Source: Heterodera schachtii | Taxonomy: Eukaryota > Nematoda > Chromadorea > Rhabditida > Heteroderidae | Direction of reading: 5' to 3' | Length of the DNA stretch: 64,000 nucleotides | Assembly (NCBI GenBank): GCA_023374025.1 | Contig: SIJG01000121.1 | Location: 200,705-264,704 of the forward strand | Part shown: positions 1 to 64,000 of the stretch, piece by piece | How the letters are laid out: each line of letters begins with the position of its first letter | Numbering within the stretch: the stretch's first letter is position 1 | Translations under genes and position numbers: made by a program | Notes under the pieces: generated by a model | Told to the model about the DNA's origin: nothing | Seen by the model: the letters and a program-made list of their open reading frames with translations, nothing else | The model's database searches: none

Positions 1-190
1 TTTTTATGACTTTACTTTTTAAAGATTTTTAGTGACTTAAATTCCCAGCCCTAATCATAAAATTTAACAGATTCTGACGATTCTCCAAAAGCAACAAACA
101 TCCTCAAATTTCATTTCAAAAAAATCCTTATTAACCTATCAAAAAACCACAAAATGGAACGAAGAAAAGTGACGGACGGAGTGGTCAATG
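1..190 (-). pseudogene. F-box-like family fragment (Y-I-D-x-S-V exon)
   Basis: On the minus strand an acceptor-like T-rich tract ending in CAG (about 190) is followed by codons for F-I-D-H-S-V and, after a one-base shift of frame, T-F-L-R-S-I-L-W-F-F-D-R. This is the start of the third exon of the F-box-like family seen six more times in the window (compare 13726 and 38632). The rest of the exon would lie left of the window, and the visible part soon loses similarity. The foldback element at 205-1618 sits in the polypyrimidine tract of this exon. Likely a broken or partial copy. Confidence 0.5.
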
Positions 191-204
191 AAGCTGAAAA
201 AATG

Positions 205-1618
205 CGTGGTGCGACTTTTGGGGATTTGCAACTTGGGGACCCGACATTTGGGGACCCGACTTTTGGGGATCCCGACATTTGGGAACCCGACTTTTGGGGA
301 CCCGACACTTAGGGAACCCGACATTTGGGGACCCGACATTTGGGGACCGAACGACATTTGAGCAAAAGGCACTTAGGGAAACCACGGACATTTGGCGACC
401 CGACATTTAGGGAACCCGACATTTGGGGATCCCGACATTTGGGAACCCGACTTTTGGGAACCCGACACTTAGGGATCCCGACATTTAGGGACCCGACATT
501 TGGGGATTTTAATAAAACAAAAAAAAATATTAAAAAATTTAATTTTAAGCCCAAAATTAGACAAAATTACGTCTGCTTTAGCCAGAGTTAACTCCATTGT
601 AAGAAAAAATTAATAATATTTTTAAAATTAACTCTATTTTCGGACTCACAGCGAGGAGGTAGCAGAATTTGAGCCCATACTAACCACAATACAATAGACA
701 AACCACAAGACATTTTTTAAGTGCAGTACACCTCTTTACAATTTTATTTAAAACGCCTTTCCCAATGGCCAACGGGATGTGAAAACAGAATAAATCACCA
801 TTTGGGTCATCCCAATTCTCAAAATCATTGCGCATAAGTCTGGATTGTAAAGGTCTGAGATGAGTAAGAATCTCATCATCGTTTGGGTTCTCAATCGCAT
901 CAAAGCCTTCAACCAAATTTCTGATAGCCAAATCATTTTCTCGGTATGTTTTCTTCCGTTCTCGAATTGTTATCCCTTGAGTTGGGTCCAACTCATTAAA
1001 AGTTGAAAAAGGGTGTACTATATATAAAAATGTATTGTGATTTTTCTATTGTGTTGTGGTTAGTATGGGCTCAAAATTCTGCTACCTCCTCGCGGTGAGT
1101 CCGAAAACAGAGTTAATTTTTAAAATATTTAATTTTTTCTTGCAATGGAATTAACTCTGGCCAAACAGACGTAATTTGTCTAATTTTGGGCTTAAAATTA
1201 AATTTTTTAATATTTTTTTTTGTTTTATTAAAATCCCCAAATGTCGGGTCGCCAAATGTCCGTGGTTTCCCTAAGTGCCTTTTGCTCAAATGTCGTTCGG
1301 TCCCCAAATGTCGGGTCCCCAAATGTCGGGTCCCCAAATGTCGGGTCCCCAAATGTCGGGATCCCCAAATGTCGGGTTCCCTAAGTGTCGGGTCCCCAAA
1401 AGTCCGTGGTTTCCCTAAGTGCCTTTTGCTCAAATGTCGTTCGGTCCCCAAATGTCGGGTCCCCAAATGTCGGGTTCCCTAAGTGTCGGGTTCCCAAAAG
1501 TCGGGTTCCCAAATGTCGGGATCCCCAAATGTCGGGTTCCCCAAATGTCGGGATCCCCAAAAGTCGGGTCCCCAAATGTCGGGTCCCCAAGTTGCAAATC
1601 CCCAAAAGTCGGGTAGCC
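205..1618. mobile_element. Foldback element with arms of a short tandem repeat
   Basis: The left arm (205 to about 690) and right arm (about 1060 to 1618) are inverted copies of one another. Each is an outer array of a roughly 15-base unit (CCCGACATTTGGGGA and variants) followed by about 150 bases of unique sequence. The outermost CGACTTTTGGGGATTTGCAA at 212 is mirrored at 1592-1611. The 9-base direct repeat GAAAAAATG lies at 196-204 and 1619-1627, fitting a target-site duplication. The 370-base loop has an open frame on the minus strand (680-991, 103 codons) with no recognised domain. Open frames in the arms are repeat translation, not genes. Confidence 0.75.
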
Positions 1619-1627
1619 GAAAAAATG

Positions 1628-2530
1628 ATGCTTTACGCGCTGAAATAAGTGAAAAATTGAATGCAAAAAATGGGAAAGAAAAAGGTGAAAACGAAGTGAT
1701 GCGTGATGAGAAAACGCGCGGCGGGAGGAGGAATTCGGCGATGGAAGACTCACAAAAAGTTTTTGTTTTTTGGATCAAAACTCTAATTGTTAGTAGGTTT
1801 GTATGGAGTTCGACAAGTTCGGCATTTTAGTGTTTGCAGAGAACGTAACTTGAATAAATCCAGGACTCGGACCGGAAATTACTGAACGGGTTCCAGCATT
1901 TTGCCTTGGTTCCCAGATTGAAATTCTTTGTAATGGCTGATCGAAAATAGTGTTCTGGAAAAGCCCTAGAAAAACAAGACCTGGAAGATTTTTTCAAACA
2001 AATATAAAATGAGAATCTGTTTTTAAAGGTTTCGTTCCTAAATCAAACAAATAAATTCACATGGATAAAATGCGAATGAAACTTAATGATCAACGAACTA
2101 AAACACAGCATTTCCTAATACCAATCTGAGACCAAAGATTCACCAGTTTTTCAAAAACAGCATTATTTTAGTGTTAATTTGATGCAAATGTCCCGGTACC
2201 ATGCTACTTTAGTACTAAGTTAGAAAAAGTGGAGAAAATAATGGAATTTTTTAAGCATGTAAAACCAAACGGAATGGACTTCCGAGACCCCTAAAAAACT
2301 CGTAATTTCGTTTGTTCTTCTATCCCTGGAAAAATATCTGTCATAGGGCCCAAACTTAAAATTGCTCAAACGCTGGGAAGAGCGATTTTTCATGTAAAAA
2401 AATCGGATACTGAAAGATCCATTTTTGACGGGGACGGTCCCACACACTATTTTGTCTGAACATGCAAAAAAAAAATTTAATAATAAATATATTTATGTAT
2501 TCGAACGAAAGAAACAACAAATGAAAGTGA
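1628..2530. other. Stretch without a recognised gene
   Basis: AT-rich sequence with scattered short open frames and no exon chain, repeat array or RNA gene that I can support. Confidence 0.4.
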
Positions 2531-2613
2531 AAGAGAGAGAGAGAGAGAGAGAAAGAGAAAGAGAGAGAGAGAGGAGAGAGAGCGAGAGAGAGAGAGAGAG
2601 GAGAGAGAGAGAG
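2531..2613 (+). repeat. GA microsatellite
   Basis: An almost pure run of GA dinucleotides with a few interruptions. Open frames of Arg-Glu repeats across it are artefacts. Confidence 0.95.
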
Positions 2614-2703
2614 TATTTCTAAGAGAAAACTAGAATATCAAATCAGTTTCCAATTGGTGAGATCGGCCATTTCAACAAATGTAATTAATTCACTTCCGCG
2701 CAA

Positions 2704-3978
2704 TCAGACGAACGACCTTTTCAAAATTAAACATTCCTTTCGTTGACACTGGGCCCGGCAGTCGGCGAGAACACTTTTTCGTTGCTTTGACCCTCTTTTT
2801 CTTCCGCTGGAGGCGACAATGGCCTAAAATTAAGTGCAATTTGAAATTATTTAAACAATTGAAATGTTTTTTTTTATTGCTCACCACCCAATGCAATTAT
2901 TGTCAATATCAAGCATGAATTGGACATTGTTCAAATTGGCATCCGAATTTCCGCCTTCCCATTTAACCGTCGTCGTCTCCCCATCAATTGGGCATCGTTT
3001 CAACATCCAATTGCCAGGATGGCTTGACACTTTCTCCATTGTCAGTTTTTATTTGTTCCGTTCGTTCTCCAATTCAAAAAGCTCAATTGGCGTTGTGATT
3101 TTCAATCTAAAATTCACTTTGTATTGACTGAAGTGGTGGCGCAGAGAAATGTCTAAACAATGGGAAACGCAAATTAAAGGGAATCAATTAGTCAGTCGTT
3201 TAACGAAAGCATAGATAGTCACACCTCTCTAAAACTGTTGACCCATTCGAGATTTTGATGTTGATACAAAGTAAGGCAACGCAATTGCTTCGGTTGGCCA
3301 TCTGTTCTCGGCGTGTGTAACCATTTGGACAACACTTGGCCAGCAGTTGGAGTTGCATTTGGCCCATCATAATCACCAAGCGCATCAGGGAAACGACCAA
3401 CAGAATGCACTGAATTCAGGTTCAGATCGGAGAGAATTGTCGGCGATGTGAGACGAAGCAAAGTGTCAAAATTGCCAAAGCCGAAATAATGGACATTTGT
3501 CGTCGTAAAAATTGGCCAAATCTGACGGACCAAAACATCCCAAATTGGCTGGACATTGCTTTCGGATGAATGCACATCCAAATACAAATTGGTGCCATTT
3601 TCGAAAATTTGCTGATTGGCACGCAGAAATTCGTTGACGGAATGATCGATGTACCTGAAAAAGAGGACAACAAAATAATACACATAGAAAGTTTTTTTGT
3701 ACAATTTGAAGGGAATGGAAGCGAATGTTGTTGGGCAACGGACAGCAGTCCATTAGCGTATAATGCTTTTTTTTGCACCAATAAATACCAACAAGAACTT
3801 TTTCGGCATTTTTGCCTTTTCGAACAATGATACGTCTCCAAATGGTCAATTCGCTTTTGCCATCGAAATGCGCTTCCACCAAAACATCGAAACGGTCGGA
3901 AACCATTGCCAATGTGAGGCCAAGTTCAACACGTTCAAAAACGGGAGAATGTCCATCCAAACATTGTGGCAAATCCAG
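2704..3978 (-). pseudogene. F-box-like family member, decayed
   Basis: Four family exons are recognisable on the minus strand: F-box exon 3978 to about 3700, third exon 3654-3225 (Y-I-D-H-S-V-N-E-F-L through W-V-N-S-F-R-E), fourth exon 3152 to about 2888 and last exon 2823-2704. Splice borders match the intact relative at 36999-40055. Breaks: the F-box exon lacks one base between W-M-D-I-L-P and F-E-R-V-E-L-G-L; the fourth exon lacks one base near S-V-N-Y-K and has TAA where relatives have GAA (N-E-R-x-x-E-K-L-T). No first exon is seen. The fourth exon has both a frameshift and a nonsense codon, so I call it a pseudogene, although each indel alone could be a sequence error. Confidence 0.7.
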
Positions 3979-4676
3979 CTGAAATACTTGAGAACTTAAA
4001 TTAAATAATAAAATTTAAAAATGCCTGACATTTTCTTTAATTGTCGGTCCATTTTGTGGCAATTAGCTGAGCACACTTTTGTCGTAAGTTATGATTGCAA
4101 AATGACAAACAACTTTTTTTGAAATTTTATTTCTCTTAATTTCTTTTTGTGAAAAATAAATGTTCGATAAGCAACAAAAAAATGTTAAATTCTAAGAATT
4201 GAACCCAAAATAATAGCATCGGACAACTTCATTTTTATTAAAAAGTTTTTTTTTTGGCTGAAATTAATTAATGAATTATGTAGAAGCGAAAGTCCTTTGA
4301 TTTTTTGAATTTTAATTGCTTTGTAAAACAATCAAAAAATCATAGTTTTGGGAATTTATAAATACAAGCAAATAGCAAATACAGACTTTAAGAAAGAATT
4401 AATGAGAATATCCGAAATTCAGCTTTTTCGAGTATATTTGGCATAATTTATTATCTTGAGCACAAAATTTAGTTACAAATGCTTCAAAACGCATTTCTAA
4501 TGGTTTGAGGCTTCTAAGCCCACTTTTTTCATGCTGATTTTTTGCTGATATCTCGGTTTTGGTGCTGATTTTGGCATTTTGGTGCTTTTTGTGCTGTTTT
4601 GTCATTTTGAGGAATTTTCTATAATATTTTTAGCAATTTTCAAAAAATTTATTAAAGCATTTTAATATTTCTTCAG

Positions 4677-5563
4677 GTACATTGACCATTCCGTGATTAC
4701 TTTTCTCCATTCCAGGAAGCGATTCTTTGACAGAAGTGGCTCCAATTTGCATTTGTTTGTGCATGCATTTGATGCGCATGTCCAGCCAATTTGGGATGTT
4801 TTTGCCCATGAAATTTGGCCAATTTTTGCGACAAGCATTCGTTATTTGGGCTTTCATAATGCCGATGCTTTGGACAATTTGCGTCGCCTGATTTCGCCAA
4901 CAATTCTCACTGATCTTGATCAATTGAATTCGATCGATTCCGGTTATCTGTTGCCCGATGGAATTGCTGACGATGGGCCAAATGCAACTGCTGGCCAAGC
5001 GTTGTCCAAATGGTTGCATACTCCGACAAAAAATGGTCAACCGAAGCGATTGTATCGAAATTATTATGTGGGTCCACCAAATCTCGAATGCGTCAACCAC
5101 TTCAAAGAGGTGTCCCGGCTTATTTCTTAATTGTTTTTATTTACCAATTTTGTTTAGACATTTCGCCGTGCCACCACTTCTGTCAGTTACAAAATTCAAT
5201 TTTATTTTTGCGCGATAACAATGCCAATTGAACAATTTGAATTGGTGAACGAAGGGACGAATGAAAAGCTGACACTGAAACAGAAGAGCGAAGAATCCAT
5301 CGAATTAATGTATAATTGGCTGTTAAAACGGTGCCCAATTGGGGAGACGGCGCCAGTTAAGTGGAAAAACTGCGAAAATTCGCGTGCCTTTTGATTTGAT
5401 CCGCGGTATGGCAATAATTCGTGTGCCAATTTGAACAGTGTCCGATTTATTTGGGTGGAAAGCATTAGCAAAAGCAATTTTTGATTGTCGCAAAATAAAA
5501 AATGAATAATAATTTTAGGTCATGTCGCCACCACCAGTGGAAGAAGAAGAAGAAATGGATTAA
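4677..5563 (+). pseudogene. F-box-like family member, 5'-truncated
   Basis: Third exon 4677-5109 opens after TTCTTCAG with Y-I-D-H-S-V-I-T-F-L, continues through E-I-W-P-I-F and N-L-R-R-L-I-S-P-T, and ends at GAG/GTGT. Fourth exon starts at 5158 (T-F-R-R-A-T-T-S-V-S-Y-K) and is open to a TGA at 5392-5394; the frame continues past it with N-L-N-S-V-R-F-I-W as in relatives. A last exon (5518-5563, P-P-P-V-E-E-E-E-E-M-D) is present. No first exon or F-box exon exists upstream; that space (4000-4676) is AT-rich and featureless. Probably a truncated duplicate. Confidence 0.7.
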
Positions 5564-5736
5564 AGCAAAGAAAATTATATTTGTTGAAATTATCGATCAC
5601 CAATAGGAAACTGATTTGATGATCTCGTTTTCTCCGAAATTCTTTTGTTGATTCTTTCGTTCGAATAAAACATACATTTAATAATACAGGATTGCCAAAT
5701 GAAAATTTTCAAAATCAGCAAATTTTTACGATTTTG

Positions 5737-6371
5737 GGCAATGGTAAAGTTTTGTGGTTTCTTCGAAAAATAAATTTAGAAATTTAAGAAACACATTTTC
5801 TAGGCTGAAAAAATGTGCTGATCACGAATCTGAGCTCGGATTTTGCAAAATAATTGATTTTATCTACGATTTTTTATCAAGTACTAGATTTTTTCCAAAA
5901 TTTTAAGAAATTAGTCGGGCGTAAAAAACTCACACACAGGGTGTTGTAGAGCTCAAAAAGAGCTTTCGAATGAGCTATAGAATGTATGGAGAAGTCATGT
6001 TTTAGTTATTTACGATTTTATGAAATTTAATTACTAGCCCTTAAGGGTCATATGAGACGAGGGTGTAAGGTTCGAGCCCGCTTGGCTGCAGTTTATTTTT
6101 TATGATATTTGATAAAAACTCGTAAACAAAAACATTGATTTTCAAAAATCCGAGTTCAGATTCGTAATCAGCACATTTTTTAATGGAAATAAAAGTTTAC
6201 AATAAATTTTTTTTGAAAAAGTCAAGTACTTGACAAAAAATCAAGAAAAATCAATGTTTTTGTAAAACCAGAGCCCAGATTCGTGATCAGCGAATTTTTT
6301 CAGCCTAGAAAATATGTTTCTTAAATTTTTAAATTTATTATTCTAAAAAACCACAAAACTTTACCATTGCC
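5737..6371. mobile_element. Palindromic MITE, GG...CC ends, 8-bp TSD
   Basis: The ends are GGCAATGGTAAAGTTTTGTG and its complement (CACAAAACTTTACCATTGCC at 6352-6371); inverted similarity extends inward for about 130 bases on each side, including CTAGGCTGAAAAAAT and a GATCACGAATCTGAGC core. The 8-bp direct repeat CGATTTTG flanks it (5729-5736 and 6372-6379). No coding frame. The centre (about 6020-6095) holds a tRNA-like module with GGTTCGAGCCC. Confidence 0.85.
6020..6095 (+). repeat. tRNA-derived SINE-like module
   Basis: A pol III B-box-like GGTTCGAGCCC at about 6069 lies some 40 bases after TAGCCCTTAAGGG, which resembles an A box. No acceptor stem closes around it, so I read it as a SINE relic rather than a tRNA. 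Confidence 0.4.
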
Positions 6372-6547
6372 CGATTTTGAATTGCATTTCGTTAAAAATT
6401 TTACGAAATTGAATTTCGTTTTTCTCTTTTGTAAATTTTTATCGGGGGCCGACGTAAGAAAAATTGGTCCTGGCGCACCCCCCCCCCCCCTGCGCCAAAC
6501 GTCCGACGCATGGGGGTCTGACTGGCGCCGCACCTCTTGTGCATGTA

Positions 6548-6625
6548 TGAAAGGGTTACCGTCAAATGGGTTTGAACCCGTGACCCATATACAACAATGA
6601 AACGTAACCGACTTGACCAGTCCTT
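6548..6625 (-). repeat. tRNA-derived SINE-like module
   Basis: On the minus strand, TGGTCAAGTCGGTTACG (A-box-like) is followed about 40 bases later by GGGTTCAAACCC (B-box). The same arrangement recurs at 7503-7580 (minus) and 44243-44315 (plus) with similar spacing and flanks, which marks a dispersed family. No tRNA acceptor stem is evident. Confidence 0.55.
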
Positions 6626-6924
6626 CTTGGGTAACATTTCCACCTTGGGTAACAAATGCACGAGAAAATTCGAGTTTTTCTCAACGTAAAATGGTCGAGA
6701 CTTACGACTTTTTTAAGAATTGGGACAACTGACCTTTGGACACTGATGTTTATTTACCATGCTCATCCCACTTTTCTTTTTCAGTTTTCATCATCGTACG
6801 TGGGCCCAATGCAGGAGGGCCAACTGCAACAACAGCAACTCACACAACACAGCAGCTTTTGCGGTCAGTTTGGTGCATTTTTCGAAATTAAAAAAATAAA
6901 TAAATAATCAAAAAAATGGGGAAC

Positions 6925-7016
6925 CGGTCACTTCGGCGCGGCCACTTCGGCGCGGGTTATTTCGGCGCGGGGTTTTTTCGGCGCGAGCTTTTTCCGCGCG
7001 GCCACTTCGGCGCCCT
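6925..7016. repeat. TTCGGCGCG short tandem repeat
   Basis: About seven imperfect repeats of ACTTCGGCGCG/TTTCGGCGCG. GC-rich and abruptly bounded; it abuts the end of the Lon-like exon 2 copy at 7017 and interrupts the place where its splice donor should be. Confidence 0.8.
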
Positions 7017-7181
7017 CTCCTGCGATGACACCGGCGGGGTTCCCGTGCGTGCTGAAGACGCCCAACGCCATACCGTGTGCTTTGGGCTTATGGCTCGTGT
7101 GGCGGTTGTGGTCGTCACAGTGGTGGCCGCGCAGGGAGTCGACCATGTCCAAGCCATAAGCGTTTAGGCAGTCGGTGCGGC
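7017..7181 (-). pseudogene. Lon-like family, isolated second exon
   Basis: The minus strand reads D-C-L-N-A-Y-G-L-D-M-V-D-S-L-R, then K-P-K-A-H-G-M-A-L-G-V-F-S-T-H-G-N-P-A-G-V-I-A-G. This matches exon 2 of the copies at 27675 and 42590, including the glycine-rich first strand of a Lon proteolytic domain. The intron before it is collapsed: CGATTCCCGAAA, which precedes the acceptor by about 25 bases elsewhere, runs directly into the exon. The donor side is replaced by the GGCGCG repeat. A detached, non-functional exon. Confidence 0.65.
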
Positions 7182-7252
7182 TTTGTTTCGGGAATCGAAA
7201 TTTGTTCACAAGTAATTCAGAAATCAAAAAATTCGTCCAAATGTTAAATTAT

Positions 7253-7268
7253 GGCCCTAAAGAGGCCC
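7253..7268. repeat. Lon-unit 3' hairpin motif (degenerate)
   Basis: GGCCCTAAAGAGGCCC is a one-base-short version of the perfect hairpin found after Lon-like genes at 8451, 28520 and 43147, and shares the flank CCGTTTGGGTT. Confidence 0.55.
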
Positions 7269-7502
7269 GTTTGGGTTATTGGTTTATTTTGCAATATTTT
7301 AAATATTTCCCATTTTCCCTTTTAGCAATTGCAGCACAGTGCCAGCAGCAGCGGTGCCAATGCCAATTTGTCGTCGACGGTGCCAATCGGTGGTGGTGGT
7401 GGTGGTGCCGTTGAGGGAGGAGCGGATTCGCAATTACAGGTAAGAAAAAATTCAAAAAAAATCAAATACTTTTCAATTATCAAAATAAATGTGTAATAAA
7501 AG

Positions 7503-7580
7503 TATTACTGTCAAATGGGTTTGAACCCATGTACCATATACAATCGAATTGACCAATCAATCACTTGGTTAGCATTTCCC
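7503..7580 (-). repeat. tRNA-derived SINE-like module
   Basis: Minus strand: GATTGGTCAATTCGATTG, then GGGTTCAAACCC, then a tail TTTGACAGTAATACTTTTA. The tail matches the copy at 44243-44315. Confidence 0.5.
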
Positions 7581-8450
7581 CCTTGGGAAAACAATAAATG
7601 GCACTGGAAAATGAGTTTTCTCACAATCAGCATAAAATCGTTAAGACTTTCGACTTTTTGCAAAATTGCTTTTTCTTTGTTTTGTTTGTCAATGGATTGA
7701 TAAGTTCCTTCCGCTGCTATCCCCAAATTTTTTTATAAAACATTTTTAAAAATTTTTTTTGGAGTCTTTTTGAGATAAAAAATTGTTATGTGGGCTTTCG
7801 AAATATTGAGAAACTGCACTTCTGATTAAACATGCTCCATAACCAAAATAAAAATGTTTTTTCCCATCGCTTTTTGCTTTGTTCTACCGACATAAAATTT
7901 GGGTTGGAATTATTTGAAGTAAAAAAAAAGCAGAAAAATTCGCCAACCGTCGAGTTGGACCGAACCCATGGTGGATTTGTAGTTTAGTCTTTGTATATAA
8001 CTGACCTTTGGACACTTAAGTTCAATTACCATGCTAATCGCATTTATCCTTTTTAGTTGAATCACCGCACGTGGGCCAAACGCAACTGAAGGCCAACTCC
8101 AACAACAGCAGCAACAAACACAACACAACAGTTTTTGCGGTCAGTTGGGGTGGTAGGAATGTTTGCAAATTGTTTTTGAAATAAAATTGGGCGGGTGAAA
8201 TTGTTCGTCGAGTCAACGCATTTTCCCCTCCCTCTCTCTCTCTTTTTTCCCCTTTCAAAGCTTCTCAACGCGTTCGCCCTGCTTTGTTCATCGCGTCCGT
8301 GCAATCAACATTTGCTGGTGATTTGATGTCAAAATTGCTCGTCCCCCCCCCCCCTCCCACACCATCCATTTTTATTCGATCACTTTTTTTCGATTTTCAC
8401 ATCCAAATTCATTTTTTCAAAAAAGCCATTTCGTCCAAATGTGTGATTGT

Positions 8451-8466
8451 GGCCCTAAAGAGGGCC
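8451..8466. repeat. Conserved hairpin after Lon-like stop codon
   Basis: GGCCCTAAAGAGGGCC is a perfect 6-bp stem with a 4-base loop, 35 bases beyond the Lon-like stop at 8501. The same motif follows the copies at 28.5 and 43.1 kb. Confidence 0.7.
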
Positions 8467-8500
8467 GTTTGGGATAGTGATGAACACCGCCGACCTCCGA

Positions 8501-9005
8501 TCACTGCACCGCCCACGGCAAGGGCTTGAACATGGCGTCCAACAGCTCCCGCCCCGTCCCGACGAACACCGGCGTCAGCCCCTCCCTCACATCCGCCGGC
8601 ACTGCCCCGCCCACGCGTCCTGGTCCGCCGTGGACATCACAAGGCGGGTGAGGTCAGCCTCGCGCGCGCCCCATGCCTTCTGCGCCAGGAAGCCGATGCC
8701 GAAGAGCTCGTCGGTGCCGAACTCCACTCGCGCAGTGACCGCTGTGTCGGACCGGCAGAGTCGGTTGGTGAAGAGTGACACCACCGCACACAGAACGGCG
8801 GCGCTTGCGGATGGCCCGAAGACATGGAGGGGCGGCCATCGCTTGAGGATGAGGGGCGGCAGTTGGTCGATGCCCAGCAGCTCCTGCGCCCGATGGACGG
8901 CGATCAGGTAGTGGAGTTCCGCGGCGGCATTGGCATCGAATTGGATGGACAAGGCCGGCGCATTCTGCTCCATGTCCAAGCACACGGTGAACAGCGAGGT
9001 GCCAC
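8501..9005 (-). CDS. Lon (S16) protease-domain-like protein, main exon
   Basis: After an acceptor (AACTTCAG) the minus strand reads G-G-T-S-L-F-T-V, A-L-S-I-Q-F, H-R-A-Q-E-L-L-G, then the Lon active-site region F-G-P-S-A-S-A-A-V-L-C-A-V-V-S-L, N-R-L-C-R-S-D-T-A, and G-F-L-A-Q-K-A-W-G-A-R-E. Ser in G-P-S and Lys in Q-K-A occupy the Ser-Lys dyad positions of Lon. One base appears to be missing near 8603-8609: the open frame stops at 8587, but the shifted frame continues with the family tail L-T-P-V-F-V-G-T-G-R-E-L-L and ends at 8501-8503. No matching upstream exon lies to the right (9006-10600), so the gene is partial or its start is lost. Function as a protease is inferred from family resemblance only. 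Confidence 0.7.
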
Positions 9006-9009
9006 CTGA

Positions 9010-10630
9010 AGTTAGAAAAAGGGAATTATAAATTTTTTGAGTTGTAATTAAACTTGGAAACAAAATCTCTCATAAAAGAGTTATTTAATTAAAATTTAAA
9101 AATTGTGCAACAACATTCGAGACAAAAAGGAAACAATTTTTTGTGAAATGTATAGATGAATACTTTTAACCAATTCCGAATCCCTTAACTGGTGAAGGCG
9201 AACAACAATTTGGTAAACTCTCGATATGACTTTGGGTTATGGATTCGGAATTGGTCGATAACAACTTTAAAAAATTTCAAGAAAAATTTTAGCAAGTTTT
9301 CTAAGAAAGTTCAAAGAAAAAAAGGAGAATTTTCTCATTTTTGAAAAAAAATTAATAATCTTAATAATTCACATAAAATTGTTTCGGAATATCTTTTTTC
9401 TTAGAATTTTATTATAAAATATTTTCTAAGATTTTTTAAAACATTTTTAAGTTCTAGATTTAAAAAACAAATACTCGGGGGGGGGGGGGGGGTGAGCTGC
9501 TCAATATTTAGAGACGGCAATATTTTTATTTGGAAATTGTCAAAAATTTGAGAATTTTAAATTTTCGAAAAATAGTGTAGTCTCTGTCTGGCCATGCGTC
9601 AAACCGGTTTTTTTGTGGACAAGGAAAACGGGTTTTTGGAGCACATCGGATTTTTCACGGACTACCATAAAAAACAACTGTCCGAAAATTTCTTCGGGGA
9701 CGAAATTCGGGTTCGGGAAACAAAATGTGTCGGCAACAGTCTCTTTGTTTGCCAACAAATAAAACGCACCGCTTCAGCGGCAGTTCGCTCGCTGAGCCGT
9801 TTTCGGATGATACCAAGATTGTTAGATTTGGATGACAAAGAAAAAAGTTAATAGCCCAAAAACTTGAGCTGGCGCCGAAACGGTGGCTCAGAAACGATCC
9901 TACGCACACAAAAAAGAAAAAACTACTGCCAGAAGAGCGAAAAACAAAAAAAAAAGGCCGGCCGCCACCATAGAAAACGGAATCTGCCCGTTTTGAAAAA
10001 AGCACGCCGCATAATTAACGGCGAAACCAAAAAAAAATTTTTAAATATGTAAATTAATGAGTCTATTAAATGCTAACGCTTCATTTTCGATAAAACATTT
10101 TTGCCCCCCACCACCTTGCATAATCCACCTTCGTTGTACACCGGTTTGGCGACGCCAACGCATCGATTGTGCGCATTCACTGAGGCCAAAACACTGTGCA
10201 GGCGGATTCAGCAGCAATAAGTCACTAGAAAATGTTGATGAACATTTGTAACAAAATTTTCCATAAATTTGCTTAAAAGTAACCAAAATTTTTCTCATAT
10301 CAACCAATAGCCCACATGAATTTTTTGTTAGGCTGTAAAATTTCAAAAAATTTCGCCTTATTTGATTTTCAGACTAGTAGAAAATTCTTAGGGCTTTCGA
10401 GTGATATTATGAGAAAAACCAAATAAAGCCTTTTTGCACCTGGAAAATTATTTGAGAAATTGATAAATTACTATACCGGGTGCATCACAAATAAACCCAC
10501 GGAAACCGTCAAAAATTTCGCAATTTTTTTCTCCAGTGTTATTTGGAAATTTTCGTCGCCGGGGAAAAAAGCAGGAATTTATAGCCGTTGTTCGCCAAAA
10601 AAGGGCCAAATATTTGGGTTTGAGCCAAAT
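9010..10630. other. Stretch without a recognised gene
   Basis: AT-rich, with a run of G at 9478-9492 and an isolated GATGATACCAAGATTG motif at about 9806 (see the dispersed-motif finding). An 85-codon frame at 9594-9851 shows no recognised domain. Confidence 0.4.
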
Positions 10631-10632
10631 TT

Positions 10633-11157
10633 GGTACTTATGCATTTTAGGCCACATAGAATTTTGTTTTTAATGATAAAAGCGTGTTTCCAGGGGTATT
10701 CGGGACCACTGATCATGAATATGACATCCATTCGACCAATTCGTGTCCCAGACCCAAACTCGAATAAAGTCAAAAAACAAAATTTTTTCAAAATTCGCAT
10801 TTATTGCCCAAAATCGATTTAAATCTACTAATTAAAATGCAAAAGTCCATAAATTTTATAAAGTTCACACAATACGAAGATGCTAGATCAATTTTTGCAT
10901 GTGTACAGTTCAGCAACTTGGGACCAAAAATAGTGAAAAACCGCGTCATAATCGCCAAAATGCTTCCGCCACAGATGTTCAGACAAATTTTGGGCAATAA
11001 ATGCTAATTTTGAAATTTTGCTTTCGACTTTTGGTTCTAACCTGGGGTTCGGAATTAGTCGAAATGGATCATATTCGTGATCATCGGCCCCGAATACCCC
11101 TGGAAACACGTTTCTATGATTAAAAAAAAATTATGTGGCCTAAACTGCATAAGTACC
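10633..11157. mobile_element. Palindromic MITE, GG...CC ends, 8-bp TSD
   Basis: Ends GGTACTTATGCA and TGCATAAGTACC, followed inward by TTTAGGCCACATA on both sides. The arms include the shared core (GATCATGAATATG...CCATTCGACCAATTC and its complement at about 11040-11090). The 8-bp direct repeat CCAAATTT occurs at 10625-10632 and 11158-11165. No coding content. Same termini style as 39115-39550. Confidence 0.9.
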
Positions 11158-11317
11158 CCAAATTTTAAGATAAATAACAATTTAGGGGCCGCCACTGCGT
11201 TCATGAGAAAAATTTGTTTTTAATTTCTAGCGAAGGTGAAATTCCCGCCCTTCCCCCTGACTATGGGCCTGGTCCCGAGTCAAGTTCTTTAAAAAAAATT
11301 TACACATAAAATATGAG

Positions 11318-11998
11318 TTAATCACCGCTTTGAACTGTTCCATCGTTGACGACCATTGCTCCAGCTGTGAATTCACAAAGCATTTGAGCAATTTCGGCAC
11401 ACCATCCGGACATTGGCCAAATGTTGAGCAAAACAAAGTCCAAAATGCGAACATTTTCAGTGATAATGTACAAATCCATTGTACAAACAGCGAAAAAACG
11501 ACGGTGAAAACGGCGGAGAAATGCGACGACATTTTGATCGATGTAACTGAAATTCAGAAAATTTAGACGAAACAAATGCAAATTAATCAGTTTTTTACAT
11601 GATCTGAATGCGTCTGAATCCGATGACTTTGTTTGGCAACGGATTTTGCGGGATTGGCAATGGATTTCCATCGGATTTGACAATTTGCATTTGCTTGGTC
11701 CCATTTTCTTGAATGTCCCATTGAATTAGCAATTGTTTGTTCAATTGCCATTTGCGTGTCTTGAAGTGTTCATCCACGTCGAAGTCAAAGCGGCGGCTAA
11801 TCAGTGCAATTTCGAGGCAAGTTGAGAAGGCGCAAGAAAATCGAACACCAAAAGCCAACAGTCGCGGCAGATAAAGCTGAAAAATTGGGAGAATTTTTAT
11901 GAAATTTCCAAATTTTTGTTTATTTTTACATTTCTTTTTTGTGGGGGCGTCGCCGTTTTTTGGCATTGTCCAAAAAGAACCAAAGAATGGTGGCACAT
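11318..11998 (-). CDS. F-box-like protein, second subfamily, 3' end broken
   Basis: Exon 1 (11998-11930) starts M-C-H-H-S-L-V and ends at AAT/GTAAAA in phase 0. Exon 2 (11876-11599) gives L-Y-L-P-R-L-L-A-F, I-A-L-I-S-R-R-F-D and V-D-E-H-F-K-T-R-K-W, an F-box-like helix set, then P-L-P-I-P-Q-N-P-L-P. Exon 3 (from 11546) joins in phase to give Y-I-D-Q-N-V-V-A-F-L-R-R-F and N-I-W-P-M, then reaches a stop near 11318 after W-C-A-E-I-A-Q, where the family normally continues. This wording (K-T-R-K-W, Y-I-D-Q-N-V) is the form I know from large F-box-like families of cyst nematodes. F-box proteins usually bring substrates to SCF ubiquitin ligases; the role here is inference. Probably truncated or with an indel near 11360. 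Confidence 0.65.
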
Positions 11999-11999
11999 T

Positions 12000-12879
12000 C
12001 GACCAATAGAAGAAACACGGCAGACAAACTGAAAATGAATTAGGGAAATGAATGAATGAATGGAAAGGGAGGGAAAAGCGAGGGAATTCAAATGTGAAGT
12101 TTTAGCCTCCAAAAAGTTAATCTTTCAAAATTGGTTTGGAAATTTTCATCTCCCAATTCTGGTCAAAAGTGAAGCAAAAAAAATGCGAAATGTCAAAAGA
12201 AAAGAAATATAATAAACGTACAGAATTTCTGAAGACATTTGCAGCAACAAAATGACGAGAAAATATAGGAAGAATGAATGAAGAGAATGGAAAGGAATGA
12301 GGAGGAAAAAAAAAGGCTTTTTTATACTAAAATATTAGCGGAGATTTTCCCTTTTTAAGCTACCTACCTAGGTAAGAAATTGAATATATTTTTTTTTAAT
12401 TTACCAACTATGTACATTAGGGCTTACAGATGTACTGATTTAGAAGCAATTTTGCTGCTTTTGAATAGCAAAATTGATTTAGGTAACTTTAGGAATTTGA
12501 GGACTTTTATGGCACTTGAAGGAAAACAGAAAAAAGCAAAAATGGATTTGGCATTTTATCACTTAAAGAATGTTATGGCATAATGTTTTCTTTTAAAATT
12601 ATGACTTTTCAGGACGAATTTTTTCTCATTTTTACACCAATCAAATTGTTCTCGTCTTCAGTCCGTCCTCCTATTCCTTTAGAGTTTCAAATTTTTAGCC
12701 AAAAAATTTGATTTTTTTAAATCAAAATCTTGAAATATAAAGCGATTAATGAAAAATAAAATATTTGCTCATTTTCTAATTTCTTTTTTCTAACACAAAT
12801 AAAATTTTTAGTTTAGTTATCTAATTTCATTTTTGGCAATCACAAATTACGACGAATTTGAGCTGCTAATTGCCGCAAA
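12000..12879. other. Stretch without a recognised gene
   Basis: AT-rich. A 67-codon plus-strand frame at 12380-12583 shows no recognised domain and no splice context. Confidence 0.4.
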
Positions 12880-14751
12880 ATGAACCGACGACGTTTAAGG
12901 AAAATGTGAGGGATTTTAAATGATAGGTTTTTCGGTAGTTTTGTATTTTCGTGAGCCTTACAGGCTTTCGGGGTCGCTGATCACAAACCCGGTCTCAGTT
13001 TTGACCCATTTCGAACACCTGACCGAATTCGAACAAAAAGTGACAGCCGTTCAAAAAAATCAGTTAAAAGTTTTGACTTTTTGTTCGAATTCTAGCCCGG
13101 GTTCGAATTGGGTCGAAATTTCGAAATGGGACGAAACGGTGCAGGATCTGTGATCATCAACCACGAGAACTTATAAATTGCTTTCTCTTATTCTGAAAAT
13201 TAAAAAAAAAATTTACGGGCCTAAACTCCATAAGAGCCCTCCCTGGCTTTTGATTTGTATTTTTTTCAGAATTTGCTCACCACTTTTGTTTTGTTTTTTT
13301 CATTGGGCCTATTAAACTGCAAAAGTGCCAGTTTCTCTTTTCAGTATTTTTTATGCACTCATTCATTTCAGATGGATTTGTAGCGACGTGTGGATGGACA
13401 TTCTCCCATCTTTTGAACGTGTTGAACTCGGTCTCAAAATGGCATTGCTTTCCGACCGTTTCGATGTTTTGGTGGACAAACATTTTGATGGCAAAAGCGA
13501 ATTGACAATTTGGAGACCAATCGGAATTCGCAAGGGCATTGGACCAAAAGCGAAACTGTCTGTACGGTTCGATGGCAAATTTGTGGACTTTCCTCTGCCG
13601 GAGCGTCCGCTGCCAAACAAAATCCGCTTTAAAAACCTTTATATTGAGTAATTTTATATTTTTGTCAAAATCCGCTTTAAGAACCTTCGGATTAGAAAGT
13701 TTTCTATATGTTGTTCCTTTTTCAGCTACATTGACCACTCCGTCATTGCATTTCTCCGTTCCAACAAACACATTTGGGACAGAAATGGCACCAAAATGGA
13801 TTTGTTTATTCTAAATGATAAGCCAGTTTGGGATGTTTTGGCCAGTGAAATTTGGCCCGTTTTTGCCACAAACATCCGCCATTTGGGCATTGACGATGGG
13901 CATCATTTGGACAATTTGCGTCGTCTCATTTCACCGACAGTTCTCACTGATCTTGACCAATTGAATTCAATCGGTTCCTATGGACTATTCCCCAATGCGA
14001 TTGCTGATGATTGGCCGAATACAACTTCTGGCCAAGCGTTGTCCAAATGGTTGCACACTCCGAGCAAAAATGGGCAGCCGAAGCGATTGTTTTGTGCGGA
14101 TTATGGCGAAGAAGTGAACTTAGATTGGGTCAACAGTTTCAAGGAGGTGCGTTTAGTCACATTCTCATAAAATTTGGGTATAATACCGCTGGCATCACTC
14201 AATTTTTTGAAAAAATTTTCAACATTTTTAATCGGATGGGTCAACAATTTGAAGGAGTTGGCCTGCTGCTTGTTGCTGCCACATTTTCGTTAAATATGAC
14301 CGACTGACTGATTGATTACCTTTGATTTTCGCTTTCTTTTTGTTTAGGCATTTCGCCGTGCCACCGCTTCAGTCAACTACAAAATTCGACTTGAACTTTA
14401 TGATTCAACTCCAATTGGAACATTTGAATTGGTGAATGATCGGACCAAAGAAAAGCTGACATTGGAGAAAATGTTACGACGTTATGGTATTTGGCTGTTG
14501 AAGCGATGCCCAATTAGTGAAAAGGCGGCGATTCAATGGGAAAACGACGAAAATTGGGACCACAATTTGAACAATGTCCACTTTAATTTGTGGGGTGACA
14601 AAAGTTCGGATGGGTAAGTGTAAAAGATAATTCACACCTAATTCAAACTGTGTTTAATTTCAGGCCTTATGGCCGGCCATCAGCGGACGAAGAAAAAGAA
14701 GAAGCGGGTCAAAGCACCGAAATATCGTCGGACTGCGCGGAAGCGAATTAA
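12880..14751 (+). CDS. F-box-like family protein, intact (5 exons)
   Basis: Exons 12880-12905, 13372-13647, 13726-14146, 14348-14613 and 14664-14751 join in frame (1077 bases, 358 codons plus stop). Exon 1 is short: M-N-R-R-R-L-R-K. Exon 2 holds the F-box-like segment W-I-C-S-D-V-W-M-D-I-L-P-S-F then L-A-L-L-S-D-R-F-D-V-L-V-D and K-S-E-L-T-I-W-R. Exon 3 has Y-I-D-H-S-V-I-A-F-L-R-S-N, E-I-W-P-V-F and N-L-R-R-L-I-S-P-T-V-L-T-D-L; exon 4 has F-R-R-A-T-A-S-V-N-Y-K and F-E-L-V-N-D-R; exon 5 is an acidic tail ending C-A-E-A-N. The start Met aligns with an internal Met of the paralogue at 40055, so this protein lacks a basic N-terminal tail of about 54 residues. Intron 1 carries a decayed copy of the palindromic element (12950-13235). 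Substrate-adaptor function is inferred from the F-box-like segment only. Confidence 0.8.
12950..13235. mobile_element. Decayed palindromic element in intron 1
   Basis: The right end GGGCCTAAACTCCATAAGAGCC matches the terminus of the element at 39115-39550, and both arms of the core are present (GGGGTCGCTGATCAC at about 12970; the complement at about 13150). The left terminus is missing and I see no target duplication. Confidence 0.6.
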
Positions 14752-14894
14752 TTATATTTGAGAAATGGCCGATCTCACCAAATTGGATTTTGATTTTATG
14801 CCATCATTTTCTCTCAGAAATGCTTTTGTTGATATTTTTTTAATACATTTATTTGTTTATATGTTTATGCAATTTATTTAGTCTCAATTGAAAT

Positions 14895-15420
14895 TAGGGT
14901 TGTACGGGACCGGGGCGGGAATTCCCGGTCCTCCGAGGTCACGGTTCCCGGATTTTTAAAATCTATTTCCCGGTAGGGCAAATGGGAACCGGGAAAAACA
15001 AGCACTGGTAAGAATGGGGGTCTGAGTGAAAAATAAGTGATGAAAATTTGAGTTAAAGGGAAAAATTTAAAAATAAATAATTAATATATTCTTTAAAAGA
15101 AACAAAAAACAAATGTGCAACTAGCCTAATGGCTAATCTTTTTGATTTTCTGCTTATTTCCCATGGTTCAATCCCTCTACAGAATTTAAAATTTTTGAAT
15201 TTTCTTTTTATATACCTACTAATGGGTTTCCTATCGACTTGAAAATTTTCATTAATTTAATTTAGCTTTAACTTTTGGATTTTATAAATAAATTTACTTT
15301 TGTTTATTTTCACTTGAAATAAATAAATTTTGAATTTTTTTAAAAAAGATTTTTTGAATTTCTAAAAATTCCCGGTTGGTCCCGGTTTTGCCCAAAATTC
15401 CCGGTCAAAAAAATTTTTTT
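14895..15420. repeat. CCCGG-rich dispersed repeat
   Basis: Repeated CCCGG/ACCGGG strings at 14910-15005 and again at 15370-15405 flank AT-rich sequence and a tRNA-like module. The 5' edge TTAGGGTTGTACGGGACCGG resembles the TAGGG ends of the short elements at 19364 and 35308, but I could not pair it with a right end. Confidence 0.4.
15118..15190 (+). repeat. tRNA-derived SINE-like module
   Basis: ACTAGCCTAATGGCTAATC (A-box-like) followed by ATGGTTCAATCCCTCTACAG (B-box-like) about 35 bases later. No closing acceptor stem. Confidence 0.5.
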
Positions 15421-15732
15421 TTTTTTTTTTGCTCAATTTTTGGCTGAAACACTATTACGGACTTTTTCCACTTTTTTTTAACACTATTCTGGCATTTTTA
15501 CTCACTATTTTAGTTAACTATTTCAATTTTTTGTCACTAAAAGTCGCATCCTAAGTTATGGCAGGGCTCGGATTCGTACTTGGATGCCAAGTTACTTTGG
15601 ATGACTAATAAAATCTCAGAAACTCTGGTTTAAATTTTCCAATGTGCTATGTATAAGAGACCATTTAACACTCAAACAAAATTAAAAGAAATATGCAATA
15701 ACAAAACAAATTCACATACATATAATATACAT

Positions 15733-16425
15733 CAGGGCTGTTGCAAGTTTCGCCTTTCGCTATTTCGCTTTTTTGGGCCTTTCGCTTTCGCCTTTTCGCT
15801 TTCGCTTTTTTGCTGAAAAGCGAAAGAAAAGTACACCCCTAAAGATTGGGTTTTTAAAATAAACAAATGCATTTTCGTGGGAGAAAAAGCAAAAAATGAA
15901 CACAAAGTTTTTACCAAATATTACTTATCTGTAGTCTGGTGTAGTGGTTAGTGCAGCAACCTTGACATTATTTTCTGTCAAGAGTTCGATGCCGCTTGAC
16001 GGTTTCTTTTTTAATTTAATTTTTTTTTAATTTTAAAATTCGCCTGGCGCTACCTATCGGCATTTTGAAAAGCGCACCGCTAAAATTGTAAATTTTTTTT
16101 GAGTCTCGATTTTCAAAAAATGAAATATGCGTTTTATAAATTTCTATACAAAAATCTACGATAAAAAAGAAATAAAAGCAAATAAACAGAACAGTTAAGC
16201 ACAATAAAAGGTGAATTTTTTAGTCTTTTAAATTCATCTAATTGTTGGAAAAAATTTCACCTTTTCGCTTTTTCGCTTTTTTTAGGCATTTCGCTTTCGC
16301 CTTTTCGCTTTCGCTTTTTATTTTGGTTTTGCTTTTTATTTTGGTTTCGCTTTTTTCGCTTTTCGCCTTTCGCTTTTTATTTTTCCCTTTACACCAGCCC
16401 TGGTACTTACCAGGGCTGGTGTAAT
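15733..16425. repeat. TTTCGC-repeat elements with CAGGGCTG ends
   Basis: Arrays of TTTCGC/TTTTCGC at 15745-15815 and 16250-16385, bounded by CAGGGCTGTTGC (15734) and CACCAGCCCTG (about 16394-16403). Exactly eight bases (GTACTTAC) separate this from a second CAGGGCTGGTG. CAGGG ends with 8-base spacing suggest hAT-type short elements, one next to another. The same repeat type recurs at 45830-46410. Confidence 0.55.
15925..16005 (+). repeat. tRNA-derived SINE-like module
   Basis: GTCTGGTGTAGTGGTTAGTG fits a tRNA D-arm/A box, and AGAGTTCGATGCC fits a T-arm/B box 45 bases on. The flanks do not form an acceptor stem. Confidence 0.5.
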
Positions 16426-16657
16426 TGAAAATTCTACATGTTTTATAAACGAATATTCTATTTTTCAAATATAGTCTAAAAAATCAGGAGAATCCGTACC
16501 AATTTTTTTTGTTCATATGAATAATTTCAATGCCGAATTTTCCGGCTTTTCAAGAAAATCCCAAATTTCTGAAATTAAAATGGGCTCACGTGAAATCACA
16601 GATTTTTCGCTCACTAATGAAAGTAGAAAATTAAATAAATAAATTTCCCAAATAATT

Positions 16658-17745
16658 TCAAAGTAATAAATAACGCAAAAGTTTTTTGGTTTTGCCAAAT
16701 CCTTCCTTCGATTCTTCCATGGCTTTTGCCGTTTCGGCCATCGATTTGATTATGCCATCAAATGCTTCACGGAATGACTGAATTGCTTTGTCTGTATTAT
16801 CCTTTGAAAATTGCTCATTTGTTGCTTTATCAATTAATAAACTTTGCTTAAACTCATCGTCAATTTGCTTGGATTTTTCTCTCCCAAAGATTTGCTTAAA
16901 ATCTGTGCCAAAATTGGTAATTTGTTGGAAATCTTTCACAATTATTTGCCCAATTGTTTCTTCATTCAACAATTTTGGTTTTGCTGCTGCTTTTTGTTTG
17001 AATAACTTTTCCAATTTATTCTTATGTTGTTTGCCATAAGCATAATCAAAAAAGAATGCCCAAATAATGCAAAGATTGTCCAAAACATCAATTATTGTCG
17101 CATTTGTTTTGCTGTGTCCAAGTTGGAAAATTGGCTGTACTGGGATGGCAAATTGGAACGATGGGCAATTAACTAATAATTAGGGATGAAAATTAATTTT
17201 GATACAAAAATTGTACTTACCTTCAAGGTATTTCTTGAACAAAAATTCATATAAAACATGCAAAATTCATTGAATTTTTTGCATTCGCCAAACATTAAAT
17301 AGTCCTCCATTTTGTCACAATTCCATTTCTTTTTCAACAAATACACAACGCCAAGGTATGCTTCATACTGTACTGTCCAATACCGTACTGTCTCTCCAAT
17401 ATCGTATTTTCCTTTGCCCTTTCGCTTTGATAACAATCCGACACGCGTCAACAGATTCTGGCGTTCCATTTCATTGCAATGATTTTCAAAATTGGCACTG
17501 TCTACCACAAATTCGAGAAAAAGGTCGTCATCGGGAAGGCTAATAAAATCAGTGCCGTCGTTGAATTGGGCCTTTGGCATTTTGGGCTTTGGCACTTGTT
17601 GCATTGGCATCTTACCCACCTTTTGATTGGTCGGCAAATAAAGCCATTTATAGATTGTGTGTGCCGTTTCATAATCATTTTCTTTTTGTAATTTTTCAAA
17701 ATTTTCTCTCAATAAATTGTCAAAATTTTCACGCCTTAAGTCCAT
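16658..17745 (-). CDS. Hypothetical protein, 333 residues, two exons
   Basis: Exon 1 (17745-17221) starts M-D-L-R-R-E-N-F-D-N-L-L and ends at AAG/GTAAGT in phase 0. Exon 2 (17134-16658) starts after GTACAG with P-I-F-Q-L-G-H-S-K-T and ends G-K-T-K-K-L-L-R-Y-L-L-L. The joined frame is exactly open (525 + 477 bases). The N-terminal half has a charged helix followed by a Pro/Lys/Gln stretch; the centre is rich in aromatic residues (E-T-V-R-Y-W-T-V-Q-Y-E-A-Y); the C-terminal half looks like a long charged helix (D-F-K-Q-I-F-G-R-E-K-S-K). No signal peptide or membrane segment, and I do not recognise the family. It lies back to back with the Mutator-like relic at 17800, 60 bases away, so it could be cargo of that element or an ordinary neighbour. 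Confidence 0.65.
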
Positions 17746-17799
17746 TGTGAGTTGTTGTTTTTCTGCTAAAACTGCTGCAGTTGCTTTTTTTCTTTCATC

Positions 17800-19188
17800 T
17801 TTTTAGTTGGACAGATTCGAGGATCAGCTGAAAGGCTTCGTCAAGAAGCACGGAGCGAGTACCCAACTTCAAACCGAAATATTGTCAGTGATGTCCGTTC
17901 GAATTTGCCTCTTGAAGTTCGAGTTGCGTCTGCACCAGGCCCTTCTTGCATGAGATGGACATATAATTATCACCGCCGAAAGCAACAAATGGCGGTCAAA
18001 AAAATAACATTCCCGATCAGTTGGTTGATCGATTCATCTACAACCAAAATCTCCAAGGGAGCAGAATGATTATTTTCTGTTCACAATTTGGCATTAACAC
18101 CCCCCGGGCCTACAGAGACGAAGTTGCAGTTGATGGAACGTTTGAAGTTGTTAGAAAAAGTCGGCTGTCAGATAAATGTCGATTTAGACAAGTCCACGTG
18201 GTTTTGCTCAACTTTATACTATGTCAGTCCTCGTCGACCGTTGTGCAATCCCATGTGTTTATGGGCTTATGACAAGCAAATCTGCGGCTGCTTACAGAAT
18301 TTTTTTTGACTCAATTCGCTCATCAATCGATTTGGAGTGGTACCCGGCAAGGATTATGAGCGACTTTGAAGCCGGAGCAATTTCGGCAGCACGCCAAGTG
18401 TTCCCGGAGTCGGAACAAAGCGGCTGCTTGTTCCATTTCGGCCAAGCAATTTTTCGCCGAATTCAGACTTTTCCCAATTTATTTGGACAGTTTAACAATA
18501 TTGAGAATGTCCGAATGACTCTTCGCTCTCTGCAGGCGTTAGCATTTGTTCCAGCTGGAAATGTCTACAATTACTTTTGCATATTGATGGCAACGCTTGA
18601 GCCAAACCATGAATTACAGGGTCTAGTCTTATAAAAAAAATTAAGTAATTCTAAAACTAAGAATTTGTCATTTATTTTGTGAGGACATGGATTGGCCCAA
18701 GGCAAATTGTTGAAAACGAAGAGGTTCTTGTACGTGATGCGGGAGGGGCAGCAGATGCATGGATTAGGGGTCAAATTGAAGCGCGCAATTTGAGACGACA
18801 AGCTGCCCTTTTTCCAATTAATTTATGGAATATGGTAGACCGAGTTGCAGAAAATCTCAGCAGAAGCAACAATTCATTAGAGGTTTAAAAAAAAATTTCC
18901 GGGATTTCTGTGAATTTAAAGGGATGGCATTCTGTGTGGAATACGCATTTGAATGGAACACAGCGCTTAAGTCCATTTTGCCGAAAAATGGTAGCAGAAG
19001 AAGATATGTGGCAAACCCGTCTTGCTGAATTCCAAGTTGCTCCCGCAAATGGAATAAGGGGGCCGTATGAAAAAAGAAAGTCGAAGTATCAGCGTCAAGA
19101 TGCAAATCTGCAAGCCCTTGTAGCCGATTTCGCAAATCGCGACCCTCTACAGTACATGAGAGCCTGCGCTTATCATTTACATTTTTAA
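17800..19188 (+). pseudogene. Mutator-like (MULE) transposase, decayed
   Basis: Plus-strand pieces in changing frames match the order of a MULE transposase: V-D-G-T-F-E-V-V (first catalytic Asp), S-K-S-A-A-A-Y-R-I-F-F, I-M-S-D-F-E-A-G-A (second Asp), V-F-P-E-S-E-Q-S-G-C-L-F-H-F-G-Q (the C-x-F-H-F motif), L-A-F-V-P-A-G-N-V and, across a short intron (about 18883-18920), N-N-S-L-E then G-W-H-S-V-W-N. An N-terminal piece from 17805 (L-R-Q-E-A-R...) may be the start. Shifts of frame at about 18130, 18220 and 18640 and AT-rich inserts show decay. I found no terminal inverted repeats around it. Confidence 0.75.
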
Positions 19189-19363
19189 CTCTAACAAGTC
19201 ACTATAACCATATACATACATGGAACATACTTTTTAAAAACAAATTTCTACTGTCGAAATCAATCACTGTCGAAAACTAACAGCACCCATATTAAAGTTA
19301 AAATCTGTTAAGAGATCGTATAAATTTTCAAAAATCTCCGGTTGCCCAAAATTCGATTATTAG

Positions 19364-19589
19364 TAGGGAGTCCAATTATATGGAAATCCATATTTTTTCC
19401 TGGATTGTGGGAGGCCTGAAACGCACGAAAAACATGTTTTTAGCTTGGTTTGAAGCTTCTAGGATGGATTTCTATATCCATATTTTTCCATATTTCGCGA
19501 TTTATGTCCATATTCCCATATTTTGGCATTTTTATCCATATTTTATGGCCATATTTCGCGATTTTATATCCATATTTTTTGACTCCCTA
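19364..19589. mobile_element. Short hAT-like MITE with internal CATATTT repeats
   Basis: Ends TAGGGAGTC and GACTCCCTA, flanked by the 8-bp direct repeat ATTATTAG (19356-19363 and 19590-19597). The inside is mainly repeats of TCCATATTT/CCATATTTCGCG. A TAGGG end with an 8-bp duplication is typical of hAT-type elements; no coding capacity. Confidence 0.8.
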
Positions 19590-20008
19590 ATTATTAGCAA
19601 TTTTTTATTTGGAAAATCCATAAAAATGGCCATTTTTTGGGAAAATCTTAATATGGCACCTCTGGGTTTAAACTGATTTGATTTCTGGGTTATAAACAAA
19701 AGTTGGAGATTTTTTACAACCTTGATTTGGAGGCTGCTTATTAATCCCAAATTATTTTAATGGGTGAGACAAAACGAGGCCCATAAAACCCATCCAACAT
19801 TTATTTCCGATTTTTCGTGCACTTTTTGACACATTTATCAATCTTAACGTACACAAATTTATTTATCACATCGGTTATGAATGACTTCCGAAGCTTTCTG
19901 TGTCAATTTTTGATAAATGAAAACATTAAATATGGCTGATCAAATTAACAATACATCAATGGCCATTCGGCGTCAATTCTCTTCCCGTTTCTGCTGTCTG
20001 ATCAGTGA

Positions 20009-23000
20009 TCACACACTGATGCTGCACTCGCGAAAATTGGTCCGTCCGATCAGCGCGTTGATCACCGTCGATTGGCCCCCACTGTCATCGGTGGTGCCGT
20101 TGTTGCCACCGGCGCCATCCTTCTCTTCAGCAACGGCACAATTTCGGTGGCGGCATTGGCACTGTGCCAACGCTTGCCGAAATCAGTCGCGCAACTCGGC
20201 GTCATCGATGGGCTCCTCAAGACGAATGCCGTTGGCGCCAAGTGCGGTGCCCACCTCGTCATAGTTAGCATGCTGTGTAACGAGTAACGGTATAAATGTT
20301 GAGTTACGGTATAGAGTCGAGACTGGCGCCGGGATGGAATCCCCGAAATTGGTAATTCCGAATTAGATAAACAAAAAAATTGAGATTTTTTCTAGCTCAA
20401 AAACTGGTCTTTTTTGGACAGAATCTGTTTAACAAATCATAATTGCCTATACGCAGCCCCCCAGTTGCCAAAAAAAAAACAATTTTTTTTTTTTGAAAAA
20501 AAGCGCCGTGAAAAGCATTTTTTTTGAATTTGTTAAATCCAGCGTTGAGACCCTTTTTTCACAAACCCCCCATTTTTATGTATGAAATGGCGGAACAGAT
20601 AGTTCTTCGCCAAAAAAAAATTCAAGAAAAAAATTTTTGAAAAACTTTTCTGACGGTTTTCTTTAAAGAAAAAATTTCGGGCGGGATGATACGGAGGAAT
20701 GAACCCATGAAAATGGGGCGTCACATGCCAAAGAACGCACCGACAGCTCACAGCCAACCGCCGAGTTGAACCAGGGCACCTGGTCACGCGCAATTTGGGC
20801 CCAGCACGCGTCGTTGCCGAACAGCGCGACGACGGGCAGACGAACGAATCGATGTCCATCAGCGAAAAACTGGCAGCAAATTATTTATTTAATTAGGGTT
20901 ATGTTCATCGACATTTTGAAAACAGACATAGGCCTGCAGGCCCATAAGAAAAACAAGAAATTTCGTAGGGGGAATCCAAAGTCTGTTTTATTTTCCTGTT
21001 TTTTTTTTCAAAATTTGCGTCGTCAGGGAGAAAAAACAGGAATTTTGAGTCGTTTTGCGCAAAAAATGACAATTTTTAGACTATTTGGGGTCAAATTTTT
21101 AAAAAAATATAATAAAATGGATGTCCGGCGGTGCTGATAAGTATCGCTGTTGAGAATTTTTGGAAGTTTTAAAAATTTTGCCCATTTTTTCGCGACCACC
21201 CCTACTCCCGCGAAAATTTTTTGCCATTAGGCCGAGTTTTGCAATTCGTTTTAATCGATTTTTGCACCAAAAATGCCACCATTTTTAGGATTCTCAGAGT
21301 TTAAAAATTTTTAAGTAGGCATTCATTAAAAATGTTCAAATTGCGCACTTTTTTGGCTCAATTTTTAGAGAAAAATTAATCCGGGCGGTAAAATTGGATT
21401 TGCAGTTTTTAGGCCAAATTATCCGTCCATCTCCATTTGTTACCGTACCCACACGCACCGTCCCCGTACAGAATGAGCACCGGACAGTCGGGGTGGGCCG
21501 CCTTGGCGCCAAGCGCGAACCCGGCGCCGCAGCCGAGCGTGCCGAATGCGCCCGGGTCCAGCCATTGGAGGGGGCCGCGCGGCTGCACATTGTGTAGGCG
21601 GCAGTGCCAACAAAATCGCCACCGTTTTTTGAAAAATAAAGGAGACAAAAAGTTTGTTTTCAATTTTTAAAATTTATGATTTTTTCATTAAAAAATTAAA
21701 AAAAAATTTCTAGCTATTTTTTTAAATGAAAATTTTAAAAACCCGAAAAAAATTTGCCAACTCCTTAAAAAATTTAAAAAACTGTAAAATTGTAAGTTCG
21801 AAAATGAGACATGTTTCACGATGTTTTAAAAAATTTAAAGGAAAATAAAAAAAAAAAGTTTTGAGGAATTTTTTTTCTAGCGATTTTTCAAAAAAAAAAA
21901 TTTTATCGTGAATTATTAATTTTTTTTTTTTTTCAAAAAATCGCTGAATGTTTTTAAAAGTTTTTTTCTTAAATTTTCTGATTTTTGGAAAATTTCTGTT
22001 ACGTTGCGCGTGTCCGTGTCGCACGAGCGCAACGCGTTCAGCCAGGCGTCCCCGCGTTGGTGGTGGTCAACGGCAGAGGAGTCGCTGGCCATCCGTTGGT
22101 GGAGTCGTACGAGCGTGGAGCCGACGTCCGCTTGGATGGCCATGGCACTGTGCCAGAACACGGCATGGTTCTGCAACACAACCAGGCGTATGATTTACAA
22201 TTAGAATTTTTCCAAAAAAAATTCTGACAATGTGATTTTTTAGGAAAATTTCATGAAATTTTTTAAATTATTTTTCCTGGGATATTTGAGAAATTTTTTG
22301 AAAAACCTACAATTAGTAATCCTTAAGAAAATTCCTAAAAACGCTAAATTTGAAAAAAATTTTCAGAGGGAGAGGGTGGGGGTGCACTTCATCTCCCCCC
22401 CCCCTCCGAAAAATTTTTTTAAAAAAATTCTTAGGAATTTCCTTAGTACGAAAATTTCAATTTTTTGAGAAATTTTTCAGCGAATTTTTAGAAAATTTTT
22501 GAAAAAAACTTAGTAGTTCATTATAAAATTTCTAAAAAACGCTAAAAATTTCTCAAAAATTTTTTCGGGGGGAAACGACCTGTCCGGGGGGTAGGACAAG
22601 AAGCACCCTAATCCTCAATTCTGTCCAGATCACACACTTTGAGCATTTGTTCCTGTTCCGGTTGATGGTGACCACTTTGCACTTTGGGGACAGCACACGG
22701 CCATAGCTGAGTCGAAAGTCGCACACGGCACCTGTAAATTTTTTCTTGAAAATTTGTTTTAATGCCCGAGGGAGTCATTGGATTCCCCCGACCCGCGATT
22801 TTTTTTCGGGTTACGGGCCGGGCCATACCGACTTGGGATATGTCGGAATGCCCAATTTCCAATTGCCGACATTTTCGGATTCGAAAACAATTTTTTGGGA
22901 CCCGTCGGAACTCCAATTTCCGTAATTTTTCAGCCGTTGGAATTTCGATTCCCAAAAATTTTTTGAGGGTTTTCGGCACATTCCCTGGCGCCAACCCAAA

Positions 23001-25523
23001 TGCCCTATTTTAATTTTTGAAACAAGCGGCTTATGGTATTAGCATTGCTCGGCTATTCCCGTGGTATGCCAACTTTTCCAAAATGGTCACATGCTTCACC
23101 TGCCAGGATGACCAAGTCCGCCTCGCGCAACGCCGTTTTGTCCTCCTGGCGCATTTGCATGGCCGAGTGGGCGCAGAACAAAGCGCGAGCCATTCCGCCA
23201 AGGTACACCGGAACACCGAGTGCCTAAAAATGGAAATTCTTGAAATTTTCAATTTTTTTCGACACCTCGACAGTTTGTGCCAATTCGGCGGCGCTTTCAC
23301 CGGCGGTGCCATTGCCTGGCTGCCGACCAACAGAAGAGGGCGTTCGGCGGTGCTCAGCTACAATCATAAAAATGCAGCTTTGTAGTAATTTTTTGGAGTT
23401 TTTTAAAATTGGTGCCGAAATTTTTTGATTTTTTGGCGGAAAAATATGCAAAAACGAAAATGTAGGGAATTTTGGAATCCAAGAGCTAAAAAAGGTCGGA
23501 ATTTCGAGTATTTCAGAATTAATATGGGACTGGAAACCGGACCAAAGGGCTCAAAAAATTTTTGGCCAAACGGCATACAACCCACGAAAAAAATTTCGGA
23601 ATCGGAGGGCCCAAAAACGAACGGATTTTCATCCGGCTCACCAGGTTGGCCAATTGTTCAATCTGTGCCGTGGTGGGACGTGGAACGCACACCGGCAGCG
23701 GCAACAACGGCTGTTCCGGTTGCCAGACGTCACTGAACGTGTTGGCAATGTGCGTGCGGACATAGGCCTCGAGCAAGGAAAAAAAATATTTGTTTTTGGT
23801 AAAAGTTTACGGGCAGAAATTTGTTCCCTTTTTAACAAATTTTTCAAAATCAAAGTTCAATATTTTTTTTACAATTTTCATTGAAAAATTCTAAAATCCA
23901 AGAATTTTCAAAAACAAAAAATTTTTTGGCCGTTGGATTTTTAAATAATTGAAAATTGCATTAAATGCGCGCCGCTTACCTTCCCCTTTTTGGGCGTGTT
24001 GATGAGCCCCGCTTCGCGTTCCACCGATTTGTACGGGTACAGCACGTCAATTGGCAGCTCAACAAATACGGGCCCGGGAGTGCCCGACTTGGCCGTGGCA
24101 ATGGCATTTCTGGTGTAAAAAAAAATTGAAAAAAATGTTTAAATTTTTTTGGCACCGAATGGTCGGCACAATGTTCCGGACACAGGTGACTCGGGCGGAG
24201 AATTTGCACAACGAACGGACCAACGTCTGTTGATCAATGTCCTGGTGGAAAAAAAGTGGTGGGATTTTGCGGCGCAAATTTTGGAGTGTTTTTAGCTTTT
24301 TCGAAAAAATTTTTTAGGGATGAACTGAACACTCCCCCTCACTTAACAAACATTTTTCTGAATCTTTTAAAAAACCATGCAAAATATTGTATTATTAGAC
24401 TCACTGCTAACGATTCTGACTTACATTTTCATTAACTTCTCACTATGAAGCCTTAAAATTTAACACAAAAAAAAAAAAATCGCATGCAAATTTTTTTTTC
24501 TCGAGTTTAGGGGCTCGGATTGGTCGAAATGGGATGTCAAATTCGTTGGGTCAGAGACCCTGAAAAGTCCATTGAAACCCAAAAGAAGGGCTTCCCCTAT
24601 GATATTTAAAATCGGTCCCAAAACCGAAAGAGTACCAATGGTTCCTTTTATTTTTAAAAATTTGGCAATTTTCAAAAAAAAAAAACTCGGCATTTTTTTT
24701 GCGACGGTCTTATCGAGAGGCAGAAATTTTTTTATAAAATTAAAAATTCTGTTCACTTGCAAAGCCCCGCGTCCCTTCAAAAGGGAGGGCGACGCGCCGC
24801 CCAACAAAAGCACCGGCGACTCGGCCATTTGCGCACTTTTCAACGCGGTCACTGTGTTGGTGATGCCTAAAGCAGAATTTCCATGTTTTTTTTTTAATTT
24901 TGGCAAAAAAATTTTCTGACAAAATGCCTTATAGACCGAACAATTTCATGGAATTAAAATTTTTTTTAGAAAATTTAAAAGATTTCCTACGAAAAAAAAT
25001 TTTGCGTTTCTTTTTGATTTCATCAAAATTTGACAGAAAAACCCATCTAAAATTGGCCTTTTTGGCCCAAAATTGGTTAATTACCTAACCTACACTAATT
25101 CGACCTCTGAAAAATATTGGAAAATTCCTTAGGCCTAACTAAATTTTTTTTTAAATGCCTCGGATTTCTCCCCTGCCTCCCAAATCTGAACAATTTTCTG
25201 ACCCGGCCCGGCGGTGACCGCGGCCACCCCAATGTCCTGGCGCAGGCGAGCGGCCGCGTTCAAAAAAATTTTTTGAGCGGAAATTTGAAGCACCAATTTG
25301 TTCACAGGCGACCAAAATTGGCGAAATGTGACCACCACACAGGGTGAACAGCTCGCGAACACCATGGGCCTGAAATTTTAAGAATTAAAAAAAAATTGGT
25401 GGATTGGGCCCCAAATTTTTTTTTTTTAATTCTTGTTATAAAATCTCAAAAAAAAACAACAAAAGTACACCTTCAAAACTTCGGCCACAAGTTCACCGCC
25501 ATGCCTTGAGATTCAGTGTCAAC
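20009..25523 (-). CDS. ILVBL-like thiamine-diphosphate enzyme (13 exons)
   Basis: Exons (minus): 25523-25471, 25369-25203, 24866-24757, 24241-24156, 24109-23980, 23767-23642, 23357-23266, 23223-23100, 22731-22607, 22170-22003, about 21628-21444, 20869-20741, 20272-20009. Landmarks in order: [79 protein letters not shown]; the ThDP motif [15 protein letters not shown]; and the end L-I-G-R-T-N-F-R. Known relatives are 2-hydroxyacyl-CoA lyases of the ER (ILVBL/HACL2), which cleave 2-hydroxy fatty acyl-CoA. Oddities: an in-frame TGA at 20183-20185, one-base shifts in several exons, and loss of the segment that should hold the catalytic Glu (about 25265-25300). The gene is either decaying or carries sequence errors. 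Confidence 0.8.
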
Positions 25524-26640
25524 CTAGAAATGTCATGGTAATTTTTTTTGTGAAAATTTTATGAATTTTTAACTTTTTACCCGAAGAATGCCGTAATAAA
25601 TGGCTTCCCACTTCTAAGCCCATTCCCGAATTCGAAACAAAATGTCGAGATTTGTCAGACGTAAAATTTTGATCCAAATTAAGAGGCACAAGGCAACGAT
25701 AAACAAAACAAAAAAAGTTCAGAGAAGCCCCAAAAAACAGGAGGTTTGACTCTGAAATTTGTGCGACTCCGCTAAAAATTGAAACAAATCAGTGCTTCCC
25801 GGGTAGGTCACGGGCGGAAGCTCCAAATTTACATAAAGATAACAAAAGATATTAAAGTTGAGTGTTTGTATGTGTCTATGTGTGTGTCCATGTTTGAATT
25901 TGTGTGGCGTTTTGTTATTATTTTGTGTTAAAAATGTGTTTGAAAAATGAAATGTTTTTTTTCTTTTTTTCATTTTGAATTTGCTTTTGACATTGAAAAA
26001 AGCAGTTTCATAAAAATGTACTTCCTTTTTTTTATTTGTTTGTCAAATTTATTTATTTTTTGATTTATTTTTATTATATAAGAGATAAATTTGTACAAAT
26101 TAATTTACCTATGTTGAATTTGTTTTGTACATTCCTTCTTTAGGTTTTCATCAAAGTTTTTCCATTGTTGACACCTTAAAATGATACCTAAAAATGAAAT
26201 TTAAAAGACATGAAAATGTCACTATCTTGGTATATTAAAGAATGACAATTTTTATTTTCTTTTGCTGAAAATGGTAACAAATGTTGTGACATAAGAAAAA
26301 GCTAAGAAAAAAGGAAAATGCTATGAAATTTGCATAATAAAGTGCCAATTAGAAGAAAAAGGGACAAGAATAATGCTAACAAATGTTATGCCATAAGAAA
26401 TAACGATTTAAATGCCAATGTAAATAGGCCCCCGGCTGAAGTTGCACTTTAGTGGAAGCGAGGCGCGAAGCGGCCGAGCCCCCCGCCCCAACCAAAAAAA
26501 AGAGGAAAAAATGCCAGGTTTGAGTCCCGGTGAATGGAGATTAAGTTCCAGTGATTGGAGTGTGTAGGATTCAGTTCCGGTGATTGTAATGCCAGTTTCG
26601 TGGAAGTGAGGCCGCGAAGTGGCCGAGCCCCCGCCCCACC
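25524..26640. other. Stretch without a recognised gene
   Basis: AT-rich. Near 26430-26650 there are two similar copies of a GC-rich piece (GAAGCGAGGCGCGAAGCGGCCGAGC and a relative), leading into the minisatellite. The first exon(s) of the ILVBL-like gene may lie here, but I could not identify them. Confidence 0.4.
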
Positions 26641-26689
26641 GGTTCAACACCCGAATACACAAAAAAAAATGCCGAGGTCTGAGTCTCGG

Positions 26690-27205
26690 TGAATGGGATG
26701 CCGAAAAGTTGGTGAGATTGAGTCCCAGTGATTGGAATGCTGGTGAATTAGTCCCAGTGATTGAAATACCATTGAAATGCTGGTGGGTTAGTTCCGGCGA
26801 TTGGAATGTTGGTGGGTTGAGTTTAAGTAATTGAAATGCTGGTGGGTTAGTCCCGGCGATTGGAATGCTGGTGATTTGAGTTCCGGCGATTGGAATGCTG
26901 GTGGAATTGAGTCCCGGCGATTGGAATTTTGGTGCGTTGAGTCCCAGTGTTGGAATGCCGGAGAATTGAGTCCCAGTGATTGAAATTTAGTCCCGGCGAT
27001 GGGAATGCTGGTGGGTTGAGCCCCAGTGATTGAAATGCCGGAGGATTGTCCGGGTGATTGGAATGCTTGTGGGTTGAGTCCCGGCGATTGGAATTTTGAT
27101 GCGTTGTGTCCCAGTGTTGGAGTGCCGGAGAATTGAGTCCCAGTGATTGGAATGCTGGTGGGTTGAGTCCCGGTGTTGGAATGTCGTAGAATTGAGTCCC
27201 AGTGT
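26690..27205 (+). repeat. Minisatellite, unit about 30-37 bases
   Basis: About fifteen imperfect copies of GATTGGAATGCTGGTGGGTTGAGTCCCGGC, with unit lengths varying by a few bases. Bounded on the right by AGAGGCCGCGAAGCGGCCGAGCC, a relative of the left-hand boundary, so the array may be part of a larger inverted-repeat element. Confidence 0.9.
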
Positions 27206-27548
27206 TTTTTTTAAACCATAAGAAAATGCCAAGAGAGGGGTGAGAGGCCGCGAAGCGGCCGAGCCATAATAGTCGGTTTTATCATTCATAATTATACAAC
27301 ACAATCGTACTGCCTAGCGGGGGGATGCGCCGAAGGCGCTAACCCCGCTAATAACAATTAAATAGAATAATTTAAAACTATCAATATGACAAGCGAAAAT
27401 AGCAGCAGTAAAAATTATGCTTTATTATTACATTTTGAAAAATTTTTAATGCCGAAATGGGGCGAGTTACGAAAACATTAAAAGCGAAAATTCATTTTAA
27501 ACCCACAGATTAATTCTTTTGCGTTTTCTTACATTATTTTTCTTCAAA

Positions 27549-28512
27549 ATGATGCAACAAATCGCTTTCGCCACCGACCTTCCGTCTCCGATGCAAGTAT
27601 GCAATTTTTGAGTTCTGAATGAATTGTGAACAAATTTCGTTTCGCGAAATAACGTTTGAATCACATTAATTTAGCCGCCCGGACTGCCTGAGCAACTATG
27701 TCTTGGACATGATCGGTTTCCTGCGGTCCCATGTCTACAGCCACCACGGGGCCGACCACAACCGTAAGCCCAATGCGCCCGGCCTGGTGTTGAGTTTGTC
27801 CAACACGGACCCAAACCCCGCCGGTGTCATCGCAGGAGCCGGTAATCTATAAGACAAATTGTTTTTCCTATCTTTGATACAACTCAAAAAAATTTAATTA
27901 CTTGGGAGGGAAAAATTGGGACCTATTTAATACGTAATTCAACAAGCTCAGAACTAATTATGGCATTGTCTAAAAAATGCACAATTCCTTTTTATAGGTA
28001 GAACCGTCATATACACGGTCTACCGGTGCAGGAGGGTTGGTGCCCGGTCGTTGTCCGTGACGTTCCTGCACGACAAAGACGCGCGGATGTGCTACGTGAG
28101 TGCCCTTGAACGCGCCCAGATGCTGCTTGGCCTTCACCATCTGCCGCCTCTCGCCATCAGGCGGTGGCCGAACGCCCACGCCTTTGGACCGTCCGGCAGC
28201 GCAGCCATTCGGTGTGCCGTTGTGTCTCTGATGACCAACCGCCTCTGCCGGTCCGACACTGCAGGTCTCCGTGAACGTCGACGGCTTCACCGACCTCCTC
28301 TTCGGCGTCGTTTTCCTGGCGGCGAAGGCGCACGTGCGGCAGGCTTCACCCGCTTGGTGCTGGCCACGCAGGACCGGGAGATCTGGGAGGCGTTGCTGGC
28401 GGCGGACACGGATGGGCTGACAGCTGTGTTCGTCGGCACGGGGCGGCAGCTGCTGGCAGAGATGTTCAGGCGTTTGCGGGAGAGGAGCAGTGAGCGGCGG
28501 CACAACAACTAA
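27549..28512 (+). CDS. Stand-alone Lon (S16) protease-domain protein
   Basis: Exon 1 27549-27596 (M-M-Q-Q-I-A-F-A), exon 2 27675-27841 (R-P-D-C-L-S-N-Y...K-P-N-A-P-G-L-V-L-S-L), exon 3 27998-28512. Exon 3 has V-T-F-L-H-D-K-D-A, S-A-L-E-R-A-Q-M-L-L-G-L, F-G-P-S-G-S-A-A-I-R-C-A-V-V-S-L-M and N-R-L-C-R-S-D-T-A; then an extra base (about 28268) shifts the frame until about 28330, after which F-T-R-L-V-L-A-T-Q-D and V-F-V-G-T-G-R-Q-L-L are in frame again. In the shifted window the true frame still spells F-L-A-A-K-A, giving the dyad Lys. The order matches a whole Lon proteolytic domain, about 240 residues, but exon 1 starts it, so there is no AAA+ ATPase or N-domain. Exon 1 is one base longer than its 42464 counterpart. 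No signal peptide is evident. Substrate unknown. Confidence 0.7.
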
Positions 28513-28519
28513 CCCAAAC

Positions 28520-28600
28520 GGCCCTCTTTAGGGCCACAATTTATCATTTGGACGAAATGACTTTTGAAAAAGACCGACCCAAACGGCCCTCCTTAGGGCC
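28520..28600. repeat. Two hairpins after Lon-like stop codon
   Basis: GGCCCTCTTTAGGGCC (28520-28535) and GGCCCTCCTTAGGGCC (28585-28600), each within CCAAACGGCCCT...AGGGCCAC, starting 8 bases beyond the stop. Both recur after the copy at 43.1 kb. They could be 3'-UTR structures or ends of the duplicated unit. Confidence 0.75.
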
Positions 28601-28919
28601 ACCACAATCATAGGAAAAATTGAAAGATATGTGTACCAACCCAAATACCTCGAATGATATTATCATTCGACGCCTCTCAGTCTGTAATGCATGAATCCGA
28701 AAGAATTTTTTGGCGGAAACCATTTTGGGCCGAGTTATGGGCCCGGGACTGAAATGACCAAATGGCTGTGGGACTGAACCGTCCAAAAAAATTGTAATGG
28801 ACAAGTGTACAAATTAAAAGTGAATTGGTGAGTGTATTTTGGCCATAACACCGCACACTCGACTACGGCGGCCAGTAGGTGGGGCGAGACTACGGGCTAC
28901 GGAAGAAATCGCGCGTGAT

Positions 28920-28979
28920 CCGCAGGCGGTTGACTGATTGGCGGGGGCCCTTCGGGCCCCCGCAGTCAACCGCCTGTGG
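28920..28979. repeat. Long GC-rich hairpin
   Basis: The inner stem GCGGGGGCCC/GGGCCCCCGC closes a TTC loop; the outer stem GCAGGCGGTTGACTG pairs with CAGTCAACCGCCTGT, with a four-base bulge (ATTG). About 25 pairs in all. Confidence 0.85.
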
Positions 28980-29161
28980 CGCTCGTCAGACTGCTTCCTC
29001 CGCCCTCCGTCTCGCCTCACTACTTGCTCCGTCTTTGCATGCTCGCCAAGGCGGGCGCTGCGCGTCCTCAGAATTGATTTCTGGCAATTATAAACCAAGA
29101 GGAATCGATCCATTACAATTTTTTATCAGAATCATTTTTTGAGGTTTTGAGGACCCATAAC

Positions 29162-29457
29162 TAGGGCCGCAACTTTTAGTGAAAAAACTTTTTTTTTGCT
29201 CAATTGTTTTGAAGAAAGGAGCTAAAAAACGCATTTCTGCATTAAAAATTTTCGATTCTGATGTCACTATCTGTCGCTAGAAATCACTATTTTGGCGACT
29301 TCGTCACTAAAATAGTTGAAAATCACTATTTTGGCGTTTTGTCACTATTCGTCACTATTTTGGACTTTTTGTCACTATTTCTTCACTATTTTGGGATTTT
29401 TACTCACTATTTTAGTTAACTATTTTGGGATTTTTCTTCACTAAAAGTTGCGGCCCT
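29162..29457. mobile_element. Nested short hAT-like MITE with CACTATTTTG repeats
   Basis: Ends TAGGGCCGCAACTTTTAGTG and CACTAAAAGTTGCGGCCCTA (the last A at 29458 may be counted either way), with the direct repeat CCCATAAC on both sides (29154-29161 and 29459-29466). The inside is mostly CACTATTTTGG/GTCACTATT repeats. A related right end is seen at about 15500-15545. Confidence 0.8.
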
Positions 29458-29883
29458 ACCCATAACTTTTGTCAATTTTCTTTTGGATCAAAAATTCTTA
29501 CGGATGCATCCTTTACATGCCGAGAGGAAGCGATTGATATATATTTTCTGGCATTTTATGAGGCTTAGGGATTTGGACGGTTCAGTCCCACAGCCATTTG
29601 GTCATTTCAGTCCCGGGCCCATAACTCGTCCCAAAATGGTTTCTGCCAAAAAATCTTTCGGATTTATGCATTACAGACCGAAAGGCGTCGAATGATATAT
29701 CATCCAAGGTATTTGGTTTGGTACACATATTCTTCAATTTTACCCAATCATATATTTGCGCGAAATGCCTTTTTTATAAAGATTCGTTTTAGTTTTAAAA
29801 AAATTGAGGACGGTTTACGGACAGAAACAATCATTCATTGTTCATTTTTCCCTATTTTTTTGGACTGCACTTCAGCAGAAACA

Positions 29884-32800
29884 ATGCTCACCAGAGAATA
29901 GTGAGTTATTTATATATTGTTTTTCCGTCATCATTCTTTTGACACCTCATTAATTAATTACGTTGTTAATTGGTTCATTCACTCTTTTGTGTTTCATTTA
30001 GTCGCATTGTTATGCCGTTGACCACTGAAGAGTATCAAATTGCCCAATTGTTTTGCTTGGAGGAGGGAGCGCGACAGGTTGGAGGAATTTGCGGCGCGAA
30101 AATCTTTTTTTTTTTGTTTTCAAAAGTCATGAAAACATGCTACCATAGGTTTTCGGGGTTGCTGGTCATGAAATCGGTATTCTTTTCGACGAATTCTGAA
30201 CGCCGAGTCCGATTTCGAACAGAAAATTTCGAAAATTCAAATTTTTCGAATTTCCTTTTAAGTTTAAAAATGGTTTGAATGATTCTTTTATTGAAGGAAG
30301 CACTGATGACTCAGTTCGTTTCCATGCTGCATTTAACAAAGTACATACCTAAAACGAAAAATGTGAAATTCAAAATCCGAGTTTTGTACTTTTTGTTCGA
30401 CTTCGAGTCCGGGATTCAGAATTGGTCGGAATGGATGCCGGGTTCGTGTTTACGACTTTAATGACCCCGAAAACCCTTGGAAAACATTAATTTTTTTTTT
30501 TCAAAAATGGGGGGGGGGGGCAAATGTTTGATGGAGTGGCGGTTTATGTGCATTTTCCCTTTTCAGTTAGAGGAGAGGGGCGATGTAGAAGAACGCATTC
30601 AAGTGGTGCGCGACAACGAGCCATTCGAAGGCCAAAATCTGTGCAATGGCCGATTCACATCCGGACACTTTTCGCACAAAATTTACCATTTCAATTCGTG
30701 AGTTTTGGAGGGATTGTAATGGCTCCCGGACTTTTCGACAGAGGACTTTTCGACAGCAAAGGACTTTTCGACAGAAACACAAAAAATAATGGACTTTTCG
30801 ACAGTAAACATAAAAACAAATAATTTTTATTAAAATAAATTATATTGCTTGTCAGTTTTACTAAATTTCTTAGAAATTAACATACTATAATATGTATTGC
30901 TAAATCATTATCACTAGAGCTAATATTTTTAGGTTTTTACCTAATTTTTTTTCCTGAGCTCTCAGTGACCTTAAACGCACGAAAAAATGTTTTTTTGCAG
31001 TTGTTAAGCAATTTTCGATTTCTTAGCATCTATTTTCTAGGTTTTTATTTTTTAGCACTTTAAATTAATAAATTTTTGCCAAAAATCTATGAATAAAATG
31101 GTAATAAAAACGAAAAATACACCCCCCTAAAAGTCTATCAAAAAATTTCAAAAAAATACATCTTAAGAAAAGAAAATTTTTTAAAAAATCATCTCCATTT
31201 ATTTGTTTACATTCTTGAAAAGATTTTTGAATTTAAAAATTAAGTATCTCGATAATTATTTGAATTAATTTGTTGCTTTTGAATAAAATTTTAAATTTTA
31301 CATCCCTAAATTTGAAACTTAATTACATTTTACTGTCGAAAAATCCCCTCCTCAACTTTTAAATATTTCTGTCGAAAAGTCCTTCTGTCGAAAAGTCCTC
31401 TGTCGAAAAATCCGGCGCCCATTGTAATTAGGGTTGGTCGAGATATAATGAATGCTGCTAATTGGTCGCTAGCGTTTTTAGAGGTCGTTCTGATCACGAG
31501 TGATCAGCGACCCTGAAAACCCTTGGCAGCATGTTTTCATGGTTTTTGAAAACAAAAAAAAATTTCAAAAAAGGGGGGCAACCGTCGGCAGTATTACCCT
31601 CGAATATATAGCATATTTTTAGTTCTGATCGTTTATTGCATATGTTTATGGCGCTTAAGTTTTGTTTCCGTGTTGTTTTAAACCGATTTTGTGAACCAAA
31701 ATGCTAAATTTGCAACTTTCAGCTTTTTGTTGTTCGAATTCGGGTCCGGGCTTTGGAATTGGCAGAAATGGATCCCGAATTCAAAAAACGGGTGCTACCA
31801 CCCGGCTGTAGTATTACCATGAAATATGTAATCAATGCTAATTGGTTGCTCGCGAATTTTCCAGAAAAAAGCTGCCCTCTCTTCTGCGCCGGCTTTGCCA
31901 AAGGGTTCGATGAATGTGCATGAAAAAGTGTGGAACGCCTTCCCGTACTGGAAAGAGGAGCTGACCAACCCGGATTTCATGAAGGACAACTTCATGATTC
32001 GGATGGAAACAATGCTTTTGAGTGATCGTGGCACCACAAAAAACGTATGTTTGATGGATAGGATAAATCATCATCATCATCACCAAATTGTCGATTATTT
32101 TCCCGTGAGCCCGAATTTTTGGACTATACTTTTTTCATTGTTTGTCAACCAAATTCAATTCAATGTTGTTATCATTCCAAAGCTGAACATGTTTAGAAAT
32201 TGTATCTATGCAATTGCTTGGCGATTAGACAATTGCCAAAAAAGTTATAATATGAAAATTGCGAAAAAGTCGAGATTTTTGAAAATTTTATCTTCATTTT
32301 TATACTTTTGGTATCATTCGAAAGCTGAACATGTTTAGAAATTGTATCTATGCAATTGCTTAGCGATTAGTGCTGTATCCGCAGCATTCAAAATTTCATA
32401 TTTTGTGCATAATGTAAATTGCCCTACTTTCCCCGACCCAATCCCGTAATAAATTTGTCCCTCTGTTCATCCCATCCCAAGCCAATCCAATCCCTCTTAT
32501 TTCTAATGTTATCGTGCCATTTCTTCTCATTCACCTCTGTTGCATATGCCATCCATTTCTCTTATTCCCTTTTGTGTTTTGCCGTCATTGCCCCTCATCC
32601 TATCCAAAGTCCATCCCCATTGTGCCAGTATATAAGTCCACTCAATTTCCCCCTCGGGGGCTGCGAGATGTCTGCGGTGGGTCAGTCTGTGCCATTCCTT
32701 GCCTTTGGCAATTCTCTCCCAAATAACCAATTGCACTGACCCACCCAAAATGCTCTGAGGTTGTTGTTGATCCAAACTATTCCCGGTTTTTTATCATATA

Positions 32801-35800
32801 ATTATTTGTCAATGCTTTTCCTACAATAAATCCCTCTCTCTTAAAATGGTAATTTGAAATGGCTTAAAGCCTTAAACCCGGGGACACAACACCTTTTTGG
32901 TGCCACGACCCGTTGTGTAAAATTTTTTGTTAAAAAGAGAGAGAGAATTATAATTCCAGAGCATTCCAGACTGAAAATCTGAGGTTCTAAAAGGCTTAAA
33001 TTTGAACAAGGCAGACTTAAAATGGGACGCAGACCCAAAAGCAGTTTTAGTCTGCTTAAATTTTAATTCCTTGTTGGAGATTGGAAGAAATACATTGTCT
33101 TGCGAAAGAAATTTGGCAAATTTTCTGTGGCTAATTTGGCTGAGTACGGTAATACAAAAACCATATGGCATATTTTGTGATCATTGATTGATCAATGCGG
33201 TGTGCTTTAATTTGATAAATTGTTAATTTTTGTGATTTTGCGGTTTTCAAAAGGCTAAATGCCAAAAGTTTTGTGAAAAGATAAAGGCTAGTCGCAGCTG
33301 TGTGCCGTTGTGGCTGTGTGCCACGAAACTGGTCGAAGCTGTGTGCTCCCAGACAAGTGACAAATAAGGCTAAAAAGCCGTAGGCTAGCCGAAGCTGTGT
33401 GCTCCTAGCCGTGCTGAGTGCCGTTGTGGCTGTGTGCTACGAAGCTGGTCGAAGCTGTGTGCTCCCAGACAAGAGATCAATTAATGGGTGAAATGAGCGT
33501 AAGCCATGGACTAGTCGAAGCTGTGTGCTCCTAGTTGTCAAGCGAAAAAATGGCTGGTAACGCTGTGTGCTTAAATGACTGTGTGCCAAAAATGCATTAT
33601 CGGAATTTGAAGGCATAAAGCCTTATGTATATTTTTGTTGTTGTTTGTATTATGTGATGCTAACAGGTTAAATGTTGAACCGTTTTTAAGGCCAAAATTA
33701 GTTTACTGAATAATAAATGACAATGCCAATTTGAGAAATTTTAATGGAAATGCAGAAAATAAGCTTTGAGATAAGCCAAAAAAAAAGGAATGAATGTGTG
33801 AAAATCAGAGAAAAGGCTGAAGAAAAGGCGCAATTGAAGTACTATAATTGAAATTGAAAGGATGATGAAAAAAAAAGGAAAAAACTAAGGGTCAAAGAAA
33901 AAAGTGAATAAATTTTGGAATAAAAAACCTTCGAAAAAGGTAAAGCAGCATATTTTGAGAAAATTGATGCAAAGATAAAATTGATAAAGAAAAGAAAAGT
34001 AAGAAGCAAGCGAAAACTTTGTTTTTGAAATGAATATGAAATAAAAAAAAAACCGGAGACTATTTCAAAGAAAGGAAAAGCGAAATTTGCCATTAAAGTG
34101 AAATAACCCGAGATATGGGTATCAAGAGTAAAAATGACATGATTGAATGAAGCAAATGGGAAGCGTTGCATGAGTTCAACTGAACGGCAACAGATAATCG
34201 TGTTCATCAATGTGTGGCCATCAATGAGCACCCGCCCGAAGGCAGATCAGAACGACGGATGCTTTGAAGCTGATCAGAAGTGATGAGGCAAAAGCCAGGA
34301 GGCTTTTTTTCGAAGGAGGAGAGAAATGCTGTATCCGCAGCATTCAAAATTTCATATTTTGTGCATAATGTAAATTGCCCTACTTTCCCCGACCCAATCC
34401 CGTAATAAATTTGTCCCTCTGTTCATCCCATCCCAAGCCAATCCAATCCCTCTTATTTCTAATGTTATCGTGCCATTTCTTCTCATTCACCTCTGTTGCA
34501 TATGCCATCCATTTCTCTTATTCCCTTTTGTGTTTTGCCGTCATTGCCCCTCATCCTATCCAAAGTCCATCCCCATTGTGCCAGTATATAAGTCCACTCA
34601 ATTTCCCCCTCGGGGGCTGCGAGATGTCTGCGGTGGGTCAGTCTGTGCCATTCCTTGCCTTTGGCAATTCTCTCCCAAATAACCAATTGCACTGACCCAC
34701 CCAAAATGCTCTGAGGTTGTTGTTGATCCAAACTATTCCCGGTTTTTTATCATATAATTATTTGTCAATGCTTTTCCTACAATAAATCCCTCTCTCTTAA
34801 AATGGTAATTTGAAATGGCTTAAAGCCTTAAACCCGGGGACACAACAATTAGACAATTACTAAAAAAAAAAGTTAAGAAAATTGCGAGAAAGTCGAATTT
34901 TGAAAAAAAATTTAATTATTTTTTTTACAGGCCATGAAATCTTTTTGGTTTTTGGATGGTTAAAACCTCATGAATGATACCAAGATTGCTGGATTTCGTT
35001 GACAATGAAAAATTTTGCAGCGATTTTTTCAAAAATTTTATGATGAACTCCTGTTTTTCAAACATTTCCCAAAAAATTGCTGAAAAATAAAAAAAAAATT
35101 TTTCTTGAATCATAATAAAAAAATTTTTTTTTTAATTTGTTCTCAACCGTCGACATTCCATTCGGTGTGTACAGGCCGTGGTCCGTTGACGGAACAGTGG
35201 CAGACCAACTGCGAGCCGTTCATGTGCGCTTACAAATTGGTGAACGTCAAATTCAAATGGCTCGGTTTCCAAACCGTGGTGGAGTCTTTCATGCAAAAAG
35301 TGTGATATGTAGGGATCGGGTACGGGCCGGACCCGTATACGGGTTAAGGGTTTTACGGGTTTTTAGCCCGTAACCCGTATTGGTGTCAAGCCCGTAACCC
35401 TTACCCTTATCCGTATTTTCTCAAAATACCGATCTCTAGTGATATGTATGAGAGAGATTCATTTGTCGTCTAGCAGCACAGTTTCCAAACGGGAGTAGCA
35501 CCGAAATCTCGCCGGATAAATTAAAAAAAATGTTTTTTTTTCAAACTTAGAATTTTTCTTGAAAAAATTCGTTGAAAATTTTAATCTCGTCCCCGAAATT
35601 TTGTTTAGGCGAGATTTTGTCCCGTCCCCTTTCTAAACACATCGCCAATTTCCCTCCCCGTCCCATTTAGCAATTCCCCCGCATTTTCTGCATGTTCAAT
35701 CGCGCCTTGTTCTGTTCCATGGACCGCTGGTACGCACTGACATTGACGCCAATTCGTTTGATCGAAGATGAGGCACAACAAGCATTGGATGAGGTGGGTT

Positions 35801-36312
35801 GGTCGGCTTCTGCAGTTCGCATGGCAATAAAAAAAATTTTGAAAATTTAATGCAATATAACTTTTTCTAAAAGTCGTCCAAATTAAACATTCTTGGTATC
35901 ATTCGACAGATATAAGAGTCCTCTATCAATGTTCAAAAAACTTCGTCATGTTTCAAAAAAGTTATGGCCAAAAATGTTTAGAAAACCGATTTTTTGAAGT
36001 TTTCTGGCCATAACTTTTTTGAACATGACGAAATTTTTTGAAATTTTACAGACTAATAGACACTTACATCTATCGAATGATACCAAGAATGCTTAATTTG
36101 GTTGATTCTTGAAAAAGTTATTGTGCTTTAAAGTTTGCCAAATTGTTTTTTCGTCATCTCTTTTTTAATGGTTCGATGAACTGCATTTAGAGCCGGCAAT
36201 TAAAACACTAATTGATTGAATGAAGCCCCCATTTTATCAACAGACAGATGAACTCGCGCTTGACGACCCGTCGCAAGAGATGACCGCCGCCTCTAACGGA
36301 ACTGAACGCTGA
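29884..36312 (+). CDS. Phosphatidylinositol transfer protein (PITP)
   Basis: Exons found: 29884-29900 (M-L-T-R-E), 30002-30077 ([17 protein letters not shown]), 30567-30697 (N-E-P-F, ending H-K-I-Y-H-F-N), 31865-32044 (K-L-P-S-L-L-R-R-L, then after a one-base shift [17 protein letters not shown]), about 35141 or 35175-35299 ([18 protein letters not shown]), 35671-35793 ([12 protein letters not shown]) and 36244-36312 (acidic tail, S-N-G-T-E-R stop). The order matches class I/II PITPs, soluble proteins that move PI and PC or PA between membranes. About 35 residues between exons 4 and 5 (after T-T-K-N) have no visible exon. The introns hold elements at 30721, about 31440-31820, 32371 (LTR) and 35308. 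The frameshift near 31905 may be a sequence error. Confidence 0.85.
30130..30500. mobile_element. Palindromic element core in PITP intron 2
   Basis: Inverted core: TTTTCGGGGTTGCTGGTCATGAA at about 30150 and its counterpart ending in GACCCCGAAAACCC at about 30465-30480, with the usual TTGTTCGA...TCCGGGA segments between. Termini and target duplication are not clear; a run of G lies at 30509-30520. Confidence 0.6.
30721..31420. mobile_element. MITE with TTTTCGACAG repeats, 8-bp TSD
   Basis: The ends GGCTCCCGGACTTTTCGACAG and, inverted, CTGTCGAAAAATCCGGCGCCC carry three or four repeats of GGACTTTTCGACAG each. Flanked by ATTGTAAT (30713-30720 and 31421-31428). The interior is AT-rich and non-coding. 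It lies in PITP intron 3, 23 bases after the exon. Confidence 0.85.
32371..34847 (+). mobile_element. Non-autonomous LTR retrotransposon
   Basis: Two direct repeats of 521 bases (32371-32891 and 34327-34847), apparently identical, start TG and end CA. The 5-bp repeat ATTAG lies at 32366-32370 and 34848-34852. After the 5' LTR, TGGTGCCACGACCCG (32898) fits a primer-binding site; before the 3' LTR, GAAGGAGGAGAGAAA fits a polypurine tract. Each LTR has a TATAA-like box (TATATAAGTC, 32629) and AATAAA. The 1435-base interior has no gag or pol frame, so it needs enzymes from elsewhere. Equal LTRs suggest a recent insertion. Confidence 0.93.
33285..33605 (+). repeat. Tandem GTCGAAGCTGTGTGCTCC repeats inside the LTR element
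   Basis: Six or more irregular repeats of GTCGAAGCTGTGTGCTCCTAG and GCTGTGTGCC within the LTR interior. Not coding. Confidence 0.8.
35308..35438. mobile_element. Short hAT-like MITE with CCCGTA repeats at a splice donor
   Basis: Ends TAGGGATCGG and CCGATCTCTA, with the direct repeat GTGATATG at 35300-35307 and 35439-35446. The inside is GGGTAACGGG/CCCGTAACCC repeats. The left duplicate is itself the donor GTGATATG of the PITP exon ending at 35299. Confidence 0.85.
35886..36101. repeat. Inverted repeat with GGTATCATTCG motif
   Basis: CATTCTTGGTATCATTCGA...TTCAAAAAAGTTATGGCC is mirrored by GGCCATAACTTTTTTGAA...TCGAATGATACCAAGAATG. It lies in the last PITP intron. Confidence 0.8.
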
Positions 36313-36998
36313 TGATGAATCGAGAGACGTGCCGATGTGACCCTGATCAATTTGCCTATTATACATACATATTGTAGAAAATTAAAATAATTCGCCATTT
36401 GTCCTTTCACCCCCAGGCACTCCTTTCGGCGCTTATTGTACTTATACTGAACACACTCCCAATTTCATCATGATATAAGTTCGTATTTTGTGCTTCTGTG
36501 CCAGAAAATAAATGTTCGCGATTTCTTTATTTTTGCAAAAAACAAAGAGCCAAAATTTCCCAGCCCTGGCTACCTAAAAGTCTTTAAAAAATTGCAAAAT
36601 TTGATCATTTTCGGGCAAAATGTTAGCAAATCATATGAATTTCGAAAAAATTAAAAAATTTTATTTTACGGTTTCGGGGGCTTTAGCCTCCTCAACCCCC
36701 GCCCCCCCCTTCGCTACGCTCTTGCGGAGATGCAAATTTGACTACCATTTTCACCCATGTCGAATTCCGAATTCGATCAGCATTTTGGAGAAATACGAGG
36801 GGATAATATTCTGGGAATTTCAGCCCTCATTTGAGCAGCCCTAATGCATTTAATGTCGAAAGTGAACGAAAAAATATTTTCGTCGGAAAGAATCATTAAA
36901 ATTAATGAGCAAAAAAAAGCGCATCAAAAATGGATCAGCAGATCAATTTGTCCATTTAATAATAAATCTCCATTAGCCGATCATTTCTCAATTATATT
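36313..36998. other. Intergenic, no recognised gene
   Basis: 3' flank of PITP (AATAAA at about 36508), then AT-rich sequence with a CCCCCGCCCCCC run near 36700. Confidence 0.4.
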
Positions 36999-39900
36999 TC
37001 ACTTCCGCACAATTCGACGAGTCTTTCTACCACTTTTTCGCGCCGCTGGTGGAGTAGACAATGGCCTAAAAATAAATGCCAAAATCTATTTTTTATCTCG
37101 AAAATTTTTAAATTTTAATTGAATTTGTCTTTGCCCGAATTTGAACAAAAAGTCGAAAAAAAAACCCCAAAAAATTGTTGTAAAATTTTTAATCACAATT
37201 TTAAATTTTGGATTTTTTTAAAGATATACTCAATGTAACAAAATATTCTAAAAAATTAAATATTATTTAATTATTTTTAATCATTTTACACAAATTCTGC
37301 TCACCAAATGCAATTGACACCACTCAAATTGATGCGGACATTGTTCAAATTGTTGTTCAAGTTTTCGTCCGTCCATTGTGCCGTCGTCGTCGTCTCCCCA
37401 ATTTGGCATCGTTTAATTATCCATTGGCTGCATGCTTCTTTGGTCAATGTCAGCTTTTCCCGGGTTCTTTCATTCACCAATTCAAATGGTACCATTGATG
37501 TTGTTGACGGCGCATAAGCAATAAACTGAATTTTGTAGCTGACGGCATTGGTGGCACGGCGAAATTGCTAAACAAATTTGGAAATGAAAACACACACAAA
37601 TTGGCAACAATCTTTTGAATGGTACAATATTTTGTGCGCGTTTAATCAATTTTAAAACAACCCATATAAGTCAGTGAGTGCCAAAAGATTTACCAAGTTA
37701 TTGTTAGAAATTTTCAAGAAAATCTTAGTTAAATCGCTAAGATTTTCTAATACTTTCATGGATGAATTATTTCTAAATGGCGGGGGAGAGGGAAGGGTAA
37801 AGAGCTGTCTCTGTCACACCTCTTTTTTCGAATGTTAAATTCCAAAAAAAAAAAATTCCATGGTGAATTACTGATTTTTCTAAATATTTTTCCAAATAAT
37901 TGCCAAAAAAATCTTAGAAAATATGTGAAGCAGATAAAAACTTCCCGAAATTTCACGGGATTTCAAATTTAGTACAGAATTTTCAAAAAAAAAAAAATCG
38001 ATTGAAAAATTTTTTGTTTTCATATAAATTTTAAAAAGTTTTCTTTTTTTGAAAAATTTCTAAGTTAGAAAAATTTTTTAAAAATTTTATTCCGCTGTGT
38101 TGTCTCGGCTGTGTTTCGGCTGTGTTTTGTCCTGTTCCGGGGTAAACGTGCTGCTGCTCCCTGCACACCTCTTTGAAAATGTTGACCCATGCATTTGGTT
38201 TTAGTCCACTATGACTGAACATTCTGAAGGCGCAAAACAATTGCTTCGGTTGCCCGTCTTTTCTCGGTGTGTGCAACCAATTGGACAATGTTTGGCCAGC
38301 AGTTGCTGTTCTGTTTGGAGGATTCTGATCAATATTAGTCAAATCGGGCATCAAAAAGCCGGAAACGATTGAATTGATGTTGAGATCGGTGAGCATTGTC
38401 GGCGAAATGCGGCGCCACAATCTGTCCAGATCAGAAGCATTCATAAATGCCAGGTGGCGAATGTTTTGCGCAAAAATTGGCCAAATTTCGCGGGCCAAAA
38501 AATTCCAGCTCTTGCGGAGTTTGTCATAAATGCACACTCGCAAACACAAACTGGTGCCTCTTCCATCGTCAAAAATTTGTTTGTTTGAGCAGAGAAATTC
38601 GAGCACGGATTGGTTAATGTACCTGAAAAAAGGGGGGGGGGTGTCTATTTTCAAACTTAGAAATTTTAAAAAAAAATTCTTGGGAAAAAAATTTCCAATT
38701 GAAATTTTTTTTGGGGGCAACGCTTTTTACATTAGCTGCTTTTAATTATAATCAATTTTTTAATTACTCAATCCGAAGGTGTTTAAAGCGAATTCTGTTG
38801 GGCAGCGAATGGTCGGGCCACGGAAATTCCACAAATTTGCCACCAATGCGCACAGAAAATTTGGCCTGCTGATGGTCGTCCTGAGCCATTGAGATTTTGA
38901 TCCATTTCCAAATTGTCAATTCGCTTTTGCCGCCGAAATGTTTGTCCACCAACGCATTGAAACGTGGCGAAATCAATGCCAATTTGAGGCCAAGTTGAGG
39001 ACGGTCAAAAAACGGGAAAATGTCCATCCAAACGTCGGAGCAAATCCAACTGAAAAATGGAGGGGAAAAATGATTGAGCGGTTTTAAAATGCTTAATTTG
39101 ACACAAGAATTCGGGGCTCTTATGCAGTTTAGGCCCCATATACAAAAATTTTACATTTTAGAATAAAAGAAGCCAATCTATAGGTTTTCGGGGTCGCTGA
39201 TCGCGAATCCGGCATCCATTTCGGCCAATTCCAAATCCCGGACCCGAACTCGAACAAGAAGTCGAAAATTAAAATTTTTTATTTTAGTCTAAAAATAGTT
39301 TAAATGATTTTTAATTGAAGCACTAATGACTTTCAGTTCGTTTCCGTGCATTTAAACAATGTTGACCAATAATATGAAAACCAAAAATTTTAATTTCGAC
39401 TTTTGTTCGAATTCGAGTCCGGGATTTGGAATTGGACGAAATGAATACCGGATTCGCGATCAGCGACCACGAAAACCTATAGATTGGCATATTTTATTCT
39501 TAAATGTAAAAATTTTTTTTTGTATATGGGGCCTAAACTGCACAAGAGCCGAATTCGGTTCTTGTCGGTTTTGCTCATCCCATAAATGTCCAATGTCCTC
39601 GGTTTCTTAGGCCATAAATTTATTTGGTCAATGCCTTCATTCTTGGTATCAAACGAAAGTTTAAAGCCTACAAATTTTTTTCAAAATTTTTTTAATGTAA
39701 TTTATTTTTAATGCTGGTATTTGCTCTTTTCTTGCATTTATAAATTGCCGAGACTTTAAGAGCTCTCGATTGGTACCAAGAATAAAGGCAGTGACCAAGT
39801 ATGAAAAAAGTTATGGCCGAAGAATCTGAAAATGGTCAAAATCCCAAAATTCGGTTCCGTTTTTTACATTTTCCTCAAAGTTCGGTTCATTTTCTTTGCC

Positions 39901-40055
39901 ACTCGAAGACTTCGTCGTTTGCCAAATGATGTCACAAGTGAACCCATCGATTGCTGCTGCTTTTCATGACCAATTGGAGCGGTAGAAGAAGAAGAAATGA
40001 GGCGGCGTTTGTCGGCGGAGGAAAATTTTTGCTTTTTTGTGACGGGCGGTGCCAT
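36999..40055 (-). CDS. F-box-like family protein, intact (5 exons)
   Basis: Exons 40055-39868, 39049-38768, 38632-38169, 37567-37315 and 37065-36999 join to 1254 bases, 417 codons plus stop, with every phase fitting. The N-terminus is a basic Ser-rich tail (M-A-P-P-V-T-K-K-Q-K-F). Exon 2 holds W-I-C-S-D-V-W-M-D-I-F-P-F-F, L-A-L-I-S-P-R-F-N-A-L-V-D (F-box-like) and P-W-P-D-H-S-L-P-N. Exon 3 has Y-I-N-Q-S-V-L-E-F-L, E-I-W-P-I-F, L-W-R-R-I-S-P-T, L-S-N-W-L-H-T-P and ends K-E. Exon 4 has F-R-R-A-T-N-A-V-S-Y-K and F-E-L-V-N-E-R. Exon 5 is a very basic tail (R-K-S-G-R-K-T-R-R-I-V-R-K). Likely nuclear or SCF-linked, by inference only. Intron 1 carries the MITE at 39115-39550. It serves as the reference for the family. 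Confidence 0.85.
39115..39550. mobile_element. Palindromic MITE, GG...CC ends, 8-bp TSD
   Basis: Ends GGCTCTTATGCAGTTTAGGC and GCCTAAACTGCACAAGAGCC, flanked by GAATTCGG (39107-39114 and 39551-39558). The core GGGGTCGCTGATCGCGAATCC and its complement form the arms. It sits in intron 1 of the F-box-like gene. Confidence 0.92.
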
Positions 40056-40244
40056 TAAAAATATAATAATAATTGCCTAAATGAACGAAATTGTTGTATG
40101 AAAAAACTCGAGGATTTCCAAAATTTGCCGGACCGGTTACCGGATCCAGTAAAACCGGGTCCGGTCGGCTCGGTCTCAAAAAAAAAACAAATGTTTAATT
40201 TAAACATTGGAATGGGAGGTTTTTACATAAGCAGGGCTGGGATT

Positions 40245-41222
40245 GTACGCTGCCCAACAAAATTTGCTTCAAGCAACTTCGGATTTGATAATTCAAATTC
40301 AAACGTGGATTAACACACAAAACCATTGCTTTTTCAGTTACATCGACCACTCGGTCATCGCAATTTTCCGTGGCAATCAGCAAATTTTCGACAATGGTTC
40401 CAAATTGGATTTGAATGTTTCGTCAATTTACAAGGACTTTGTCCGGTCGATTCGGAATGCTTTGGTCCGCCATATTTTGCCCATTTTTGTGCCAAACATT
40501 GGCCAATTGGGATTCAAAAACGCTGATCATCTGTACAGTTTGCTTCGCTTCACTTCTCCAAAAGTGCTCTCCGATCTCAACATTCATTCAATCGATGCTG
40601 GTCGTCTGTTCCCAAATGCGATTGATTCCGGTGCTCAAATGCTCGATGAGATTGGTGGTGATTTTGATGGACCAAATGCATATTCTGCTGTCCAAATGGT
40701 TGCACATCCCGGGAAAAAATGGCCAACCGAAGAAATTGCGTTGTAGTAGTGATACGTCAGAAATCATAGAATTGGTCAACAATTTCAACGAGATGTGTGG
40801 CCACATTTTCGTTGGCTAATTGCCATTGGTTTTCGTTTCTCATTGTTTATAAATTTATCCGTGCCACCACATCTTCGGCCAACTACAGAATTCGCCTTGC
40901 GCTTTATGAATCAACGGAAATTGTGCCATTTGAATATGTGAACGATTGGACCAACGAAAGAAGGCGATCATGGCAATACCGGTGTTGATTGGCTAATAAA
41001 GCGATGTCAAATTGGGGAGACGAAGGCCGTGTTAAACGAAAATTCGGGCAATTTGAACAATATCAGCTTTTCGTTTTATGGAAATTGCATTGAGTGAGTG
41101 GCAACAGCTTTTGCTTTAATTGCAAAATTAAAGTTCGCTTAATTTAGGCCATTGTCTCCACCGGTTGATGAAGAAGCGGGACAAAGCACCGAGAAAGGGG
41201 CGTCTTCTGCTGACAATGAGTG
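40245..41222 (+). pseudogene. F-box-like family member, decayed
   Basis: A stub of the F-box exon's end (40245-40290, C-C-C-A-A-C-A-A-A-A-T-T version of L-P-N-K-I) precedes a third exon from about 40336 (Y-I-D-H-S-V-I-A-I-F-R-G-N through D-G-P-N-A). A one-base shift at about 40681 splits it from K-W-L-H-I-P-G-K-N-G-Q-P-K. The donor after N-F-N-E is lost (GAG/GTG is now GAGATG), and the next acceptor is altered (TTTATAAATTTATCC where relatives have TTTAGGCATTTCGCC). The fourth exon is also shifted at about 40965. A last exon (41150-41222) is preserved. Clearly non-functional. Confidence 0.8.
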
Positions 41223-41223
41223 A

Positions 41224-41860
41224 CGGACAAAAGAACAACAACAACAGTTTGATCAGAAGAATGAATGAATTGAGAAATGATCGATCATTATGTATTAGCG
41301 AAGAAATGAATTTTATGAAGGAGAGTCGCAAACATCTAATAAATCGGATATATAAAAATAAGTGTAAAATCAATTTTGAGACACGATTTTTACAAGAATC
41401 CCTCTCCCGGAAAATAGATAAAAGAATTTCATAAATTTGCCTATTTTGATGAAAAGTCAGTTAAAATAAATCAAGCCGAAATCCTCAAAATTTCTCATAT
41501 GAACTTTTGGCTTTGTCACCAGCGAACAAATATATAGACAAATTTTTTGGTTTTAAAAACGCTTCAAAAAATAAGAAAATTTGTAAAATTCAGCATCCAA
41601 AAAATTTCAAATGGTAAGCTTTCAGGAAATATGAAAAAACATTCCTCCCGGGCACTACCGTGAAATGGAACCTGTTTATTTAAAAAAACACCGCCGGCGA
41701 CGCCTAAAAGTTTACAATTTTTCTTAATTTGTTACGATTTAAAATGAAAATTTTCAATTTAAAAAAGACCTGTTCGGCCCCGATCAACTTTAGAACAAAA
41801 CAACAATAAATAGAATAATTTAAAACATCAGTATGACAACCAAAATAAGCAGCAGTAACA
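41224..41860. other. Stretch without a recognised gene
   Basis: AT-rich; from about 41812 it aligns with 27364 onwards (upstream flank of the Lon-like copies). Confidence 0.4.
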
Positions 41861-41868
41861 ATTATGCT

Positions 41869-42325
41869 GGTAATACTGCCGATGGTAGCCCCCCTTTTTT
41901 GAAGAAAAATTTCGTTTTCAAAAGTCATGAAAATATGCATCCAATGGTTTTCAGGGTCGCTGATCACGAATTCGGAATCCATTTCGACTAAATTCGAACC
42001 CCAGACCAGAATTCGAACCAAAATGTAGAAAAATCAAATTTTAGAATTTCACATTTTTGGTCTAAAAAAAGTCTAAATCATATTTTATTGAACCAATGAT
42101 GACTTTCACTTCGTTTCCGGGTATTTAAACTAAGCTTGAACCAATAAATGAAATTTAATTTTTCTACATTTTGGTTCGAATTCTGGTCTGGGGTTCGAAT
42201 TTAGTCGAAATGGATGCCGAATTTGTGATCAGCGACCCTGAAAACCATTGGATGCATTTTCATGACTTTTGGAAAACAAAAAAAAATTTCTTCAAAAAAG
42301 GGGGGCTACCATCGGCAGTATTACC
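41869..42325. mobile_element. Palindromic MITE, GG...CC ends, 8-bp TSD, empty site known
   Basis: Ends GGTAATACTGCCGATGGTAG and CTACCATCGGCAGTATTACC, flanked by ATTATGCT (41861-41868 and 42326-42333). The duplicate locus at 27364-27440 has one ATTATGCT (27414-27421) and no element. The arms carry the common core (CAGGGTCGCTGATCACGAATTC). Confidence 0.95.
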
Positions 42326-42463
42326 ATTATGCTTTATTACAATTTTTGAGAAAAGTTTTAATACCGAAATGGGGCGAGTCATGCCAACTTTCAAAGCGAA
42401 AATTCATTTTAAAATCACAGATTTAAAACTTTCTTTTGCGTTCTCGAACATTGTTTCTCCAAA

Positions 42464-43118
42464 ATGATGCAGCAAAACGCCTTCGCCGCCGATTTCCGCC
42501 TTCGTTGCAAGTAAGGCATTTTTCGAGTCCCGAATGAATTGTCAACAAATTTCGATTCCCGAAATAACGTTTGAATCACATTAATTTAGCCGCCCGGACT
42601 GCCAAAGTGACTACGCCTTGGACATGGGCATCTCCCTGCGGTCCCACGTCTCCGGCTACAACTGGGACGACCATCACCCCGACACCAACAGTAAGCCCAA
42701 CGCGAGCGGGATGGTACTGGGCGTCTTCAGCACGCACGGGGACCCCGCCGGTGTCATTGAAGGAGCCGGTAAGGAAATTTTGCGAGACAAATTTTGTTTT
42801 GTTTTCCAATTTGGACTATCCGCCAGGCCGCCATTTTGTGTGCCGTTGTTTCGTTGCTGACACACCGCCTCTGTCGATCCGACACTGCGGTCTCCGTGAA
42901 CGTCGACGGCTTCACCGACCTTCTCTTCGGCGTCGGTTTGCTGGCGGTGAAGGCGCAAGCAGCACGCGCGGCTGTCCTCACCCGCTTGGTGCTGGCCACG
43001 CAGGACTGGGAGGCGTTATCGGCGGCGGACACGGATGGGGTGACGGCGGTGTTCGTCGGCACGGGGCGGCAGCTGCTGGCATAAATGTTCAGGCGTTTGC
43101 CGGAGGAGGAGCAGTGAG
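42464..43118 (+). pseudogene. Stand-alone Lon-protease-domain copy, internally deleted
   Basis: Exon 1 42464-42510 (M-M-Q-Q-N-A-F-A-A-D-F-R-L-R-C), exon 2 42590-42768 (R-P-D-C-Q-S-D-Y-A-L-D-M-G-I-S-L-R; K-P-N-A-S-G-M-V-L-G-V-F-S-T-H). The start of exon 3 is missing: from the donor at 42769 the sequence passes within about 40 bases to F-G-L-S-A (for F-G-P-S-G-S), then after a shift of frame A-I-L-C-A-V-V-S-L-L, S-V-N-V-D-G-F-T-D-L, G-L-L-A-V-K-A-Q-A-A-R (dyad Lys present), F-V-G-T-G-R-Q-L-L and a stop at 43082-43084 where relatives have Glu. The whole region coding V-T-F-L...H-A-F in the 28 kb copy is gone. Not functional, but exons 1 and 2 define the family start well. Confidence 0.75.
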
Positions 43119-43146
43119 CGGAGGTGATCAGTCGACAAATCCAAAC

Positions 43147-43227
43147 GGCCCTCTTTAGGGCCACAATTCTACATTTGGACGAAATGACTTTTGAAAAAGA
43201 CCGACCCAAACGGCCCTCCTTAGGGCC
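43147..43227. repeat. Two hairpins after Lon-like copy
   Basis: GGCCCTCTTTAGGGCC (43147-43162) and GGCCCTCCTTAGGGCC (43212-43227), the same pair and spacing (65 bases) as at 28520-28600. Confidence 0.8.
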
Positions 43228-43689
43228 ACCACAATCATGCATTTGCGCGAAATGACTTTTTTTTACAGATTCGTTTTAGTTTTAAAAAATTGAAAAAATG
43301 GTGATTGATCGAAACAAAAAAAATTGGGCGGAAAAGGGGGGGGGGGGGGGGGCAAATGATCAATTTGTCATCATCATCGTCAGCAAATGTTGAGGACGAA
43401 TTGCTCGGACGCGACGGACACAGCAGAGAACACGTTGAGAAGCTTGAAAGGGGGGCAAAAAGAGAGAGAGAGGAGAGGAAAAAATGCGGGTGCACCCCAA
43501 AATTTCGCCGCCGGAATTTTGCTAACAAAATTTATTTTTAATTTTCTAACAGCAATTTTCAAGGAAAAACTCATATGAAAGTTAAAAGGAGATCTCAAGA
43601 ATGAAAAATTGCAAAATTTTATAGTTTTTTTTTGTTGAAAATTTATGATTAATTAGTCATTTTTGAAAATTTCGAAAAAATACCCCAAC

Positions 43690-44940
43690 TGACCGCAAAA
43701 ACTGCTGTGTTGTGTTTGTTGCTGCTGTTGTTGGAATTGGCCCAGCTGCGTTGGGCCCACGTACGATGATGAAAACTAAAAAAGAAAAATGGATTAGCAT
43801 GGTAAATAAACATTAGTATCAAAAGGTCAGTTGTCCCAAGTTTTAATTTCAAATACGCCACGGGTTCGGACCCACTGGACCGGTGGCGATTTTTCTACTT
43901 TTTTTACTTCAAAAAAATTCCATTCAAATTTTATGTCGGTGAATTAACGCCAAAATTGATGGGTTCAGAAAAAAAAATTTGTTTTTGGTGAGGAGAATGT
44001 GTTTACGACCACCAGCAGGAGTGCAGTTTTTTCAATATTTCTGAAGCCCACACGATGTATGGCAAAGTTTTCATTTTTTTTCTTTCCATTGTTAATTTCA
44101 AAAAGCCCACGAGAAAATTTTTTAAAAAATTTCGGACGGGTCCAGAAGGAACTTCTCCAATTGACAAATTTTTTTTTTGCAAAAGTCGTAAGTCTCGACT
44201 ATTTGACGTTGAGAATCCAATTTTCTTGGCCATTTGTTAACCAAGAAAGATTGGTCAAGTTGGTTACGTTGCATTTTTGTATAGGACACGGGTTCAAACC
44301 CGCTTGACAGTAACACTTTTATTATTTATTATTTTTTTGAATTTTCCCAACCTGAAATTGCGAATCCCGCTCATCCCTCAACGGCACCACCACCACCACC
44401 GATTGGAACGTCGACGACAAATTGGCATTGGCACCGCTGCTGGCACTGTGCTGCAACCGTTCCATCACAAACGCATTGGTTCAGTTGACGGAACGTGTGC
44501 TGGACGAGCGCATGTTTTTCACGTGGCATTTGCTAAATGGGAAATATTTAAAACGTTGCGAAATAAAGCCATTAAAAAATGACCCTAATATTGTAAGGGA
44601 GATATTTTTGAGAAAAATTTCGTGATTTTACATTTTGGGAGTTTTTGTGTAGAGCTAAAATCCCGAATCATTGTCAATACCGAAATCCTTCTTCAGGGCT
44701 CCAAAATTAATTTTTTAGTAATTAATCACTCACTAATTAATAATAAGACCATCCCACAAATTATCACCATTTTTGGTCACTCACCCCGTGCCAAACATTG
44801 CCACTGCGTTTGCTCCCCTCGTCCCCCAAAAGTTCAGTTGGAATGTGCTGTCCAAGCCGAACTGTGCGGACCGTTCAACAGATGTCGTCATTGATGCTGG
44901 TTGATGTTGTTGTTCACCACCACCGCCACCACCAATCATC
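43690..44940 (-). CDS. Q- and G-rich exons of an unrecognised gene
   Basis: Three minus-strand exons: about 44940-44785 (Gly run, then E-Q-Q-H-Q-P-A-S-M and F-Q-L-N-F-W-G-T-R-G-A-N, donor GTGAGT), 44532-44352 (L-Q-H-S-A-S-S-G-A-N-A-N-L-S-S-T then R-D-E-R-D-S-Q-F-Q, donor GTTGGG) and 43775 to about 43690 (S-S-S-Y-V-G-P-T-Q, poly-Gln, H-S-S-F-C-G). They follow the Disabled-like exons on the same strand and could be its low-complexity C-terminal part, but no motif proves it. A stop in the second exon (S-V-N stop T-N-A-F) again suggests an indel. An inverted partial copy is at 6785-8150. Confidence 0.4.
44243..44315 (+). repeat. tRNA-derived SINE-like module
   Basis: TTGGTCAAGTTGGTTACG then ACGGGTTCAAACCCG and the tail TTGACAGTAACACTTTTATTATT, matching the minus-strand copies at 6548 and 7503. 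Confidence 0.55.
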
Positions 44941-45194
44941 AGCAAAATGTTTCACCGTCACACTGACCGACGGTCTAAACAGTTTTAATTGCAATATAAA
45001 TAAAAAGCGGAATCCGTTGCCGACTTGTCAAAAAAAAATTTTTTTTTTTGGACTGGAGGTGGCCCTGGTCCTGTTTCAAGCACATCAGGCGTCGAGTTTT
45101 TTTTTGTTTTAATGTTTTGGGACCGCTGAACCCAACAATTATTTACATTTATTCGTTTGGGAATTTAAAAAAATTTCGGACCCAAAAATCACTC

Positions 45195-45351
45195 AAAGCT
45201 CCAAGTACAGCGTGTTGTTGTCCGTGTCAATGTCCAGGAATGTGTAAATGCCCTTCACACGGCACATTTGCTCTTTCCACTTGGCATGGCACATCAGCTG
45301 GACGAGCAACACATCGCACAATTTGATGAGAATTGAGAAGCATAAGGCCAA
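45195..45351 (-). CDS. Exon of an unrecognised protein
   Basis: After an acceptor at 45352 the minus strand reads L-A-L-C-F-S-I-L-I-K-L-C-D-V-L-L-V-Q-L-M, K-W-K-E-Q-M-C-R-V-K-G-I-Y-T-F-L-D-I-D-T-D and N-T-L-Y-L-E-L. The first half is hydrophobic. It lies between Disabled-like exons and Q-rich exons, so it may belong to that gene; I do not recognise it. Confidence 0.35.
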
Positions 45352-45633
45352 CTAAAAAAAATGGTTTTAAAAATTATTTCTTAGATTTCGTTTTTGAAAA
45401 AAAACCAACAGAAATTTTTTTTAATTGAAATTTCCTTATAAATTATCTTTTGAATTTTTATGTATTTTCTAAAGACACGCCAGGCAGTGCCTTAGTTGGC
45501 TGAAGAATTAATTGTTCTTTTTCTTGGGCGATGGGTAAAAATGGTTGTTTTGTGGCGCCAATCGATTGGCCATTTATAAGAAAATTATTTTTAAGTTCAC
45601 TCCATCCCTCCCTCATTTGTCAGCTCTCCTCAC

Positions 45634-47956
45634 CTGTTGGATGTTCTCCACCTCCAAATTGAGCAGGTCAGCCACCGCAACGCCACCGCCGCCAGTGCCA
45701 TTTTCAGTGTTCGATGCCGTGGAAAATGTCCTAAAAAGTGAAATGAGGGACGGCTTGGATGAGAAACTCAGTGCCAGGGACGGTCCCAGGGGGGGGGGGG
45801 GGGGGGGTACGCGGGGTACGTACCAGGGATGGGCTTTCGCGTTTCGCTTTCGCATATTTCGCCTTTTTTGGCACTTTCGCTTTCGCGTTTCGCATTTTGG
45901 CGCGAAACGCGACTTTTACACCCCTAAGAATTGGATTAAATTCCCCTAAAATTTTATAAAATTTTACCTATAAATTGGATAATTTTTATTGAAAACCTGT
46001 TTATAAATGCTCAGATTTCCAATTTTTTCCCCGGCGGCGCCTATCGGCACCGCGGCGCCACAAAACTCTTATTTTCCCTTAGAGAAATTTAAAATATCGC
46101 AAAATTTGGTCATTTTTTGTGAAAATCTGTCAACAAATTTTCAAAAATTTTCCCGGCGGCGCCTACCGGCGCCGCCTGCCCCCTCTTCCCAAAAAATTTT
46201 TGGAAAAAGAGTGCCTCAAATAAGCTTTTTATTGATTTTTAAAATTTGGAATAAAATTTTTAAAAAAAATGATTTTTCTTTATGATTTTAACTATTAAAA
46301 AGTTGTACGCTTTCGCGTTTCGCAATTTCGCGTTTTTTGGAATTTCGCGTTTCGCATTTATTTTCATTTCGCATTTTTTACTTTCGCAAATTTCGCGTTT
46401 CGCATTAAATTTTTGCTGAAAATTTTTGATTTTCCTTTCTGGTGCCCCCCCCAGACCTATCCTCACCCACATTTTCCAAAAAATTTCGCTAAAATTTCCG
46501 AAAAATCCACACTTTTTGATGAAAATCTGCTAAAAATGGCTCAAAATAGCAAAATTCGTCATTTTTTTGGACAAATGCAAAAAATTTTCCCGGCGGCGCC
46601 TATCGGCACCGCCGGAACCCCTGTTCCACAGAGTTTTTTGGGAAAACCATTGCAAAAAAAGAGGTGTGAAAAACAAACAAAAAAAAAGGTCGTCGCCCGA
46701 GGGGAGGTACCCCCCCGCAAGCCAAAATCCTTGGACCATCCCTGTATGGGACTCGGTTTTTTCGGGGACGGGAAAAATATCGCGCCGAAATATCGCCGCC
46801 GGAATATCACAGCCTGAAATATCGCCGAGACAAAATATCGCCGCAGAAATTTTTAAATTTTTTTTCAAACCTAGAAATTTTTCATAAAAAAATTCGTAGG
46901 AAATTTCTTAGTAAGAAAACTTCAAGAAAAAAATTTTTGAAAAAGTTTTCGGCGATTTTTTCGAAATTTTAAGAAAATTGCTAAGTTTTTCTCGCAAAAT
47001 TCCAAAAAAAAAATTCAATGATTTTTCTTGAAATTTTCTTATAAAAAATTTCTTAAGATTTTTTTTCTTGAAAATTTCTAAGTTTGAAAATTTTTCTTTT
47101 TAAATTTCTGCGGCGATATTTTGGGGTGTACCCGTTTTTTCAGCGCTTTCCTTCCCCTCTCTTCCAACAAAAATGAATGCATTTTTCCATAATTCGAAGA
47201 AGAATTTTTCTGTTTTCCCCAAAATTTCTTGGGATTAATTTTTGCAAGTAAATTTTTTTCTCGGTAAAAAAATTTGTTGTTTTGCAAAAAAAAAAAAAAA
47301 ATGCCTACCCGAATGGAGAGTACCGCGTGGTCCGCCGTCTGCGCCGTTTTCACCCCGTAAAATTTGTGTTTGCCGTCCGCCGTGCCGAAAATGAAGCCAA
47401 AGGCGCGCGCATCCGCCGCGGGGCAATGAACGAAATTTTGGCGACCGGAAAATTGTAGAACACAGCCTAAAATGGAGGGGGGAAATAGGCATTTTTGCGG
47501 ATTGATTGGTCCAGGTTTTCTGGGCGCTAAAATTTGAGGCGCAGGACACGAACCTGGCGGCCTGCTTTTGGCGCAATTACGAAGCACCCCCGAAAATTTT
47601 CAAAAAAAAAATTTAATTTTTTTAATAAATTTTGTTTTCTAAATCTTATGGTGAATTAGCAAGTTGTTCAAATTTTTATCCATAATCGCAAAAAAAAAAA
47701 ATTTTTTTTTTTCTTTAAATTATAAAATAAATTATCTATTAAGAACTAATTAAAATTAAATTTATTTTAATGGGCTCCGACTACTCAATTCCCTCTCCAC
47801 CAACAAACAACCCAACGAGAATGACGTACCCCCGACATTTCGTCGCGCAGCTTCAGCCCGTCCAACGAAATGTTGAGCACCACGCGCGGCTCGGCTTGTG
47901 CGACCCGATGGCCTTGACGCTCATTTTGGCCAGTCGCATTTGCCGATGAATTTGGC
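45634..47956 (-). CDS. Disabled-like (Dab) PTB-domain protein, partial
   Basis: Exon 47956-47830: [12 protein letters not shown], then after a one-base shift [17 protein letters not shown]. Exon 47466-47309: [29 protein letters not shown] in segments. These match the middle and last strands of the Dab PTB domain (N-I-S-L-S-G-I-K, R-A-F-G-Y-V, I-K-T-x-Q-x-A-E). Exon 45730-45634 gives [14 protein letters not shown], resembling the D-L-L-D-L-E segment after the domain. Dab proteins bind NPxY tails of LDL-type receptors and aid endocytosis and signalling. The first PTB exon is not seen; the exon ending the domain helix is missing between 47.3 and 45.7 kb, which holds repeat elements. Confidence 0.65.
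45826..46741. repeat. TTTCGCG-repeat element with CAGGGATGG ends
   Basis: CAGGGATGGGCTTTCGCG at 45826 and CCATCCCTG at about 46736 form an inverted end pair. Between them are TTTCGCGTTTCGC arrays (45835-45915, 46310-46410) and two or three copies of a CCCGGCGGCGCCTATCGGC repeat. No target duplication is visible. Confidence 0.5.
46780..47125. repeat. Inverted repeat with ATATCGCCG array
   Basis: AATATCGCGCCGAAATATCGCCGCC...ATATCGCCGCAGAAATTTTTAA is mirrored by TTAAATTTCTGCGGCGATATTTTG at 47100-47122. AT-rich loop. Probably another short element. Confidence 0.6.
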
Positions 47957-48399
47957 CTATTTATAAAAATAAACGCGATGAAAAATGTTTGGCAAAAAAA
48001 AAAACAATAAATTTGGCAAAAAATTGTCATCGGGAAAAAGAAAGACCACCAAAACAAACTCTGTTTTGGAGTTATAAAAAGCATTGGTATTGCCGCAACA
48101 AAATGTTTTTGAAAAAGGAGGCCAGAAATTAAGGGAATGGCAAATTTTTTAAGTGTCAGCGCCGCAAAAGTCGGCCAATCAACGCCATATGTGCACTTTA
48201 TTTCTTATTTGTAATAGTTTTTTTTTATTAAGAAAATAAAATTTAAAGAAATTCCCTCGCAAAAACATAAAATTTTTGTCGAAAAAATACACTAGGGCTC
48301 ATTTAGTTAACCACCCTAAATGAATACACAAAATGCTCACTTTAATCATGCAATATTTGAAAAATTTGTACAATGAATGCATTAGTACAAAGTTTTACC

Positions 48400-50527
48400 A
48401 ATTGCGGTGTGTTTGTGTGCTCCTCGCCGATTCTTCGTTGGCGAACAGTGCCGAATTCGTCCGAATTGTCCACCCCAAATTTGTGCCACAATGTCAACAA
48501 CACCTTCAACAGGAAAACAAAAAGTGTGTCATAATTTGAAGAAAAGTTTTCTGTTTTTAAGGACAATGAAATTAATTTTTCTTCGGTTCATGTATTTTAA
48601 AATATTAAAAAGTTCAATTTCCAATTCTCAATTGAAAAAGCCGCCAAATGGAGAAACGCCAAAAACCGTCATTTTTGTTTTAACAAACTCTGTTTTGAAA
48701 TTTTTTGAAGACGCTGATGTTACCGAAAGAAAACAAAATTTGCGAAATATTCAAAAATCCAGACATTTTTTTCCGAACTATTTCAGGTAACGAATTCTTT
48801 TTTTTTGTAATTTTTTGCTTTTTTTTTGCGGGAACGTATTGTCTCTGCAATATTATTTTGTTCCAATTCTTCCGTCCCCACCTCACCTTGGCTCCAATCG
48901 CGCAGCTCAACCGCAGTCTCCCACAGCAGCAGAGCGGCGGTGTTGGCACGAAAATTGATGGCACATTGGAAGACGGTTTGGCCATTCAATGCCATCCCCC
49001 GTCGATTGCTGCGCCAATGGCACAACAGCACAATGTCAATGGCACTCGCTAGACAAAACAAAATGAAATTTTTTTTTGAAAAATTTAACAAAAATTTCTC
49101 ACTGGGAATTTTTTCATATATTTTTTCCTCTAAATTTTTATTTTAGGTTTGGGAATTGAAAAAAAATTTTCGGAGGGGACGAACAAAATCCTATCACTCG
49201 AACAAAATTTGGAAGGTTTATTTGAAAAATTAACCTTGGCACTCCCAATTCGGCGTTGTTGGAATGCCCTTTTTTGTTGGTGATGCTGTAGAGGAAAGAG
49301 AAGCCGAAGCAGCAGCAGAATTGTCGTCATCACCCTTCGAAATTGCAGCAACCAAAAGGCCTAAAAAGGAAAAAATCATTGCAAATTTATATAAAAAAAC
49401 AGGGAAGCCGAAGTGCACCCGTAAAAAGTCGTCAGATTCACATTTTTTATGAAAAATATTGTTTTTTTTAAATTTTGGTATGAAAAATTTAAAAATTATG
49501 TTAGGGTGTGAAAAAAAAATTGTTTGAAATTTTTTTTTGAATTCTAACAATAAATATATAAGAAATGGTTCGACAGTGTTGCCAACAGATGCCGTCAAAC
49601 ACACGGGGGTGGAGATCGTTGTCATTTTTCAGAAAAAATGTCTAAAATTCTAAAATTTTTCTCGGACAACAAAATTCGCTTCCAGTAAATTATGAAAAAA
49701 AAGCGTTGAACTTTTCGGTTTAGGGACGATCTCAGCGAAGCATTTTTGCATTTTGACCGCCTTGAAAACATGTTTAAAAAGTTGACATGACGGTAAATGT
49801 ACTGGTTTTTTGCGTCCCGGACATTCTCTTTACCAACACCAACCCAATGCCAAACATGGCCGCCATCCTCAACGGCAACTCCTTGCTCATCAGCCTCGGC
49901 CGTGAGCAGGGCATGCGCCGGGCACAACTCGCCATGGATGCCGGAGAACACAATGCCATTGGCCAACAGGGCATCACCCTAAATGAAAATTTTTTGATTG
50001 AATTTTTTGACTCAAAAAAGAACCAATAAAAAGCTTTTTATTAAACGAAGCCAAGATTTAAATTAATTGTTTTAAAACCCTAAACCTCATAAAAAAATAT
50101 AACTCGTTAAAATTTTGAATAAACCCACTTTAAAATATTGGCAAAAAATTTTGGGTACAATTTTTGGAAAATCCCAAGGAAATTAGCGGTCCACCGATAG
50201 ACAACACCGTAGGATAAGTTTTGTTAATTTTAACGATGATACCCGTCAAGAAAAAAAAGTCTCAAAAAAACAACAGGGTATGAGTTTTTCTTGGTTTTTT
50301 TATTTTTAATTTTTTAATTTTAATTGGCCCGACTTTTTGACCCCTTTATTTCATGAATGGGGGGGGGGGGGGGGTAAGGCATTTTTTTGGTAATTTTCTC
50401 ATTAAAATTTAAAAATTACCATTTATGAATGCGCTGTTATTGCTCTGAGAAAGACTGCCCCACGTGTTCAGCGAGTTGGCACTCCAACGGTGAATCAGTC
50501 CGAAACTGGCAACGGATGAAAAGGCAT
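48400..50527 (-). CDS. Rpn1 (26S proteasome PSMD2)-like segments
   Basis: Minus-strand exons in Rpn1 order: 50527-50420 (S-V-A-S-F-G-L-I-H-R-W ... A-F-I-N), 49978 to about 49803 (A-L-L-A-N-G-I-V-F-S-G-I-H-G-E, P-A-H-A-L-L, then after a one-base shift L-P-L-R-M-A-A-M-F-G-I-G-L), about 49345-49230 (a Ser/Lys linker), about 49055-48890 (L-A-S-A-I-D-I-V-L-L ... G-M-A-L) and about 48545-48400 (L-L-T-L-W-H-K-F then N-S-A-L-F-A). Over 53 positions the first two align to human PSMD2 without gaps (A-L-L-A-C-G-I-V-N-S-G; R-L-G-S-I-F-G-L-G-L), by my recollection of that protein. Rpn1 is the base scaffold that docks ubiquitin receptors. The N-terminal and C-terminal thirds are not found and similarity is patchy, so this may be a degraded copy. 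Confidence 0.5.
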
Positions 50528-51424
50528 CTGACGGAAAATGGCAATTTAACAGAAAAATGTAAACAAAAAGGAATTCGGGTTCATTTAAGTCATAGGCAAT
50601 AACGGATGAAAACGGGTGGACGGCACATTAATTGGAATGAAAAGTGGGGGAAGGACGGAGCGAAAATGAGTAAATTCGTGATTTTCACGACATAGAATTT
50701 ATAAAATTTCTGTTTGTTTGCCTAGCTTTCTGAATAAATTCATGAAGAATTCAAAAAAAAAACTTTTAGAAAAAGCGAGACGCAAAAAAGCGTTTAAAAA
50801 GGTTTTCTTTTGCACGGACCCTTTCGCAAAATTAGGACCGACCGACTCCAATTCCACCAGATTTATGAAAGACAAAAAAAAAAAAAAATTACCACTCCAC
50901 GTTGATGCCTTTGTCCGAATTGCACAGCGAAGTGCAGGCGCACACTCATTGAACCTGAAAAATCCGGCAATTTTATAGGCAAAATCATAGGTTTATTGGT
51001 GCAAAAACAAAAAATTTTTTTGGAACTAATCTGAAAATTCTAAAAACACGTTTTTACGAGTATTTTGGGGCGCGGGGTTGAACCCGACCTCCTTTTTGGC
51101 CAATTCCTAAACCCGAACCTGAACCGAACAATTTTTCGAATGCATTGCCTTGACCATATTTTAAAAAAATAATTTAATTTACGCATTCATGGGGCATTTT
51201 GCAGTTTGGTCATACAAAAGTCGAAAATTTGGAGTTTTCGAAAAAAAAAAGTTAGGAATTCGGGTTCAGCATTTGGAATTGGCCAAAAAGGAGGCCGGAG
51301 ATTTATTATTAGGGACGGGGTGTTTCCAATTACTTCCGAAAAAAATAAAAAAATTTTAATTTCTCCTAAGACCTTCGTGTTTTTCAAGTGTTTGATTAAT
51401 TAATTAAACTCATTGTAAAAAACG

Positions 51425-52045
51425 GCCCAAATACCCCGCACAACCTGAACGTCCTGTACGGCATCATCTTCACCTGATGAGCCAGAGATGACGGCTGTCG
51501 ATGAACAGCACCGCCTCGTCGTCGTCGTTCAAATGCCCTAAAATTTGACCCCCCGTGGACTCCCCCCCCCCCTTTTCTCACAATGTCCTGAGAATTGTCG
51601 ATTGCATCTCCTCATTGTTCACCGTCATCAATGACAATGTTTTTTGTTGCCTGTAAAAAGCAATATAAAAATTAAATTTCGTTGGTGGACCCTCCAAATT
51701 TTGAGGGGAATGAATGGCTTGAATGGGTGCAACTATGTTCCACTCCCCGAAAATTAAAAAATGTCAAACTTAAAGAAGCCTTGATGTTATAAGAAAAGTA
51801 TTCTAATTTTAAGACTTTTTTGAAAAATTCTCTTGGTTTGACAATTTTTTCGGACTTTTTTTTTTGGGGGGGGGGGGAATTTAGGCCAATTTTTCAAGAA
51901 ATTGTTAAATTTTCAGAAATTTTTCCCTATAAATCCCATCCATTTCCCTCCACCTTGGCACACGAAGGGCGGTCAAAATTGCCTCATCGCCAGCCTTGTT
52001 CATGATGAGGCCCCGGAACTGTTCAGCCATGGCAAATGCCGGATG
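51425..52045 (-). CDS. Isolated exons, gene not recognised
   Basis: Three minus-strand exon-like frames with fitting splice borders: 52045 to about 51952 (P-A-F-A-M-A-E-Q-F-R-G-L-I-M-N-K-A-G-D-E), about 51652-51590 (Q-Q-K-T-L-S-L-M-T-V-N-N-E-E-M-Q) and about 51543-51480 (L-N-D-D-D-E-A-V-L-F-I-D-S-R-H). They lie upstream of the Rpn1-like exons and could belong to the same transcript, but I could not place them in that protein. Confidence 0.35.
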
Positions 52046-52249
52046 TTGGGCTAAAAATGGACAAAATTTTGACAGACATTTTTAAGGCGCGAGTAAAATT
52101 AACCAAATCAAGAGTTTTTTGGATCATTAGAAACTCAGGGAGTCGGTCTAAAAAACAGAGCCAAATCAAAAGCCGAGAAATTGGGGGGGGGGGGGGGAGA
52201 AAATAGACCTGGATTGAATGATCACAATTGTTAATATCAAATAATTCCC

Positions 52250-53885
52250 AATTGTAAGACACATTTCCCGAATACGTCGTCCCGCGCCTCGAAATTCTTT
52301 TAAAAAGTTTTCAGCGATAATTTGAAAAAAGCAAAAAAAATTTAGTTTTTCCGCTGGCCAAGCAGAATATTTCGATTTGGTAAGGGTACTGCTCCCGGAC
52401 GATTAAAAAAAATTTTTTTTTTTTGTCCGAACCCATGGAAAACACAAAAATCACATTTAAATTAGCTTATTGAAATTCAGGTGAATTTTCCACAATAAAA
52501 AAACGAACCACAAGTTTGTTACCAAGAATAGACACCCAACGACGAATTGTAAAAAAAATTTTTTTTGTAATTTTTCTGAAGTTTTCAATTTTATGACTTT
52601 TTCATATGATTTCGTTAAAAAATTTCATAAATTTCTGTCATTGTCTGAATAAAAGCGCTGGGTTTATCACCATTTTTCGCAGATTTAATGGCATTTATTT
52701 TGGGGAAATCGAATTCAAATTTCCGACCCATCACTGACATTTAATTCTTGGCGCCACAACCCACAACCAGAAAAAGTGCCGAACCCCGGCAAATGCCAAG
52801 TGCCCATGGTAAACCCCAAAAGCAAACCGTGAACAAAAAGCGATGGAAGTGTTGAGTCAAACGCAATTTGTTCACTATCTGCCGCTCTTTTTTTTTGTTC
52901 CGTTTGTCCGCACATTTTTTCATCCTAAATTTTGGCAATTTTTAAAACATTTGCATCATTTTTCGGTGTTCTTCGGCATTTATAATTCAAAATCTTTGTC
53001 CAAATTAACCGCGCAAGTGTTAAATCGTTAATTTTTGACCAAAGAAGGGATGGTCCGTTAGTTTTGCAAAATTATTTTGTGATAATAACTCTTAAAAGTT
53101 GCTCCAGTAGCTTTTCAGACATCTGATCATGAATTTGATGATATCCATTTTGTGGTCAATTCTTTTTGCCTTTTTAATGATAACACTCTTAGTAACACCC
53201 AATAACCTTTCAAGAAGTCCACTCTCATTGCCGGGAAGAGTTTGGCCGAATAAAAACAATTGTTTCTGGTCAGACATCATTTTCTGAGAATTAATTACCA
53301 TTTGTACAAAACAAGATTTGTTGTACATTAAATAACAAATGTGCGAAAAATGGTAAAAACAACGAGGGGAAGCAATTCGGTGATTTGGAAAAGTCAATTG
53401 GACGCTTAAAATACAGTAGAGCACTGGGAATTACACCTTGACCGGATTTCGGGAATTTTGCCTGGAATTTCCACCAAATTGACATGGTCTGTATTTCCTG
53501 AATCAAGAATATTGATTCGAAAATTTGCTACAAAGAATTACTGCCGAATGGTGTGGTCACGAATTTAGGACAGTCAATCGAAGAAATTTAAATTTTTGCT
53601 CATTCTGACATATTTTTGGACAGGACAAAGAAAAACAAATAATTTTTGTTTGACGCCTACTCTTTTTGTCCCATACTTTTTATTTTCAATTTGATTATTA
53701 GGCTCAAAAAAATGCTTATATGAATCTTATTGTTGTATTTTTTGACATATGGAAAAGCATAAAAACCCAAACAAATGAATATATTAAAACGAAAGAAGCA
53801 ACAAATAAATGTGAGGTGCAATTATCCAATCAATCTCCATTCGTAATGATCGATCATTTGTCATTTCCCAATAATTCATTCACTT
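52250..53885. other. Stretch without a supported gene
   Basis: A hydrophobic minus-strand frame at 52938-52741 (F-L-F-T-V-C-F-W-G-L-P-W-A-L) could be a membrane exon but has no partner. Another minus frame at 53424-53092 shows no known domain. Confidence 0.35.
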
Positions 53886-53889
53886 TTTC

Positions 53890-55274
53890 TTACGCTTCTT
53901 CTTTTGACATTGGCCTTAATTAAGTGTGATTTAAATTAGATTTAAAAGCAAAAAGCTGTTGCTCTCAGACTCACTCAATGCACTTGGCATTGTCCAGCCA
54001 AAAATACACACTGTTCAAATTGTCCAAAGTTTCGTCCTCCCATTGAACCATCGCCGTCCCCCCAATTTGGAATCGTTTAATTATCAAACGGTTGCCCAGT
54101 TGGCCTTCTTTCTCCAATGTCAGCTTCTCGTTGGTCCGTTCGTTCACCAATTCAAAAGGCGAAACTTCCGTTGCTATTGGGCCAATTCGAATTTTGTAAC
54201 TGGCCGAAGAAGTGGTGGTGGAACGAAGAAATGCCTAAACAATTGAAAATGGAAAAACAAATGGCAACCAATCCAAGATGTTTACGAAAATATTGCCACA
54301 CCTCTTTAAAACGGTTGACCCATTCAATGGTTCGTGACATATTGTCACTGTAACTCAGTTCCTTCGGCTGCCCATCCTTTCCCGGAGTGTGCAACCATTC
54401 AAACAACGCTTGGCCAGCAGTTGGAGTTGCACTTGGACCAATTCCTTCGGCGATCAAACAATCGAAATGGATTGAATTCAACTGATTGAGATCAGTGAGA
54501 ATTGTTGGCGAAGTATGACGCAGCAAATTGTCCAACTGAGCACCACCAGGAAAGGACAAGCGGCGAATGTTTGGCGTAAAAATTGGCCAAATTTCACGGA
54601 CGAAAGCATCCCAAATTGGCTGTTCATCTGTGCCGAATGGGGAAAGCCACAGACTCAAGTTGGTGCCTCTTTTGTCGAAAATTTGCTGATTGGAACGAAG
54701 GAATGCGCTGACGAAGTGATCGATACACCTGAAAAGCAAATGCTTTACATAAACAATATCAGTGAAAATCCTTTGATTTACTCAATTCGGAGGGAATGAA
54801 AGCGAATTTTGCTGTGCAGCGAATGGTCAGGCAACGGAAATGGCATCAAATCGTCGCCATTGACATTCGTTACCACAGCGAATTTTGTTTTTGATCCATT
54901 TTGTATATTCTGATTTCTCTCCAAAGTGTCAATTCGCTTTTGCCATCGAAATACGCGTCCACCAGCGAATTGAAACGAGGCGAAAGCAATGCCAATTTGA
55001 GACCGAGTTGAGGACGGTCAAAGAATGGGAACATATCCTTCAAATGACATCGCTAATCCAACTGAAATGCGGGAAAAATAATTGAAATGTGAAACTTCTG
55101 ATTTTTAAATGTTTCCTTACCGCGGTTCATTTTCGTGGCCACGCGAACACTTTGTCCAAGTGATGTCACAACTGAGCCCAACGATTGCTGTTGATTTCCA
55201 CCAATTGCTGCAGAAGAAATGGGGCGATGGTCGGCGGAGGAATGCTTTTTCTTTTGTTCAGCGGGTGATGCCGT
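53890..55274 (-). pseudogene. F-box-like family member, start codon lost
   Basis: All five family exons are present: 55274-55121, 55061-54782, 54728-54302, 54234-53975 and 53914-53890. Exon 3 is well kept (S-A-F-L-R-S-N-Q-Q-I-F-D, E-I-W-P-I-F, F-E-W-L-H-T-P-G-K-D-G-Q-P-K), as is exon 4 (Y-K-I-R-I, F-E-L-V-N-E-R-T-N-E-K-L-T-L-E-K). The codon matching the start ATG of the 40055 paralogue is ACG (55274-55272); exon 1 ends at a different donor (CGCG/GTAAGG), which changes the phase; the F-box exon has an extra two bases after S-D-V and a further shift near 54890. Probably a recent pseudogene. Confidence 0.75.
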
Positions 55275-56379
55275 TAAAATAATAATAATTTAGCCTAAAA
55301 TAAGGAAATTTTTGAAAAAAAAAAATTGCACAAAACTGGTTTTGGGAATTGTATTTCGTCCTTTTATATACAAATCCAGGGATGAGACAGAATTCCGATT
55401 ACACACTGATGTTTACAGTTTATTCTCAACTCTAACTTTTAAAATTTTTGAAATTTTGCAGGCTTCGAGAGATAAATTCTTTGACCCAATGTCATTTTTC
55501 AAATCTGATTTTGGATTCGTAAACGACATCCCTGAAAACCGCAGCATGATTCATTTTTTGAAATAATTACGGAAAATAATACAGCCTCCCATTCTTTACG
55601 ATTGCCAATGTTTTGGTTTTGTATACATTCGGCAATGCCAAAACAATTCCTCTCCAAAGCCTCTTATCAAAATGACCTCCCAAAAAAATTGACCATCCGA
55701 GATAAAGTGAACGACCGGCCTTATCACTATCCAACGGCCAAAGTACCATTGAATTTAAGCAAAATGCTTTATTTTTACTACATACATATATCATTTTCAT
55801 TAAACATAGTGAATTTTTTAAAATAAAGATGATTTTTCGGGTCAGTTTAACCCTGAGGCAGTTTGCTTCGGGCAAAACCGTGGGTTCCGGCTTGTTCATG
55901 TGAATATATAATAATAATAAAATAATAATTTTATTCTCTGCTGAAATCTGTCACTGTCGAAATCGGTCACTGTCGAAATTTCCTGGCACGGTACGCGAAA
56001 AAAGCGGAAAAAAATAATTGGCGTAATAGACAAAATGTCAATATATTCAAACACGATACAAAGTATCTTTATGTTGATCAATTTCCTATCAGAGTTCAAA
56101 GCTTCCATTCACTTAAAATAAGTTAAATCAGATGTTTTTTAGAGATAATAAAATAAGGAATTAAACTAATAACATTTACGAAAGTTACAATGTCTTATTT
56201 TGGTTGTTTAGTTTTGATCACATTTGATCAGCCATAACTCGCTTCATTCCCCACTAAATCGAATAATTTTGCTATCATTCGAAAAATATTGAAAAGAAGA
56301 ACCTTTTTCTAAGCCAAGGCTAAGAAATATAAATTTTGAAGAAAGTTGTGAGATTTTCATTACGTTATAACGAGGGTTG

Positions 56380-56590
56380 CTCCCCGACCCCGAGCCCCCG
56401 ACATTTTTGGGCTTATTCCGTGACCCGACTTCCGACATGTCTCCCCCCCCCCCCCCGACGGTCCCCGGCTCCCGACATTTTGCCCCCCGACATTTTTGGG
56501 CTTATTCCGTGACCCGACCCCCGACATGTTTCCCCCCCCCCCCCCCCGACGGTCCCCGGCTCCCGACATTTTGCCCCCCGACATTTTTGA
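56380..56590. repeat. CCCGACATTTTTGGGC repeat block
   Basis: Two copies of a roughly 110-base unit: CCCCGACATTTTTGGGCTTATTCCGTGACCCGAC, C-run, GACGGTCCCCGGCTCCCGACATTTTGCC. A single copy lies at 57920-58035 and a relative at 59790-59870. Reminiscent of the arms of the foldback element at 205-1618. Confidence 0.85.
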
Positions 56591-57220
56591 TTTTAAATTT
56601 GATGAATTCCAGATTCATGATCAGCGACCCAGAAAACCCCAAGGAAATGTGTTTTACATGGCTTTTTTAAAAACTTTTATTTTTTCGAAAATGGGGGGGA
56701 TAAACTTCAGTATTACCATGCTTTTTCTTTTTTTCAGCGGGTGATGCCGTTAAAATAATAATTTAGCCTAAAATAAGGAAATTTTTGAAAAAAAAAATTG
56801 CACAAAAACTGATCTTGGGAATTGTATTTCGCCTGTTATACACAAATCCAGGGATGAGACAGAATTCCGATTACACACTACGAATAATCCCAAAAAGCCA
56901 ACAAAAAAAAAGTCATAAAAAAATAACGAAAAGTAAAAAAAAAAAAAATTTTTTGTAAACAACTATAGAAATTCGTAGTTGTATGGCGTACGAATAGTGG
57001 GAAAAAAAGGAAAAAAAGCGGAAAAAAATAATTGGCGGAATAAACAAAATGCCAATGTATTCAAACAAGCTACAAAGTATCTTTATGTTTAATAAATTAA
57101 CCTAATCAGAGTTCAAGATAATAAAATAAGAAACTAATAATAACATTTACGAAAGTTACAATGTTTTATTTTTGTTGTTTCGTTTTGGTCACATTTGATC
57201 AGCAATAACTCGCTTCATTC

Positions 57221-57797
57221 GGTAATACTGACTTTTACTGGTCCCATAAAAAAAGGAGAATAAAAGGCTATTTTTTATGATTATTCGTTCTATTAGGGGG
57301 TTATCGGGGCCGCTGATCATGAATATGATATCCATTGCGACCAATTCCTAAACCCGGACCCGAATTCGAACATAAAATCGAAAATTCAAATTTCAAAATT
57401 TGGATTTATGTTTCTAAATGGGTTTAAATGCACGGAAGCAAACCGAAAGCCATAATTCCTGCAATAAAAAATACATATAAGCATTTTTAAGACGAAAAGT
57501 TCGAAATTCTTTTAATTTGTGAACTTTCTATTTTTAATTCAAGTCCAGGCTTAGGAATTAGTCGAAATGAATGACATATTCTTGATTAGCGACCCCGATA
57601 ATCCAATAAAACATTTTTGGACTATAATTTAACAAAATGAAAAAAACTTGATGAAAAATCATAGACTTGAAAAAATCATAGATTAGATGATGTCATATGA
57701 CAATTCTGATCTCATATTCGTGATCAGCGGCCCCGATAACCCCAGAGTAGAACGAATAATTTCTTTTTTTATGGGACCAGTAAAAGTCAGTATTACC
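57221..57797. mobile_element. Palindromic MITE, GG...CC ends, 9-bp TSD, empty site known
   Basis: Ends GGTAATACTGACTTTTACTG and CAGTAAAAGTCAGTATTACC, flanked by GCTTCATTC (57212-57220 and 57798-57806). The sister copy of the tandem duplication has a single GCTTCATTC at 56241-56249. The core (GGGGCCGCTGATCATGAATATG and complement) is shared with the other palindromes. Confidence 0.95.
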
Positions 57798-58227
57798 GCT
57801 TCATTCCCCAATAAATCGAATAATTTTGGTATCATTCGAAAAATATTGAAAAGAATAACCTTTTTCTATGCGAAGGCTAAGAAATTTAAATTTTTTGAAA
57901 AAAGTTGTGAGATTTTCATGCTCCCCGACCCCGAGCCCCCGACATTTTTGGGCTTATTCCGTGACCCGACCCCCGACATGTCTCCCCCCCCCCCCCCGAC
58001 TGTCCCCGGCTCCCGATATTTTGCCCCTCGACCTCCTGACATACAGTGTTTAAATTTTGTCTAAACACCAAGCCAAAATAAATTTTTATTTCTTATATGA
58101 GCATAAAATATGGCCTAAAAAGTCCGAAATATTGATTAAAAAGTTAAATAGACAAAATGGATCAAAATATTGACTAAAAACTTCCAAAATATGTATAAGT
58201 TTTAAACCTCAAAAATTGGTATATATA

Positions 58228-59358
58228 CACTGGTGGAAAAAAGTCTTTTACCAAACCCCCAAAATTTGCACAGTAGTGATTTTTGAAATAGTATGGAGTC
58301 CGATATATACAATTGTAAGACCTTTTTTGTAGCAATTCCTTTGCTCTATTGGTATGAAAAATTTTATTAAATTTTGTTCACAAACAATTGCAATATTGTG
58401 ACCGGAACAGGAACTGATCACTTTTGGGAGGGAAAAAAGTCTTTTACCAAAGTTGAAAAACTATTTCAAAATGCTCATAAAAATCTGAAATAATTCATGC
58501 AGGCTTATCTTTTGGTGTTGAATAAAAAAAGTCTTTACACTAACTTGATCAGACCACTCCTTCATAGTGACCGGGACACCCTAAAATACACTGAAAATTG
58601 GGAAAATTTCAAAAAAAAAATTCCTAGGGGGTTGGGAAAATTTTTTGGGAAATTTTGAATATGCTCATTGGATAGAGCATATATTTGGCTATCAAATTGC
58701 TTTTGGAATAGTGGGCTATGACCTGTACTTAAAAAGTTATACTTGGTTGAAAAACTGATCTTCTTAAAAATGATCAATTTTTGGTCATTTTCCCTTGAAA
58801 TACGGTAGAAAATAATGATTTTTTATAATCATCAAAATTCAACCAAGTAAAACTTTTTATGCACAAATCATAGCCCAACCATTCAAAAGGTAATTCGGTA
58901 GAGAATTTTGTGCTATCCAATGAGCATATTCAAAATTTCCCAAAAAATTTTCCCAACCCCCTAGGAATTTTTTTTGAAAATTTTCCCAATTTTCAGTGTA
59001 TTTTAGGGTGTCCCGGTCACTATGAAGGAGTGGTATGATCAAGTTGGTGTAAAAGACTTTTTTATTCAGCACCAAAAGATAAGCCTTGCATGAATTATTT
59101 CAGATTTTTATGAGCATTTTGAAATAGTTTTTCAAGTTTGGTAAAAGACTTTTTTCCCTCCCAAAAATGATCAGTTCCTGTTCCTGTCCCAATATTTCAA
59201 AGTTTGTGAACAAAATTTGACAAATTTTGCATACCACTTGAGCACAGGTATTGCTACAAAAAAAACTTACAACTATGTATATTGGACAACTTATTAATTA
59301 CAAAAATAGCCACTGAACAAATTTCGGGGGTTTGGTAAAAGACTTTTTTCCACCAGTG
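58228..59358. mobile_element. 1.1-kb palindrome with TA target site
   Basis: CACTGGTGGAAAAAAGTCTT at 58228 is mirrored by AAGACTTTTTTCCACCAGTG ending at 59358, and the arms stay complementary for over 500 bases to a centre of about 85 bases (58755-58845). TA lies at both outer borders (58226-58227, 59359-59360). A TA duplication and a CACTG/CAGTG end fit a Tc1/mariner-type foldback. Mismatches are scattered in the arms, and there is no transposase. Confidence 0.88.
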
Positions 59359-59359
59359 T

Positions 59360-60160
59360 ACAATATTTGCTTAAATAAACAAAAAATTCATGAAAAACTA
59401 CCATAAAATGGATTTAATTTTTTATTGCTTTCAATGCAGCGAAATGAAAAAATAGTTAGCGAAAACCAAAAAATATGGGGGAAAAAAATCCATTCGGGTG
59501 AAAAATTTAATCCTATTGAATTAAATATTGCCATTTTTTCGAATTTTTTGCGCACTTTAATTTTATGAAAATTTCCAGCTATATACTTGAAAATCAGTAT
59601 AACTGTACTTGAAAAGAGGTTGGACGACCAGACCTGACTAAAAAGCTTCAGCAAACCAAAAAATTCCAACACCGTATGATTTAAGTGAAGAAAAAGAAGT
59701 TTCTGGAGTTCTGAAAGCTGATTTACGAGCATTGAAAAAGAAAATGTGATTTTTTAGTTAAAATTTTTTGTTGATCACTGCCCGATCGGGGTCCCCGACC
59801 CCCGTAATTGAGCTCCCCCCCCCCGACCAGACATGTGCCCCCCGGTGGTCCCCGGCTCCCGAACCTTGTCTAAAAGGGTCCAAATTTTTGTTTTTAAAAA
59901 ATTTCTCCAGAGATCGGGAATCGAGACTCTCGCACTGCCCAAAATCAACTACAAAACGGGATGTACAACATAAAAAACTATTGATATGTTCGATGCAGTA
60001 TTTTTTTCTCTATCCGTATGCAAAATTTCAAATAGAATTAACGTGTAGGAAAAAAGTTAAATGTCACGAAATAAATATTGTTTTTATATTGTTAAAAATG
60101 AAGAGATAGTACATAAAATTAGGAAAAATAAAGATAAAAGGAAAATGTAAAAAACACCAA
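59360..60160. other. Stretch without a recognised gene
   Basis: AT-rich, with a CCCCGACC repeat fragment at 59790-59870. Confidence 0.4.
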
Positions 60161-60182
60161 TTTTTTCCATAAAAAAGATTAT

Positions 60183-60547
60183 TGCCGCTTTCGCGCTGGC
60201 CATCACAATTCGGGACAATCCTGCGCGGCGTGCACCATCCGCTTTCCACCGTAGTCCGCCAACGGCTCCAATGCCGACGCCGTTTGTCACGGTGGCAGAA
60301 ACAGCAGTGTCCAAACGGCACAGGCGGTTGGTCATCAGAAACATGACGGCGCAAAAGAACGCCGCGCCTCCCGACGGGCCCACAACTGGGGTATGTCGCT
60401 TCGGCCAGCGCCTGACGGCAAGCGGTGGGATGATCTCATTGCCCAGCAGTTGTTGCGCGCGGGCGAGTGCCGTGTCGTATGATGTCCGCGACTCGGGACT
60501 GACGGCGAAGCGGACGGTGAGTGCAGGGGCCGCTTCCGCTTCATTTT
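60183..60547 (-). pseudogene. Lon-protease-domain-like copy, C-terminus lost
   Basis: The minus strand reads E-A-A-P-A-L-T-V-R-F-A-V, L-A-R-A-Q-Q-L-L-G-N, V-V-G-P-S-G-G-A-A-F-F-C-A-V, N-R-L-C-R-L-D-T-A, then without a break G-V-G-I-G-A-V-G-G-L-R-W-K-A-D-G-A-R-R-A-G-L. Ser (G-P-S) and Lys (W-K-A) of the Lon dyad are both present in a single open frame. Similarity to the tandem neighbour ends at about 60183 (A-S-A-K-A-A), before the last 40-odd residues, and the exon before 60547 is missing. So this is a partial duplicate of 61047-62380. Confidence 0.7.
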
Positions 60548-61046
60548 CTGAATGGTGTGTTAAGTGAAATTTTATATCATTTAGCACAAATTTAACGCTT
60601 TTTGGTTTAAAAGATTTATAAAGTATATGACACAGTCTTTAATTTTTTTTTTAATTTTATTTCAGTGACGAAAGGTTCAGTGACGAAACATATGTGACAA
60701 CAACAACGCCAATTGAACCATTTGAATTGGGTGCTAAATTTTCTTTCCTCAAAATTTGGTCAAAAACCGGAGGTCAGCCAAAAACCGGGGGGTTCAAACC
60801 GGCGAGTGCCCTGTAAAAATTTTTTCCTTTAGCATAGGCCTCATATTTTTACCTCCAGATTCTTTGCTTACTGGGCAAAAATGCTTTTACCTTGAGAAAA
60901 ACCCCAAAATCTCTGTAAATTTTGTGCTAGAATATTGTAAAAATAATCAGAGAGTTAAATTAAAAAAAACATTGCTTTATCCTATTGTATAAAATTTGCA
61001 AATGATCAAATCAACAGAAAGTGAATTTGTTTATTTTATTCATCGG

Positions 61047-62380
61047 TCAATTTCCTAATTTTTGTCCATTTTCTCTTTCCCCAGTAGCGTTCATCAGTCC
61101 ATACAGATCGTTGACGCAGACGGGCGTCAGTCCCTGCTTCGCAGCTGCTGGTACCGCTGCCCAATGTGCCTCGTTTGCGCTGGCCATCACCATTCGGGTC
61201 AATCCTGCGCGGCGTGCACCTTCCGCTTTCCACCGTAGTCCGCCAACGGCTCCAAGGCGACACCTTCGTGACGGTCGCTGATACAGCGCTATCCGAACGG
61301 CACAGGCGGTTGGTTATCAAAGACATGACGGCGCAAAAGAACGCCGCGCCTCCCGACGGGCCCACAACTGGGGAATGTCTCTTCAGCCAGCGCCTGATGG
61401 AAAGCGGTGGGATGATTTCATTGCCCAGCAGTTGTTGCGCGCGGGCGAGTGCCGTGTCGTAAGATGCCCGCGACTCGGGACTGACGGCGAAGCGGACGGT
61501 AAGTGCAGGGGCCGCTTCCGCTCTTGACTCATATATGGTGAAGAGGAAAGTGTGGCCTGAAGTACACAAATAGGCAGTCTTTGGTAGAAAGGCCAAATAA
61601 CTTGCCAAAGCGCATGTTGCCGTCGGTGGGAGGCATGATGGTCAATCCCAGAATTAGGCCGGCGCATTTGGCTTGCGAAGTCGGCTAAAATGATCCAGTC
61701 ATAAAGGCAAATTCAATTAAACAATAAAAAAATAATTTTAATAGTTGAATTAAATCAAATATGCAAACAAGGTCGTGAAATATGCACCAATTATGCACAA
61801 AAATCGCAAAATATGCACAAAAAGAAAACTTGAAAATTAGGGGTGCAAATTAATTTTAAAAAAATTTTTTCCTCAAAATTTTTTTTTGCAACTGCAAAGC
61901 AAAAAATTTCTCAAGATTTCCGCAGTGAAGCTCACTGTTGACCCACTCGCAAATCTATTCAGATTTAGATTTAATTTTAGGCGTAATCAAATTTTTTCAT
62001 TAGTGTTATTCAAATCGGAAAAATGTGTCGAAAAATGGCAAAAAATCTGTAAATATTTACAAAAAATGGCAAAATATGCATGTATGCAGAAAAATCCAAA
62101 ATATGCATAATAACCAAATACGTAGAACCCAGGAAAAAAATACATTTGCATATTTTTGACAGCCCTGGTAATTTAAATTAAATTTTAAAGAAACCAAAAA
62201 TTAAAAAAAAAATTTTTCGCATTTCCCCAACCGGTAATTGCGATTTTTTGTGTGGCACATTTGACGGCACATTGCTTCTGCCCGTGTCCATGCGTACAGT
62301 TGGCCGTTGTTCACCAATTCAGTAGCATCCGTTGAAACAATTTTGACGAATTTGTCCATTCCGTCCAGCATTTGCGAATG
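61047..62380 (-). CDS. Lon (S16) protease-domain-like protein
   Basis: Exon 62380-62232 (Q-M-L-D-G-M-D-K-F-V-K-I-V, A-W-T-R-A-E-A-M-C-R-Q-M), exon 61684-61606 (L-R-K-P-N-A-P-A, then after one missing base L-I-L-G-L-T-I-M-P-P-T-D-G), a GC-AG intron (G/GCAAGT), exon 61556-61047. The last has H-T-F-L-F-T-I-Y-E-S-R, A-P-A-L-T-V-R-F, V-V-G-P-S-G-G-A-A-F-F-C-A-V-M-S-L, S-D-S-A-V-S-A-T-V-T; two missing bases near 61265; then G-A-V-G-G-L-R-W-K-A-E-G-A-R-R-A-G-L, V-M-A-S-A-N-E-A and a stop at 61047. This is the fullest match to a Lon proteolytic domain, G-G-L-x-x-K motif included. The true start is not identified upstream (62381-63100 is AT-rich). Ser-Lys peptidase activity is predicted from the motifs. 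Confidence 0.7.
61740..62160. repeat. AATATGCA-rich stretch
   Basis: Repeated AAATATGCA/ATGCACAAAAA and AAAATGGCAAAATATGCA strings in the intron of the Lon-like gene, with CAGCCCTGG at 62161. Probably another short element with an internal repeat. Confidence 0.5.
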
Positions 62381-63122
62381 CTAACAAAAGAAAAACCAAA
62401 TGTAAATGATTATTCAAAACCAAAATGGGGACATTTCGGTCATACACAGACTAATTGTTCCGAACGAAAATGTAAATAAAAATAAACCTATTCAAAAATA
62501 ATGTGATGGTAATGTATTGCCTGACTTCATAAAGAAAAAAGGACAGAAGAAAAAAGATTAAACAAAAACTCAAATGCTGCTAAATTTAGGCTCTTTCAAT
62601 TTTAAATGTTAAAAAGGAAAGGAGTCCGATTTCAATGTTTAAGTACGCTTTTTTGTAATTTAAATGCTGTTTATTCAATTTAGGAGTATCGAAAAAACAG
62701 AGGAAAAAAAACGAAAAAAGAAGCAATTTTTTTTAAATAAAGCGCCAATTGGAAAAAAACATATAAATTTGTACCCAGTTTTTGGAAAATATTTATCTAA
62801 GGTCCCAAACTCAGCGATTAAATCGATTTAAAAAATTAAAAACATTGTCAAAAATTAATGCGCTTGCCATTTTTCATGAAAAATTGTTACTGAAGTATTA
62901 ACTATCAACAGGGACTAATCCATAATAGGCACAACTCGCTCTGGTCTCCAGCGTACTTGATTTTCTCTTTTTCTTGATTTTTGGCGATGTGTAACCGAAT
63001 CACCCTGTTGATGATAGCATTGACTAAAAATTATTCCTTTCGCTCTCCTCATTTTATTTTTTGAATTTGAGAATATATACATCCAAAATTTATTATATAA
63101 ATATATTTTAGTATAATTAAAA
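62381..63122. other. Stretch without a recognised gene
   Basis: AT-rich. I looked for first exons of the Lon-like gene and saw none. Confidence 0.4.
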
Positions 63123-63653
63123 TTATATTTTTATTTCATTTCGACGCATCAAAAAACAGAAGGGTAATGTGTATTTACGTATAATTTTTGAAGTAATTAT
63201 CAATCCATAAGGGCTGTTCAAGTCATAAAAATCGACAATCATAAGGAGAATCCATTCGGCAATTGGTGAAAGTTCGGCATGCCTTCGGGACAGAATTTCC
63301 CTAAATTGAAAGTGTTTTACAAAGGCAAGCAAAATTTGGCTGGCCTTTTTTGACGTTTTCAGCTTTTTGGGATTTTTATGATTTTTTGACTTTTTTAAGG
63401 CAAATTTGATTAATTATTTTTAAATTATTTCCTATTCAATAATTGTTTAAAATTACCACGTGATTAGGTAAATTGCGAAGAGAAGATTTGCAATTGAAAG
63501 CAAAATGATGGCGTAACACATTCGAACTTCAACACGGTGACTGCGCTGCTTCAAATTCATTTGTCTGATCCTTCGGCACATTAACGGATAAGCAAAGAGC
63601 AGAAAAGCCAAGTGGGAAATGGCAAACATTTTGGTGATAGTGTAGTAAATTTG
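63123..63653 (-). CDS. Serpentine (7TM) receptor, C-terminal part
   Basis: Exons 63653-63457 and 63300-63123 join in phase (T-W/E-I-L-S). Three hydrophobic segments are visible: F-A-I-S-H-L-A-F-L-L-F-A-Y, then a basic loop (C-R-R-I-R-Q-M-N-L-K-Q-R), M-C-Y-A-I-I-L-L-S-I-A-N-L-L-F-A, and I-L-L-M-I-V-D-F-Y-D-L-N-S-P-Y-G-L-I-I, followed by I-I-R-K-Y-T-L and a short basic tail. This fits the last three helices of a nematode chemoreceptor-type GPCR, whose class I cannot name. Earlier exons would lie beyond 63653 or outside the window. Confidence 0.6.
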
Positions 63654-63659
63654 CTAAAT

Positions 63660-64000
63660 GACGGAAAATTAAAAAAAAAAAATATCAAACATTTATAAGC
63701 CGAAGATGGGAACCAATGCCCGGTTATCCAAAAAAGATTCGAAAATCAAAGTTTAGAAAATTTTAAAAAAATCAATTTAAAAAATTACATAAATTACCTA
63801 CTAATGTTTTAATAACCCATTGTATACGATTTTTAGTGATATCTCTAGAAATTTATTGTACATTATTTCTTATTTTCTGACTGTCTAGTTATGTTATTGT
63901 GTCTGATCAACTTTATCTCCAAAGCCATTTTAAGGCTAAAAAATTAAAGCTTTTATGGATATGGAATCGTACGTAATTTCAAATAATAATCCCAAGCAAA
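63660..64000. other. Window edge, no recognised gene
   Basis: AT-rich; could be an intron of the receptor gene. Confidence 0.35.

Follow-up and report, generated by a model that had tools for sequence, protein, structure and literature searches.

Among peptidases, Lon is the textbook example of one with a built-in ATP motor. Two copies of a gene in a 64,000-nt stretch of DNA from the beet parasite Heterodera schachtii (called the window here), starting at positions 27549 and 42464, were reported in an initial annotation to code for a Lon proteolytic (P) domain without the ATPase, which raises the questions of whether a nematode family of this kind exists and whether these two copies belong to its working members. 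The reading we favor, with a probability of roughly 65%, is that the window is the decaying part of a tandem cluster belonging to a large Heterodera family derived from the P domain of LONP1, the intact members of which are putative ATP-independent peptidases.

Six remnants of the Lon P-domain family were detected in the window (copies A to F), each of them incomplete:

8504-9069, minus strand: copy A, exon 3 holding both Ser and Lys, frame broken near 8605 (family-profile match and Pfam)
7012-7179, minus strand: copy B, exon 2 alone (exon-2 similarity)
27549-28512, plus strand: copy C, the copy first reported (three exon segments)
27549-27596, plus strand: copy C exon 1 (MMQQ...), in a frame incompatible with a GT-AG junction to exon 2
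27675-27841, plus strand: copy C exon 2, coding for the latter part of a zinc finger (C-x14-H-x4-H) and for the first P-domain strand, KPNAPGLVL
27998-28512, plus strand: copy C exon 3, with the G-P-S block in frame, the Lys segment off-frame and the C-terminal part back in frame
42464-43084, plus strand: copy D (three exon segments)
42464-42510, plus strand: copy D exon 1, MMQQNAFAADFRLRC, with the 3' end TGCAA/GT in phase 2 as in the intact paralogues
42590-42768, plus strand: copy D exon 2, finger half with Asn at the final His position (VSGYN) and first strand KPNASGMVL
42827-43084, plus strand: copy D exon 3 remnant, starting downstream of the Ser block, with the dyad Lys kept and a premature stop
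60087-60638, minus strand: copy E, exon 3 in which Ser and Lys share one frame and the C-terminal part is unmatched
61050-61641, minus strand: copy F, exon 3 split over two frames with the break between the Ser part and the Lys part

Neither exon 1 nor exon 2 of copies A and E was found in the window. The first exon starting with MMQQ and the second exon with K-P-N-A-x-G-x-V-L, both noted in the initial annotation, are present in copies C and D. The proposed 27596/27675 junction of copy C failed: it uses GT-AG and reads to a stop within exon 2, and an open frame across exons 1 and 2 is possible only with a GC 'acceptor' one base further (27596/27676). Exon 3 had been described as carrying G-P-S-G/S and the dyad Lys in both copies; in fact each is without one half of the dyad in frame. 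The open frame of copy C exon 3 (184 codons) matched the family profile at positions 5-69 and 91-139, and the unmatched stretch 70-90, which holds the dyad Lys (column 88), lies in a different frame. Copy D matched positions 49-134 only, and its G-P-S block (Ser column 45) is missing. Because the Lys is off-frame in copy C and the Ser block absent from copy D, neither has both catalytic residues in one frame. In the search against PF05362 (Pfam Lon_C) that had been suggested as a check, the exon-3 ORFs of both copies remained without a score even at E<=1. Among the other window ORFs, 8590-9069 scored 25.7 bits and 60087-60638 scored 31.6 bits (cut-off 21.1), and 61039-61641 remained under the cut-off with 12.4 bits. 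Copies C and D are decayed pseudogenes of the Lon P-domain family, and the claim that they code for such proteins does not stand.

Several other features of the window were recorded. A minisatellite-like repeat with a unit of about ATTGGAATGCTGGTGGGTTGAGTCCCGGCG (read by eye) occupies 26500-27215, directly ahead of copy C. Interleaved with the Lon copies is another family of repeated genes, with a motif near I-D-H-S-V-I-x-F-L-R:

3219-3752, minus strand: member of the second repeated family
4666-5130, plus strand: member of the second repeated family
13316-14170, plus strand: member of the second repeated family
38031-39150, minus strand: member of the second repeated family
40231-40746, plus strand: member of the second repeated family
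54152-54781, minus strand: member of the second repeated family

Four of its ORFs (two at 13.3-14.2 kb, one at 38.0 kb and one at 54.2 kb) gave no Pfam match above cut-off. The segments 32413-32739 and 34369-34695 are direct copies with identical translation, about 2 kb apart; 18188-18634 (plus strand) is a MULE transposase remnant and 31832-32338 (plus strand) an exon of a phosphatidylinositol transfer protein.

Screening the H. schachtii genome (178 Mb) in full with Pfam Lon_C yielded 55 places at E<=0.001, and a query from the window's subfamily returned 40 places genome-wide, partly different from these 55; both counts are lower bounds because only the best candidates were scored. The full-length Lon model TIGR00763 (best 55 of 95 candidates scored) gave 58 rows: 47 covered model positions 650-795, i.e. 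the P domain, nine on contig C4 contained the ATPase and then the protease parts in order, as in a normal LONP1, and two were short lone AAA+ snippets on C16 and C131. Both rows on the contig of the window (C121) were P domain only, in agreement with the absence of an ATPase proposed in the initial annotation. The Lon N-domain was found at two genome places among the best candidates: at LONP1, and on C1 at a site apart from the Lon_C places. Thus, among the best candidates genome-wide, a Lon AAA+ or N-domain beside a Lon_C place was seen at one of the 55 places only, LONP1, which served as internal positive control for both searches. AAA+ exons hidden near the P-domain exons were considered and ruled out by the TIGR00763 search (best 55 of 95 candidates). 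A search with PF00004 (best 19 of 141 candidates at E<=1e-10) missed the AAA+ part of LONP1 itself and was for this reason unusable as proof of AAA+ absence; the weighing of the readings is the same without it. Since the TIGR00763 and N-domain searches were controlled by LONP1, the P-domain-only architecture can be regarded as a property of the family. LONP1 (C4:2415770-2419352) was the one full-length Lon gene found with TIGR00763 among the best candidates, and no second gene with AAA+ and P domain was found among the best 55 of 95; peroxisomal LONP2 may be missing from this genome or too divergent. Stand-alone P-domain exons recur in pairs of inverted orientation, separated by less than about 1 kb (L006, L007, L011, L040 and L041, on C11, C27, C31 and C1).

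The intact stand-alone members checked are 206-286 aa long. Locus L020 comprises three exons with GT-AG sites and a single open frame of 235 codons, and its gene model is identical to the deposited protein P0001 (niasHS_000753; 100% match to H. schachtii). P0002 from H. trifolii is 73% identical to P0001 and of the same length. L052 (241 aa) and L035 (232 aa) are complete under the same splice rules as L020, and L015 (240 aa) is complete with splice sites inspected manually. The product of about 240 residues that had been anticipated is therefore borne out by the paralogues (235, 240, 232 and 241 aa). P0009 (niasHS_014350, again a 100% match to H. schachtii; 206 aa) is scarcely more than a P domain, its Pfam match beginning at residue 9. 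In P0010 (286 aa; locus L010) the P domain is preceded by a hydrophobic stretch at the N terminus, by eye an anchor, and then by basic residues; P0012 from H. trifolii retains the hydrophobic stretch. Scores against PF05362 were 49.3 bits for P0001, 89.0 for P0009, 65.6 for P0010, 55.8 for L015 and 40.6 for L035 (cut-off 21.1); L052 was slightly under the cut-off (19.7 bits). The predicted structure of P0001 shows the P-domain fold at residues 43-235, and residues 1-43 are unfolded in the AlphaFold model (pLDDT<50). The model of P0009 (mean pLDDT 65.7) was left out of the fold evidence. Named proteins among the matches listed came from H. schachtii and H. trifolii only (best ~8,000 candidates in two protein searches). 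According to a passage in PMC11817004, gene models were retained if RNA-seq reads were above zero or homologues were present, so that deposition is at best weak evidence of expression. Genome-wide Lon and N-domain searches, deposited proteins and predicted fold together uphold the central proposal of a nematode family with a Lon peptidase domain and no ATPase.

The description of the products as 'only the peptidase domain' was right in that the ATPase is absent and needs correction for the window subfamily, where exons 1 and 2 encode a predicted C2H2-type finger ahead of the P domain that the initial annotation missed. Exon 1 ends in TGCAA/GT, and joined to exon 2 after its AG it yields C-N-R-x(1-2)-C-x(12 or 14)-H-x4-H, giving the window subfamily one finger with the spacing C-x3/4-C-x12/14-H-x4-H before the P domain. 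A scan for this arrangement over 307,617 bases of partly overlapping loci, both strands included, gave nine matches. Each of the nine precedes a P-domain exon of the same strand by no more than about 0.4 kb; ten block shuffles and the reversed sequence gave no match. As the pattern itself demands the Cys and His residues, their presence in the nine matches is not independent evidence; support comes from where the matches lie, from the shuffles and from P0001 and P0002, which were deposited independently. The pattern C-x2-4-C-x12-H-x3-5-H is exact in P0001 (L020), P0002, L015, L035 and L051, and an x14 middle deviating from the C2H2 pattern is present in L031, L037, L038, L052 and L054. Pfam finger models matched at the right place and below cut-off (L035, zf-C2H2, 15.3 bits vs 25.2). 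A zf-BED match above cut-off (23.0 bits) was an artefact of a wrong splice, and the correct splice left sub-threshold finger matches only. L026 (C48) contains two more C-x12-H-x4-H stretches upstream of its P-domain exon, hence other subfamilies may carry fingers as well.

The catalytic residues were located by alignment to Meiothermus LonA, in which the second Lys of G-G-x-K-E-K lies 43 residues after the Ser; the dyad of E. coli Lon, given as Ser679/Lys722 in a passage of PMC9569914, has the same spacing. The reading that the dyad Lys is the first K of G-G-L-K-E-K, and thus lost from most copies, was refuted by this 43-residue count, which points to the second, retained K. In P0001 the dyad is Ser137/Lys181, with a spacing of 44 due to one insertion. 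We aligned 86 open-frame pieces to the family profile; 51 span both dyad columns, 50 when LONP1 is excluded. In these 50 pieces Ser was kept in 48, Lys in 48 and both in 46, and when pieces from the seed loci were omitted both were present in 30 of 33. The exceptions are L003 (P0009) with Arg and L059 with Asn in place of Lys, L031 with Val in place of Ser beside a frame break, and L050, a poor match. The Arg need not inactivate the enzyme, since the dyad is written S679, K/R722 in a passage of PMC1560137. Clustering at 80% identity gave 35 clusters with a mean pairwise identity of 28%. Among columns filled in at least 70% of the clusters the most conserved were Ser (0.97) and Lys (0.94), followed by a Gly (0.91) and an Asn (0.90); the Pro directly before the catalytic Ser was found in 0.71 of the 35 clusters.

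Selection was estimated from 88 pairs of paralogues sharing at least 50% identity; 72 fell into three dS bins, and 16 had larger or undefined dS. Median dN/dS was 1.09 at dS<0.1 (11 pairs), 0.49 at dS 0.1-0.5 (29 pairs) and 0.33 at dS 0.5-1.5 (32 pairs), for pairs that are non-independent and pieces that were selected as open frames. Judged by these ratios, lasting constraint together with relaxed young copies is a birth-and-death pattern. Given a dN/dS close to 1 in the youngest duplicates and the many broken copies, part of the family is weakly constrained.

The P domain of LONP1 in this genome is interrupted by a phase-1 intron within the Gly codon of M-G/G-S-A-L-Y and by a phase-0 intron six residues before G-P-S. 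The window subfamily has a phase-1 intron within the Gly codon of V-G/H-T-A-L-F (L020, likewise copy C at 27841/27998). In L003, L004, L010, L012, L013, L014, L016, L018 and L044 an AG acceptor lies exactly six codons ahead of G-P-S or G-S-S; inspection of the sequence confirmed phase 0 in L003, L010 and L013, and in L004 at the acceptor side only. In the intron table, 17 of 67 rows have an AG at the LONP1 offset, and LONP1 (one row) and these nine loci (11 rows) look like true acceptors. The remaining five lie inside open exons and were taken as chance. As both P-domain introns recur at the same position and phase, descent from the nematode's own LONP1 is the simplest account.

Intact members retain the fold and the Ser-Lys dyad and lack the Lon N-domain and AAA+. 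Most likely the family consists of Ser-Lys peptidases that work independently of ATP and are targeted by either a finger or a membrane anchor. The window subfamily has one predicted C2H2-type finger, and another subfamily an N-terminal hydrophobic anchor instead. With LonC as a model, the putative peptidases would cut peptides or unfolded segments without ATP, the P domains probably acting as rings, and the finger or anchor would bring the substrate or set the location in place of an unfoldase. Counting against this reading are the dN/dS close to 1 of the youngest duplicates, the broken copies, the finger scores below Pfam cut-off, the unfolded residues 1-43 of P0001 and the replaced dyad Lys in L003 and L059. 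More tentatively, the finger might bind nucleic acid or protein and place an ATP-independent, lineage-expanded peptidase on chosen substrates. Such finger-guided cleavage is, to our knowledge, not known for Lon proteins.

Acquisition of the family from bacteria by horizontal transfer is very improbable: P0001 is nearer to Meiothermus LonA (45.7 bits, its best sequence match in the PDB) than to human LONP1 (40.6 bits), but both LONP1 introns recur in position and phase, and P0009 is closest to human LONP1 (81.7 bits), ahead of E. coli Lon (60.2) and archaeal LonB (42.4). There is hardly more reason to believe that copies C and D work as genes through unusual splicing or altered but useful sequence. 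The long open exon 3 of copy C and the GC acceptor that would preserve its frame speak for this; against it, the dyad is incomplete in both copies, neither exon-3 ORF has a Pfam match, intact paralogues are spliced in frame by GT-AG, and the other four window copies are likewise broken.

Lineage expansion with rapid turnover in plant parasites is typical of effector families, and the fast turnover of this expanded family in a plant parasite would fit secreted parasitism effectors. This is nevertheless unlikely, since no signal peptide was seen by eye in P0001, L015, L035, L052 or P0009, P0010 and P0012 carry the hydrophobic anchor, and the main text of the effectorome paper (PMC11309470) is without 'lon protease', 'lon proteolytic' and PF05362. 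A less remote alternative, though still improbable, is that stand-alone P domains do not cleave independently and instead serve as regulators or decoys that bind peptides or assemble together with LONP1. No AAA+ partner for unlocking the active site was found among the best 55 of 95 TIGR00763 candidates, and Ser or Lys is lost in four of 50 pieces. According to passages in PMC9569914, isolated Lon P domains can be self-inhibited or behave as dimers in solution, and in an isolated P domain of Archaeoglobus LonB the dyad was not formed; P domains lacking AAA+ could thus be inactive. However, no well-filled column is more conserved than those of Ser and Lys, which is unexpected for a binding-only role, and no mitochondrial leader was evident by eye in P0001 or P0009.

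The initial annotation regarded such a family as not described. Members do have the automatic UniRef name 'Lon proteolytic domain-containing protein', and S16 is listed among the abundant peptidase families of plant-parasitic nematodes, with the architecture uncommented in the relevant passage (PMC9499627). Descriptions of animal Lon P-domain proteins that stand alone or bear a finger were not found in open-licence PMC articles, most of them judged by title, and Lon protease is absent from the main text of the H. schachtii genome papers PMC11817004 and PMC9582021. An animal lineage without the motor, with a finger in its stead and the dyad under selection over dozens of divergent copies, would show by natural experiment whether the P domain of Lon can function by itself, and the small single-domain proteins make this directly testable. 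It would also provide a putative function for crop-pest proteins filed only under an automatic domain name.

Compared with mitochondrial LonA (LONP1; MEROPS S16), the nematode proteins lack the N-domain and AAA+, occur in many copies, have no evident mitochondrial leader and, in the members checked, comprise 206-286 aa against about 950 in LONP1 (human chain 959 residues). LONRF proteins of animals also combine a zinc-binding domain with a Lon piece; theirs are a RING and the Lon N-domain, without a P domain. The C-terminal domain of BrxL (8eil), another of the closest known systems, belongs to an AAA+ phage-defence protein. PDZ-Lon_C proteins (P0020, P0022-P0027), which we take to be bacterial, resemble the nematode proteins in having a Lon P domain without AAA+ match and a small partner domain, which is a PDZ in theirs and a zinc finger in the nematode proteins. 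A functional parallel may be LonC of Meiothermus taiwanensis, described in a passage of PMC3391209 as an ATP-independent Lon-like protease with a Ser-Lys dyad that acts on unfolded substrates, properties that the nematode proteins would share. LonC has a large degenerate AAA-like region and forms hexamers (PMC3391209), whereas P0001, with only 42 residues outside the P domain, has no room for such a domain.
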